From: Puccinia triticina
Taxonomy: Eukaryota; Basidiomycota; Pucciniomycetes; Pucciniales; Pucciniaceae
DNA length: 64,000 nt
Assembly: GCF_026914185.1 (NCBI RefSeq)
Contig: NC_070568.1
Location: forward strand, 1,798,001-1,862,000
Direction: 5' to 3'
The position numbers were made by a program, and so were the translations under genes. Below the pieces are notes generated by a model. That model did no database searches and was not told where the DNA came from. It saw only the letters and a list, made by a program, of their open reading frames with translations. Shown here one piece after another: positions 1-64,000 of this stretch; position 1 is the first letter of the stretch, and each line of letters opens with the position of its first letter.

Positions 1-424
1 AGTGATAACCTTGTTTTGACTTCATATTCTGTTTCCTCATGCAATTTGAACCCTATTTACAACTTACCAATTCTTTGTAACTATACTCCTTCCCTGAGTT
101 ATTGAGTTGTGACCCGCATGCGCAGTTGTGACGTGTCAGCGCTACCAGGCGCGCCAAACCACATTTACATATGTAAATTACATAGGCAAACTGTGAAAAT
201 TTTCGTAGTCAGGATCACCCTTTCCTGAGGCGGATCTACAGACTTCAGCACACCAGAACCACACCCCAGATAACCCCAGGATCTCCACCAAAGAGATTAC
301 CACGCTCCCAGTATACCTACCGTCACAGGCGCCTAGGATATTGACAGTAAGTAACCTCTTTCACTGAACCTTGTTTATCTCAGAGGTACAACTCTGTGTC
401 TTGCTTGAACTGCCTTTTTCTGCG

Positions 425-556
425 GGCCTTTGCCTTATCTTGATCACTGGGCTGTCCCTTCATACCTGCTGGCCTTTGCCTTATCTTGATCACAGGGCTG
501 TCCCTTCATACCAGCTGGCCTTTGCCTCTTCTTGATTACAGGGCTGTCCCTTAGGT
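425..556. repeat. Three-copy 46-bp tandem repeat
   Basis: A unit beginning GGCCTTTGCCTTATCTTGAT recurs at about 425, 471 and 517; the third copy is the most diverged. It lies in a 0.85-kb stretch (1-855) where I see no gene. That stretch also holds a pyrimidine-rich run near 770-805 just before the next reading frame. The function is unknown. Confidence 0.75.
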
Positions 557-855
557 TTCCCTTTAAGAACCTTGACTATCCAGAAGGAAGCTAAAAAATT
601 GTGGCTGGATTAAACTTATCTAATCCAGAGACCCTCCATGCTTCTTTGGTGAGAGGAGGCTGTAGCACTCTCTAGCACAGCTTGGCAGCACTCTTCTGAA
701 GAGGTAGCATTGCCAGTGGACGTGCATTCCCACCTGAATAACCTTGAATATCTCCTTATCCAGATCCTGCTCTGTTTCTCTTTCTCTTTCTCTCTCTCTC
801 TCTTATAATTGTATTTTCTTTATCCAAAGAAATCCAATTATTTCCCCCTTCTTTC

Positions 856-1656
856 TTGTGTCCTGCTGTCACTATAGAGACTCAGGCTCACATCAACGGT
901 TTAACTCACTATTCAATCCACCTTCCTAGAATGATCCTCTTAATCACAAAAGTCCTCCCACCAGCTCTTGGTCATGCAATACAACACTCTCTCCTAGTCA
1001 CGCCGAGCGGACAGCCAGGTCATTTTGTAGCCAAGGACTTCTACCTTGAAACCGAGAATCATTGGCTCAAATTCATATTCAACAACAACGGAATTGGAAC
1101 CAATGCAAAACGACTGAGGGATGTGTTTTCTTCAGCTATACCGCTTGTCAGTTTATCCTAGTTCCTGCCAATAACTATGCTTGCTGAGTTGAGATTATTT
1201 TTTCTATGTTCCTCAAAGCTGCAACGGTTAATTCGATCAATCAAGGATGATTCAGGTATATCTGATTGCTATCAATCACGCAAGCATAAAATCACCATCC
1301 AGTCAATAATTAACGCCTTCCTTTGCATGGCAATCTCAAAGTCTATTGGAGACAGAACCGATTCCTTGCAGACAACGACAAACCCGGCTCCCCAAAAAGG
1401 TCAAAAGAAGACCAAAAAAGACAAAGGGAAAACAACCAATATTATGGAACAAGGTATACATGTCATGCAAGAAGATTCTGCTGGAGCGAGGACTATTTTG
1501 AATCGCTTCCGACCATCGGCCGCCCTTCTCAACCCAACCTGGGAAATGGATGAAGTTTCTTCACCAGACGAACTTGGTATTTCACTTCAGAACTACTTTG
1601 GTCCGCTGGGAAATGATAACGATGACGACCTCACTCACAATGAAAATAGCACTTAA
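856..1656 (+). pseudogene. Unknown protein gene remnant, one frame with an internal stop
   Basis: A single reading frame runs from about 856 to 1656, broken only by TAG at 1159-1161, so about 265 residues are conceptually encoded. I do not recognise a named domain. The middle part is basic, with a Lys-rich segment; the C-terminus is acidic (GNDNDDDLTHNENST). It converges on the helicase cluster on the other strand, and its 3' end is only about 100 bp from the end of the small minus-strand ORF. It could be a decayed accessory gene of a mobile element or a remnant of a dispersed rust-specific family. The upstream start is uncertain because no ATG with clear context marks the 5' end. An intron spanning the stop cannot be excluded. 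Confidence 0.4.
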
Positions 1657-1752
1657 AAATATTAAGAAGTACTTTAATTTCTTTTCTTTTTGTCTGCACT
1701 CAAACCAAATATGTATGTACATGTTTTTGTTTTCAAATTTATTTTTATTGAT

Positions 1753-2082
1753 TCAAAGTAAAGAAGGATCAATTGATCCATTACCAGCTGTACTTGTCAA
1801 AGGCTCAGGACCAGGAGCATTGACCCTAGCATTCTTGTGTTCCATTGCAGCTATAGCCTGAAATTGACGTAAGACAACCTTATCATTGGCCCACTTAATC
1901 CTTTTCTTCTCACTTTCAATCAATTTCGCCTCCTTTGCGGTAAGTTTACGCTTGTCGTTGGCTTGGACTCTTGCGGCTGTCTTGGTTTTCTTCAGTGCAG
2001 CGGCTTCTTGGGTGGCTATTCTGGCTTCATTTTTTTGATTCTCTTTGTTCTCAATTTCCATTCGCAGTTGGCTTGCATTCAT
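1753..2082 (-). CDS. Small charged, probably coiled-coil protein (hypothetical)
   Basis: An open frame of 109 codons is very rich in Lys, Glu, Ala and Gln. It has heptad-like spacing through its first 75 residues (for example KENQKNEARIATQEAAALKK), which suggests a helical or coiled-coil segment. The tail is Pro/Gly-rich. It lies downstream of the helicase gene on the same strand, with about 375 bp between them, so it may be the last exon of a longer spliced gene. No catalytic motif is visible. It may be part of a transposon gene set. Confidence 0.35.
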   Translation of the reverse strand: MNASQLRMEIENKENQKNEARIATQEAAALKKTKTAARVQANDKRKLTAKEAKLIESEKKRIKWANDKVVLRQFQAIAAMEHKNARVNAPGPEPLTSTAGNGSIDPSLL

Positions 2083-2457
2083 GTTCAGTTCAGCGTCCGA
2101 TTCTTCCTGTCAACGTGAGATACATCTGTACTCATCAGCTGATTGGAAGACCTCGATATGTTCAAACAACATTGGAAATTGGCCGTCAAACATTTCACCA
2201 CTGATCAACTCGTTGATGTTGTTGTAGTCTGTTACGTAATATACCATTACGTTACATCCCACACTGTCATGGTAAGTCATACTGTCATGACTTACCATAG
2301 ACATGGGACTTTCCCATGTTTCCTCGACTTGACAGCGCTACACTATTACATACATATATACATATATATAGCTTATGCTTCTTCAGTTGTTGTATTTCTC
2401 ATTCTATTCTCATTTGTTCATTTCCATTGAAATACATTCTCCCATTGCCAGACTCTA

Positions 2458-4862
2458 TTAGATGTTGTCCAAAGTAAGTTTCTTGATATTCTTTGCAATC
2501 ATGCGCGCATGTTTGATGGTGAAGTAGATGTCTGCTGAATATGGTCCATAGTCATTCATTCCAGCATCAAAGAATTCGTTAAAGTACCAAACCAAGTTCT
2601 GCGCAAAGGTCTCAAGAATCTGGTGCAATGGTTTTTTGCCAGATTCTTCAACCCAGTCCACTCGATCATTGAGCACATGTTTTGCTTGACTAATTGGATG
2701 CAACTCGGCTATGTCTTCTGGTGAGTCCGATATAAAGGAATCAAAGTTATCGATGTTTGCTCTTTTCAGGTTGCTGATCACCCATTTACTGCTTTTGGGT
2801 TCACAGTTGGAACAGCTGCATTTGCCAAACTTCTCGACTTGACGTGCAGCTTCTTTCTTGTAGTTCGGATCGTCAAAGGACAAAGGAACATATCCTATTC
2901 TACAGTACAAATTCAAGTAAGTGTTCAATCCATCTAATTTAGTTTGGAACTCAACATACAAATTATCAAGCGAATAGGCAACCTGCAGGCAAACAGGTGT
3001 AATTGCTAATGCGTCCATCCTATCATCGTCGTTTTGGAACTCGACGTTGGTGAAATCACTGACAGAGTTCTTTCTGTTCTTGCGATTGTCCTCAACAAGC
3101 ATTATTAGCACTGTTCACGTAAGAAATCTATGACCATGGTGAGAGATATACATCAGCATAATTTCCCAGCCAAATTGGCTGGCACAATGGGATAAACTTT
3201 ATTTCAATCTTGCTGATGTTTAGCTTACGTGAAGAGTGCTATTGTAAGGCCCTTTTTACCATCTCTCCCGCAGCGTCCCAGCATTTGACATATAGACGCT
3301 GGGTCTCCTTGGCCGATATGGATGACAGATCGAACTCTCTTCCAGTTTTGGCCCAAGCCAAGCGCCATCGTCAAAGATACTACAGGAAAGACTCCTTTTG
3401 TGAAGTCGCCGGTGACATCGGCTTTATCCAAATCGCCAATAACAGAGTGGTAGCGGAGAGAAAAGGTGCTGGAAGCATCACCCTCTTGATTTGACTCACG
3501 CGCGCAGTTGAGGACGTGCAGGACTTTTCCGGTAAGGTTTCTTGTAGTAGAATATATCAAAGTTGGTATTATTTTACTATTGGGTGTTTGTTCTTGGGTA
3601 CTGTACAGACCAGCCAGGTCCTCCGAAGACGCAAGGGAATATTCCATGTTGATCCGCAACATGCAAATCTCAGGTTGGGTGAGTTTGGCTTGGACAAATT
3701 CAACCATGTTCTCGGTGAGCTTGAGCAATTCGAGAATCTTTTTGATTGCAATAGGGCGACAAGTGGCGGACATCATAAGCAGCGGAGTTCCATTGGTTGC
3801 CATCAGCCTACCACCCAGACCACCGTATCCTGGCCAAAAGCATCCGCGCTCCATATGTTTTAAATGGGATGCAAGCCCTTTTGATTCGCCACTGGCAACA
3901 AGGCCCCACACATACACCATATGCGCTTCATCCACGACAACCAAGGACAGGCGGCTTTGAAATTTTGGATTGAAATATATGTCACGGAAGATTTCACTAT
4001 TAAGAAAGGCTTCTGGGCTCTGTTGGCGGGAAAGTCAATTGGGGTCAGTATTGATTCCTCTGGAGTCCTCTCCTTTGCCTCTTTAGATTTCTTGGAATGT
4101 AAATTTTGCACAGAGATGGATATCTTACCAGGTACACAAATTCAAACTCCCCGGCAACAATTTTTTTAGCCACTTTTGCATTCAAGACATTGCTTGTCAG
4201 GTTGATTGCTGTGATATGTCTACCATCTACGCCAACTGATTTTTTTTCTTCAACCTGTACAGATGATGAACAAAAGCAATCAATGTAAAATAGGGTCATG
4301 AACCAAGGACACTGTATTTTTCAGAAATGCAAACCTGATTGTCTCCAAGTGAATTCAAAGGATTCAAGACCAGAACGATGGACTTTTGATAGGGCTGGAA
4401 TAGATTATGATACATCTCAGCTATGTGAGTCTTTCCAAAACCGCTACCCGCAAGAACAAAGGTGTGCCGGTCATGGACTAAGGCAGCTACGGCGTCAAAT
4501 TTTTCATCCTTGGCCTCATCTCCGCAGAGTTTTCTGGACTCGAATCGAATATGCTGTTTGAGGTCTTCATTGCTGAGCTTCAGGATACTTTGGGGCAACG
4601 TGATTCTTTTCCTTGAAGCATCTTTCACTTTCAAACCGGCCAACTCATCGGGAAGAGATTCTCCATCATTAAGAGTATTGATATCAGCAGCGAACGGAGG
4701 CTCTGGCAAATTCCGGGTGGAAACTGAATTTTCCTGGTGGCTTGGAATCGGATCTCTCTGATTGGGAATGGGACGTTCCGCATTTCCACCATTTAGCTTG
4801 CCGTTGTGAACAGCAGGTCCCCTGTTGACGTTTGTGCTTGATTCCTTGGGTTCCGGGTCCAT
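2458..4862 (-). pseudogene. RecQ-like ATP-dependent DNA helicase, split by a MITE
   Basis: A superfamily 2 helicase that would unwind DNA with ATP. Exons are 4862-4335, 4254-4129 and 4019-2458, with GT...AG introns of 80 and 109 bp, both in phase. Exon 1 has a polar N-terminus and then Walker A AGSGFGKT (about residues 138-145). Exon 3 opens with SPE, then VVVDEAH (motif II, about 245-251), MSAT (motif III) and QMLGRCGRDG (motif VI). The C-terminal part has a Cys cluster (CSCSNC) like the RecQ zinc-binding region. A 134-bp TIR element at 3107-3240 interrupts the frame just after motif VI. Ignoring it and one copy of its 3-bp duplication, the coding length becomes 693 codons in a single frame ending at TAG/TAA-type stop 2458. 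The family resembles RecQ/telomere-linked helicases expanded in rusts. The gene is disrupted only by the insertion. Confidence 0.8.
3107..3240. mobile_element. 134-bp MITE inside the helicase gene
   Basis: The ends are a 17-bp imperfect inverted repeat: AGCACTGTTCACGTAAG on the left and CTTACGTGAAGAGTGCT on the right, one mismatch. It is flanked by ATT on both sides (3104-3106 and 3241-3243), a 3-bp target duplication. It contains no ORF. Treating it as an intron fails because the obvious donor and acceptor leave the frame off by one, whereas precise removal with one ATT rejoins the helicase frame. The superfamily is unresolved; a 3-bp duplication fits PIF/Harbinger or CACTA-type elements. 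Confidence 0.8.
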
Positions 4863-5559
4863 TTTTAAGATTCTAACGAGGCTGATGGTGATCTTTGATG
4901 GTCAAGAATACACCTCTTTACTATCCAAGGGCTCAGACCAACGACTGTATTTGCATTTTAAACAGTCAAGTCGTTGTGTTATACATTATGATGGCATACA
5001 TGATCGTGATTTGCTTATTAATTAGAAATCAAAGGACTGAAAAAAACTGTAAGAAGCGGGGCCAGCTAACTTAGAACTGGTAACTTGGGATGGAAACAAA
5101 GGGTTTTCAAAAATCATTATTAAAATAATGAGCAAAGGGAAAAAACACTACATAACACGAAAACAAAGACGAGAAGCAGGCCTTCATTGTCTGGTAAGGA
5201 AATTAGGTGGATGTCATCAAGGAAGCGGCTACAGGAGGAAGAAGACAAAATATACAGCTTTCCCGCGAAATCGGGAAACTCATCACGTGGGAATTCCGAC
5301 TTAAGGTATAGACCTCCACTGGCGTGGACAGCTCTGCTGCTCGCTACCGCTGCCGCCCGGAGGCCTAGTTAAGCTTGGAGTCAAACCCGCAATCACCTGC
5401 TGACTTCTGCGGGTCGCCTCCCAGCCGCAATTGACCAGACACACCTCCATCCACTCGACTTCATCAGCAAAGATGGTCCACAACACACCTCAACTCCTAC
5501 TCGAAGCTCGCCAAGACAGAAAAAAACATGTCTGCATTGGATTAAGTCAAGAGTCCTCT
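4863..5559. other. Gene-free spacer upstream of the helicase
   Basis: I see no gene in this stretch. It contains a short perfect inverted repeat around 5260-5280 (TTTCCCG...CGGGAAA) and a GC-richer part from about 5300. The helicase promoter would lie near 4863-5050, but no clear core element stands out. Confidence 0.5.
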
Positions 5560-5944
5560 TGATAACCGGGTCTGTTCCGGTCACTTAGAGGATCAAATAT
5601 GTACTCCTCTTGATTACTGGTTCTCTTGGCCAGTCATCAAGAGGAGTAAACAATTACCTTGATGACCGGCTCTCTCCGTTCATCAAGAGGAGTAACCACT
5701 CGTACATCCTTGATGACCGGGCCCGTTCCTGTCATCGAGAAGAGTACAATGTAAGATAACTCCCCTCGATGACTGGTCTGCTTGGGTCATCAAGAGGATT
5801 GTTTCCTCCTCTTGATGACCGGGTTTGCTCCGGTCATTGAGATACGTGTGTGGTCTTCTCCAGTCATTTAGAGGAGTAAACAACTCCACTTGATGACTGG
5901 ACAGTTCTCTCCGGTCATCGAGAGGAGTAAACAACTCCGCTCGA
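5560..5944. repeat. Cluster of GATGACCGG-type palindromic repeats
   Basis: About ten units of the form CTCTTGATGACCGG...CCGGTCATCAAGAGGAGT follow one another with 35-55 bp spacing. Each unit is an imperfect inverted repeat around a short variable centre, and neighbours differ in a few bases. The family A LTR at 5945 is inserted in one of these units: the sequence before it and after it joins into a standard unit. Similar clusters recur at several other places in the window. Confidence 0.85.
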
Positions 5945-6877
5945 TGTAAGACTCAAAAGCGGTTGTGAAACCCTTTTGCTGAATGGAGAAGGGGATGATG
6001 GAGGTGCAAAACTCTGCCCTTCTATGCTATCAGATAACAAGACTCACCAAGCTAAGCTTGGCAAGTTTTAATCAAGTGATAGGTCTGGTCTAGTTCCAGA
6101 TGAAGTTGTTTGACAACAGGTATGTGAGAGTTGAGAGTGAGTTCAGTGGTTATTTGCAAATATGAGGGTTGTGGTGAGGTATAGATGTGATGGTAAGTGT
6201 GAAGGTGGTATGTAAATAACTGGGGAGTACTGAGCTGAGGAGCTGACAACTGGGGAGGAGAGAGCACCTTATATAGAAAAAAGTGGAGCCCCAGAGGGGC
6301 TTGTGGGTTAGGTTTTCAACTAATCTAGACAACAGTGTGAGGGATTTTAGCTGGTGGGAGTAGATACAAATGATGTCATAATATGTCAAGGGTACATAAA
6401 TGATGTCAGAAGAATGCAGTAGGGCCGCATGAAGGCTGCGTAAAGTGACATTAGACTGCATGAGTTGACAGGTGGATGCAGGGGGTGCATAAATGAAGTC
6501 TGAGGCTGCAGAGTCAGTGTGTGATGACATCATAATATGGAAATAGAAGAGTACTTGATAATATGTAATGACTGTAGTCTGATGGGGAGATGTATGTTTG
6601 TATCCTGTTATGTGTATAAGCATAATGCTGTAATCCTTGACTTGAGGCTTGTGACAGGCTGGTGACTGGGTATGTTGAACGTGTGATGGGTGTCCAGTGT
6701 CCAAAGAAGTGTAGGTTCCAATCCAGGGGGTTTCAGGTGATGCTTCCAGTGGTGACTAGGGGTAAAATTGGCCGTAGAATCCATTTCTGAGGTCCTTATA
6801 ATGGTATCTTGAGGCGTATTACGAGTAAATATATGTATGAGAAAAACCTTTGATTTTTCACTTTTCCGTCTACCACA
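5945..6877 (-). repeat. Family A LTR, apparent solo copy
   Basis: This 933-bp LTR begins TGTAAGACTC and ends CTACCACA on the plus strand, so it is in minus orientation (TGTGGTAGACGG...GAGTCTTACA). It is bounded by TCGA at 5941-5944 and 6878-6881, a 4-bp target duplication. It differs from the LTR at 12145-13078 by only a handful of bases, so insertion was recent. ORFs inside it are repeated in every copy and are not genes. It looks like a solo LTR, but its right flank is duplicated beyond the nearby complete element. Confidence 0.88.
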
Positions 6878-6980
6878 TCGATGACTGGACGGTTCTCTCC
6901 GGTCATCGAGAGGAGTATAAAATATCATGACCCCTCTTGATGACTGGTCCGCTTGGGTCATCGAGGGGAGTTTTTCCGTC
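6878..6980. repeat. 103-bp duplicated flank
   Basis: This segment (palindromic repeats starting TCGATGACTGG) is the same as 13079-13181, the sequence to the right of the family A element. It is followed abruptly by the interior of a family A LTR. The arrangement suggests that a solo-LTR version and a full-length version of the same locus have been joined end to end, by unequal exchange or by assembly. Confidence 0.85.
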
Positions 6981-7424
6981 GCTGCGTAAAGTGACATTAG
7001 ACTGCATGAGTTGACAGGTGGATGCAGGGGGTGCATAAATGAAGTCTGAGGCTGCAGAGTCAGTGTGTGATGACATCATAATATGGAAATAGAAGAGTAC
7101 TTGATAATATGTAATGACTGTAGTCTGATGGGGAGATGTATGTTTGTATCCTGTTATGTGTATAAGCATAATGCTGTGATCCTTGACTTCAGGCTTGTGA
7201 CAGGCTGGTGACTGGGTATGTTGAACGTGTGATGGGTGTCCAGTGTCCAAAGAAGTGTAGGTTCCAATCCAGGGGGTTTCAGGTGATGCTTCCAGTGGTG
7301 ACTAGGGGTAAAATTGGCCGTAGAATCCATTTCTGAGGTCCTTTTAATGGTATTTTGAGGCGTATTACGAGTAAATATATGTATGAGAAAAAACCTTTGA
7401 TTTTTCACTTTTCCGTCTACCACA
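6981..7424 (-). repeat. Truncated 3' LTR of the family A element
   Basis: It matches roughly 6435-6877 of the neighbouring LTR and ends with the same CTACCACA next to the polypurine tract. The first half of the LTR is absent, replaced by the 103-bp flank copy. Confidence 0.85.
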
Positions 7425-7460
7425 TCCTCCCCCAACTTATTGTCTGTCCCCAGACAATTC
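7425..7460 (-). promoter_or_regulatory. Polypurine tract and hairpin of the family A element
   Basis: On the minus strand AAGTTGGGGGAGGA lies directly before the 3' LTR, the expected site of plus-strand DNA priming. Immediately upstream is a perfect 8-bp stem ATTGTCTG/CAGACAAT with a 4-base loop. The same CCTCCCCCAACTT motif occurs three more times on the plus strand at about 8977, 9204 and 9406. Confidence 0.75.
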
Positions 7461-9508
7461 CACCAGAAAAGTGCCGTATATTGACTTTTGTAATCTTGAG
7501 GCTTGAATTTTTACTGGGTGACATGAGGAATCCTTGGGAAATTGGCCGTTGGATGTCTTCTGGGTGCAGTGACTGAGAGGCTGAGCCGGGTGAGTTTTGG
7601 TCAAAAAAATTGTTTTTTGTTGTTTTTCTGACTTTTCTTGGAGGGAAATTTTTGATGGTTCTGGGAGTTGAAGTGCTGCGCGCAGTCCGCAGCTGCGCAG
7701 TCGCGCAGTGCCGCAGTAGTTGACGTCGAGCTGCTGTAGTTGCCGCCGCAGTCGCGCCAGCTCTTGGTAGGGTGCGCGCGTCTGGAGCCGCGAGCTCGGT
7801 TCGGTTATCGAGTGTTGATCGGGGGCCCGTGGGTCCGGTGCCGGTGCTTCAGTTTGGTCGGGCCTTGGGCCCGGGTGTTCCGCGCTGCTCGCGCCCGCCC
7901 GCGTAGGTGTTTGAGCTGGCCCTGGGGTATGTATATCACCATACCCCTTGGAGGGTATGGATATATGCTTCAACTTCCGCCACCTTCCAATCCTGCCGAC
8001 CTCGAGTCCTCGACCGACTTGAATCCGAATTGAATCCTCAATCTGCAGGCTTGTACGCCACCCACGCCACCTGTCGTCTCCTCTCGAGCGAGCTTCGCCG
8101 CCCCAAATGCCATTGTTTGAGCTTGGATCGCTTTCTTCTTGGCCCAATCTGAGCTCAGCTGTCGTATGATGTTGGAGCCGTGGGTCTTGCCTTTCGCGTT
8201 GGGTCTTTTCAGGTAAGTGGTCATCCCCTGAGGAACTGGTAAGCTATAAGAGAGACCTCTTCCCAGTGCCTCTCCTCACTTGCTCATCATCCCACCAGTA
8301 CTATACTAGCCTCGTGCTGACTAAAACCTTACTTCTTCGTTATGACTGATCGTCCAATCTATAGAACCTACTATATGCGGACTTGATTATACTATTTGAA
8401 ACAGAGCGTCCACCGCCAGAGCCTTGTCCTGAGTACGCTTTTTTGATCAGAATCTACTAGCTTTGTATTCCATTGCCGGCCGCTGATGTCCAGTCTAATC
8501 TTCTTGTATTTGTTGGGATCAAGCCCAGCTCAACGCCATCGATCAATCCGCAGATTCAAGAGCCTGTTGTGCTCGTTGTGTCCGCACTAAGCTCCGGATA
8601 GTAATTGATCCGTCCGCCGTTGATCAGGATAAACATGTAAGTTTTTTTCTTTTCTATCCGACCATCTCGGGTCCTTGTTAATCCGGATATCCGCCCCGTA
8701 GATCCTGGGTACTGATTGGCTCGATCCCTTTGAACAATCCGCTGATTTGCGGGCCCGTTGTACTTGCCGCCAACGCCCAGATACTGACCAGCGCCCGGAT
8801 AGTGACCAGCGCTTTTGTGATCAATCTGACTGACGCCAAGCAGTCCATCCGATTCGAGTAAAGCGTTAGATAGTATTGATTAAGCCGTTGTAAAGTGCCC
8901 TTTTGCTAAAAATAAATAAATAAATAAAATAAAATAAACTCAAATAAAATGAATCCAAGACGGAATTGAAAGCCCCCTCCCCCAACTTAGCAGGTTGTCC
9001 TCAACCTTGAAGAAAGTGAGGTTAGAGTAAGCCAAGAAAAAAGTAAATGAAAAAAAGAGTGTGAGTTTTGAAGGAGTGGATTGAGTTGAAATTGTGAGTG
9101 GATAAGAGAGGTGGAGAAGAATGGTAAAATAGAAAAATAGTTGAGAGAAAAAGAGTGAGTGGAGGAAGGCGGGAAAAGAATGACTAAATGAAAGAGTGAG
9201 TTCCTCCCCCAACTTAAAAAAAATGACTGATATGATTGTCTTTGTGTTGAACAGTTTAGTCTCATGCCTAGGAGGTAGATTTTGTTTGATGGGTTATTTT
9301 TTTATAGATTTATTGAAGAGATTTTGAGTGGGGGGTAAGTAAGATTTTTGATAGTGATGGAGGGAGGACGGTAATGAAAGAGTAAGTCATGAAAGAATGT
9401 GGGCTCCTCCCCCAACTTGAAAGATTTAAGCCCCGAGATTTTGAGAATTTAGAGCTAATATCCAGTTTTGATAATTTTAGAAAAGAAAAAGAGAAAAATG
9501 GTAAATTG
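7461..9508. other. Non-coding internal region of the family A element
   Basis: I see no supportable gene. The part from about 7650 to 8160 is GC-rich, and the part from 8900 to 9420 is AT-rich with three extra copies of the polypurine motif. A 236-codon minus-strand frame at 7437-8147 is compositionally odd, without any recognised domain, and I do not call it. Confidence 0.55.
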
Positions 9509-11545
9509 TTAACCAATTCCAACAAGGAGCTGTGGGTGGTTGAATGCTTTCTGAAGTTTTCCAAAGCAATCCGGCGGAATCTTGAGAGTTGGTTGAAAAA
9601 TGAGCTTCTTGAGTAGGTAAAATAAGAGAAGAAATTCTTTGTTTTGTGATTTGGTTTGAGATAGGTTGTTAATGGATCTTTCCAATTCTTGTTTTGGTTT
9701 TAACTTATTTATTGAAAAAGTTGGTTTTGAGGTGATATCCGGAGGAACTGGGGCCGGCGGAGTCTTGAATACATCTTCAGCAGGAATTGGAATTGGAATT
9801 GGATTGATTGAAGTATGTGCACTTTCTGGATTGAAATCTGGAGTATTGATATTTGGGTTGCATAGACTGATGGGGTTGTAGTCCTTTTCTTCAGTGTCTG
9901 CATCTGTGGTCCCTGGCTCTTGAGGTAAAGGTTTGTTAAAGAATTCTTCATGTTGATCCAAGTGAGGTTTGAAAAGGTGCTTGCTGAAAATCTTGCTTTG
10001 AATTTTGTGAATATGTTGAATCCAACTGATTTCAGGGGAGCATGGAATTTGTGGATCTTGCTGAGTTGTTTCTGTAAGATGGGAATCTTCAATTTTTGAC
10101 TTATAGTTGTTGTTGAGTTGATGTGGCTGATGATCCAAGGTTTTGATTTTCTGAACAGATTGATCTGAAATTTCTTCCTGATTCATGCTGATAGCCGTAT
10201 TCACACTTTCGGAGTCAAATTCTAGTATCTCAATAACAGTGTGTTTAAGCTCCATTACTGTATCCATGAAGTATGCCATTGATGGTTTCTGGTTTGTTGC
10301 CATATCTGGTAGCTGGATTGTTGAAGCTGTTGTTTCAAAAACTGATTCCTGAGAGTAAGTCTGTGATTCTGTTTTTGTAAGTTCTGATGTAGGTTTTGTA
10401 ACATCTGTTATTGGTTCCACCATATCTGTCACAGGATGTGTGATTTCCATTGCCGGTTCCGGGACGTGTTTGAGTGGTTTTTCTGAGAATTTGAGTGAAT
10501 ATTTGTAATCAGGAGATAATTTTAAGCCCAGAGTGTTTGCTTGTTTTCGGAGTTCAGTAAGCTCTTTCTGAAGATGTTGGATTTGTTTCCAGCAAACTTC
10601 CTCTATCCGTATAACTTCCGTTTCCGCAGCAGCAACCAGGTGATTCCATTCGGTAACTTTATATTTCCCACTTTTCCCTTTTCAAAGCTGGCCATTGTTG
10701 AATAAGGTTTGTTTGATGTTTTCCTGACTTTCTCTTGAAAAGGAACTTAAGAATAAAACACTGGCTTCTTCTTTCTTCCAAACCTGGTAGGATTCCATCA
10801 TGTAATCAAGTATTGCGTTGAATTTTCCAAGATATCTTCTGTAAGTCTGGTAGTTTAAGATTCCTTGTTGGGCCTGTTGTCCTGCTACCTTGAATAGATC
10901 CTTCTTGGTGTACAAAACTGAAGCATCAAATTATCCCCAGGTGTCAATCATTTCTGTACGCAGGGTATCCCAGTGGCATTCTTCGTAACTGTCCATATCC
11001 TTGATTTGGCACTTTAGTTCCTCCGTTCGTATGAATTGTCCAATCTGAAGAGCTCTTTGAAATTTAGTTGAACCAAACCAATCTGCTGCCTGTTTGTATT
11101 TCCGTAAGAAGGTGAAGAATTGATTTCCATCATAGAATAGTTCATTGTAATCAATAAATCCTGGTGGGTAATCTGGTTGTTGATAGGTAGACTGATAGTG
11201 TTTTTGTTGTTGAGGCCAACAATATGATGGTTGTTGATAGATAGGATGATTTTGCTGAACCAGTATCCAAGGATATGGTGGCTGAGCAGGTTGTTGTTGT
11301 TGTGTCATTGTTTCTTGTGAAGTGCTTTGTTTTGGTTGATTTTCATCTGAGTTGGGTAAGTCCTCTTCAGTGGGATATCTGAATTGATTATCTGATCTTG
11401 TTTTGCTCTTTTTCTTTGTTTGAGTCGGCATTGTAGTTGTTCTATTCCTAATCATAGCCGGAGTTCTTGTGAATGGTCTTGTCCTTGAAGTGGTTCTTGA
11501 ATTAATTGTATCCTCAAAATCTGGTACGCCAAACACTATATTCAT
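9509..11545 (-). pseudogene. Ty3/gypsy-type Gag, one frame with two stops
   Basis: One frame of 679 codons runs from ATG 11545 to 9509, interrupted by TAA (10931-10933) and TGA (10682-10684). The N-terminal 100 residues are basic, then Gln/Pro-rich. From about residue 135 there is a capsid-like region (FYDGNQFFTFLRKYKQAADW, later EECHWDTLRTEMIDTWG) that continues past the first stop with KKDLFKV...YRRYLGKFNAILDYM. The C-terminal third is Pro/Thr/Glu-rich and ends with QSPRLLVGIG-like low-complexity sequence. No zinc knuckle is seen. Gag would package the element RNA in the cytoplasm. The two stops disable the gene unless they are read through. Homology to gypsy Gag is by pattern, not alignment. 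Confidence 0.7.
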
Positions 11546-12144
11546 GTTGATTGTTGTTGATCTCGTAGTTTCATATTATGATGATTTGCTGCTAACTGTT
11601 ACTTTCCTCTGAAAAAGAAACAATAATATCTGGTCTCTGGTCTCTTTACCAGGGCAAATTGGGGGTTTTCTTTTGATAATTGATATAAATAACTTTACCG
11701 TTCTGGGAGTGTTCTTCAAACAGTATCCTAATTATCTGAATCCTTAGGTACGACACACCGTCTTTCAGTATATAATTGGCTGCTTCCTTCGAGTGGGTTC
11801 CAGAGTCTTTCTTCTAACGGTATCTAATTATCCGGATCCTTTGATACGACACACCGTCTTCCAGTATATAATCAGCCGCTTCCTTCGAAAAAACTCCTTT
11901 CAGGTCCGGTAGTTATGTGTTCTTCTCTGAGGTTTGTAATTGGTCCTTTGGATGGTTCCTAAAATTTCACTAGTTGTCCAACAGAATAACTGAATATGCC
12001 ATTGAGTTTGATAGATTTGGTGATGAATTTGATTCCTTTAGCCGCACAGAGTCAAGATCCGTTGACAAGGTTTCGGTATTTTGATTGAAATCGGTTATAC
12101 GTTGTCGATCGAACAAGATTATCCTATCACGTTGGGGACTCCCT
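11546..12144. other. 5' leader of the family A element
   Basis: Between the 5' LTR and the gag start codon (on the minus strand) lie about 600 bp without a gene. Two tandem blocks of about 100 bp share TACGACACACCGTCTT at roughly 11750 and 11850. The region probably holds packaging and primer-binding signals, but none is identified. Confidence 0.5.
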
Positions 12145-13078
12145 TGTAAGACTCAAAAGCGGTTGTGAAACCCTTTTTCTGAATGGAGAAGGGGATGATG
12201 GAGGTGCAAAACTCTGCCCTTCTATACTATCAGATAACAAGACCCACCAAGCTAAGCTTGGCAAGTTTTAATCAAGTGATAGGTCTGGTCTAGTTCCAGA
12301 TGAAGTTGTTTGACAACAGGTATGTGAGAGTTGAGAGTGAGTTCAGTGGTTATTTGCAAATATGAGGGTTGTGGTGAGGTATAGATGTGATGGTAAGTGT
12401 GAAGGTGGTATGTAAATAACTGGGGAGTACTGAGCTGAGGAGCTGACAACTGGGGAGGAGAGAGCACCTTATATAGACAAAAGTGGAGCCCCAGAGGGGC
12501 TTGTGGGTTAGGTTTTCAACTAATCTAGACAACAGTGTGAGGGATTTTAGCTGGTGGGAGTAGATACAAATGATGTCATAATATGTCAAGGGTACATAAA
12601 TGATGTCAGAAGAATGCAGTAGGGCCGCATGAAGGCTGCGTAAAGTGACATTAGACTGCATGAGTTGACAGGTGGATGCAGGGGGTGCATAAATGAAGTC
12701 TGAGGCTGCAGAGTCAGTGTGTGATGACATCATAATATGGAAATAGAAGAGTACTTGATAATATGTAATGACTGTAGTCTGATGGGGAGATGTATGTTTG
12801 TGTCCTGTTATGTGTATAAGCATAATGCTGTAATCCTTGACTTGAGGCTTGTGACAGGCTGGTGACTGGGTATGTTGAACGTGTGATGGGTGTCCAGTGT
12901 CCAAAGAAGTGTAGGTTCCAATCCAGGGGGTTTCAGGTGATGCTTCCAGTGGTGACTAGGGGTAAAATTGGCCGTAGAATCCATTTCTGAGGTCCTTATA
13001 ATGGTATCTTGAGGCGTATTACGAGTAAATATATGTATGAGAAAAAACTTTTGATTTTTCACTTTTCCGTCTACCACA
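12145..13078 (-). repeat. 5' LTR of the family A element
   Basis: This 934-bp LTR is nearly identical to 5945-6877. It is followed on the right by TCGA and the palindromic flank also seen at 6878, which identifies it as the outer right end of the insertion. A CACCTTATATAG sequence near 12465 is a possible promoter element, but orientation and use are not established. Confidence 0.88.
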
Positions 13079-13320
13079 TCGATGACTGGACGGTTCTCTC
13101 CGGTCATCGAGAGGAGTATAAAATATCATGACCCCTCTTGATGACTGGTCCGCTTGGGTCATCGAGGGGAGTTTTTCCGTCGTTTGCTCCAGTCATCGAG
13201 ATACATGTGTCCCAATGACCAGAACGTTCTGGTCATTGATGTACATGCCTCCCAATGACCAGAACGTTCCGGTCATTGAGGGGAGTATGCTATACTCCCA
13301 TTGATGACCGGAACAAGAAT
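13079..13320. repeat. GATGACCGG-type palindromic repeats
   Basis: Five or six palindromic units, including two neighbouring perfect-looking ones built on CCAATGACCAGAACGTTC with its inverse. The first 103 bp equal 6878-6980. No gene is present. Confidence 0.8.
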
Positions 13321-14789
13321 GGTGGGTGGTGCTGAAGGAGTGAGATCCGTCTGTCGGATTGTGGCTTGAACATCCAGTCCATAATTGGATCAGCTGAGCC
13401 GCGACTGCTGTGACATGTGCTCGCGGGCCGGGGAACGCAGGCCAACTGCCCCCCGGACCGTTGGAGGTGCTCTTAGCCGTCTCCGTAAGTGCAGTGTTGA
13501 TTGACAGCGCGCACCGAAGTGTACATATGCCCCACAAGGTTGATCTTTGCAAAATGGGTTCTGCTGCGCCCCCGCTCCCCCTACCCCTCCCAATAAGTGA
13601 AAAGAATCTCCTTTGAGTCGAAGGAGAAGGCTTTGAAGCATGGCCCGTACACGACTGACCCAACATTCCAAATTTACTCTAATGTTCCCAGCTGTTCCGA
13701 CAGGCTGGAGTTTCCTTCCCCTTCGAGTCTTCTGCAGCCTTGCTTTAACGTTTTTGGGAACTTCTTTTTTCCCCGAGCAAAGTACAGGTCTTTCAGTATC
13801 CATATCTGCCTTGCTTCAAATCAACATTGGACTAATTCCTCTGTGACTTTCTTTCAGTATCAATATGTTTTCTTCCTCATCATGGCCAACCAGCCAAGTA
13901 TCTCAATGGGAACATCAAGGTAAGGCATTGGCTACGGTTGAAATATAGCGGGATGAATTCCACAAGGAATCTCTTCTCTGTTCCCAAAATCTTGTGACAC
14001 AATTCAGACGGTGGTGGTCTCTCTAATCTCCCAGATAAATTTCTGCTTTCCAACTGATTTTTGTATCTTTAGTTATCCTTATTTTCAAGTGCCTTAAATT
14101 TTTGCCCTTCTCAAGCTGCGAAAATGTATTTCCCTTTCATCTGAGTAGTTGGCTTCATACCCAGTGCTTCCTTGGTGAGCAAAATCCTCCTAGGCACTTG
14201 GAGGGTCTCCTTGCGACTATTGATTTTTGAATACACCTTTTCAGGAGGAAACCCTATGAGTTGGCTTTATAACCAGCTCGCTGTCACCTGATGAACTGTA
14301 TACACCGGACCAAAAACAAAGGCAATTTGCATGCCCTAATTATAGGTCTGGTGAACTTGTTGCAAAGCAGAAACTGCTTGTTGATGAGGATTTTTACCCC
14401 TGGTCACTGTAGGGCTTTCTTGTGGGTGATCAGCTCGCCTTCTTGAGAAGGGGAATCACCCCAGGAATTTGGTGCACTTTGTACTCACTTACCCATTTCT
14501 CTGAATATTTGGCCCCGGGCTCATGCCTATGGCTATTCCTCCCTTTATCCAGAGGGTGGCAGTCTTGTTATGGATATGTACAGGATGAATGTAAATATAC
14601 AAACAGGAGCCTTGTTTAGATGTGCATAAATCCACAATCCATGTGCCAATTTTGCTGATGGATGGGGTGAGCCAAGCACTGATCAGTATGCTGGCCATCT
14701 GGTACCACTCTGGCTATATTGGTGTGTGAGCCGTCTTTTTTTATTTGATCTCACCATGAATTGTGGAATTAAAGATGAGCATGTGGTAC
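13321..14789. other. Gene-free spacer
   Basis: Overlapping short frames on both strands at about 13390-13920 sit in GC-rich sequence and show no recognised domain. I see nothing else that can be supported as a gene, RNA or terminal repeat. Confidence 0.4.
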
Positions 14790-14935
14790 CTGTTGGGGGG
14801 TACCCAACACTGCTTGGAAGGTACCCCCCGCACCTGCCCGGTGGTGCCGGGTGTGGTGTGAGGTACAAGCTTTTGGGAGAACAGCAGTGCAGTACCTGGG
14901 TACCTCCCAGAGATACCGCCCAAAACCTACTATGG
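14790..14935. repeat. GGTACC-rich repeat, copy 1
   Basis: A 145-bp segment with several GGTACC-centred and GGTGCCGGG motifs resembles 50083-50195 in order and spacing of motifs. The two are diverged copies of the same dispersed element. The second lies right next to the split family A solo LTR. Confidence 0.55.
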
Positions 14936-15960
14936 TCCCGCAGCTGGTTAGCCTGTGACATATGAAATACACAGCACTTCAATCAACGCATTAGCGGATG
15001 TCAACCATCCATGTATATGTTGTATACACTTTCATCACCTTGTGGACCGGACCTCTGGTAGCTGAAACAAACATCCATCTGCCATGTCTTCAACCTGCAA
15101 ACAACACAAACCCAAATCATCTCAAGCATCCTCAATTGGTAATCTGGGAGAAGACTTGAGTTGAGCAACTAGCCAAGAAGCAAATTCTGATATCAATCCT
15201 CCAAAGAGCACCACCAAGCCACTGTCTATTTGAATAATGAACAACAAGGAAAAGTTATGTGAGTAATATAAATGACTCCTTTTGTTTTCTAGATCCATTT
15301 CTGACTTGAAATGATCCTTGTGTATAGATCAAGTGCAAAAATTCGCCTCAAACTCCAATCACCAGGGAGGGATTTGTTGCACTCTCTAGAGAGTGCCAGA
15401 CCATAATTTCTCTCTGGAAGTCTTCCAGATGTGAACCATTTCCTCATGTGTAACTCAATTGTGGGTTGGCTGTATGTTTATACTGAGCTCATACTGAGTT
15501 TTTCCATATCCAATCTTGTGTGTTACGGTGAGTTAAACTCAACTATTGGGGTTCTCCAATCAATTGCTGGTACATACAGGGATCCTCAACTTGCCAGTGT
15601 GTAATGCCACTAGACATCAATTGGAGAGACCCTTTCAAGAATTTTATGGATATCATCATAGCTCCAAATTTGGGCGAGTAGGACTGAGATTAGTGAAAAG
15701 ATAGTCAGGACAAACTACAACAACAACAGTTGATTTCTTGTAACTAGGCTATGTTATATAGACTAAGTACATGGTATTGACTTGTGGGTGAATCAAAAAT
15801 GAATATGAAAGAATAGTGAATAAAAAAGGAATCTCAACCAAGGGAAAACAGAGATCAGCTCTGCATCCCCGTGTGCCCCCGGGGAGTGTTGCTTTTTTTT
15901 GCAATGTCCACCGTCATGTTTGGCCAAAAATCAGGGAGGACATTTGCCCACTTTAGTACC
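14936..15960. other. Gene-free spacer
   Basis: AT-rich sequence without long frames or clear terminal repeats. I see nothing in it that I can name. Confidence 0.4.
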
Positions 15961-16661
15961 AGTGTGGTAATGCATTGAGTGGATACAACCTCCACTCAAT
16001 GGTGATTTGGGAGGCCATCAAGTCAAGACACAATCCATTTGATGAGCCTGTGTCTGTTCATGGAGTGGAGAGCTTCACTTGATGACCATTTATACTGGCC
16101 ATTGATTGGAGAAATCCTCTGCCCAATGACCAGTTTGTAAGGCCATCACATGGTGGTTTTCTCCTCTCAATGACCAGTGTGTACTGGCCATCAAGTGGAG
16201 ACACCATCCACTTGATTACGGGGCAATGGAATGTGAAAATTCCAGCTCAATGACAAGCAAATAATGGTGGTGGAGCCAAGCTTTTCTCAGCCTGGTGAGC
16301 TTGCATGAACCACACATTGCGCTAGGAAAGTCCCAGCTCAACAGCCAGCATGTACTGGCCATTCAGCTGGGCTTTTCCAAGCTTTGTGTACTAGCATTTA
16401 CTGCCTACTGAGCTCGTAAAATCCCAGATAGATGACCAGCATGCTGGTCATTGCGCAAGGGATTCCCTGGCTTGATGAATAATTTTGATTTGAGTTTGAG
16501 CTCAAAGAGCCAGGGTAGTGATGACCAGTGCATTTTGGTCACCAAGCTTGGCCTCTGCTGACTCAATGACCAGTTTGTGCTTTTCATTGAGCCGGAGAAG
16601 CCCTAGCCCAACAACCACCACCTGCTGGTCATTGATCTGGGCCCATCTGATCTTGGTGGGC
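15961..16661. repeat. Diverged palindromic repeat cluster
   Basis: Repeated units of the type CAATGACCAGTNNGTACTGGCCATCAAG occur with variable spacing. They are related to the GATGACCGG palindromes but with TGG in place of CGG at many centres, as expected after CpG decay. The cluster continues after the solo LTR, up to about 17150. Confidence 0.7.
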
Positions 16662-16666
16662 AGTTT

Positions 16667-17017
16667 TGTGAAGCCCCCGCGTACCGCGAGGTTTCACAAG
16701 AACAATCACAGGCCCAATTCCCACTCGACTATATAATCTTGTCCTCCCTTCACCTTCCTAGCCGGCAGAGATACCTGTGACCATATCTCTCCCGGCTAGG
16801 TAAGCCTTCCACTTCTCTTTTCCTCATCTTGTTTCTTCTTCATTCCCCTTAGTTCATGTATTTACTGAGAGATACCTTTGACCATATCTCTCCCAGCTAG
16901 TGTTCTTCTCTTTCTCCTGAGCAATAGATAGCCCCGTGAACTAGAACCTATCTCGAGGTTCACCTTCTGCGCCCCACTCGAACGGATAGTGAAGGACCCC
17001 TAAGTGGAGTCCTTACA
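16667..17017. repeat. Solo LTR, 351 bp
   Basis: It starts TGTGAAGCCCCCGCG and ends GGAGTCCTTACA, with AGTTT on both sides (16662-16666 and 17018-17022), a 5-bp target duplication. A TATA-like ACTATATAATC at about 16730 precedes two blocks containing CATATCTCTCCC. Length and ends resemble the 352-bp LTR of the gypsy element at 23369-39266 (TGTGAGCCC...GCTTACA), so it is probably a related gypsy family. No internal region remains. Confidence 0.88.
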
Positions 17018-18060
17018 AGTTTATACTGCCTACAAGGCTTGGATAGGCCCAGATCAATGGCCAGCATGTACTGGGAGGCAGCCGGGTCTTCCCTAGTGCG
17101 ATGAACAGTACACACTGTTCATCAAGTCCCAGTATATGTGCCAGAAACTTGCCAATTTCCACCCTCAGGTTCACCCAAACCTGAGTGTCAGACACTGAGA
17201 CACTAAGTACATGTGTCTACAATGCAGAGTACATGTCTTATAGCCTAATGGTTAAAGACTTCTTTAATGATTGACTCATGTACATAAAGTCAAGAGTTCA
17301 CTTGCCTGTCATTACATGAATTATGTACCTTTTATTTCAATGTACTATTATTATGTATTTAGTACCTATTTCACACTCTTTTGAGTATGTAATTAGTCTT
17401 ATTTCACATTGATTACATATCTGTTTATACAGAGAGAGATAATCTTATCTCTCTGTGTATTTATCCTGATTAAGCTTAATATATTTACAAAAAGGGTGAT
17501 TACATACATATTTATGTAAATCCCCTTCTGAATTCCGTGTTCACTCCTCCTTGGAGTTAAGGATCCCTCAGGACCTTGACTCGAAGGAGGGAGCTGATCC
17601 TGTAATATAAAAGGGGGGATCTTTCCCCTGGAGAGATTTCCCCCCAAGATTATTACACATACAAACCCGCCAACCTTACTATAAAACAATAGTGAGTAGG
17701 GTTTTCAATAATCAACTAACCCTATCTTTTCCTTTACAGCTCCTTCGGCCTCAACTTGTGTAATTTCTAGGTACAGGTGATTGTTATCACACCTGTAACC
17801 TAGAAAATAACCTCTCTTTTGTTTGAAGCTACGGCGCCTGGCTTGAGTCATCGCCGCGTCCCCTTACTTTTGTAAGGGAGCTAGCCCCTCCGCTATTCAG
17901 CGTCGAGGTGTGGTATATTCCCACTGGCTGTAATAGCTATAGTGCGGCCCTGTTTTCGCTGGCCGCTGCCCAAGCCGCTACAGCACGTAATCCAAAACCC
18001 ATCAGCCCCTTGTCACATAAGAGACGGGAGCTGACACTGAGGGTGGACATTACATAAGAA
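17018..18060. other. LTR-like, unresolved stretch
   Basis: There is no gene. A TATA box (AATATAAAAGG at about 17605), pyrimidine-rich runs and an end resembling GGACATTACA near 18050 suggest an old solo LTR in plus orientation. I could not find a matching target duplication, so the boundaries are not called. Confidence 0.3.
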
Positions 18061-20985
18061 AATGACACTCCCCCGTTGCAGTGAATAACCTGAGACAGCA
18101 GAACACGGTGAGTGGATGAGGAGAAAGCTTTCCACGTGTCTGATGCCTCAGGTAACTACATACAGGATGTTGTTGAAACTAGGACTTCTCTGTGGCAACC
18201 AAAAGAGCAAAAAGGAGAGTGAGCTCCGTGGCTCGAGAGAGGGAAGGGCAGTGAGGATGAATCTCTCACCGGATGCGGCTCAGTTTGGGGTGCGGAAAAA
18301 AAAAGGATGGAGGAGAATCAATGATTTGATTCACATGTAGCTAGTACGGTATAAGTAGACTATGTACATGTGGTCAAACTGTGGGTGAGATGAAAATGAA
18401 TATGCAAAAAATAACCAAGGCTCACGAGTGAATGTCACACAAAAAGATAAGACATGCTAGAGAGTTGATAAGTCAGGGATGTCAGGGTTCAAAGACTACA
18501 AGACATGTGGACAGACATACATAACTAGACACTGTACAGACTATGATGTGTGAAAGAAACAAAGAGCAAAAGGGAGTTTAAAGGATCTGGGAATTTGGGG
18601 TGAGTAAGAGAAAGAGACAAAGTTTCAACAGATGTCACATGTGTGAAACAAGAGAGAAAGGTCTGAAGCACAAGAAAGACAAGGAAACATGAAACACAAC
18701 ACTACATCTCAACATCCCAGGGGGACATTATCATAGGGGGATACAAAACCAATCCAAGTTTCTCCGCGCGCCCATAGTTCACTTGTGCACACCTTCAAAC
18801 CCCTGGACACAAAGGTTTTTTAACACTTTTCCTCACACGTGCATACCACTCCTGCTGTTCCGCGGCAGATAATTGAGTCTTCTGGATACAGCAGTTCTGC
18901 AGTACCAAAGTCTTATATAACAGCCTGTGCTACTCAAGTGAAATGTGATAAGAGCAATCAACACCACATTGTTGCACCATGCACATGTAAAAAAGGTACC
19001 TGTGATTGAGGAATCCTCCGTGCAGGAGGAAATACGTGGGAAATAGGTATGGAAAGATGTGTAGACAATAAATCTCAAAGACAAGAGGCGTACATAACCC
19101 AAGCTGAGATGTGTGTGAGCATTTAAGAATTGGATTTTAACCTTGGAGTTCTCAGACAAGCTGTCATATTGTTTCTCCATCTGGTTTCAGAAGTAAGGGG
19201 ATATTGAAGTGCCTGTTGATATCCACCAATCTAACCTCCTTTGCCTTGATTTTTTCTTTGTGCCTCTGAAACCTGCATTTTTCAGTACGTTTTGGGTAAA
19301 GGTATGAAAATTTTACAATCTGTAGTCCTATACTAAACAAGGTGCATATTCCCAAATGACAAGCTATTCACACTTCAGAATTTAAAATTCTTAAATTTTC
19401 CATCACTTTGTAAAAATGTCAGGGAAAAATAAATCCAGTATTTTCACATTTCATATTGCTGGGAGTCAAATTGAATGTTACACAGGTTTTCATAGCTTTT
19501 TCCCTTTTTTTGAAGAATTGATTTCAAAACACTCTCCTTGCCCATTAATATAATGGCGGAAATATGTCACTCACTAGGTTTTATCCACTGGTTGGCTGAT
19601 ACTCTGAAGTTGCTATGCTTTAAAAGTCTTTTTCATTATAATGTGGTGCTGTTTGTTTTTTGAATAAAAACCATTCCACAATGCAAAAAATTGCCTGTCA
19701 CTTGGCTAAAGAAATATTTTAGCATAAGGATAGGTACATTCTTGGCAAAAAAAATTTGCATTGAAGCTTGCATACAAAACTAGAGGCCAAGGCGGCTTCG
19801 CCGCTGCAAACCCCCATCACAGCAAGAGGCCACCAAGCTCAAATTCAAACCTGAAAAGTTTTCCAGAGTATTTCTCCCACTTTTCAGTCGAGTAACACCT
19901 TTCAACAAAGCAATTTTACCAGATATGTACAGGTTCCTATGAATTTTTTATAGCCAGAGGTCTGGGGGTAAAGCTTTGGCACCGCCCTAAACACTTGATA
20001 GGGCACTGTACAACCATTGCATGATTTTGCAGAACAGCCTGGGGGAACTTGACAAAGACCCATAAGTTTGAGAAAATCAAGCTTTGCTTTCTTCTTATTT
20101 GAAGTATGGATCACAAACTAGTCAGTTCCCAAAGATTCAAGGTGAATCATTCAACATTCACCACAGTTTGACACATCTGAGAAAACTCAAAAAAAGAAAA
20201 ATAACACCCAATCAGGACAGGCCTCATTTTGATTTTTCTTCTTCCCTCAGGATGCATGACATTGCAGCAAGTGAAAAACCAACTAATCTCCAGCATCAGA
20301 AAAAATAAACTAAAATTGGCAGTTCAAAGGAGTCACAAATAACATAATGTGGGGGAAGTGGGGGGGAGGGGGAAAAGAAAGGCAGAATTTACTAACCAGA
20401 GCATCAGTGCAGTCCAAAACATAGCTAAGCTGAAATCAAATATATAGGTTGGTTGGCTGAGACACAGTAGCCACTGAGTTGAGAAGAACACAATGTTGCG
20501 CCCTTTTGTCCAACCTGAGCCAGGTCAGTTGTTCAACCACACAACAGCAATAGGTTGATTGAGTCATGCAACCCCTTTGAGCATCCCAAGCGTCCCAGAG
20601 GTGCAGCCAAATGAATTCAGTGAGGCTGGACTTAAAGGAATGTGAGCTGTAGGATGGAAAAAAATTCAAACTTTGGTGAAAGGGTGTTGATTTCAGTACA
20701 CATGCGTAAATTTTTGTCCCAAAGAAAGTGCTGCGTCCAACATCCTTGCTTCAATTTCTTGGATGCTGATGCCAGCTGTTAGTCCAATCACTTCAGGCGC
20801 CGGGGCTGGTCCCCAGCAAAGACAGTCTTGGGCTCAACAGGCTGGAGTTCCTGTGCTTTTGGTGGAGATGATAACCTTAATGGACAAGGTCACAGGTGTG
20901 TAGTGCAGCTCATGAATGATGTGGCAGGCGTTGACAAACAGCCTTGTCTCAGAATGGTTGTTGAAGTACTTGACTGCTCTTACGC
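18061..20985. other. Gene-free spacer
   Basis: Only short frames occur, none with a recognised domain or plausible splicing. A poly-G-rich stretch lies near 20350-20375. I see no terminal repeats. Confidence 0.4.
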
Positions 20986-21125
20986 CCTGCGTGCTTAGCG
21001 TTAGCGCAATTCCGCGCATCTGCGCTAACGCTACGCTAAAAGCTAAAATAGCTTTGCGCCCTGTGCGGGTAGCATTAGCGCAGATGTGCGCGATTGCACT
21101 AATGCTACACTAAAAAATAGTGCAT
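20986..21125. repeat. Two tandem palindromes of AGCGTTAGCGCA type
   Basis: AGCGTTAGCGCA...TGCGCTAACGCT is followed about 70 bp later by the diverged copy AGCATTAGCGCA...TGCACTAATGCT. Each has a 12-base centre. They can form stable hairpins. Nearby TTAGC/GCTAA words continue to about 21170. Confidence 0.75.
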
Positions 21126-21677
21126 CTGCACTCTGCTAAGCTAAGCTAACAGCTATGGTTAGCATAGCTGACCCCCTTTTTTCGCAAGCCAAGGAGGTAT
21201 GTTGAGAGGTCTTCTCTTTGAGGTCAGGTTTCTCAGTAGCTGAAAATTTGTTCTTAGGTTCCTCAGCTTTGCGTGGTAAGGAGCGCTGAAGCAGCAAGGC
21301 CATTCTTGGCGCTTACTGATGCAAGCCACAAGGCAATCCTCTGTCCCACAGTCCTGAAGAATTTCCCCAGACCTCAGGACATTTCAAAGCATATTCATAT
21401 GCTCTATTCAGCAATACAAGACAACTATTGTGGTGTCTTAATTTTTGGTCACTCTTTATTCTTTGAATTTTGTTCCTTTTTTATTGCTTGCTGATCATTG
21501 CTATTCTATCCGTAGGAACACAAAAGTGCTTTATATCTAAGAGTTGAAACTTGGGAGTCGCCAAAAAGATTCAAAATCTTGGGAATAGTCGTCTACCAAT
21601 TAGCTGAAGCTGGCCCTGAGGATATGAGTCTAGAGGCTATGCCTCTAGAATTTGTTTGGCTTTCTCAGAGCCATGTA

Positions 21678-22353
21678 CAGTGGGTCATCTAATGTTTTTG
21701 GCACCACATTTTTGAATGCAGAAGCTCAGGCCACAGCCTTTAAGTCATAACATTGGCTAAAGGGGTGGAAAATAGGTTCCTAAGAATGATTATGAAATAA
21801 AAAAAAGTAAAAATCAAAAAATGAAAAATGTGGATTTTTTTTAATTTCTTGCAAATTTCTCAGAATGTTCATTACTGTTCAAACCAAGGAGGGAAAATTG
21901 GAGAGCAAAGTGTGGCATACAACAAGAATGATAAAAAATGAAAAAATTTGAAACCATTTTCAATGATTTTTTGGGTGGATGGGTTATCAACCAATTTCAT
22001 TTGAACTCAGGGACTGTAGCCCAAATCACCACTAATTTGACTCAATTTATTTTATCCAATAAAAATCATTGGCAATGGTTTCAAAATTTTTCATTTTTTA
22101 TCATTCTTGTTGTATGCCACACTTTGCTCTCCAATTTTCCCCCCTTGGTTTGAACAGTAATGAGCATTCTGAGAAATTTGCAAGAAATTAAAAAATTTCC
22201 ACATTTTTCATTTTTTTTTTTTACTTTTTTTTATTTCATAATCATTCTTTGGAATTTATTTTTAACCCCTGTAGCCAATCTCATGACTTGAAGGCTGTGG
22301 CCTGAACTTCTGCATTCAAAAATGTGGTGCCAAAAACATTAGATGACCCACTG
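21678..22353. mobile_element. Foldback Tc1/mariner-like MITE
   Basis: The ends CAGTGGGTCATCTAATG and its inverse are flanked by TA on both sides (21676-21677 and 22354-22355), the target duplication of the Tc1/mariner superfamily. The inverted arms are about 280 bp each and leave a centre of about 120 bp, so the 676-bp element can fold almost completely. It encodes no transposase and would need one in trans. Confidence 0.85.
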
Positions 22354-23487
22354 TACACAGGTGAGTACTTGGCCAGGAAAGTAGCTTTAGTTTCAGATAA
22401 ATTTGGCATTCAGGATTGGGTGAGCCAATCTTTATTCTATTTATACAACTCCATTTTTGATCTTCAATGCTGATATAATAGAGAATGTCAACCAGTACCC
22501 GTTTGGCAGTACCCGGTGTAAGACTCAAAAGTGGTTGTGAAACCCTTTTGCTGAATGGAGAAGGGGATGATGGAGGTGCAAACTCTGCCCTTCTATACTA
22601 TCAGATAACAAGACCCACCAAGCTAAGCTTGGCGAGTTTTAATCAAGTGATAGGTCTGGTCTAGTTCAAGATGAAGTTGTTTGATGACAGGTATGAGATA
22701 GTTGAGAGGGTTTATGATGATGGAAAGGGTGAAAGTTGACTCGATGTTTCCGGTGGGGGTTGAACACAGGTCTTCAAGAGGGTGGTATAGAAAGTTGAGA
22801 AGAGTGTCTGGACTGAGAAGGGTATATGTCTTAGTCGGGAGTTGAACCAGGAACCGGGTAACTCATGATAGGTGTGTGATATGCAACTAGGAGATATGAG
22901 AGTATGAGAATATGATAGTGAGCTCAGTGGTTATTGCAGATAAGAGGGATCATATGGTATGTTATAAAAGTGTAAGGGTGATGATAATGGCTAATGGGTG
23001 ATATCTTTATAACTGGTGGGTACTGAACTGAGGGAAAAACAACTGGGGGGGAGAGAGCTCCTTATATAGACAAATGTGAGGGATTTTAGCTACAAGGGGG
23101 ACCCTGGATGAGGGATTTTAGCTGTTGGGCTGCGTACAAGTGGTGTCAGAAGATACTAAATACAGGCAGAAAGTGGGGTGAGAAATGAAAGATGATGTCA
23201 TACTAATGCAAGGAGTGCAGATTAAATGGGGTCAGAAGACTGCATGCAGCTGTAAGGGGTGCATAAATGAAGCGGGGACATGTCAAATACAGAAGAAATG
23301 GGGTTGGTCCCCTGCATATGCAGTGGAGATAAGAGGGATAGAAAAGAGTACGTGTTTGGCTGGGGCTGTGTGAGCCCGCCCCTTGCGACCTCACTGAAGG
23401 AGTCACAAACATTTCACCAAACCGCCTCCGACCGAACTCTTAGACCTCGCCGGCCTGCGCCCTCCTAGTCCAGCAGGGAAGTACTAA

Positions 23488-24702
23488 GAGCGTCTCCACC
23501 GCGGGAGCTAAATCGAGGGACTAAACCAAATTTAGCTCCCCAGATCCGATTTAGCTCCTCCACCGGAGGCGCTAAAGGCTACCCTAAAGTAGGAAAACCC
23601 ATCCAGGGAGCTAAACCAAGACCATATTTAGGACACTATAGCTCCCCATATAGCTCCTCTGACACACATATCACACAGCCGGAGGCCTGTGATACTCCGC
23701 TCCTTCCCGCACACAACCCACGATATCCCCAACCCCAGACATCCACGTATCAACGGCCGTCCCGGCCGAACCGACTATGTACACAAAAAACACATATGAA
23801 CGGCCGGTACCGGACATTGAGGGGACTCAGCAGTACAGTACCTCCTTCAATGAACGGTCTGTGCCAGTCATTGAGGGGACTCGCTACCTCTTGATGACCA
23901 GTACAGACCGGTCATTGGGAGGATGCACAGCTCTCGATGACCATTCTATACCGGTCATCTAGGGGAGTCACCACCTCTCAATGACCGGCACAGGCCGGTC
24001 CTCGGGAGGACGCACAACTCTTGATGACCGGGCTGTACCGGTCATCAAGAGGACACACATCTCCTATCAATGACCAGCCAATCACCAGTCATCGAGTGAC
24101 TCACACAGCCATGTCAATGGCCGGTACTGACCGGCCATCAAGAGGACTACATCTTGATGGCCGGTACTGATCGGCCATTGAAAGGACTGCAAGTTGATGG
24201 CCGGTACTGACCGGCCATCGCAAGGACTGCACGTCGATGGCCGGTACTGACCGGCCATTGAGAGGACTACATCTCCTGCAAGTTAATGGCCAGTACTGAC
24301 CGGCCATTGAAAGGACTGCAAGTTGATGGCTGGTACTGACCGGCCATTGAAAGGACTGCAAGTTGATGGCCGGTACTGACCGGCCATTGAGAGGACTACA
24401 TCTCGATAGCCAGTGCTGACCGGCCATTGAGAGGACTGCATCTCGATGGCCGGTACAGACCGGCCATCAAAAGGACTGCACGTCAATGGCCAGTCAGTAC
24501 CGGCCATTGAGAGGACCGGTATTGCACCTCTTGTGCTGACCGGCCATCGGGGAGTCGGGGGTAGCCGGTTTCACAACCTGAAGGTGCTATTTTGGGAACC
24601 TTGCGGTGTGATAGAGACCTCAGTTGGGAAGCTAAAACTGCGCCGCAGTCGCGCGAGCCTGGGATTTAGTCCCTCAGATAGTCCCCCGCGGTGGAGATGC
24701 TC
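23488..24702. mobile_element. PIF/Harbinger-type non-autonomous element
   Basis: The termini are GAGCGTCTCCACCGCGGG and, inverted at the right end, GAGCATCTCCACCGCGGG. TAA flanks both sides (23485-23487 and 24703-24705), the 3-bp duplication typical of PIF/Harbinger. Subterminal sequences GGGACTAAA and TTTAGTCCC are also inverted. The 1215-bp interior has no transposase but a long array of palindromic GATGGCCGGTACTGACCGGC units. Superfamily assignment rests on the target site and ends only. Confidence 0.82.
23800..24550. repeat. Palindromic tandem array inside the MITE
   Basis: About 18 units of 36-45 bp, mostly of the form GATGGCCGGTACTGACCGGC followed by CATTGAGAGGACT. The first few units instead read GATGACCGG/CCGGTCATT and match the palindromes elsewhere in the window. 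This suggests that the dispersed palindrome clusters and this array are of common origin. Confidence 0.85.
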
Positions 24703-24976
24703 TAACACTTCCCCTGGACTAGGTGAGCACCCAACCCTTCTTCCTTATCCCTCGCCATTTCCTATTCTCTCTTTATTGTACATGGCAGGGAAGTACTAAC
24801 ACTTCCGCTGGACTAGATTGCAATTTATTCCAGAGTTAGGTTCCAGAAGTTTCCCTCCAAGGTTTTGACCTTGTACCGCGCCCCCCTCGTGACCTTCAGC
24901 TCCATCACGATCAGTGAAGCTCGACTGGAGAGCTTACAATTTTTTTTCTTGAACCTGACTTCGACGGCATCGCAAG

Positions 24977-26747
24977 ATGGCCGCAACCTCGCCCTCGCAC
25001 CTTGTTACCTTGCACCTCGTCACCTCGCCCCTCGTCCTCACATCCTCACGTTCAAACATTCCACCAAGAGCCAACCCGCATCAACCACCGGCCCGTGTCA
25101 TTGTGACAATGAAGCTGAATGACGCGTCCATGCGGGTTCTGATCGACACGGGCTCAGAAATCAATCTTATCTCGCCTGAAGCCGCCAACGCCTCCAAACT
25201 GCCACCGTTACCGCTCCCAACACCGACAAGGGTCCATCTGGCGATGAAGACGGCCTCGTCCACTCCCCTGCTACTGAAAGAATATGTAATCGGCGACCTG
25301 AAGACCGTTGACGAAACAATTGAATTTCGCAAAGTCTCCCTCCGGATCGGCCCCGTACTAGGCTCATACGACGCCATCCTGGGAACACCGTTCCTATTTC
25401 ATTACTATCTCCTGGTCTCTATCCGAGGATCTTCGTTAATTCATGAGCCATCGGGCACAAGGATCGACGGGAAGGTGTCGGCAGCGGCAAACAAAAGCTC
25501 GATAATCGCAGCGGTGGAGGAGCCTGACCGTGAAGCCTCAGAACGCCGAGTCCTGACCAAATTCAAAGATCTCTTCCCACCAGACATCCCGGCTGTCTGC
25601 GATGAATCAGAGGTGACAGGACAATTCACCAAGGGATTCTTCCCAAAGGAAATGAAATCTGAAGCATCAAGAACTCAACACCACATCATTCTCACAGACC
25701 CGAATGCGGTGATAAACAAGAAACAATACCCTTACCCAAAGAAACACCTCGCGGCCTGGCAGAATCTGCTCAAACAACATCTCAAGGCCGGACGCATACG
25801 GCGCTCGACCAGCCAATATACTTCTCTCAGCTTGATCATCCCAAAAAAGGACCCAACGGCCCTGCCTAGGTGGGTGTGTGACTATAGGAGACTTAATAGC
25901 TTCACCGTTTGCAACCGCTCACCCCTACCAAATGTAGATGAATTGGTCCGCTTGGTCGCCGAAGGAAAAATCTTCTCGATCCTCAACCAGACCAACGCTT
26001 TTTTTCAAACCCGTATGCGCGAAGAAGACATTCCTCTGACGGCCGTGAAGACTCCGTGGGGCTTAATGGAGTGGGTTGTAATGCCCATGGGTTTGACAAA
26101 TGCACCGGCTACACATCAAGCACGCCTGGAAGAGGCCCTAGGAGGCCTTCTAAACACCATCTGTGTTGTGTACTTGGACGACATCGTGGTTTTTTTGAAC
26201 TCACACCAAGAACACAAGCAACACGTCCGACTAGTCCTCGAGCACCTCAGACAGGCACAACTATACTGTAGCCCCAAGAAAACTCAACTTTTCCGCGAAG
26301 AAATCAAGTTCCTTGGGCACTGGATCTCCCAAGCAGGCATCCGCCCGGATGATGAAAAAGTCAACACAATTCAAAAGTGGCCGTCCCCACACTTGACGAA
26401 AAGGGTAAAACGGTTCCTTGGGACGGTACAATGGATGAAAAGGTTCATATGGGGTCTACAAAAGTATGTCGGCACGCTTACACCCTTGAACAACTCAAAA
26501 CTAGACAAGGATTCCTTCTGCTGGGGCAAAGCGGAAGAGAAGGCCTTTCAAAATATCAAACGCATCATGACCAGTCTACCTGCTCTGAAGAATGTCGACT
26601 TCGACTCGGAAAACCCGCTCTGGCTGTTCACAGACGCAAGCGGGTCAGGAATCAGAGCAGCACTATTTCAGGGTGCGGATTGGAAAGAAGCCTTGCCTAT
26701 TGCTTACGAGTCCCGGCAGATGACACAGGCGGAACAAAACTACCCGG
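24977..26747 (+). pseudogene. Gypsy Pol, N-terminal part: protease, RT, start of RNase H
   Basis: The aspartic protease motif LIDTGSEINLIS lies at about residues 54-65. The reverse transcriptase includes PRWVCDYRRLNSFT, the TNAFFQTRM region and catalytic YLDDIVVF. RNase H starts with LFTDASGSGIRAALF. The motif A position reads FSILNQTNAFF, where the family has an Asp before the Gln; it is Asn here, so the enzyme is probably dead. The frame begins only 38 bp after the LTR and has no gag domain. It runs into the family A solo LTR at 26748 and resumes at 27679. It would make cDNA in cytoplasmic particles if intact. Confidence 0.85.
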
Positions 26748-27678
26748 TGTGGTAGACGGAAAAGTGAAAAATCAAAAGTTTTTTTCTCATACATATATTT
26801 ACTCACAATATTACGCCTCAAGATACCATCAAACAGACCTCAGAAATGGATTCTACGGCCAATTTTACCCCTAGTCACCACTGGAAGCATCACCTGAACC
26901 CCGCTGGATTGGAACCTACACTTCTTTGGACACTGGACACCCATCACACGTTCAACATACCCAGTCACCAGCCTGTCACAAGCCGCAAGTCAAGGATCAC
27001 AGCATTATGCTTATACACATCACAGGATACAAACATACATCTCCCCATCAGACTACAGTCATTACATATTATCAAGTACTCTTCTATTTCCATATTATGA
27101 TGTCATCACACACTGACTCTGCAGCCTCAGAATTCATTTATGCACCCCCTGCATCCACCTGTCAACTCATGCAGTCTACTGTCACTTTACGCAGCCTTCA
27201 TGCGGCCCTACTGCATTCTTATGACATCATTTATGTACCCCTGACACAGTATGACATCATTTGTATCTACTCCCACCAGCTAAAATCCCTCACACTGTTG
27301 TCTAGAGTAGTTGAAACCCTAACCCACAAGCCCTCTGGGGCTCCACTTTTTTCTAGATAAGGAGCTCTCTCCCCCCCAGTTGTCAGCTCCTCAGTTAATC
27401 ACTCACCAATCACAGTCACCCCAACATTTACAGTTACAGTCTTACATATACTTAACAACCTACATACATAACAACCCTTACATTAAAAATAACAACAATT
27501 TATTCAGTGTCATCAACAAGCTCATCTTGAACCAACCAACCCTATCACTTCATTAAATTTTGCCAAGCTTACCTTGGTGGGTCTTGTTATCTGATAGTAT
27601 AGAAGGGCAGAGTTTGCACCTCCATCATCCCCTTCTCCATTCAGCAAAAGGTTCTCAGGAACACTTTTGAGTCTTACA
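26748..27678 (+). repeat. Family A solo LTR inside gypsy RNase H
   Basis: This 931-bp LTR runs TGTGGTAGACGG...GAGTCTTACA in plus orientation, with CCGG on both sides (26744-26747 and 27679-27682). No internal sequence remains, so it arose by LTR-LTR recombination. Removing it restores the RNase H frame. It dates family A activity as later than the gypsy insertion at this site. Confidence 0.9.
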
Positions 27679-28553
27679 CCGGTACACGAGCAGGAATTAC
27701 TAGCGGTGGTACACGCGCTCCAGAAATGGAAAATGTTGCTCCTCGGAATGAAGGTCAACGTCATGTCCGATCACCACTCATTGAAATATCTCCTCGGCCA
27801 GCAGAATCTTAGCCGACAACAGGGCTGGTGGACCGAGCTTCTTGCGGATTTCAACCTCACCTTTGAGTTTATCAAAGGTGAAGACAACACCGTGGCGGAT
27901 GCGCTTTCAAGAAAAGACCACGACAACGACAAAGAGTGTCCCTCGCTGGCCAACATCGCACGAGTAGCGGCGATGACAGAAGTGGGGACTTGTATCTCGT
28001 CAGATCTGCGGAGCAGGATCATTGACGGTTATGAATCGGACAAATTGTGCATGGACGCGCGAGATGCGCTACCACTCCAGGACGATTGTGCCATAATCGA
28101 TGGGCTGCTCTTCATCAAAGACCGATTGGTGATCCCATCAGTATCCGGACTACGACACGCACTAATCAAGGAAGCCCATGCACGCCTAGGCCATCTAGGT
28201 TATCAAAAAACGTTGGACGAAGTGCGCGCAGATTTTTTCTGGCCGAGACTAGCAAAGGATGTGCTAGAATTCACTTCATCATGTGAAATCTGTCAACGAA
28301 CAAAGGCCCCAACCACTGCACCCACCGGAAAAATGTTGATGCTGCGGGTACCTCGGTTACCATTATCTGACCTAGCAATCGACTTTGTGGGGCCACTCAA
28401 GCAGTCAAACCACTACGACATGATCCTGACAGTCACGTGCAGACTCTCAGGATTTACCAGGATCATCCCTTGCCTACAGACGGACTCAGCGGAAAAAGTG
28501 GCCTCCCGTTTCTTCAGTGGATGGATCGGGACCTTTGGCGCTCCGCGTTCGAT
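27679..28553 (+). pseudogene. Gypsy Pol, middle part: RNase H end and integrase start
   Basis: RNase H continues with HEQELLAVVHALQKWK and DHHSLKYL, then DNTVADALSR. The integrase zinc-binding HHCC module is HARLGHLGYQKTL...CEICQRTK. The catalytic core starts with LAIDFVGPL (first Asp) and runs to FGAPRSI, where the 9.6-kb TIR element is inserted. The remaining core and C-terminus lie at 38162-38914. Confidence 0.85.
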
Positions 28554-29569
28554 CGAACTTAACTAAGTCCCTCACTTGCCTGAGGCTATGCCGGAGGGAC
28601 TTATGACTAATCAGGGATTCTCGCATGAGAGATATTTTAGATTTGGTGGTGTTTTCCTTTGAACCACCAAATCTCAACCCTGACCATCCCCAACCTTCTA
28701 AGTTTTTGGTGGATGGTACGTGTGCATCTGCCCCTCCTTCTGATACAATTTCAGACTCCCTCGTCTGCATCTTCACTCTTATATATTTTTTTCAGAACAT
28801 CCATTTCCTTCAAATTCTTGCAGGTTCCACCGGATCAGAAAATAACCGCCTGTGCGCAGACATCTCGAGGTCCCTTCACACTACCAAGATGGATGAATTT
28901 GCTATGTCGGAAATTGATCAATATAGCGTATATTGATCAATTTATATTGATCATTTTCTTTTATTCCTCTTGATACCTTTTTCTGTGTTGCATGTCTCCT
29001 GAAAAGGCTTCTATAATCTCTCTCCTTCCCCCTGTGTTAGCTTCAAGCCACAGGATTTTTTCTTTTCTTTTTTTTGCCTGATAACATTCATAAATTTCTG
29101 CATACACCATTTGATTCTTCATGAAAAAAAGACATTGCAAGTTTTAGGATTAATCCAGGGTGGCTGATCAGGGGTCTCAAAGTTTTTTTCTTTTTCTTTT
29201 TTACTTCAACAATTGATGTTATCAGAAGTCTCCAAATCTACTTTTTTTCAAAAAAAGGAAAAACATTGACCCCTGACCTCTCTCATGATACCATCTTGCA
29301 AACATTGTTAATTTGGTTGGTTGAACTGCCTGAAGATATTGCACATCATACTTGAGGTGCTACATGCATAGAAGGCCTTTTTGAAATTAGTTTACCATGG
29401 TTTAGCATATTTTTGTTGGGTTCTTTGTTTTATCTACTTTTGTTATCACCCACAGATTAATGAGGAATATTTTGACATAAAATTTCATCCAAACATTTTT
29501 CTGCATATAAAACCCAGAAATATTGTGTTTCGGGACACATGCATTATGCAGCAGCTACAATCTGATCAG

Positions 29570-32500
29570 TTGCCAAATATCACTACTTTTGTAGTTTCTT
29601 GGTGTTTCTGCCACTATATCTCATCCCAGTGTGGGAATTCTTCTGCCATATGGTTACCAAAATCTTTACAGGCCCCCAAAGATTCATTATGTACCTTTAC
29701 TGACCACAAAACCCCCAAATGTAGCAGCTACAGTCTGATCTGTTCCCAAATATCACTACTTTGGTAGTTTCTTGGTGTCTCTGCCACTATATCTCATCCC
29801 AGCGCGGGGATCCTTCTGACATGTGGTTACAAAAATGTTGAAAGGCCCACAAGGATTCATTGTGGACCTTAAGTCACCACAAGACCCCCAACTGTAGCAG
29901 CTACAGTCTGATCAGTTCCCAAATACAACAACTTTGGTAGTTTCTTGGTGTTTCTGCCACTATATCTCATCCCAGCGTGGGAATCCTTCTGCCATGTGGT
30001 TACCAAAATGTTGAAAGGCCCCCAAGTATTCATTGTGGAGCTCAAGTCATCACAAGGCCCCCAAATGTAGCAGCTACAGTCTGATCAGTTCCCAAATATC
30101 ACTACTTTGGTAGTTTCTTGGTGTTTCTGCCGCTATATTTCATCCCAGCGTCAGAATCCTTCTGACATATGGTTACCAAAATGTTGACACGCCCCCAAAG
30201 ATTCATTATGTATCTTTAGTCACCACAAAACCCCCAAATGTAGCAGCTAGAGTCTGATGAGTTCCCAAATATCACTACTTTGGTAGTGTCTTGGTGTTTC
30301 TGCCACTATATCTCATCCCAGCTTGGGAATCCTTCTGCCCTATGGTTACCAAAATGTTGAAAGGCCCTCAGGGATTCATTATGGACCTTAAGTCACCTCA
30401 AAACCCCCAAATGTAGCAGCTACAATCTGATCAGTTGCCAAATATCACTACTTTTGTAGTTTCTTGGTGTTTCTGCCACTATATCTCATCCCAGTGTGGG
30501 AATTCTTCTGCCATATGGTTACCAAAATCTTTACAGGCCCCCAAAGATTCATTATGTACCTTTACTGACCACAAAACCCCCAAATGTAGCAGCTACAGTC
30601 TGATCTGTTCCCAAATATCACTACTTTGGTAGTTTCTTGGTGTCTCTGCCACTATATCTCATCCCAGCGCGGGGATCCTTCTGACATGTGGTTACAAAAA
30701 TGTTGAAAGGCCCACAAGGATTCATTGTGGACCTTAAGTCACCACAAGACCCCCAACTGTAGCAGCTACAGTCTGATCAGTTCCCAAATATAACAACTTT
30801 GGTAGATTCTTGGTGTTTCTGCCACTATATCTCATCCCAGCGTGGGAATCCTTCTGCCATGTGGTTACCAAAATGTTGACGGGCCCCCAAGGATTCATTA
30901 TGCATCTTTAGTCACCACAAGACCCCCAAATGTAGCAGCTACAGTCTGATCAGTTCCCAAATATCACTACTTTGGTAGTTTCTTGGTGTTTCTGCCGCTA
31001 TATTTAATCCCAGCATGGGAATCCTTCGGACATATGGTTACCAAAATGTTGACAGGCCCCCAAATATTCATTATGTACCTTTAGTCACCATAAAACCACC
31101 AAATGTAGCAGCTACAGTCTGATCAGTTCCCAAATATCACTACTTTGGTAGTTTCTTGGTGTTTCTGCCACTATATCTCATCCCAGCGTGGGAATCCTTC
31201 TGCCATATGGTTACCAAAATGTTGACGGGCCCCCAAGGATTCATTATGGACCTTAAGTCACCTCAAAACCCCCAAATGTAGCAGCTACAGTCTGATCAGT
31301 TCCCAAATATCACTACTTTGGTAGTTTCTTGGTGTTTCTGCCGCTATATTTCATCCCAGCGTCGGAATCCTTCTGACATATGGTTACCAAAATGGTGACA
31401 CGCCCCCGAAGATTTATTGTGTACCTTTAGTCACCACAAGGCCCCCAAATGTAGCAGCTACAGTCTGATCAGTTCCCAAATATCACTACTTTGGTAGTTT
31501 CTTGGTGTTTCTGCCACTATATCTCATCCCAGCGTGGGAATCCTTCTGCCATATGGTTACCAAAATGCTGACAGGCCCCCAAAGATTTATTATGTACCTT
31601 TAGTCACCAGAAAACCACCAAATGTAGCAGCTACAGTCTGATGAGTTCCCACATATCACTACTTTGGTAGTTTCTTGGTGTTTCTGCCACTATATCTCAT
31701 CCCAGTGCGGGAATCCTTCTGACATATGGTTACCAAAATGTTGACAGGCCCCCAAGAATTTATTATGGAGCTTAACTCACCACAAGGCCCCCAAATTTAG
31801 CAGCTACAGTCTGATCAGTTCCCAAATATCACTACTTTGGTAGTTTCTTGGTGTTTCTGCCACTATATCTCATCCTTCTGCCATATGGTTACCAGAATTT
31901 TAAAAGGCCCCCAAAGATTCATTATGTACCTTTAGTCACCACAAAACCCCCAAATGTAGCAGCTACAGTCTGATGAGTTCCCAAATATCACTACCTTGGT
32001 AGTTTCTTGGTGTTTCTGCCACTATATCTCACCCCAGCGTGGGAATCCTTCTGATATATGGTTACCAAAATGTTTGAAGGCCCCCAAAGATTCATTATAT
32101 ACCTTTAGTCACCACAAAACCCCCAAATCAAGCAGCTACAGTCTGATCAGTTCCCAAATATCACTACTTTGGTAGTTTCTTGGTGTTGCTGCCACTATAT
32201 CTCATCCCATCATGGGAATCCTTCTGCCATATGGTTACCAAAATGTTTACGGGCCCCCAAGGATTCATTATGGACCTTAAGTCACCACAAGACCCCCAAA
32301 TGTAGCAGCTACAGTCTGATCAGTTCCCAAATATCACTACTTTGGTGGTTTCTTGGTGTCTCTGCCACTATATCTCATCCCAGCGCGGGAATCCTTCTGA
32401 CATGTGGTTACAAAAATGTTGAAAGGCCCACAAGGATTCATTGTGGACCTTAAGTCACCACAAGACCCCCAACTGTAGCAGCTACAGTCTGATCAGTTCC

Positions 32501-33655
32501 CAAATATAACAACTTTGGTAGATTCTTGGTGTTTCTGCCACTATATCTCATCCCAGCGTGGGAATCCTTCTGCCATGTGGTTACCAAAATGTTGAAAGGC
32601 CCCCAAGTATTCATTGCGGAGCTCAAGTCACCACAAGGCCCCCAAATGTAGCAGCTACAGTCTGATCAGTTCCCAAATATCACTACTTTGGTAATTTCTT
32701 GGTGTTTCTGCCACTATATCTCACCCCAGCGAGGGAATCCTTCTGACATATGGTTACCTAAATGTTGAAAAGCCCCCAAGGATTCATTATGGACCTTAAG
32801 TCACCACAAGACCCCCAAATGTAGCAGATACAGTGGGATCAATTCCCAAATATCACTACTTTGGTAGTTTCTTGGTGTTTCTGCCACTATATCTCATCCC
32901 AGTGCGGGAATCCTTCTGACATATGGTTACCAAAATGTTGAAAGGCCCCCAAAAATTCATTATGTACCTTTAGTCACCACAAAACCCCCAAATGTAGCAG
33001 CTACAGTCTGATCAGTTCCCAAATATCACAACTTTGGTAGTTTCTTGGTGTTTCCCACTATATCTCATCCCAGCTTGAGGATCCTTCTGCCATATGGTTA
33101 CCAAATTCTTAGCAGACCCCCAAAGATTCATTATGTACCTTTACTGACCACAAAACCTCCAAATGTAGCAGCTAAAGTCTGATCAGTTCCCAAATATAAC
33201 AACTTTGGTAGTTTCTTGGTGTTTCTGCCACTATATCTCATCCCAGCATGGGAATCCTTCTGCCATATGGTTACCAAAATGTTGAAAGGCCCCCAAGGAT
33301 TCATTATGGAGCTTAATTAACCACAAGGCCCCCAAATGTAGCAGCTACAGTCTGATCAGTTCCCAAATATCACTACTTTGGTAGTTTCTCGGTTTTCTGC
33401 CACTATATCTCATCCCAGCTGGAGGATCCTTCTGCCATATGGTTACCAAAATGTTGAAAGGCCCCCAAGGATTCATTATGGAGCTTAATTAACTACAAGG
33501 TCCCCAAATGTAGCAGCTACAGTCTGATCAGTTCGCAAATATGACTACTTTGGTAGTTTCCTGGTGTTTCTGCCACTATATCTCATCCCAGCGTGGGAAT
33601 AATTCTGCCATATGGTTACCAAAATGTTAACAAGCCCCCAAAGATTCATTATGTA
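29570..33655 (+). repeat. ~173-bp satellite array, forward block
   Basis: About 23-24 monomers of 172-175 bp follow head to tail. Each holds TAGCAGCTACAGTCTGATCA, a TTTGGTAGTTTCTTGGTGTT segment and CATATGGTTACC. The positions of the first motif at about 29894, 30068, 30241, 30413, 30585 and 30760 give the period. A five-monomer block starting near 29571 recurs near 30431 (860 bp apart) with higher identity than neighbouring monomers, a higher-order repeat. Open frames within it repeat with the monomers and are not genes. Confidence 0.92.
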
Positions 33656-34455
33656 CCTTTTTGTAACCATATGGCAGAAGTATTCCCATGCTGGGATGAG
33701 ATATAGTGGCAGAAACACCAAGATTAAACTACCAAAGTAGTGATATTTGGGAACTGATCAGATTGTAGCTGCTACATTTGGACATGTTGTGGTCAGTAAA
33801 GGTACATAATGAATCTTTGGGGGCTATATAATATTTTGGTAACCATATGGCAGAATTATTCCCACGCTGGGATGAGATATAGTGGCAGAAACACCAAGAA
33901 ATACCAAAGTAGTGATATTTGGGAACTGATCAGACTGTAGCTGCTACATTTGGGGGTTTTGTGGTCAGTAAAGGTACATAATGAATCTTTGGGGGTCTGT
34001 TAACATTTTTGTAACCATATGGCAGAAGGATTCCCACACTGGGATGAGATATAGTGGCAGAAACACCAAGAAGCTACCAAAGTAGTGATCTTTGGGAACT
34101 GATCAGATTGTAGCTGCTACATTTGGAGGTTTTGTGGTCAGTAAAGGTTCATATGAATTTTTGGGGGCCTGTAACCATCTAGTAACCATATGGCAGAAGG
34201 ATTCCCACGCTGGGATGAGATATGGTGGCAGAAACACCAAGAAATACCAAAGTAGTGATATTTGGGAACTGATCAGACTGTAGCTGCTACATTTGGGGGT
34301 TTTGTGGTCATTAAAGGTACATGATAAATCTTTAGGGGACTCCAACCATTTCGGTAACCATATGGCAGAAGGATTCCCACACTGGGATGAGATATAGTGG
34401 CAGAAACACCAAGAAACTACCAAAGTAGTGATATTTGCAAACTGATCAGACTGTA
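33656..34455 (-). repeat. ~173-bp satellite array, inverted block
   Basis: Four to five monomers of the same satellite in opposite orientation begin abruptly at about 33660 (TTGTAACCATATGGCAG). They join the right arm of the inverted-repeat unit. The switch point has no spacer. Confidence 0.9.
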
Positions 34456-35335
34456 GCTGCTGCATAATGGATGTGACCCCAAACACAATATTTCTGGGTT
34501 TTCTATGCAGAAAAATTGTCTGATGTAATTTCATGTGGAAATATTAATCCTCATTAATCTGTGAGTGACAAAAAAAGTTGATAAAAAAAAGAACCTGACA
34601 AAAATATGCTAAACCATGGTAAACTAATTTCAAAAAGGCCTTCTATGCATGTATCACTTCAAGTATGATGTGCAATATCTTCAGGAAGTTCAACCAACCA
34701 AATTAGCAATGTGTTCAGGATCGTATCATGATACTGATAGAGGTCAGGGGTCAATGTTTTTCCTTTTTTGAAAAAAAGTAGATTTGGAGACTTCTGATAA
34801 CATCAATTGTTGAAGTAAAAAAAAAAAACAAGAAAAAAAAATTGATCCCCCTCAGCCACTCTGGATTAATCCTAAACCTTGCAGCGTATTTTTTTCATGT
34901 AGAATTGAATGGTGTATGTATAAATTTATGAATGTTATCAGAAAAAAAAAAAAAAAAAATGTGGCTTGAAGCAAATACAGGGGAAGGAGATAGAGCATAG
35001 AAGAGTATTAAGGAGACATGGAACACAGACAAAGGTATCAAGAGGAATAAAAAAAAATTGATCAATATAAATTGATCAATATACGCTATATTGATCAATA
35101 TAAATTGATCAATATACGCTATATTGATCAATATACAACATCGCAAATTCATCCATCTTGGTAGTGTCACTTGATACAACGTTATAAAGGCACGTGCGTC
35201 TCTTTTTTTCACTGATTCCCTCTCCTTAGCTTCGATCATACATCTCCTAGCGCTGATCATTAATCCCCTCCACCGATCAGAATCCTAGTATCCCTTCAAC
35301 GCATACATCCAACCCAATCACCGCCCTACAAGATC

Positions 35336-37350
35336 ATGTGTCTCGAAAACTTACCGCGTCTCCCGCGCTTAGAGGATAAACTGCAGTTTTTTGATAAGGT
35401 CTTGCATGCTTATTGGCTCGACCCGAAGCAGTTCTTACAGGCTTATCTTACGCACGACGATCCGAAAATTAAGTCCAATCGTCGGTTGTGGGGAGCACCA
35501 ATCGGATGGCCGACAACAACAGCCATTTTGATCGCAATCAAGCAACTTGTTCGCCATACTGCTGAAGGAAGAGCTTGTTGGAATCAATACATACTATCCG
35601 AGGCGCGTCCTTCTTATCTTGTTGTCTTGGCTGTGTTTTCTTTGGGTGGCAAGGTTCTGATGCATTCTATCTTATTGTTTGAGCAGGCACAAGCAATCCT
35701 CACCGCTATGAAGGTGGAGCACGCGGACAATTCCCAGGTGGGAATTATCATAATGCTAGAAAAATCACACCGGATTTTTTCTCGGACGAATCAAAGGCCA
35801 CCCAAACAGAAAAACTTGTCACGGCGGACATGCCGTTCCTCTATAAACTAATCTTGCACAAAGTGCAAAGGGACCAACTAGAACTATCTCCAGCGCTCAA
35901 AACCAGAGGTCCTACACGAAGCGATTCAAGAGAAAATCAAACAAATCAGTCCGACTCAGAATCAGACAAAGAGTTAGAATCTGATACTGACACCGCGCCA
36001 GCAGAAACACAGAGAGAAACCCCTCTAGCCAAGAAAACCACCCTCGAAGAGATTGAAGACTGCGAGGAACCCTTTGACCGCGCTAATCGACCCCACGTCA
36101 TCGCCTCGACTGTTTGTTTGATGGTTTCTTTTGCGGCGAACAGAAGGGACAACGCCCTCCAGATACAGAATTCAGTTGTTTTGCTTGCCTGTGGCGTCAC
36201 TGAAAGGGTCAGCGCTTACCTGAATTACATTGGGCTAGCATCTTCTCGCCGAACGGCTCACCGCGCAATCAGTTCTCTCGGCAGACTTGCGGAAAGGAAG
36301 GTTGCCAGGCAAATGGCCAGCCAGAAATCACCAATGGCCCCAATCATATGCCTGGACAATCTAGACTTCGAAGAGTCAGTCCACGAAAAATTAATTGAAA
36401 AGACAACACAGATGTTCCATGGCACCTGGGGCTACCTCCACGTCCCCAATAAACAACTGATCAACGAGTTTGACCCAGACAACTTCTCTCTCAAGCGTTA
36501 CCAGACAGCCATCGAGGATTCAGCAGATATGAAAGTCCAACCCGCCTGGTTTCTTCCAGACAACGATGCCAGCTTACATTTTCGCGAGGTACTCAAGAGT
36601 CAGATCACCAAAGTTTTACTGGGCTGTATTGCGACTCCATCAGATAAGAAGCAAAAATTACGCACAGTCCCGCCTCCGATTGATCCCATTGCCGTCAAGA
36701 AACCGGATATTTCCTTGTTCAAACTGATGATTGCCTCGGATAATTCCACCGAGGGAGTCGGCGAGGTCCTGGAAGGATTCCTGCGTCAAATTAACTTGAC
36801 CTCGGAGGAGTTTTACTCTTGACTCCAAGTACTCGAGGGTGATCTAGCAACTTGCATGAATCTGGAAAGCCTCAGAGCCCAGCGAAAACCCAGCGCTCAT
36901 GTTCAAGACAACCTCTCTGGTTTCTTCTCACTTCTTGGAGCCTCACATGTGCTCTGGAATTTCGCTCAAGCGATCTTTCTCCTCCATTTTGGTAACCCAT
37001 CGGACTCGCAAGACTTGGGCGCATGGCATACACTATCATCGCTGGGAATACCCTCTGAGCGACCAACAACAAAAAAGGATTTTACTTTAATGCTTACACA
37101 CATGACCAAATGTCATGAAGCAACAATTGTGTATTGTCTCTTGTGGGTATCTGATTGAACAGCTTCTATTATTTTCTTGTTACTGACTTCTGATTTCTTT
37201 GTGCCAGGACGGTGATGAAGCTCCCTAAAGCCTTGATACCGGAGGAGAAGGTCAAGATGCCTTCGGAACGGATCAATGAACTCGTGGATCTGTGCTATGA
37301 TCATTTTTTTTTGCCTTCGGCTTTGAAGGCTGCTTCATCAACACCAGAAT
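35336..37350 (+). pseudogene. DUF6589-like protein gene, frameshifted
   Basis: The frame opens with ATG 35336 and shifts at about 35735, where the next frame carries the continuation (NARKITPDFFSDESKATQTE) that leads into the frame at 35830. TGA at 36820-36822 interrupts it and the same frame continues to 37147. A GT...AG intron of about 65 bp then leads to a last exon with MPSERINELVDLCYDHFF. Features I associate with DUF6589 proteins of basidiomycetes are the LEGDLATCMNLESLR block, SHVLWNFAQAIFLLHFG and TTKKDFTLMLTHM. The role is unknown; such proteins are widespread and repeat-associated in fungi. The family assignment is from memory of the pattern. Confidence 0.6.
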
Positions 37351-37653
37351 GATAGGTTTCTTGTAGGCGGGAAAGAGGCGGTAGTATACTTCCCCGATCC
37401 TGGTCTTGCCGAAACCGGTCCCAGCAAGTGTGAAGGTGTGTTTGCGACGAACCAGGCTGATCACAGTCTCCATCTGGATTGGCTTCAGTGGTTCGGAGTA
37501 GAATTTTGCTGCCATGAGAGTAACATGATTGGCGAGCTCCTCATCGGACATCTGGTCAAATTCTTCGCGTAAGTTCAGTTTAGAAGTGGTGTTTTCTTCT
37601 TGTGAAAGGTTGAGAGAGGCGAGATTGCTATCATCCTCGTTGGTGGGTTCCAT
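37336..37653 (-). pseudogene. RecQ-like helicase N-terminal fragment
   Basis: About 105 residues correspond to the front of the helicase at 2458-4862: LKPIQMETVISL (Q-motif region), RRKHTFTLAGTGFGKTRIGE (Walker A) and YKKPIILVL. Homology stops at about 37336, where the sequence becomes the last exon of the DUF6589-like gene read backwards. The rest of the helicase is missing, so a deletion joined two convergent genes. Confidence 0.8.
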
Positions 37654-38075
37654 GGCTGGTCGAAGTAGTTGTCCAAAGTTGATGATGTTCTTCAAGGTTA
37701 CATTATTCTTCCTTGTTGATGAAAGTGTTTCTTTTTTTCAATCTCATTGTGTTTTTTCTCCGTTTTGTATATATCATTGATCATGTACGCCTGATCAGGC
37801 TTAGTAGCTCCAATCATCTCCCAACGCGGGTGGGTCCGCGCACTATGCAGTTACTAAATTAATTTGGAATGAAATGGAGTGATGTGCTCGACATCACTAT
37901 TATTTTGTTTTTTATTCTGATTTTTGAAGTAGATGAGCTAGATAAATAGGATGTAAAATACATGATAATTTTGTTGAGAAGGATGCCATTCAGTAAAAAT
38001 GGGTCTGGTAAGAAGAGGTTGAGAATTGACGGAGTAGTGAGGAATATAACGTTGAGCGTGGTCAATTATCCGGAT
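37654..38075. other. Right-hand interior of the TIR element
   Basis: AT-rich sequence upstream of the helicase fragment and before the right terminal inverted repeat. No gene is seen. It would have held the helicase promoter. Confidence 0.45.
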
Positions 38076-38161
38076 CTCTCATGCGAGAATTCCTGATAAG
38101 CCATAAGTCCCTCTGGCAAAGCCTCAGGCGAGGAGGGACTTAGTTAAGTTCGGCGTTCGAT

Positions 38162-38914
38162 CATCAGCAACCTCGACAAGTCGTGGACGTCGAAATTCTG
38201 GAAGTCACTGATGTCCAGAATAAACATCAACTTCCACATGACCTCATCATTCCACCCACAGGCAGACGGACAAAGTGAATGAACTAACAAAACAGTAGGC
38301 CAAATCCTACGTTTGACTACAATCAAGAAGCACAGCAAATGGTTGGAAGCCATCCCCGCGGTGGAATTCGCGATAAACAGCGCAACAAACGGCGCGACGG
38401 GGGTCAGCCCTTTCAACCTCGTCTTTGGCTGACAACCTTGCCTTTTCCCATCCGCACCACCTGCAGACAACCCAATTCCAGCGCTAGAAAACTGGCTGAA
38501 AATTCGTGAAAGCAGTTGGGCAGACGCGCGGGATGCTCTGTGGATAAGTCAAATCAGACAAGCGACACAACACAATAAACGACACAAAGACCGCGCCCCA
38601 CTCGCCGAGGGGAGTAAAGCAATGCTAAACTCAGCAGACTGGCGAGATCAACACCAATCAGGGACCAACAAACTGAAACCACGCTTCGAAGGACCGTATT
38701 GGATAGTCAAAGTATCCAATCATGGCCAAAGCGTCAAGCTCGAACTCCCACCAGGGGACCGGCGACAGCCGGTCTTCTATGTCTCAAAGGTGAAGGAATT
38801 TGTGGAAGACCCGGTATCTCGACAAACGCTCCCTGTGGCCCCAGCTGATCCACCACCTACACCGACCCCACCAGCAATAGCCACACATCCCCCTCTTCTT
38901 ATAGGAGGAGAGGA
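38162..38914 (+). pseudogene. Gypsy Pol, C-terminal part: integrase core end and tail
   Basis: The frame continues the integrase core (FHPQADGQSE with the catalytic Glu) and is then stopped by TGA at 38280-38282 and again at 38430-38432. Both sit where the family has Arg, consistent with CGA-to-TGA changes. The tail includes LKPRFEGPYWIVKVSNHGQS, a GPF/GPY-like C-terminal domain, and a Pro-rich end. It abuts the purine tract and 3' LTR. Confidence 0.82.
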
Positions 38915-39266
38915 TGTGAGCCCGCCCCTCGCGACCTCACCAAAGGAGTCACAAACATGTCACCAAACCGCCTCCGACCAAACTCTTAGACCTCGCCGGC
39001 CCGCGCCCTCCTAGTCCAGCAGGGAAGTACTAACACTTCCCCTGGACTAGGTGAACACCCAACCCTTCTTCCTTATCCCTCGCCATTTCCTATTCTCTCT
39101 TTATTGTACATGGCAGGGAAGTACTAACACTTCCCCTGGACTAGATTGCAATTTATTCCAGAGTTAGGTTCCAGAAGTGTCCCTCCAAGGTTTTGACCTT
39201 GTACCGCGCCCCCCTTGTGCCCTTCAGCTCCATCACGATCAGTGAAGCTCGACTGGAGAGCTTACA
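38915..39266 (+). repeat. 3' LTR of the gypsy element
   Basis: 352 bp, TGTGAGCCCG...GAGCTTACA, preceded by AGGAGGAGAGGA and followed by the GGCTG target duplication. It differs from the 5' LTR (MITE removed) at a small number of positions. Confidence 0.92.
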
Positions 39267-39314
39267 GGCTGAGTTTGTGTATACCTGAAAAAGGTGACTT
39301 GAGGGTTGTGACAG

Positions 39315-39545
39315 CAACGCTGCAACCGATGCGATGCAAGTATTGTGCATCGGGCTGTATCACATTGATTTGCATTGCATATACACTGCATCGGTATTGA
39401 ATTGGCCCACCAATGTGATGCAGGCTTTTTGAAAAGTATGGCCGATGTGATGCACATCTTTTAGGGCTGGTGCATCGGCTTGCCCAATGCGATGCACGTT
39501 TGATTCCAATGCACGGGCCGATACATTGGCTGGTATTGGTCATAC
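39315..39545. promoter_or_regulatory. Left subterminal motif array of the hAT element
   Basis: At least eight copies of GATGCGATGCA or its close variants and inverses (for example CCGATGTGATGCACATC) occur within 230 bp. A matching array lies at about 49650-49850. Subterminal motif arrays are the usual binding sites of hAT transposases. Confidence 0.65.
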
Positions 39546-39564
39546 ATGTCTAAATAGGGTTTAA

Positions 39565-41433
39565 ATGGGTGTAACCCTTTCCATTTCTATCTCCGCTACT
39601 GGGGATATTGGTGTGGATATCAGTCCTCCATCCTCGGCACCCCCACCCCCCAGGCTGCCACTGACAGAAATGACACAATCTTGCACATCGGCCCCTCCAC
39701 GGCCGTCCTGTCCACCATCCCGTCAAAGCAACCAAATCATCACACCAGTCAAGTCTCATGGAAATTACATTTGGCCGGATAATGACAGTCAACGATCACT
39801 AGCAAAACAAACTCAAGATGATACTACCAAATCTGACAAGGATGAAGAGGCCCCAGCCACCCAGTCCAAAACCCCCTCTCAGTCCCACAAACCTCCCAAA
39901 AAATCAGCCCCTTTGCACTCATCATCTCAAGTTGTTTACAAACAAACTAAGCAAAAATAAAAATAAAAAAAAACAGATTGTCGATGTCGACTCCTCCAAG
40001 CCCAATGCCAAAATCTCCATTATGGACATGACCCAGGACTCAGACAACAATAATTCAAAGGTCAAGAAACTCAGCAAAAAAAATTGAGGTGCGGCCACGG
40101 ACGGCTTTGACGATGTGGATGATTACTTTGAGTCTCCAAAACGTGAACATGGAAAAGTAAGTCATCCCACTCTAATTTCTATTGTCATTAGAATACTACG
40201 TTAGAGAAGTTTAATGTCTATGTTTTCTGTTTGTAGCCCGATGGGCCGAAGAACCCCTACACCTGCAAATGGTGCGCAAAGGTCTATAAGAAGGGCGAAA
40301 ATACTCAACACAACTTGAAGCTGCACCAAGACGGAAACTTGAATTGAGCGGCCTGCCCTGCAAGAAAACGCGCGATCTTTTGTGGTGCAAACCTGCCAAT
40401 CACTCCGAAAGAACAAGCGGCCGCCAATAGGGAGAAGAATGCGGATTCCACTGTCATGGCAAAATTCTTAAAAACAACCTCATTCGACAACCGTACCTTG
40501 AACCAGATTGTGGTCATGTGGCTCATCCATTCTTCCCTCCCGTGGATGCAAATCAAAGATTGACTTCTGGGAATTGCATTTGACTATGCTTGCAACGGCA
40601 TCATACTCTACTCTCGTACTTGGGCTGCGGATGAGGCGCATCGGCTGTACTTAAACTTGCAGGCCAAGGTGTTGGCCACCCTTCAGGTAAGCTGACTTAC
40701 TTCTTATTCTTCCTTTTGATGCGTTCTGACCTCCTTTTACATCTTGGATTAGTCTGTACCATCCAAAATGACCCTGATCCACGACGTGTGGACAACCAAA
40801 GGCAACCGGCAAGCGTTCCTTGGGATTGCAGTGACTTATATCGATGAGGATTGGGTCTTCCGGGTATCCCACTTGTCTCTCAAGTATATATCTTGGACAC
40901 ACAAGGGCAAATACCTTGCTTTACCCTTTTCCAATATTGTGATCAAGTCATTGCTTCACCAAAGATAAGTTTTATTTTCTTCTTCTTGATTTCTAAAGGA
41001 TTCTCATTTTGTTTTGTTCTATTTATAATTACATTATAGCCCAAACCACTGACTCCGGCTCAAATAACCAAACCATGACTGCCAAGGTAGATTGCATTGT
41101 TCTGAAGGAAACCAATACCAACATGGACCTCACCGGCTGGTGGAAGTGACACTGACAATGATGTATCTGCAAATTCAGAGGCAGAGGAGACACCATTGAC
41201 AGTCTCATTGGTCTTGAGCAACGTTGATTTTGTAATTCACCAAATCACTTCCTCAGCCGCAAAGCGATCAGAGTTCAGTGTTTGGTCAAAGAAGCTTGAT
41301 TATATTGGCCCCTCTCTCATTGCTGGCCATGGCATTTGTTGGAATGTCAAGTTTCAGAGCAGGGACCGCGCTTACCAGGGCCGAACAATCATCAATCAAT
41401 TGATCAAAAATGAGAAAGACTGTCAAGGGCGCG
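39565..41433 (+). pseudogene. hAT transposase, 5' part with BED finger
   Basis: The first exon is Pro/Ser-rich and ends at 40156, with a frame change near 39955 in an A-run. A GT...AG intron (40157-40236) leads to a BED zinc finger (YTCKWCAKVYKKGENTQHNL..H). The following exon has the hAT pattern SKMTLIHDVWTTKGNRQAF and WVFRVSHLSLKYI, preceded by an intron at 40687-40752. Lesions include TGA at 40345-40347 and 40561-40563, a frameshift near 41145 and an intron donor reading ATAAGT instead of GTAAGT near 40963. The frame ends at the insertion at 41434. Confidence 0.75.
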
Positions 41434-41816
41434 TCTCTAAAGTGGCGACGCCCTGAATGGAAAAGAACAAGATGTGAGTTCCTAAAGAGGAAAACACGCT
41501 CGACTCAACCGTGATATGGGAGGAGAAAGCTGCGCCTCCGTTGGAGGGGCTGGTAGAGCTAAGTCGTACCTGAACCTAAGAAGGTTCACAAAGCTCTAGC
41601 TTACCTAGTAAGGTAGCGAGCGGAAAGAACCGTGAAGAAAGGGAAGTTGGGAACTGCGGAGGTGGAGGCGGAGGCGGAGTCAAGGAGAAGGGAGTATTTG
41701 AAGATATAGAAAGGTTGAGATGTAACTAGATAAAAGCCCCGGTCGTTTTGTATCAAACAAGGATGACGGGCTTGGTAATCTAAACAATAATCTGATGAAC
41801 CTTTTGTGGGGCGGAG

Positions 41817-42147
41817 TGATAAGCTGAACTGAGGCTGAGACCAGCGGGCACGAGGCAGGTTGAGTGAGCGATGGGTGTGGAAGGATAATGTCATTTCACA
41901 TCAGACTAGAGAAGCAGGGACAACAGAGAAAGAAAACAAGAGAAAGAGAAAGAGCTACTATACCTGAGACCAGCGGGCACGAGGCGGGTCGAGTGAGCGA
42001 TGGGTGTGGAAGGATGAGGAGAAGATCCTTCCACGCCCGCTGAGCTCAGGTATACTACATACAAGTAAAATGATATGTGAAACCTGGATGAAATGTGTAA
42101 AGCATAGAAAGATAAAGAAAACACAAAATGATACCAATATCTCAACA
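41817..42147 (-). repeat. 3' LTR of the copia element
   Basis: On the minus strand it runs TGTTGAGATATTGG...GCTTATCA and follows directly on the purine tract. It contains an internal duplication of the CCAGCGGGCACGAGGC segment. Confidence 0.9.
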
Positions 42148-42316
42148 CCCCCCCTTGCTGCACACATGAAAACAGAAGACAAAGAAATATGATGGAATAG
42201 AAACAAAGAAGGAGAGAGAAAGTAGGAAGAAAAGTAAATAAATAAAAGAAGTAGAGGAATTAAGGAAGAGGGAAGCCGGAGTGGGTCACGGGAGAGAGAT
42301 GTGAGATGGGGATTAA

Positions 42317-43118
42317 GGGACGATCCCAAAAAGGGTCCGATGTTGTTCAAGCAGAACACGAGCAAGCGGTTTTGTCAACATGTCGGCAACCATATCTTTT
42401 GTTGACACATGAAGCAATGAGATGTCACCCTCCTGCACGCATTCCCGAATAAAATGGTACCGGGCATGAATGTGCTTTGTACGAGCGTGGTGTTTGGGAT
42501 TTTTCGCAAGCGCTTCAGCCCCTTCGTTGTCGACGTGTAGGGGAATTGCGGTGTCCGGGCAGAGACGGAGCTCTGTCAGAAGATGTCAAAGCCATAGTGC
42601 TTCTTTGCAGGAATCTGATAAGGCCTTGTATTCTGCTTCGGTGCTGGAGAGGGATACCGTTGCTTGCTTTCTGGACTTCCAGGAGATTGCTCCATCTCCA
42701 ATGCGGTACGTGTATGCAGAAGTTGACCTTTGATCGTCTCGATCCTCGGCCCAGTCGGAGTCTGAGTAACCTGAGCATACTAGATTGCCACCTAAACGCA
42801 GTTTAAGGTCTTTGGTGGAGGAGAGATAATTTAGGACCCTTACTGCTGCATACAAATGAGCGGCAGATGGATCGCGTAGGTACTGAGAGAGTCGATTGAC
42901 AGTGAAGGAGACATCCGGTTGGGTGCACTGTGAGATCCAGAGTAGCGCACCGATGAGTTGCGGGTAAGGCCCGGGTGATGAAGGATCATCTGGGCGACGG
43001 TGAGTCAGGTTCTTGAAGTTTATATCGGTTGGGATGGCAACTGACACAGGTTCCAATTCTAGGAACCGATTACATATTTCCGAGATGTAATGTCCTTGAT
43101 TGAGGAAGAGATATTGGG
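42317..43118 (-). pseudogene. Copia Pol, C-terminal part: end of RT and RNase H
   Basis: The frame reads QYLFLNQGHYISEICNRF, then PYPQLIGALLWISQCTQPDV and the RNase H region with GYSDSDWAEDRDDQRSTSAY and VSLSSTEAEYKALS. TGA at 42586-42588 follows ALWL, where the family has Arg; the frame continues with ADMLTKPL to about 42317. It is the continuation of 43939-47000 after the inserted 808 bp. Confidence 0.85.
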
Positions 43119-43124
43119 CCGGTA

Positions 43125-43932
43125 TGGAACTCTGGCCGGTGCTAGGCCGGCAGCAGTTTGGGGAGGGGAAAAAAAAGAAAACTGAGAATAGGATGCGTAT
43201 GCCCTCCGGGTGATTGGCCGTGAGTGAGCGCTGAGAGATTCGTGTAAGCGTGGGGGGGGGAGTTGATTTTACGACGGCTGGAGATGCGCGTCGGCGGGTT
43301 TTGTTTTTGAGAGAAAGCCGGGGATACTGCCGGCGGGGTTGTGATCTAAACCAGTAAGGTGGAGGAGATCGGCGTTTTGCGGGGTAAAGAACTTAAAGAC
43401 TTCAGACTTGCGGGCAGACAATTGCCAAGACTTAAACTTAGAATGTTGATGGATAACTGAGAATTTTATGGTTCAGAGTGAGTCCATGCCGCTCCAAAGC
43501 CGGAGTTCGAACTGAACTCAAACCCTGGAGCTCGTGACATCTAACAGACAGCTCATCACAACCTAGCGCGCACGCGCGCGCTACAACAAACAAAACAGCA
43601 GACACAAAACAAAACAAAAGGAAACAAGACAAAAACCAACCCTCCTCATCCAAACCCTATCCAACGCGCGCAGAATGAAAGAGGAAAATAACAAAACATG
43701 ATGAAAGTGAAATAGAAAGGGAACAAAGACATAAAAACAGAAACAAAAAGAAAGAAGGAAAAGAAAACCTGAAACGTCTTGAGGATGCGCGCCACGCCGC
43801 GCCATTGAATCTTGAGGAAGCCTTGAGGGCCGGAAAATTGAAGTCTTGATGTCTTGAATCCTGACGTCCTCTGGCGCGCGCCATGCGCGGAAAAAAGCTT
43901 GATCCTACGCGTGTACCAGATTGTCCACCACA
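43125..43932 (-). mobile_element. 808-bp TG...CA insertion in copia RT, probable solo LTR
   Basis: On the minus strand it begins TGTGGTGGACAATCTGG and ends CCAGAGTTCCA. CCGGTA flanks it on both sides on the plus strand (43119-43124 and 43933-43938), a 6-bp direct repeat. Removing it with one repeat keeps the copia frame (744 bp between reference codons, divisible by three). It contains CGCG-rich tracts and no supportable gene. Confidence 0.75.
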
Positions 43933-43938
43933 CCGGTA

Positions 43939-46900
43939 TATCCCGGGTGATTTGCAGTGAGAGGAAGTGATTGAGATCTTCATTGGCACCTATTTTGAAT
44001 TGCTTGCCAACTGAGGATATGAGGAAATCTATGAAGGACGGTTCACCGACAATAGCTAGATCATCGACGTGCGTTGTCAGTGCACCAATAAGTTTTCCTT
44101 CCGCTAGTTTGAAGTACAAGGTGGGATTGTATTTTGAGTTTTTAAGACCAAGGTTTAGAAGTGCCTTGTGAAGCTCGCGGTTCCACTGGCGGGGTGATTG
44201 TTTTAATCCGTACAGTGAGTGGTTCACTTCGCAGACCCAGTCAGGATGGTGGGGGTCCTCAAAGCCCGGCGGCTGCTCCATGTAGATCAGTTTATTGAGA
44301 TGACCGTTTAAGAAGGCTGTCTTGAAGTCGACTTGACGGCCTTTCCAACCGCGGCTTGCTAGGAGAGAAAAAATGAGGCGGAGTGTTTCCAAGCGAAGTG
44401 TTGGGGAGAATACTTCGTCGTAGTCTAGGCCCTGGACCTGAGAATAGCCCATAGCCCCCAGGCGGGCTTTGAGTTTTTGGATTGTTTGATCGGGTCGGCG
44501 TTTTACCTTGAAGACCCATTTGGACTTGATTATTCTCCTTTTATCCGGACGAGGTACAAGTTTCCAAGTTTGCATTCTTACTAGAGAGGCAAACTCATCT
44601 TTGGCGGCCTTCAACCAGTGGTGTTTGTTTGGGGATTTCAGGAGTTGACGCCAGGTTTTTGGTGTATCGACGTCCGAGTCTACTGTTGCATTCTTTGACC
44701 ATTGGCTGTACCGATCTGGCGCTCTGCGTTCTCGCGCCGAGCGTCGTCGAGGAGGAGGTGAGGGAGGCTTGGGGGACGGGGCTTTTAGCGGCGACGAGTG
44801 AGTGTCCGAGGGCGATTACTGAGGTTTGGCGGCCGGTGATTGGGGTGGTGAGGGGAGGGGGGGAAGAGTGGTGGAGTGATGAGGGGAGGAAGAGAGTGGA
44901 GGAAGTGAGATAATTGAGATGTCAGGGGTAGAGGGATCAGCATGGGAGGATGGTGAGGGAGAATGGAAAGGGGAACGTCGCGGAGAATCAGTTCCTGAGG
45001 AGATTGCGTCCGGAGTGCGTGGGGCATTTCCCGGCGCGTGAATTGAGGCTGTCAGGCGCCGGTCAAAGCGGGGCTGGAGAGGTACGTTCAGCGGTGGCAG
45101 GTCGGGTGTGGCGACCCTGGGGGGTGGAAGAGAGGACGGTGGCGGAGAGCTTGAAGCCAGGGTAGTGGTTGGTTGATGCTGTTCCTCGTGGTTAGGTAAC
45201 TGCGGTGGGGATGGTGGCTGTGGAGAGGAAGTGGTTTCGAGATGAGGCCAGGTAATTTCTACTGTGATTGATTCGGAAGGGGAGTTCAGTTTTGCTCCGT
45301 AGGGGAATGACGAGTCATTGAATATTACATCGCGAGACTTAACAACCACGCGGTTCTTGAGATCCCACAGTCGGAAGCCGTTACCGTCCAAGAGATAAGA
45401 GAGGAGGATCAATGCCCGCCCCTTCTGATCGAGTTTCTTGCGATTTGCCTCTGGTACCTTGTACCACACGAGGCAGCCAAAGGGGAGAAGTTTCTTGACG
45501 TCCACCTCGTGATCCCCCACTATTGACGAGGGAGCCAGAAAACTGTTAGGGGTGTTGCAGGGGAATGAGTTGTAAGGGAAAATTGCATGTCGGAGAGCAT
45601 CGGCCCAGAATGATTTTGGGAGTTTTGCTTGGAGAAGTGAGCATCTCACCAGATTACTGATTGTCCGGTTTGTTCGTTCTGCCACTCCATTCAGTTCCGG
45701 CGAGTGGGGAGGGCCAGGCTCGTGTTTGATTCCTGCAGAAGATAAGTAGGAGGTAAATTGGTTTGATATGTACTCTCTGCCGTTATTGGTGCGAAGAGCA
45801 AGTATTTTGTGGGCACCGGATTTCTCAAAGAAAGCACAAAAGGTTTTAAAGCATGCGAATGAATCGCTATTTAATTTCATAGGGTAGACTTGGAGAAATT
45901 TAGAACAATCGTCGATAAATGTAATGAAGTATTTATACCCTTTGCGGGACACAACCTCATACAAGCCAACGTCTGAGTGGATCAGCTGGCCCGGGAGAGA
46001 TGACCAAAATGCAGAACAAGATCCGAATGACTTTCACGGCATTTTTGACTGAACGCAGATTGCACATTGTTGCACCTCGATTTCATTCATGATTGAGGGG
46101 CTGATGTGGTGGCGTTTCAGAACAGCTTTGAGAGGTTTTAGTCCAATGTGAGAGAAGCGGTAGTGATACGATAGAAGGGAATTGTCAACAGATGGGGAAG
46201 GTAGAGGTTTAGTGGAGTAGGAGCTCACAGGCTCCGCTGCCAGGTAGTACAGGTTTCCGCGTCGGTAGCCTCGGCCTGAGAGAGATCCGGATATTTGAGT
46301 CAAGTCCGAATGGTAGAGATCGCAGGAGGATTTTGTGAAGACTGCAGTGACCCCAGCATCGCACATTGCAGCGATTGAGAGGAGAGGTTCATGAAGGGAC
46401 GGAACAACTAGGGTTTTAACCTTAACATCGCCGTCGATTGGGAGTTTAGCTGTGCCTTTGTGGGTGGCCTCAACTACCGAGTGGTCGGCGAGGCAAACGG
46501 GAGTGTGGTCCGGTTTTGGGTTCTCGACAGACTCTAAGTCAGGAGTCATCGAAAAAGAACATCCGGAGTTGAGATTGGCATTGCCTCCTGCCCGTGCACC
46601 AGGAGAAGCCAATAGGGCAGCGACTGCATTACCAGCGACGACCTCAAGTTGAGACCCAGAGTAGTCAGACTCCTCATCTTCATCGTATCGGTGTGACGAG
46701 TTACCAAGGGTGGCAGCTGAAGTTCGACCCGCCTTAGCGGCTGGTTTAGTCAAGCGATCGGGACGGTTTTCCTGATCCTTTGCTTCTGACCTGGGTTTCT
46801 GACCTGCTTTATGGTTGGCCAGTATGAGACGAGTGTTCCTGCAGTTGTTCAAGTCGTGGCCATCCACGTTGCAGAAATTGCAGTGGCGAGGGAAAGAGGG

Positions 46901-46990
46901 GGGAGGTCGTCCTCCTCAATTGGATGAGTTGAAGGAGGAGGATTTCTTGGCTTGATGTTTAGCCTTAGTTGAGGAGACTGCGACAGGTTA
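43939..46990 (-). pseudogene. Copia Pol, N-terminal part: zinc knuckle to RT
   Basis: A zinc knuckle CNFCNVDGHDLNNC lies at about 46870, followed by the protease region, the GAG-pre-integrase segment (HYRFSHIGLKPLK...CAICVQSK), the integrase core (HSDVGLYEV, AERTNRT) and reverse transcriptase (WVFKVKRR, VDFKTAFLNG, THVDDLAIV). Stops are TGA 46916-46918, TGA 46034-46036 and TAA 44816-44818, all in one frame. The integrase NNGREY motif has Asn where the catalytic Asp of the family sits. A Pro/Ser-rich linker separates integrase from RT. The enzymes would copy and insert the element. Confidence 0.88.
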
Positions 46991-47646
46991 ATCATTGTTG
47001 TAGGTTTTTCTGCGGAGATACTCACTCCGGAGAGCCATGGCGACCTGTTCCGCTGAGATATGGGGCTGATTCATGAGGGAGGAGATGCAATTAATCCAGT
47101 CGCTCGGGAGAGAGTTGATGAGATCCGTTGCGTGGATTTCATCAATGGTGAGGGGTCTTCCTTCGGTGATGAGTTCCTCGAGACGTCCTGCTACTTTGGC
47201 GACAGAGTCGATATGGTCGAGCATGTCTTCGGTCTCCATTTTGGAGGTGGAGAGTTTCCGGAGCCAGTACATGCGGCCTCCGGCCAAACAGTCCTTATGA
47301 GCTAAAGAGCCTCCCACGCCTTGGCAGCATCAGTTCGATGTGGTTTGCTGTAGCGAAAGTTCGTCGGGTCGACGATCTGGGAGAGAAGGGTGCAGACGGC
47401 TTTGTTGTCTCTTGCCCAGTTTGCTGGCTGATTCTCTGGTGGGATGGGCGTAAGGACATACATGAGGTTGACGTTGTCTAGGAGCATCGTAACCTGATAC
47501 TCCCAGTCAGAGTAGTTTGGACCGGAGTCGGCGGCTTTGAGAGTGAGGAGCTTAGCTCCTTGAATCTTTGGGGATGAGTGGTCGTCATTTAGATCAACTC
47601 CGAGGGTGAGAGCCGGTATTGGCTTTGATCCGGAAGCGTCCAACAT
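46991..47646 (-). pseudogene. Copia Gag, frameshifted
   Basis: The N-terminal part starts at ATG 47646 (SGPNYSDWEYQVTMLLDNVN is typical of the copia-type Gag front) and shifts frame near 47310. The rest reads KDCLAGGRMYWLRKLSTSKM...HISAEQVAMALRSEYLRR. TAA at 46988-46990 follows, after which the frame continues toward the zinc knuckle. Gag would form the particle that packages element RNA. Confidence 0.82.
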
Positions 47647-47741
47647 GGTGTGAAGAGAGGTTTGATCCTTCGAGAGAGAACACTATCGCCACTCAATAGT
47701 ACAATATTTAACGTGCGTTGTTGTTCTCAGCTGGAGCCTAG

Positions 47742-47756
47742 CGCGGGCTCATAACC
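47742..47756 (-). promoter_or_regulatory. Primer binding site of the copia element (half-tRNA type)
   Basis: On the minus strand GGTTATGAGCCCGCGC directly follows the 5' LTR. It is complementary to the anticodon region of initiator tRNA-Met (GGGCTCATAACC) and not to a tRNA 3' end. Drosophila copia is known to use such a half-tRNA primer. Confidence 0.65.
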
Positions 47757-48087
47757 TGATAAGCTGAACTGAGGCTGAGACCAGCGGGCACGAGGCGGGT
47801 CGAGTGAGCGATGGGTGTGGAAGGATAATGTCATTTCACATCAGACTAGAGAAGCAGGGACAACAGAGAAAGAAAACAAGAGAAAGAGAAAGAGCTACTA
47901 TACCTGAGACCAGCGGGCACGAGGCGGGTCGAGTGAGCGATGGGTGTGGAAGGATGAGGAGAAGATCCTTCCACGCCCGCTGAGCTCAGGTATACTACAT
48001 ACAAGTGAAATGATATGTGAAACCTGGATGAAATGTGTAAAGCATAGAAAGAGAATGAAAACACAAACTGATACCAATATCTCAAAA
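47757..48087 (-). repeat. 5' LTR of the copia element
   Basis: 331 bp, nearly identical to 41817-42147. The outer terminal bases read CTCAAAA where the other copy has CTCAACA. Confidence 0.9.
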
Positions 48088-48163
48088 CGGAGGCCCCAGG
48101 TCTCTTATAGCCAAAGATGCTGGCCGCACTTGGGTGTCGTGTCTCCACGACGTTCTTGTTGAA

Positions 48164-48265
48164 CTAAATCCACGCGTAGAACATTCGCGTGGATTGTACT
48201 CACTCGAACCTTGACAACTAAATCCACGCGTGGAACATTCGCGTGGATTGTGCTCACTCAAGCTT
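48164..48265. repeat. Tandem pair of AATCCACGCG hairpins
   Basis: AATCCACGCG-TRGAACATT-CGCGTGGATT occurs twice about 60 bp apart, each a perfect 10-bp stem with a 9-base loop, within duplicated CAACTAAATCC...TCACTC context. It lies in the 752-bp insertion right of the copia element. Confidence 0.85.
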
Positions 48266-48466
48266 GACAACCCTTGAGTGTTACCCAGCTGGGTATGACA
48301 CTCGATGGCAATCTACTCAGTTGCGCACGCGCGCGCACTTGTTGTCTTCAGCGCGTTCTGTGCTTGGAGCGGCAACATGCGCGCCCAGTTCTTCTGTGGT
48401 GCGCTCCGTGTCAGCCTTGGCGCTGTCTGGACTAGCCAAGGGCTGACAAAGACCGAATCAAGCGCG

Positions 48467-49590
48467 ATGGCGGCAAGGATTTCTTCAACAAGGTGCAGAT
48501 CAGTCGTGACGACTGGGATATAGTCAAAAGATTGAATGATATACTTAGTGTGAGTTTTCATTTTCCTCAAGTCCATCCCAATGGCTGTTTTTAATTATTT
48601 TTTCAATTATCACATTGGTCTTTTTTAGGAATTCTACTTTGTAACAAAAAAGATGGAGGGGGATCACTCCTCGGCTGGCCTCATGATATATGAATACAAA
48701 GGTATCAAGGATTTCCTCCGAGAACAGCTCAACTCGGTCACCAAACCCGAACTCCAACGCATGATCCGCACCATGCTATTAAAAACATCCACCTATCTCA
48801 ATGAAGCCTTGGACTGTGATGCAGTCATCCTAGCCACAATGTTGAACCCCACCTATTGGTCATCAATCTTCCATGTTTGGTTTTCCTCTTCCAAAACCCG
48901 CGCACAAAGAATACTCCAACATCACTACAACAAACGGAAGGCTTCATTTGAAGCTGCATTGGGCTCAAAGACAGCCTCAAGCCCTCCGGTTGAAGCCAGT
49001 ACCCAGCCTGACAAACATCGTTGACCAGGACGGAACATCAATTTTTTCCCAGAGGCTGTCAAGACACCCCCGGACAACGAGTTGGCTACTTACCTTTTGG
49101 GCAAGTTCAAACTCCCAGCTGATCAAGGAGAGCAATTTCTCAAGTGGTGGAAGGTACGGTTTTTCTCTTTAATCTTAACATCCTGCTCCAGAACCCTTAC
49201 TGAACAAACTACATCCTTTGTACCTATCAGAAACATCAAGTCGAGTTCCCAGTCTTTGCCTCAATGGCCAAAGACTACCTCGCTTGCTCAGCCACCTCAG
49301 CAACGGTGGAACAATGCTTCTCGGCAGCCGCTGATGTTTGTGGACGCGACCAAGGCAGTTTGGCTGCAAGGACAATCGAGCGAGGTGTAAGTTCACACCA
49401 GTGATTGAAACAAGGATATGAAGCGGATGGCGATTTTGCTTCAGCTCAGAGGGTAGTCAACCTTGCTGTGGAAGAAGAGCAGGCCAAAAAACGCAGACCA
49501 GCCAAAGCGACTACTGAGAACGCCCGAAAAGGGCAAAAACATCCCTTCCCCTATATGATGTATTTACTTTTTTTTCTCCATTTCTTGACC
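48467..49590 (+). pseudogene. hAT transposase, 3' part with dimerisation domain
   Basis: The first exon reads KDFFNKVQISRDDWDIVKRL, then an intron (GTGAGT...TTTTAG, about 48550-48629). The next exon has EGDHSSAGLMIYEYKGIKDF and LNEALDCDAVILATMLNPTY. TGA at 49022-49024 interrupts it. After a further intron (about 49155-49230) the C-terminal hAT dimerisation region reads EFPVFASMAKDYLACSATSA...VEQCFSAAAD, then a TGA where the family has Trp. The 5' part lies left of the copia insertion. Confidence 0.78.
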
Positions 49591-50076
49591 TGATCCTGTC
49601 TCCCTGTCCATTTACCTGCAACTCGAAGTTAAAAAAAAATCCCCTCCGATGCCCCAGATACTGCATCAGTATCGCATAGGCCAACTGATGTGATGCATAC
49701 TTTCCCAGATCAATGTATTGGCCCAACCGATGCAATGCATCACTATTGCATCGGCCAGCCAATGCAATGCACATTTGTGTAGATGCCATGTATTGGCAAG
49801 CCAATGCGATGCACTGTATAGGCTGATACATGCATTGCATTGCACCGGTTGCAGCGTTGGTGACAGGTTGATGACTGGGGCTGGCCGTGTCCATGAGGGT
49901 CCAAGAGGGTGTAACTTCCAATCCAGCGGGGTTCCAGTGACGCTTCCAGTGGTGAAGGGGTAAAATTGGCTGTAGAATCCATTTCTGAGTTCCATTTGGT
50001 GTTATCTTGAGTTCTAGGGTGAGTAAATATATGTATGAGGAAAAACTGTTGCTTTTTCACTTTTCCATCTACCACA

Positions 50077-50540
50077 CCGGCACCCGCGGGCGGGTACCGC
50101 CTGCACCCGCCAGGCGGTGCCAGGTGCCCGTTTTTTGGAAAAAGCGGTGCGGTACCCGGGTACCGCCCCCAAGTACCGCTTTGCCCCGCCGGGTTAATCA
50201 GGTAACCCTCAGACCCCCGGCCCTTACCCTGCTTTGAGCTGCCCTCAATGACTGAAAATAGACCGGTCATGGGCCAGGACAGGTCATTGAGGACGGCCCT
50301 GGTGCAATCATTGAGGGGAGTAACAACTCCCCTTGATGACAAGTGTGTACTGGTTGTTGGGGGAGTACCCTTGATGACAATGACCAACCTGTTTGATGAC
50401 CAGAACAGGTTGATCATTGCTGTTCTGCTCATTGAGAGATCCTCCCCCCGATGAACAACCTGTTTTGGTCATCGAGGGGAGGAACTTATGATAAGAAATC
50501 CATTCCAGTCATCAAGGACCCCCCTTGATGATCTCTTTGA
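50077..50540. repeat. GGTACC-rich repeat copy 2 and palindromic cluster
   Basis: From 50083 to about 50195 the sequence resembles 14790-14935 (GGTACCGCC, CGGTGCCAGGTGCC motifs). From about 50240 to 50540 there are GATGACCGG-type palindromic units, several decayed. This was the target of the family A solo LTR. No gene is seen. Confidence 0.65.
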
Positions 50541-52131
50541 TGAAAAAAAGCCGGCGGGTACCGCTGGTACCTGCCTGGTCCGAGCATTTAATCGTTACAG
50601 TGTTTTTGAAAGCTGAATTTGTACCAGCGCACTGAGATTGGTCTGCAAGTCTTGGGCAGTCCAATTTTTTTTTTTTGCTTCAGGTCAGATCAGAGAGTTT
50701 CTGTCTGGCCACGCAACCTACTTTGTCAAATGGGTGCTGAAAGAAGTGTTCTCAAGTCTTGATGAGTTTGCTGACCTTTTTATTTGGAAACCCAGAACAT
50801 ATGTAAGAGTTGTGTTGGTCCCCGTGGTTTATCTTCATTATGTACAGGAGCTAAGTGGAGGCTTACTGGAGCTCAATATAGTTCATCTGAGCTGAATTGG
50901 TGTGTAGTGGGAGCATCATTGGGATGGATGGCCCAGCTTGACAGGCTGAGTTTGCCTGTACCGGGGCTGAGTTCAGCTGAGTTTTGGAGCTGAATTTGAG
51001 CCGCATTGAGCTGAATTGGCTGTGTCAGAGCTGACCTGAGCTGTGTTTTCAGGAGCTGAGTTGAGCTGTGTGTGCAGGAGCCGAGTTGAGCTGTGTGTAC
51101 AGGGGCTGAATTGAGCTGTGTGTACAGGAGCTGAGCTGAGCTGAGCTGAGCTGTGTGTACAGGAGCTGAATTGAGCTGTGTGTGCAGGAGCTGAGCTGAG
51201 CTGTTGAGTTTAGCTGTGTCTACAGGGGCTGAGCCCAATGGGTATGGTATTATGGATCTCAGCTGGTGCATCTCTGATTCAGCTCACCCATCTCTGCAGT
51301 GAATTTGGCTTCAAGCCAATAATACTGCCAATTTTATCTTTGGTTTGAAGCGGATATATTGGATTCACATAGGTGGCCTGTGCGCGGCACTGATTGCTCC
51401 GTGGACAATTTTACATGTGTTCCAAAATTGATCACCCCACCACCAAGACAATATATTGTTCCAATACAATTAGTCAAGTATTCTATCTGTTACAGTGTTG
51501 ATTCCAGTGTTTTTTGCGAAATTAAATTTTTGACTCCCATTCTGGATAGCACAATTAATTTTCTGACTCCCAAAATTGCCCCGGGTCAATTTGTGGTGCT
51601 GGGGACCGGGGCTGGATGACAAAATCTGGTCTTCCAGATGTCCGCAACATGTGGGAGTTGGAAAGTTAATTTTTGGGAGTCAATTTTTCAACTCCTTATT
51701 TAATTTAAATAATTTTCTAGTGATTTGGGGGTTGAATATCTTCCCCTTGCCTGCCAGCCTGCAGATATTATCCACAAGCCCCTCCAGCGGAGAGCCCCCC
51801 TGGCAAGGTCCCTCGGACCCTCCGTTTGAGAGGCTTGGTTAAGCTAGGGTGAACCTGGGGTGTCCACTGTCACCCATTCTCACCCCAGGCCAAAATCTTT
51901 GGCGCGCCCACTGTACAGGAGAATGTACTATAGCGTGTGTTGTGTCGCGTACAATGTAGGTAAATACAAGGGAAAATGACATGAAAAAGTCAATCTACAC
52001 TTCAAAAAAATCCGGGTTGGTGTGTTTGACAACACAAATAATAATGGAATTAGGACAGGGCAAATCCTCAGCGAGGCCCGTATGGCGGCTACCGGAAAGC
52101 TTGGAAAGGCGGGATTGCTTTTTAGGAGTGA
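50541..52131. other. Gene-free spacer left of the receptor gene
   Basis: There is no supportable gene. From about 50900 to 51235 it holds a degenerate minisatellite of GAGCTGAGCTGTGTGTACAG-like units, listed separately. The part right of 51900 is the downstream flank of the STE3 gene. Confidence 0.45.
50900..51235. repeat. GAGCTGA/TGTGTACAG minisatellite
   Basis: About ten units of 28-36 bp combine GAGCTGAGCTG or GAGCTGAATTGAGCTG with TGTGTGTACAG. Unit length varies by insertion of extra GAGCT words, as expected from slippage. Confidence 0.8.
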
Positions 52132-53508
52132 TCACAGATCGACTACGGCTGACGCACTCCAGTGAGCTTGCGTATTAGAGTTGGCATCAGCGGGAAAGTT
52201 GACGTCATTGCAAAAGGAAAGGTTAAAAGCAACCCACTTTTTTGGCACACCGATTCTTCTCAAAAGCGATTGAGACGGTTGTGATCCCCGCCGCAACCAG
52301 TCCGATGGAGATGGCAGCAAATTGTCCAGGTGGAGGGTGCGCGCAACTTTCACATATACCGCAATCGACTCATTGGCAAAAGAGAAAAAAAAGAACACTG
52401 TTAGACCAGCAGTCACCGAAAGCCAATCCCGAAGGTTGAGTTGGTAGGCAGAGTTCTTGCGAACGTCTGACAGCTGAGATCGGAGTAATTAGTGGGTAAT
52501 TCGACCAATGCTGAGGAAATTCTTTTCTGATTAAAGGCAGTTTGCTAACCTTGTTATCGACATCATGGATGTACCCCCATGATTTCCAAGGAACAAAGGG
52601 GCCAATATCATTAAGAATCGTAACAGTCCCGGCGATTGTGTAAGGAGCTGATATGCATAGATATGTAGCTGCCAAAGCGCACATACGAATGAAGCGTGAT
52701 TTGTTCAGGGGCGTCCTAGACCTGGCTATTAAATGGGATAGTTCGCTGTGCTGGCGGATCAACCAGTAGAGAACGTAGACTGCCCGCAGCGGATAATTTC
52801 AGCACAACGAATGACTTTGGTACCAGGAGGGACTTACGTGCATATCCACAAGCGATACCACACATGATAGGTGACCAAATTATAAAAATAAAGATTGTAG
52901 GCCAGGATAAAACCGATACATTAGAACAGCCAACTAGCGGTTCAACTTCATAACGAGCAACCTGGAACACGACAGACAGAACAGCTATAGCAGCTGGAAT
53001 CCCAAAAGACAACACATAATCGGTCCATATTCTAGCTCGGGCCGTTGAATTATCTTCCAGCGTATTTGGAGTGACTATTCTGGCCAGGTAGCGTATAATG
53101 CAACAATTCGCAATGAGTAATCCTAACGGACCGACCATCGTAAGCTGAGGGTTTATCAAATCAGTATCTGATCGCTTCCATCCGACTTGGAACAAAGTCA
53201 AGTATTAAAAACGAAAAATCGGCCTACCTTGGCAGAAACATCACAAAATATCGGAGCTTTGTCTTGCGCATCGTCCATCCACACAATTCCGTTGATCTAT
53301 GGTAAATCTGATTTGAGCACATGCGGTATTGGCCTGATGAGATGATTGAGTTCGAACCCACGAAGCCCAACAAATTTAAGATAACCACCCAGATTCCAAA
53401 CGCGGCAGGTCCAGAATGACCTTGGATCAGATGTGAGACCGCTGGAGCAATGTTGATCAGGGCGCACAACAGGGATAGTGCCAAGTAGGCGATAAAATCG
53501 GAGGTCAT
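52132..53508 (-). CDS. STE3: STE3-type mating pheromone receptor
   Basis: A seven-transmembrane G-protein-coupled receptor for lipopeptide mating pheromone at the plasma membrane. Five exons: 53508-53362, 53296-53228, 53144-52838, 52779-52550 and 52473-52132. Introns of 65, 83, 58 and 76 bp, all GT...AG and in phase, give 364 residues, normal for STE3. Exon 1 carries TM1 and most of TM2. The exon 1/2 junction creates NLLGF/INGIVWMDDAQDKAP, followed by IFCDVSAK, the family's W-D...P..CD signature. Then come GPLGLLIANCCIIRYLARI (TM3), DYVLSFGIPAAIAVLSVVF (TM4), VGCSNV, TM5, SRFIRMCALAATYL (TM6), PWKSWGYIHD and TM7 (WLSVTAGLTVFFFFSFANES). The tail is short. I chose the start at MTSDF because TM1 follows directly. 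No stop or frameshift is present, unlike the TE genes around it. The divergent neighbour is the pheromone gene. Confidence 0.9.
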
Positions 53509-54165
53509 GTTGGAGGAGGGAGATAGTCTGCGTGATAGGGATGATAAGAATGAGGAGAAATAAGCGACCCAGAGATCGAGGGCCTTTACCTGACTAGCTG
53601 ACTGGACTCCAAGAGTTAATGGTGCTGCACATTTTGACAAAGGAAACCTGCGTCAGGGTGTGCGTAGGCCCGTATGTAGCAGCCTCACATGCTGGAAAAG
53701 GAATTCATAAGAAGCTCGAAGTTTCCGGTTTTCATAGTTGTACATATTTGTTTAGATTTAAAGGGGTGAATACATAAATCGGTACATATTTGCATAGTTA
53801 GAATGAATGGCTCTACCAAAAATATTTGATTGCACCTATGTATTTACATACATACGACCTGCGAAAGGATGTGCAATAAATTCGTATGTATGTAAGTTCT
53901 TGTGTATGCATAATTCATCTTAATTCATAGACGTTTTTCTTTTGTTTGCATCGATTACGTATTTTAAATGCATACGACCTACATCCATATGCAGCCCGAC
54001 CCTCCAGTATATGTATGTATGTGTATAGCACCCATACATATTCATTTTGCCTCGGGCCCAAAAACATTTTAAATGGAGGCGACACGATCTTCATAGATCT
54101 TCATACATGAATAGATCTTCATGTATGTGAATATGTATGTACATAACGTGGTCATGTACTCCGAA
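53509..54165. promoter_or_regulatory. Divergent intergenic region between receptor and pheromone genes
   Basis: 874 bp separate the two start codons. The region is AT-rich with many ATACATAC and TATGTATG words (about 53810-54140) and a duplicated ATAGATCTTCATRYATG segment near 54090-54130. Both promoters must lie here or in the adjacent repeat. I do not recognise a confirmed pheromone-response element. Confidence 0.5.
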
Positions 54166-54255
54166 GCTTTTCCACTCCGTTTGAGTTTTGTTTTCGCTGA
54201 TACATAGTTTGTTCATATGGCTTTTCCACTCAGTTTGAGCGATTTTTTTTCGCTG
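54166..54255 (+). promoter_or_regulatory. Duplicated 35-bp promoter motif upstream of the pheromone gene
   Basis: GCTTTTCCACTCCGTTTGAG followed by TTTTCGCTG occurs at 54166 and again, slightly changed, at 54220, a spacing of 54 bp. A TATA-like GTATAAGAA follows the second copy at about 54255, roughly 120 bp before the start codon. The duplication looks like a paired upstream regulatory site. Confidence 0.5.
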
Positions 54256-54381
54256 TATAAGAATTCCTAGCGGTCCTCAGCAAATCTGCAGCGACTTCAG
54301 CCTCTACTCCCTTCGTCCAGCGTTGGAACAGCCCGAAAGCAACTCTGTCATCCGATTGTGATCAAGAAGAAAATCATCGCC

Positions 54382-54483
54382 ATGTCATCAGAATCAAAGG
54401 ATACCATCTCTAAAGGACATCCCTGGCCAGTGGGAGCATCAGGTGAAATCGGGGGCGGTAATCATTACTGCATTATCTGCTAG
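54382..54483 (+). CDS. mfa: CaaX lipopeptide mating pheromone precursor
   Basis: A 33-residue protein starts at ATG 54382 and ends with TAG at 54481-54483. Its last residues are GGGNHYCIIC, a Cys-aliphatic-aliphatic-X box for farnesylation, removal of the last three residues and carboxymethylation. The N-terminus (MSSESKDTISK) is polar as in other precursors, and the mature peptide would be a short stretch ending in ...HYC. It would be secreted and bind the STE3 receptor of the opposite mating type. It is divergent from the receptor gene, with start codons 874 bp apart, as at basidiomycete P/R loci. A possible intron-like GT...CAG follows the stop in the 3' region. The length is too small for homology to be decisive; the C-terminal motif plus context carry the call. 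Confidence 0.8.
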   Translation: MSSESKDTISKGHPWPVGASGEIGGGNHYCIIC

Positions 54484-55186
54484 GTGCTCCCGTCCCATGC
54501 TGTGTTACCTGTGTTCCTTTCGTTAATAATTTATTTTGTTGTTTTCCTCGTCAGCGGCTGAAACCGAAAGCTATTGACGAAACGAGCACGGATGTCGGTG
54601 ATCAGATTTTGAAAGTAGCAGGTGCCACCTACATAGACAGAAACCCCTGAAGAAATGTTACACCCAGCAACAGCAACTTCAAAATCTAGATGCCCCTGGC
54701 GGCGGAATGGCTCGACTGTTCATTAAGCATTTCACCTGTCAAGCACTCCTTCCCCGCCCTATCTGAGTGTGCTATTCTTTTCTGTACATGGCCTTCCATA
54801 AAAGAATTCGAAACTGTGATAGCATGTACATATTTACTTTCAACATCAAGCACAGAGGAGAGGAAACAATTCTCGACTCTCAGCGCTGTTTTGCCCGAGA
54901 GTGAGAGCACATTTACATCATCGCCACTTGTCAGGCCTGCTGGAATCGACTTGAAAGTGCTCCCGGCCAGAATTGCTTGCCTAGCGCTCTTACCAACAGC
55001 GAAGCAGTCTCTCTGGAAGGCGCTTTGCTGCCACTCTGGACAGCAATAGCAAAGCGATCTTTCCTGGAAGTTTCTTCGCTGCCGTTCTGGATAGCGACTT
55101 GAAAGCAACATCCAGCTGGATTGCTTTGCTGTCAGTGTTCAGAGCGGCAGTAAAGCGAACTGAAGAGTCAATCTTCGGAGTGTATC
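54484..55186. other. Downstream flank of the pheromone gene
   Basis: No gene is supported. Frames on both strands at 54686-55111 lack domains and overlap repeated AAAGCGA...CTGGATAGC words at about 55020-55130. The 3' end of the pheromone transcript should fall within the first few hundred bases. Confidence 0.45.
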
Positions 55187-55447
55187 TTGATGGTGACCGG
55201 ACCGCTAAGGGTAGGTCGCCTAGGTCCAAGCACGCGAGCTTGTGGAGCCAGGCCCAAACCGGGGAGTCGGAGATGACGTCAGTGGCGCGGCCCGCGAACC
55301 TTACACGCGTACCTCCCCTGACTCAGCCCAAGTTTCAAACCTTAAGCTTCCCAGTCCCCATCCAGGTCCCACCATCCACAACTCTCCCCGACAGTCTCGC
55401 TATTTCACTATCATCACTATCACTGCTGGTAGCAGCTCCTATTTTTG
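55187..55447 (+). repeat. A1 repeat
   Basis: 261 bp starting TTGATGGTGACCGG and ending CTCCTATTTTTG, nearly identical to 59697-59957. Confidence 0.9.
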
Positions 55448-55510
55448 AGACATCTAACGAGCTCCTATTTTTGCGATTTTTGCGACATCTAACGACTGAT
55501 CGACGAGAAG

Positions 55511-57317
55511 ATGGTAGAAGAGATGGTCAAACGAGTAACTAGAAGATTGGCGCCGAAGCAACCTACCACAGGAGGTATATCGTCGACAAGAGGCGGAAGA
55601 GAAGTCGATGAAGGACATGCCGAGGAAGATGATAATTTAGCCAAGGGACCCTTGAACAGTTCGTGATAAACAGATAACAGCCTAAGTTGTTGGCTTGTTC
55701 ATTAATAACAAGATTTCTTTTCGGTTTTTGGTAGCCGAAAGACCCTCAACGAACGATCGTGATGGGGAAGCGAGCAAGACGAGCGTTGTACAATTGGATT
55801 CCACAGACAGTGAAGGCAGTGATACCTTCGAAGGTCAGCCTTCTAATCAGCCCTCTAAGTTGTTGAGAGGCGCATATAGATTGATATCTCCTCGAGATTA
55901 AGAATATATCATTGACGATGCCATCTTTATGAATTGTTCGGTTTATTCAGAGATTCCCGCCACCAGTGCTGAGCAGTCTGTGGCGGCGAAGTATAAGGCG
56001 ATACTGTCGAACGTACCGAGAGTAGAGATCGGAAACGACGATATCATAGTGACGAAAGACCCTGCCAAGGCCGTCCGTAATCCTTCCTTACAATTGCAAA
56101 CTCCGGATAGCCCTCTCAGAGACGAGTCGGTACCAGTCGTGAAGACAGACAAAGAAATCATGTGGGAGAAGTTCGCCGAGGCGGTAGCGAAGGGTAATAA
56201 GGTCGAAGCAGATTATTTTTACAGAATCTATAAGACTTTGGCAACCTTAGAAGAGTCCACTTCAATCAGCGATAAAGTGACAGTTGCGACTTCTGGTACC
56301 CTTTTGAATGTGGCTAAACCAGACATTCTACGATCAAAGTCTACAGACATACCTAGTCTTCCCACCTCGGTGGCAAAGCGGTCGAATGAGAAAACGACCA
56401 TAGTCTTTATAAAGGGTTCTCTTCCGAAGCATTTCGATGTAGGATTCACCCCGTACTTCGACAAGAATATCCGTGAATTTAGAGGTCCTCTCCCGTTGAC
56501 GATTTTCGACAAGGATTGGCAAGAAGACGCAATCCAAGCACACACGAATAAGAGATCTAGATCTGACGAAAAAGATGGAAATTATACGGGTTATGAGTAT
56601 CCAAACGAGTGGACTCAAACCTTTGCTAAATGGACTTCTAATCATCGTAATTTCTATTGAACCTATAAGGATTTCTATAATTTCCCCGAGTTTGCTGAGT
56701 GGATTTTACAACATAAGGCGAACGTCGATTACATCATTGAAGAACACAAGTTTCTTACGGGCTTTCGCTACGATATGATTATACGACAGAACGCTTTCTC
56801 ATATCAAGTCCCAATTAACGAAGGTGTCGTTTCAGCGGTAGATATCTCGGTATTCAGAGAAGATGTTCGGCTTAGGGCATACAATGTGACGAAGGATTTG
56901 AATGAGCTGGACTTCACCGATAATCCTTATGCCTATGGTGGGAAGAAGTTCGGTTGTGACCCAAAAACTGGAAGGCCAAAAGAATCGAAATCTAAGGCAA
57001 ACGAAGAATTTACGGGACGTAATGATGTTAGGTCCTCGAGCCGTGGGCGAGGTGGTTTTCGGGCACGAGGCTCTGGAGATCGTTTCGGGATGGATAGAAG
57101 AAACTCTGACTACGGCGGGTACACGGATTATGGTCAAGATGATGGATATAAGAGGACTCGCGATTGTTTTGAAGAGGACTACAACGAGACGTCAGGTGGT
57201 TATCACAGAGGTTATGCCGGGGGAGGACGAGGTAGTTTCAGGCAACAGGGCCCTTCTAGACAAACCGGCAAAAGAGACTCGGGATCAAAGTCTGCCAAGG
57301 AGAAAGACCCTCAGTAG
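55511..57317 (+). pseudogene. Gag-like protein of the split-repeat element
   Basis: A possible first exon (ATG 55511) is followed by a GT...AG intron ending at about 55735. From there one frame runs to 57317 and is interrupted by TAA 55899-55901 and TGA 56658-56660, both explainable by C-to-T change. The middle includes TPYFDKNIREFRGPLPLTIF and PNEWTQTFAKWTSNH. The C-terminal 120 residues are rich in Arg, Gly, Asp and Tyr (SSSRGRGGFRARGSGDRFGM), a nucleic-acid-binding type tail. No Cys/His knuckle is visible. Confidence 0.65.
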
Positions 57318-57492
57318 GCTCTCCTCTTTATTCTCCTTTTTGGGAAATCAAAATTTTTATTTTTTTTCGGGATGTGAAATGTTTTTTACAATACGAAAAA
57401 GCCGAGTCCGAGTGTCATTCGTGATCTCTATCAAAACATGTTATTTTGATGATTAGTTTGTCTGAAGAAACTTTTGTGTTTTTTCTCCTCTT

Positions 57493-59229
57493 TTGCCCGT
57501 GTGGGTTTTTTGTTTTGACAGCGTTCATAGTAATCTACCTCTACCAAATAGCGTGTGCCACGTGACGCGCCGTCCGCAGAGTGCTAAAACACCCGATGAG
57601 AAGTTTTGGCCTTCGACGGTATCCTGTGAGATGGTTTTGGTTGAATGGGAAAAATCATTGGCTGAGTACGGGCTACTCGATGAGTATCCGGACGTACTGC
57701 TAGGTTTTGAATGCGGTTTCGATCAGGGTATCCCTGAGCACGTCGTACAAGGGATGGAGTTCTTTACGCCTGATAATCACAGATCTTCAGAAGCTGTCAG
57801 GGAAAAGATAGAAGACTCAATCAACAAAGAGCTTGCAGCACGAAGGATGTTCGGACCTTTTTCTCAGGGAGAGGTATCTCGTAAATTAGGCTTTTTTCGA
57901 TCGAACCCACTCGGAGCAGTCGTAAACAACGACGGGGCAATACGGCCAATTAATGACCTGTCTTACCCGTGGAATGACGTTAACGTGAAATCGGTAAACT
58001 CGTTTGTGGACAAGTCGAAATTCGGAACAACCTGGGATGATTTCAGCACGGTATCAAGATTCTTCGCGGAAGAGCCAGGCAAAGTAGAACTTGCCCTATT
58101 TGATTGGGAGAAAGCCTACCGGCAAATTCCCACCAGAATGGACCAATGGCGATACCTATTGGTAAAAGACTTTGAAGGAAATTTTTTACTGGACACACGA
58201 ATAACTTTTGGCGGGGTGGCCGGCTGCGGGTCTTTTGGTCGACCAGCGGACGCGTGGAAATCAATAATGAAAGCGCATTTCGACTTGATTACCGTCTTCC
58301 GATGGGTTGATGATAATTTATTTGTCAGGGCCCTGGGCAGCAAGACAGACATGCGTGAAGTGATCCGGAAATCAAAGCAGCTCGGAGTTTTGACGAATGA
58401 GAAGAAATTCTCACCTTTTTCACCAGAACAGAAATTCATCGGTTTCGTATGGAACGGAATCGACAAGACAGTCCGCTTGCCAGACGGTAAGGTGGGAAGA
58501 AGACTCGAGCAAATGGCACCTTTCCTGATTGAACGGAACCTTTTCAAGTACGAAGACGTTGAAGTACTGGCAGGGAGGCTGAATCACGTGGCTTACCTGC
58601 TACCGCATTTGAAATGCCATCTGAACTCATTGTATCGCTGGTTGATGTCGTGGCAATACAGAAAAGCAACAAGGCACCCTCCGAAAGACGTGTTGAAGGA
58701 CTTGGCCGTCTGGAAAGACGCGCTGGAGAATTTTGAATATACACGAATCATCAACTACGGGCCTCCAGTCGATATAGGTTGGGTAGGTGACGCGTCAACA
58801 TCTTTTGGCATAGGTATAATGATCGGGAGGCAATGGGCGCAATTCAAACTTCTCGACCAGGGAGGCAACCCACGGCGCATCTCTTATCTAGAGACGGTGG
58901 CAGTGAGACTCGGCTTACTCATGCTCACAAAGCTGCGGTCTCAACGGGGGAAGACCCTAGTGGTGTGGACAGATAATACCACTACCGAAAATAGCATCAA
59001 TAATAAGAAGTCTCGAGACATCCACGCGAATGACGAGTGGATGCAAATTCAGCGTATCCTCATCGACAACGGCATCAATCTGGTTGCGAGAAGGGTAGCG
59101 TCAAAGGACAACATAGCAGACGCCCTGTCAAGGGGCATCCGGTCTGGACAGGATGTGCGCAACCAGGTGGTGATTGACGTTCCGTTAGACCTGCGGGAGG
59201 TCCTGACCCAAGTTGTTTTTAGCATTTAG
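57493..59229 (+). CDS. Reverse transcriptase/RNase H of the split-repeat element
   Basis: 578 codons without interruption. Reverse transcriptase features are GAIRPINDLSYPWNDVNVKS, the LALFDWEKAYRQIP motif, FGGVAGCGSFGRPADAW and the catalytic FRWVDDNLFV. RNase H follows with IGWVGDASTSFGIGI, ETVAVRLGLL, VVWTDNTTTENSI and SKDNIADALSRG. The GDAS and DNTTTENS pattern is that of DIRS/Ngaro-type enzymes. It would copy element RNA into cDNA for recombinase-mediated insertion. The true start may be further in, because the first 30 residues are unremarkable. The frame is intact, so this is the best-preserved TE gene in the window. Confidence 0.88.
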   Translation: MPVWVFCFDSVHSNLPLPNSVCHVTRRPQSAKTPDEKFWPSTVSCEMVLVEWEKSLAEYGLLDEYPDVLLGFECGFDQGIPEHVVQGMEFFTPDNHRSSEAVREKIEDSINKELAARRMFGPFSQGEVSRKLGFFRSNPLGAVVNNDGAIRPINDLSYPWNDVNVKSVNSFVDKSKFGTTWDDFSTVSRFFAEEPGKVELALFDWEKAYRQIPTRMDQWRYLLVKDFEGNFLLDTRITFGGVAGCGSFGRPADAWKSIMKAHFDLITVFRWVDDNLFVRALGSKTDMREVIRKSKQLGVLTNEKKFSPFSPEQKFIGFVWNGIDKTVRLPDGKVGRRLEQMAPFLIERNLFKYEDVEVLAGRLNHVAYLLPHLKCHLNSLYRWLMSWQYRKATRHPPKDVLKDLAVWKDALENFEYTRIINYGPPVDIGWVGDASTSFGIGIMIGRQWAQFKLLDQGGNPRRISYLETVAVRLGLLMLTKLRSQRGKTLVVWTDNTTTENSINNKKSRDIHANDEWMQIQRILIDNGINLVARRVASKDNIADALSRGIRSGQDVRNQVVIDVPLDLREVLTQVVFSI

Positions 59230-59376
59230 AAAGCGCCTCAGCTTCGATTGCAATTTAGCCCTCAGAATGATTTTTAAAGCTACGGACGTTTGCGGTCTGA
59301 GTGGTCGGAGTTCGGAACTAAGGGTCGAAGTAAAGGGGGCTCGCGTAGGCTCAGGCTTCACCCTGAGTTAGTGGTG

Positions 59377-60333
59377 TAGCACTACCCCCCCTTATCTCTC
59401 CGCTGTTGTGACAGCGGCCCTCTGTTTCCTCTCTGCCCCAGGAAGAGAGTCTCTCTTCAGATCATGATCCCACGACCCAAGAGGCTAGCCCTCGGACGCG
59501 ATCACATTAGATGATCTACGAAACCTAGAGAGGTTTTTCCAAAGAGCTCTCCACCGAGACCCAAACACCGAGCCCGGTGAAAACCTACACGCCAATAGGG
59601 ACCACCGGGATCTACGGCCGGACCCTGACTGCCCCCGGCAGCAATGTCCCGGCCGGAAAAGTGTGCTAGAGTGAAACGGAGCGGAGACGGCTTGGATTGA
59701 TGGTGACTGGACCGCTAAGGGTAGGTCGCCTAGGTCCAAGCACGCGAGCTTGTGGAGCCAGGCCCAAACCGGGGAGTCGGAGATGACGTCAGTGGCGCGG
59801 CCCGCGAACCTTACACGCGTACCTCCCCTGACTCAGCCCAAGTTTCAAACCTTAAGCTTCCCAGTCCCCATCCAGGTCCCACCATCCACAACTCTCCCCG
59901 ACAGTCTCGCTATTTCACTATCATCACTATCACTGCTGGTAGCAGCTCCTATTTTTGCGGCCACCCACCCTCCCTTTCGCTGTCGAACTCTCCTTTTGTT
60001 TAGATGGCAAGGATAGCACTACCCCCCCTTATCTCTCCGCTGTTGTGACAGCGGCCCTCTGTTTCCTCTCTGCCCCAGGAGGAGAGTCTCTCTTCAGATC
60101 ATGATCCCACGACCCAAGAGGCTAGCCCTCGGACGCGATCACATTAGATGATCTACGAAACCTAGAGAGGTTTTTCCAAAGAGCTCTCCACCGAGACCCA
60201 AACACCGAGCCCGGTGAAAACCTACACGCCAATAGGGACCACCGGGATCTACGGCCGGACCCTGACTGCCCCCGGCAGCAATGTCCCGGCCGGAAAAGTG
60301 TGCTAGAGTGAAACGGAGCGGAGACGGCTTGGA
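59377..60333 (+). repeat. B1-A2-B2 repeat block
   Basis: B1 59377-59696 and B2 60014-60333 are 320 bp each and start TAGCACTACCCCCC. A2 (59697-59957) lies between them, with a 56-bp spacer before B2. Short frames in it are duplicated accordingly and are not genes. Confidence 0.9.
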
Positions 60334-60610
60334 CATTCCAGCCTGAGTTTCTCCGCTGGTACTCGTTGCGAGACGCCTTACAGTATGTCTGGCTTCTCGC
60401 GACGAGTGTGGGAAGAGAGGTTGGCAGGGTGGTGGTTCCCTGCTCAGCCTCGACCAGAGGAAAAAATCTCGTGGATCTAGGTGTCTTTACAGATGGAGTA
60501 GGGTATTCAGGTGAAAGCCCGAAAACTCAGGTTTTTGAAGGGAGCCTGAGCCTCGCGTGAACACCCAAAAACTCCATTCAGAAAGCTGTAAAGAGAAACT
60601 CCACTAAAGA

Positions 60611-61040
60611 TTACAAATTCAACTCTTCTTGGTCTCTTCTTAATGACAATAACAAGGCTTTCGTTCGAGCCAAATCCTCGCGGGAATAAGTCCTGATGTA
60701 CAACTTGTAGCACGCCGATACCCATCTACCCAGACGACAGACGTCTTCCTTGTTCATGCCCAGAGCGTGTCTGAAAGACGCGCCCCCCACTCTAAAACTA
60801 TGACCGGAGATGCCCCGGTATTCTTCGCCAGAGAAAATGTCTTTCAATTTTGCGAGCACCGCCCGTCTCGTCAAATGTTTCCTCACGCCCCCGTCCGTGT
60901 AACCGAATAACGAAGTCTGTACTCCCGTCGTCTCGTGTAGCCTGCGGGAGATCGCCGCGACTGGGCAAAGGGCGTGTCGTTGTTCCGTCAAGACCAGCAG
61001 CTGAGGTTTACCCGCCTGCCTGAATGTAGAACCAATAAGT
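60611..61040 (-). pseudogene. Tyrosine recombinase C-terminal fragment
   Basis: About 140 residues in one frame: KPQLLVLTEQRHALCPVAAI, then HLTRRAVLAKLKDIF and the catalytic HSFRVGG (His-x-x-Arg) followed by GRWVSACYKLYIRTY with the presumed nucleophilic Tyr. The upstream Arg-containing half is absent, so it is a fragment or an unrecognised exon lies to the right. It is transcribed opposite to the adjacent RT element. It may belong to that element in inverted orientation or to another one. Confidence 0.75.
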
Positions 61041-61514
61041 CCCTCCCAAAAGCGTAATGAAATGCAAATCCTTATGTATCAGCTACCGATAATGAATTGT
61101 GATGTTGCCTTAGAAGCAAGTAAGCAAGTGCAATCAATAATTGTTACCCCAGCAACAAAGATGGGAGATGCGCCATTGATACTTACACATTGATGCCACG
61201 GAAATGAGAACAAGAAAAATTCCAAAGCACAACTCCCTGCTCGCCCTGGAGGCATCTTCAGTTTAAAAGCCAGGCAGCTGTGCTGTCGACACCCATTCTT
61301 GCCCGCCCCCATCACACCACAATTGAGACCGCTCCTTACTTCACCCGCTTGCCTCAGCCCATTGGCTTTCCTCCTATTTTTCCCCGGGTGCTCATAGTTA
61401 TCACAAGAAAATCCAAATGCTTTGTGTATTTCAATCTACAGTATAAATAATTGAAAACAACCAAACCCCCGACGGCAGAACTACAAGCGCTTCTCAACAA
61501 AACATCGGACCAAT
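61041..61514. other. Gene-free spacer left of the MULE transposase
   Basis: No supportable gene. It is the 3' flank of the MULE transposase gene and might contain the terminal repeat of that element, but only one end would be in the window. Confidence 0.4.
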
Positions 61515-64000
61515 TCACCTGATTTGCTTCCTTAAGTCCTTCTGCGGCAACATGTTCTCGACACTCCCAAGGATTTCCCAGCCATCCGTTCTGAGCTGCT
61601 CGAGATCCTCCACCGTACAGTTGGCCAAGCAGTCGTCCTTGTGATCCTTGTGAGTGAGAAGGCCCTCCGCCGTCTTAAGCCACTTGACTCCCGCTTCTTG
61701 CAACTGGCTAGTAAGTTTGTCGACTTCGTCACGCGGTAAACACTGCACCACAGAAATCCCGGGGAAGCTCACATATCTCGGTTTTGACGCCTTGGGGCAC
61801 TTGTAGGTGATATGTGTGAGGATCCGTTCACACGAATCCTTGAAACCCCACATCCAATCCGGCGAAACTCGGGAAAGAACAAGACGTTGATTCTTGGCAA
61901 CCTTGAGGATGTTGTTTGTTAGTTTCAGCGCGTTGACCAGCGAGGCAAGCAGGTTCGAAAGATGGCGTTTAATTTCATCTTCAGTGAGGTAGAGGTTGTT
62001 TGCTGGCAGCGGAGGCGGCATTGACGGACAGCCGTGTTGGTTAGTTAAGCCTCCAGCATCAAACCCCAAGAGACCCTCGTCGACCTCCGCTGGCTCATCG
62101 GCGTGGGTGGGATCTTCTCTCGGCTCGGCATGCGGAGGAAGCTGGGAAGCCAAAGCGCGGGTCATTGGCTTCCTTGGCTTCTTAACAGGCCTACCAACCG
62201 TAGTATCCTGCGCCTCCGATGCGATGAGCGACCTTGCGGAGGGTTCCTGTCTAGTTGACCGGTCGAGTATCCAGTCTTTGGAGTGGATGGTCAAGTCAGT
62301 CACCGCCGGCTCTATCGTCGGCTCGTCAACAAATTGAACGGCATTCTCGACTATCAGCATCTTGTATTCCTTTGAAAGGTAAAACATGTGCTTGCATCCG
62401 CTCCCGTAGCGGCGGAAGTAATCGCACGTGCAGCTGTGAAGTTCCGCGAGGTTGTTGCTGGTGGCTGACTGGAAGCGAACCATGTATATCGCTCTAAGGG
62501 GGTCCCTAAACGAAGAAATCCAAAACTTCGAAGGAAGCATTGTTGTTATCGATGTGTTTGAATCTGAGCAGAAGCGAGAGAAAGTGAGCTTACATGAGTT
62601 GGAAACTCCATGATGAATATGCCAAGCAGCTCCAAAACAGCTGGTGTGTATCCATCTGCGCGAGCCTTCGCCAAGGCTTGGAACTTGTTCACCCGCTGGT
62701 ATTTGATACCTTCAGCAACTTGCAGGTGCGTCATGAGGTAGGCAGGGTGCACCTGGTCGGTCAGGATCTGTACCACCTCATCGATTTGGGGTCGCAAGTC
62801 GTTAAGGTAGTGTGACTTTAAAACTTGGTGCCACGCTTCTACATAGTTGTTAGTGTGGATGCCCTGGTGAGGGGTCTGAAATACAGTGCGATGGGGGTAG
62901 AATGAGTGTATTAGTTAATTGTCAAATGGCTGTTAGTCGGCGGCATATATTCATCGTATACAACTGACCATGCGATATACCGTTGCCCAGTGAATGATGT
63001 TGTTGTACCACTGGGTACGAACATAATGGACGAAGGTAGGATTGACTTCTGACCATTTGGCGAAAAATCTGTTCAACTTGATCACCAGATCGTTCTCCCC
63101 ATATACCATGTCGCGAAATTCCTTCAGAGCTTCTTCTGCTCGTGCACCAACATAGAGTATCGCCCGTTTTTTGAACGCCCGGAAAACATGAAAGATGCAC
63201 CAGTAGAATTTGGGTGCTAGCAAGCCAAGGTCTGAGTAGGCTGCTCTGACACCGTTCCGGATTGCAGGCGCACAATCGCTCATTACCGCGCATGGTATGA
63301 TGCCGGTTGACTTGCAAAGCCATTTCATGATTGCTTTGATGGGTTCCCTGCAAAACAGTACAAAACGGTGTTTAAAGCAAGACGGGTTAATTGATGGCTT
63401 TGATACTACGATGGGGTTATCATGGGAGGGTACTTACGTGGCCTCTGACGCTGTGAAAGCCCAGCATATTGGTAGGCCCTTGCCGACGACGGGATCACGA
63501 ATCATAATCGTATATAGACTGAACTTTCGGCCATCTGAAAGGCAGCTGTTGTCGGCCGTGTTGTGTGTGCTGTCGACCATTATCATACCTTGTCCATACT
63601 TAAGGAGCTGCTCTCTTTGCCACGGAGATTGGAATGCAAAAATGAAGTCGCTTTTGTCTTCCGAGGTTGAAAATAAGGTGTTCCAACCTTGATCCTTCAG
63701 ATTTTTGTTCCACAGGTCTATTGACTTGAAAGGATCGGGATCACGCCGAGCCAACACAGCCACACGGGTGCGGATGAGATGGCGCACCCGATCATACTTA
63801 ACATACTTGGCCTCAGGCTGGTTGTCGGTTCCAATGCACATCTAGATGGGGGTGAAGGAACAAACTGATTAGAACGAGTTCAGATACTGTAGATGTTATG
63901 CAGAAGGAGATCACTGACTCGGAATATATCTGGATTGTGCAGAAGAGCCTGAATTGCCGGCCAGCTCAGCCCTGATATCACCCGTTCCGTAAGCCAGTCA
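61515..64000 (-). CDS. MULE transposase with SWIM zinc finger (5' end outside the window)
   Basis: The gene enters from the right edge. Exons: an upstream one ending SWPAIQALLHNPDIFR at about 63920, then 63841-63438, 63347 to about 62970, about 62879-62571, and 62525-61515. Introns are GT...AG and in phase where checked (63437-63348 is 90 bp). The DDE core shows MIMVDSTHNTADN (first Asp) and CAVMSDCAPAIRNG (second Asp), then FYWCIFHVFRAF and HTNNYVEAWHQVLK with the Glu. The last exon has the SWIM finger CTCDYFRRYGSGCKHMF and a Pro-rich region with PRKPMTR. It would cut and paste a Mutator-like element in the nucleus. No stop or shift is seen in the visible part. Confidence 0.85.

What the first reader, a model, noticed from the sequence alone, without database searches (positions are those of the whole stretch)
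52132..54483. A probable P/R mating-type locus: intact STE3 receptor beside a CaaX pheromone gene
A complete five-exon STE3-type receptor gene and a 33-codon gene ending in CIIC are divergently arranged with 874 bp between start codons. Receptor plus pheromone in tight linkage is the defining content of a basidiomycete P/R locus. It is embedded in the most TE-inflated part of the window, as expected for a non-recombining mating region.
Basis: partly seen in the sequence, partly recalled or inferred. Interest (0 to 1): 0.95.

Follow-up and report, generated by a model that had tools for sequence, protein, structure and literature searches.

The report
Known mating receptor-pheromone locus, leaf rust
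This is the already described pair of mating genes (a pheromone receptor and a pheromone) of the wheat leaf rust fungus, found intact, so it is ordinary, although a pheromone-like gene carried by mobile DNA elements elsewhere in the same genome is unexpected.

Summary
The window is Puccinia triticina Pt15 haplotype A. On the minus strand a complete STE3-type receptor gene runs from 53508 to 51995. The 386-residue protein matches PTTG_09751 of race 1 at 384 of 386 positions. On the plus strand mfa2 (54382-54483) encodes 33 residues ending CIIC. The start codons are 874 bp apart, as printed for isolate Pt64. This is the known STE3.2-2/mfa2 pheromone-receptor (P/R) locus. A tree separates it from the chromosome-1 paralog and from STE3.2-3. 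The search found only two STE3 loci in haplotype A. The pair lies between two LTR elements. Already known. Side lead: three copies of a Helitron-like repeat in this haplotype carry a 20-codon ORF with the core WGNGSHYC, as in the opposite pheromone class, but its cysteine is one residue too far from the end for a CaaX box. Function is untested.

The parts
53362..53508 (-). STE3.2-2 receptor exon 1 (start codon at 53508)
   Evidence: GTGGGT..CCATAG intron follows; collinear with P0001
53228..53296 (-). receptor exon 2
52838..53144 (-). receptor exon 3
   Evidence: PF02076 hit at C11:1850836-1851156
52550..52779 (-). receptor exon 4
   Evidence: PF02076 hit at C11:1850517-1850783
52238..52473 (-). 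receptor exon 5
   Evidence: P0001 has ..VPKNSLECVSRS.. across this junction
51995..52166 (-). receptor exon 6 with the stop; protein end ..HTNPDFFEV
   Evidence: gene span 1514 bp equals the Pt64 STE3.2 span
53509..54381 (.). 873-base divergent spacer, probably the shared promoter region (inferred), with short direct and inverted repeats (TACATACATACGA type; a 29-base repeat at 54166 and 54220)
54382..54483 (+). mfa2 pheromone precursor, MSSESKDTISKGHPWPVGASGEIGGGNHYCIIC, 33 aa plus stop
   Evidence: one match in the haplotype; fits Ptmfa2 as described in print (33 aa, CAAX)
41817..48088 (-). Ty1/copia LTR retrotransposon: LTRs 41817-42148 and 47757-48088, RVT_2 and integrase frames between; CGGAG beside both ends by eye
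55187..59957 (.). second LTR-type element: terminal repeats 55187-55447 and 59697-59957, 99.6% identical; 3 of its frames (within 55902-59226) scanned, no Pfam match; no target-site duplication seen by eye

Best explanation
This is the PR (a) mating-type locus, STE3.2-2 / mfa2 allele, of P. triticina. The receptor is a G-protein-coupled receptor of the STE3 family. It should sit in the membrane of the haploid cell and bind the prenylated pheromone made by the opposite allele (mfa1/3, linked to STE3.2-3). mfa2 makes a precursor that should be prenylated on the CIIC cysteine and trimmed to a short lipopeptide recognised by the STE3.2-3 receptor. Linkage of a receptor to a pheromone it does not recognise gives non-self recognition. 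Shown here: gene structures, family membership, divergent layout, tree position, one match for mfa2, and no STE3.2-3 found in this haplotype. Inferred from the literature and the family: ligand pairing, prenylation, suppressed recombination, and the role in cell fusion or nuclear pairing.
For: PF02076 248.3 bits; 384 of 386 residues identical to PTTG_09751; tree position; CIIC end and one match in the haplotype; 874 bp spacing and 1514 bp gene span equal to Pt64; Cuomo 2017 describes a 33-aa Ptmfa2 divergent from STE3.2; only two STE3 loci found in haplotype A, the other being the chromosome-1 paralog at 34.7% identity over 213 residues; both PF05920 homeodomain hits lie on contigs other than C11.
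Against: Table 2 of Luo 2024 labels PTTG_09751 as STE3.2-1, the non-mating paralog. By sequence PTTG_09751 is this mfa2-linked receptor and the chromosome-1 gene is another protein, PtA15_1A291; I read this as exchanged identifiers but did not see PTTG_28830. Luo also prints mfa2 as 34 aa and on the same strand as STE3.2-2, and writes of 'Pt 15 hapA with STE3.2-3'; here mfa2 has 33 codons plus stop, the strands are opposite, and the assembly of haplotype-A size holds the mfa2-linked receptor. Cuomo prints 605 bp between the genes. The Pt64 paper finds STE3.2/mfa2 on both haplotypes. No expression or ligand data were examined.
Confidence: 0.94

Rival explanations
1. The receptor is the non-mating paralog STE3.2-1, as the identifier in a published table would suggest, and its neighbour mfa2 is coincidental.
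For: Best hit is PTTG_09751, listed as STE3.2-1 in Table 2 of PMC10977897; Cuomo found two allelic SNPs with two non-synonymous changes in PtSTE3.1, and this receptor differs from PTTG_09751 at two residues.
Against: STE3.2-1 is on chromosome 1 and without a linked mfa in the same paper; the haplotype has a separate chromosome-1 STE3 gene that groups with other rust STE3-like proteins, 100/100; mfa2 is 874 bp away, as printed for STE3.2 in Pt64.
Confidence: 0.03
2. A relict or silenced copy: the receptor frame is intact but the locus is not functional.
Against: The early end comes from keeping intron 5; the full 386-aa frame is open and 99.5% identical to race 1; expression of the receptor and of Ptmfa2 is reported in print.
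Confidence: 0.02
3. Assembly misphasing: the locus belongs to the other nucleus of Pt15.
For: Luo writes 'Pt 15 hapA with STE3.2-3', while this assembly of haplotype-A size holds STE3.2-2.
Against: The sentence is ambiguous. The Pt15 assembly paper shows a read-depth test of phasing and used Hi-C maps of two other isolates to confirm chromosome structure (passages). It would not change what the genes are.
Confidence: 0.08

Closest known systems
P. triticina PtSTE3.2 / Ptmfa2 (Cuomo 2017, PMC5295586; Wu 2021 Pt64, PMC8358450; Luo 2024, PMC10977897)
   Same: Same species, gene content and divergent layout; 33-aa CAAX precursor (Cuomo); 874 bp spacing and 1514 bp receptor span (Pt64).
   Different: Two residue differences from race 1 PTTG_09751 (S308L, D364N, window residue first); spacing of 605 bp printed by Cuomo; same strand and 34 aa for mfa2 printed by Luo, not borne out here.
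Ustilago maydis a2 locus (from Cuomo's text and recall)
   Same: Linked STE3-type receptor and CaaX pheromone.
   Different: lga2 and rga2 lie between the two genes there; Cuomo found no homologues in Puccinia, and here there is only the 873-base spacer.
STE3.2-3 / mfa1/3 allele of P. triticina
   Same: Same receptor family; 53.5% identity over 288 residues to PTTG_09693.
   Different: Separate clade; its pheromone genes lie 0.24 and 0.27 Mb away in Pt76; not found in this haplotype.
STE3.2-1 paralog on chromosome 1 (PtA15_1A291)
   Same: PF02076 receptor; first three introns at similar places by eye.
   Different: 34.7% identity over 213 residues, no mfa reported beside it, separate clade.

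Membership tests
STE3 pheromone receptor (PF02076) | Match over the whole profile above the curated cut-off | tested here: met
   248.3 bits against 29.2, profile 2-292 of 292
STE3 pheromone receptor (PF02076) | Seven transmembrane helices | tested here: inconclusive
   A crude hydropathy scan gives overlapping hydrophobic stretches between residues 1 and 183 and at 274-295; helices were not resolved
STE3.2-2 clade of rust receptors | Groups apart from STE3.2-1 and STE3.2-3 | tested here: met
Basidiomycete P/R locus | Receptor gene tightly linked to a CaaX pheromone precursor gene | tested here: met
   874 bp start to start, CIIC end
Basidiomycete P/R locus | Heterozygous with a different receptor in the partner nucleus | not testable with these tools
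   Haplotype B not held; STE3.2-3 not found in haplotype A; print reports both alleles in 154 of 154 isolates but also one pair on both haplotypes of Pt64
Basidiomycete P/R locus | Suppressed recombination around the pair | not testable with these tools
   One haplotype only; reported for the cereal rusts in print
Tetrapolar system | HD and P/R loci on different chromosomes | tested here: met
   Both PF05920 hits are off C11: C1:2700802 (43 bits, not followed) and C3:2291677 (29.4 bits, in a 495-aa frame); beside the latter a divergent frame looks HD2-like by eye only
CaaX lipopeptide pheromone (mfa2) | C-terminal C-a-a-X and short precursor | tested here: met
   ..NHYCIIC, 33 aa
CaaX lipopeptide pheromone (mfa2) | Prenylated, secreted and bound by the partner receptor | not tested
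   No biochemical data examined
Helitron (side lead outside the window) | 3' hairpin followed by CTRR, insertion before T | tested here: met
   12 of 14 3' ends read CTAG then T; the flanks differ by eye; the C4 and C13 copies begin A|TCCAAG. Terminal rules recalled
Helitron (side lead outside the window) | RepHel helicase in an autonomous copy | not tested
   Not sought
mfa1/3-class pheromone (side lead) | Strict CaaX end | tested here: not met
   ..SHYC[V/A]ITL*, cysteine fifth from the end in 3 of 3 copies

The most novel reading that the evidence does not exclude
In the nucleus that carries the STE3.2-2 receptor, Helitron-like elements have captured and spread a gene for a pheromone-like peptide of the opposite class (core WGNGSHYC, as in P. 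graminis MFA3). If expressed and processed, the cell would make a self-stimulating or decoy ligand for its own receptor from outside the mating-type locus; if not, it is a mobile fossil of a mating gene. The captured-fossil half seems likely to me; the statement scored here is that the copies are expressed and affect mating signals.
Probability: 0.06. Interest if true: 0.75.

Novelty: already known. Interest (0 to 1): 0.22.

Why it matters
The locus decides which haploid cells, and perhaps which nuclei, of a major wheat pathogen can pair, so a correct gene model and correct identifiers are useful: the six-exon structure, the opposite-strand layout and the probable mislabelling of PTTG_09751 can be fixed in annotations. 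The Helitron-borne pheromone-like ORF, if confirmed, would show a mating-signal gene leaving its mating-type locus by transposition.

Tried and rejected
Rfam on the window gave nothing at gathering scores. The PDB sequence search gave 3 hits, all chance-level (E 0.53-0.92). A U. maydis-type pheromone response element (motif recalled) was looked for between the genes: ACAAAGGG 0 hits, ACAAAGG 1 hit at 53637 against 0.18 expected at window density, too little to build on. The protein search for pheromone relatives found no candidate. Rejected: the non-mating paralog reading (tree and location) and the relict reading (open 386-aa frame). The Helitron-like family was only sampled: 14 3' ends within 2 mismatches of a 31-base probe. 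Of these 14, 3 carry the 20-codon ORF, 5 keep only the 200-202 bases upstream of it, and 6 were read over 2.4 kb without finding the ORF. One search also lists 11 further matches, to the part downstream of the ORF only; one of them, C6:2698182, belongs to one of the 6.

Papers: PMC10977897 - outline with abstract, sections 6, 7, 8, 10, 12, 14 and found passages read; PMC5295586, PMC8358450, PMC6838127, PMC10601111, PMC9927501, PMC10627818 - found passages only; all others seen as search listings. That the Helitron-borne ORF is not in print rests on the searches only; the listed papers were not opened for this.

Full report
What the window is. The window is contig C11, 1798001-1862000, of an assembly of 122,823,596 bases in 18 contigs. 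Those two numbers are those of haplotype A of Puccinia triticina Pt15 in Table 1 of PMC9927501, which numbers chromosomes by length; that C11 is chromosome 11A follows from that order and was not checked otherwise. The best hit for the chromosome-1 STE3 gene is PtA15_1A291 on a contig of 9,207,429 bases, the length of C1.

The receptor. A six-exon model on the minus strand (53508-53362, 53296-53228, 53144-52838, 52779-52550, 52473-52238, 52166-51995) gives 1161 coding bases and 386 residues, with GT..AG introns of 65, 83, 58, 76 and 71 bases. It is collinear with P0001 (PTTG_09751, race 1) and differs at two residues, S308L and D364N, window residue first. Pfam gives STE3 with 248.3 bits for that 364-aa version. 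Cuomo 2017 reports five introns and 379-395 residues for these genes, and the Pt64 paper's coordinates give the same 1514 bp span.

The pheromone gene. The ORF 54382-54483 on the plus strand encodes 33 residues ending CIIC. It is the only one of 504 ATG-started ORFs of 20-80 aa in the window with a strict aliphatic CaaX end; 9 of the 504, this one included, fit a looser definition. A DNA search of the haplotype found only itself. Cuomo describes a 33-aa Ptmfa2 divergent from STE3.2, and Pt64 prints 874 bp between the two; Cuomo prints 605 bp. Luo 2024 prints 34 residues and the same strand; the sequence here shows opposite strands and 33 codons plus a stop.

Which STE3. The protein searches returned 30 and 9 homologues for the two STE3 genes of this haplotype. 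A tree of 38 rows (37 of the 39 homologues plus the window; P0030 and P0035 were left out as short) puts the window with PTTG_09751 (100/100), inside a 9-row set (100/98) and an 11-row set (98/95). The set holding PTTG_09693, labelled STE3.2-3 in print, is separate (7 rows, 96/84), and so is the set holding the chromosome-1 gene (8 rows, 100/100). Identity is 99.5% to PTTG_09751 over 386 residues, 53.5% to PTTG_09693 over 288 and 34.7% to PtA15_1A291 over 213. Table 2 of Luo 2024 lists PTTG_09751 as STE3.2-1 and PTTG_28830 as STE3.2-2. By sequence and position PTTG_09751 is the mfa2-linked receptor, so I think the two identifiers are exchanged there; PTTG_28830 itself I did not see, and the paper search found both identifiers only in that paper.

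Haplotype content. PF02076 gave 5 exon matches at two loci, this one and the chromosome-1 one, with 8 of 8 candidates scored. STE3.2-3 was thus not found, as expected if the P/R locus is heterozygous. PMC10627818 reports both alleles in all 154 isolates examined. Against this, the Pt64 paper prints STE3.2 plus mfa2 on both haplotypes with one residue of difference, and Luo writes of 'Pt 15 hapA with STE3.2-3'. Haplotype B is not held, so I could not settle it. PF05920 gave two homeodomain hits, both off C11: C1:2700802 (43 bits, not followed) and C3:2291677 (29.4 bits). At the second, the hit lies in a 495-aa frame and a divergent frame looks like an HD2 gene by eye, so I take it as the HD mating locus.

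Surroundings. A Ty1/copia element lies at 41817-48088, with LTRs 97.9% identical over 332 bases and CGGAG beside both ends by eye. A second LTR-type element lies at 55187-59957, with terminal repeats 99.6% identical over 261 bases, starting 704 bases after the last base of mfa2. Only 20 of the 39 stop-to-stop frames of 150 aa or more were scanned with Pfam. The pair therefore sits in a gap of about 7 kb between two LTR elements, in line with the TE enrichment reported for the locus, but a Ty3 element and a large satellite array lie elsewhere in the window.

How it most likely works. Following the family (established knowledge): the receptor detects the prenylated pheromone from the opposite allele, mfa2 supplies the ligand for STE3.2-3 cells, and linkage of the non-matching pair gives non-self recognition. 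In print, expression is reported in the sexual and wheat-infection stages for the receptors and in several stages for Ptmfa2, and late in asexual infection for Pra genes of other cereal rusts. I did not test function.

Side lead. To ask whether this haplotype also holds the other pheromone class, I searched it with a degenerate pattern for W-G-N-G-S/T-H-x-C, from the mature peptides QWGNGSHMC and QWGNGSHYC printed for P. graminis. There were three matches, identical over 24 bases, and none for the reversed control; a second pattern without the W but with two aliphatic codons after the Cys gave 2 matches, the C4 and C13 copies, control 0. Each lies in a frame MPGPSN[A/S]KWGNGSHYC[V/A]ITL followed by a stop. 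The copies on C4 and C13 lie in a 3.77 kb repeat, 99.4% identical, with ends A|TCCAAG and GCGGCGCAGCCGC-TTTATCCT[C/G]TAG|T, Helitron-type by recalled rules. The repeat also carries a transportin-3/importin-13 fragment (PF24138, 55.1 bits). The C11 copy is diverged and carries inserts. Of 14 3' ends found in the haplotype, 12 read CTAG then T, 3 carry the ORF, 5 keep only 200-202 bases upstream of it at 82-88% identity, and in 6 read over 2.4 kb the ORF was not found. The cysteine is fifth from the end in 3 of 3, so a CaaX box is not met, and expression was not examined. The pattern could miss a diverged mfa1/3 gene, and whether the ORF descends from one is inferred from the core alone.

Verdict. 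The exon count and 3' end need correcting. The Helitron-borne ORF is the only unexpected item.

Noticed in passing
L035:7656 (G000 C4:3848655), L036:7656 (C13:311418), C11:5564976 (minus strand): Pheromone-like 20-codon ORF with core WGNGSHYC and a near-CaaX end inside a Helitron-like repeat, 3 copies in the STE3.2-2 haplotype; 5 further copies keep only its upstream region.
   Followed up: partly
L035:4429-8194: The same Helitron-like element carries a fragment of a transportin-3/importin-13 gene (PF24138), so it appears to have captured at least one host gene piece.
   Followed up: partly
window 29546-34465: 173-base satellite, about 24 copies on one strand followed by about 5 copies in the opposite orientation, head to head.
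   Followed up: no
PMC10977897 Table 2 against P0001: PTTG_09751 is printed as STE3.2-1 but is the mfa2-linked receptor by sequence; the identifiers PTTG_09751 and PTTG_28830 are probably exchanged.
   Followed up: partly
window 54166-54248 and 53840-54145: Short direct and inverted repeats in the receptor-pheromone spacer (29-base repeat with GCTTTTCCACTC, and TACATACATACGA-type arms); the one response element looked for, ACAAAGGG, was absent.
   Followed up: partly
window 6153-6755, 12353-12955, 26875-27357: A 161-201 aa frame starting SPLEASPE occurs three times, with 525-base inverted copies 96-97% complementary; the third lies between two frames of the Ty3 element; two of the three were scanned, no Pfam match.
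   Followed up: no
G000 C1:2700802-2700888 (minus strand): A second homeodomain hit (PF05920, 43 bits), stronger than that of the presumed HD mating locus on C3.
   Followed up: no
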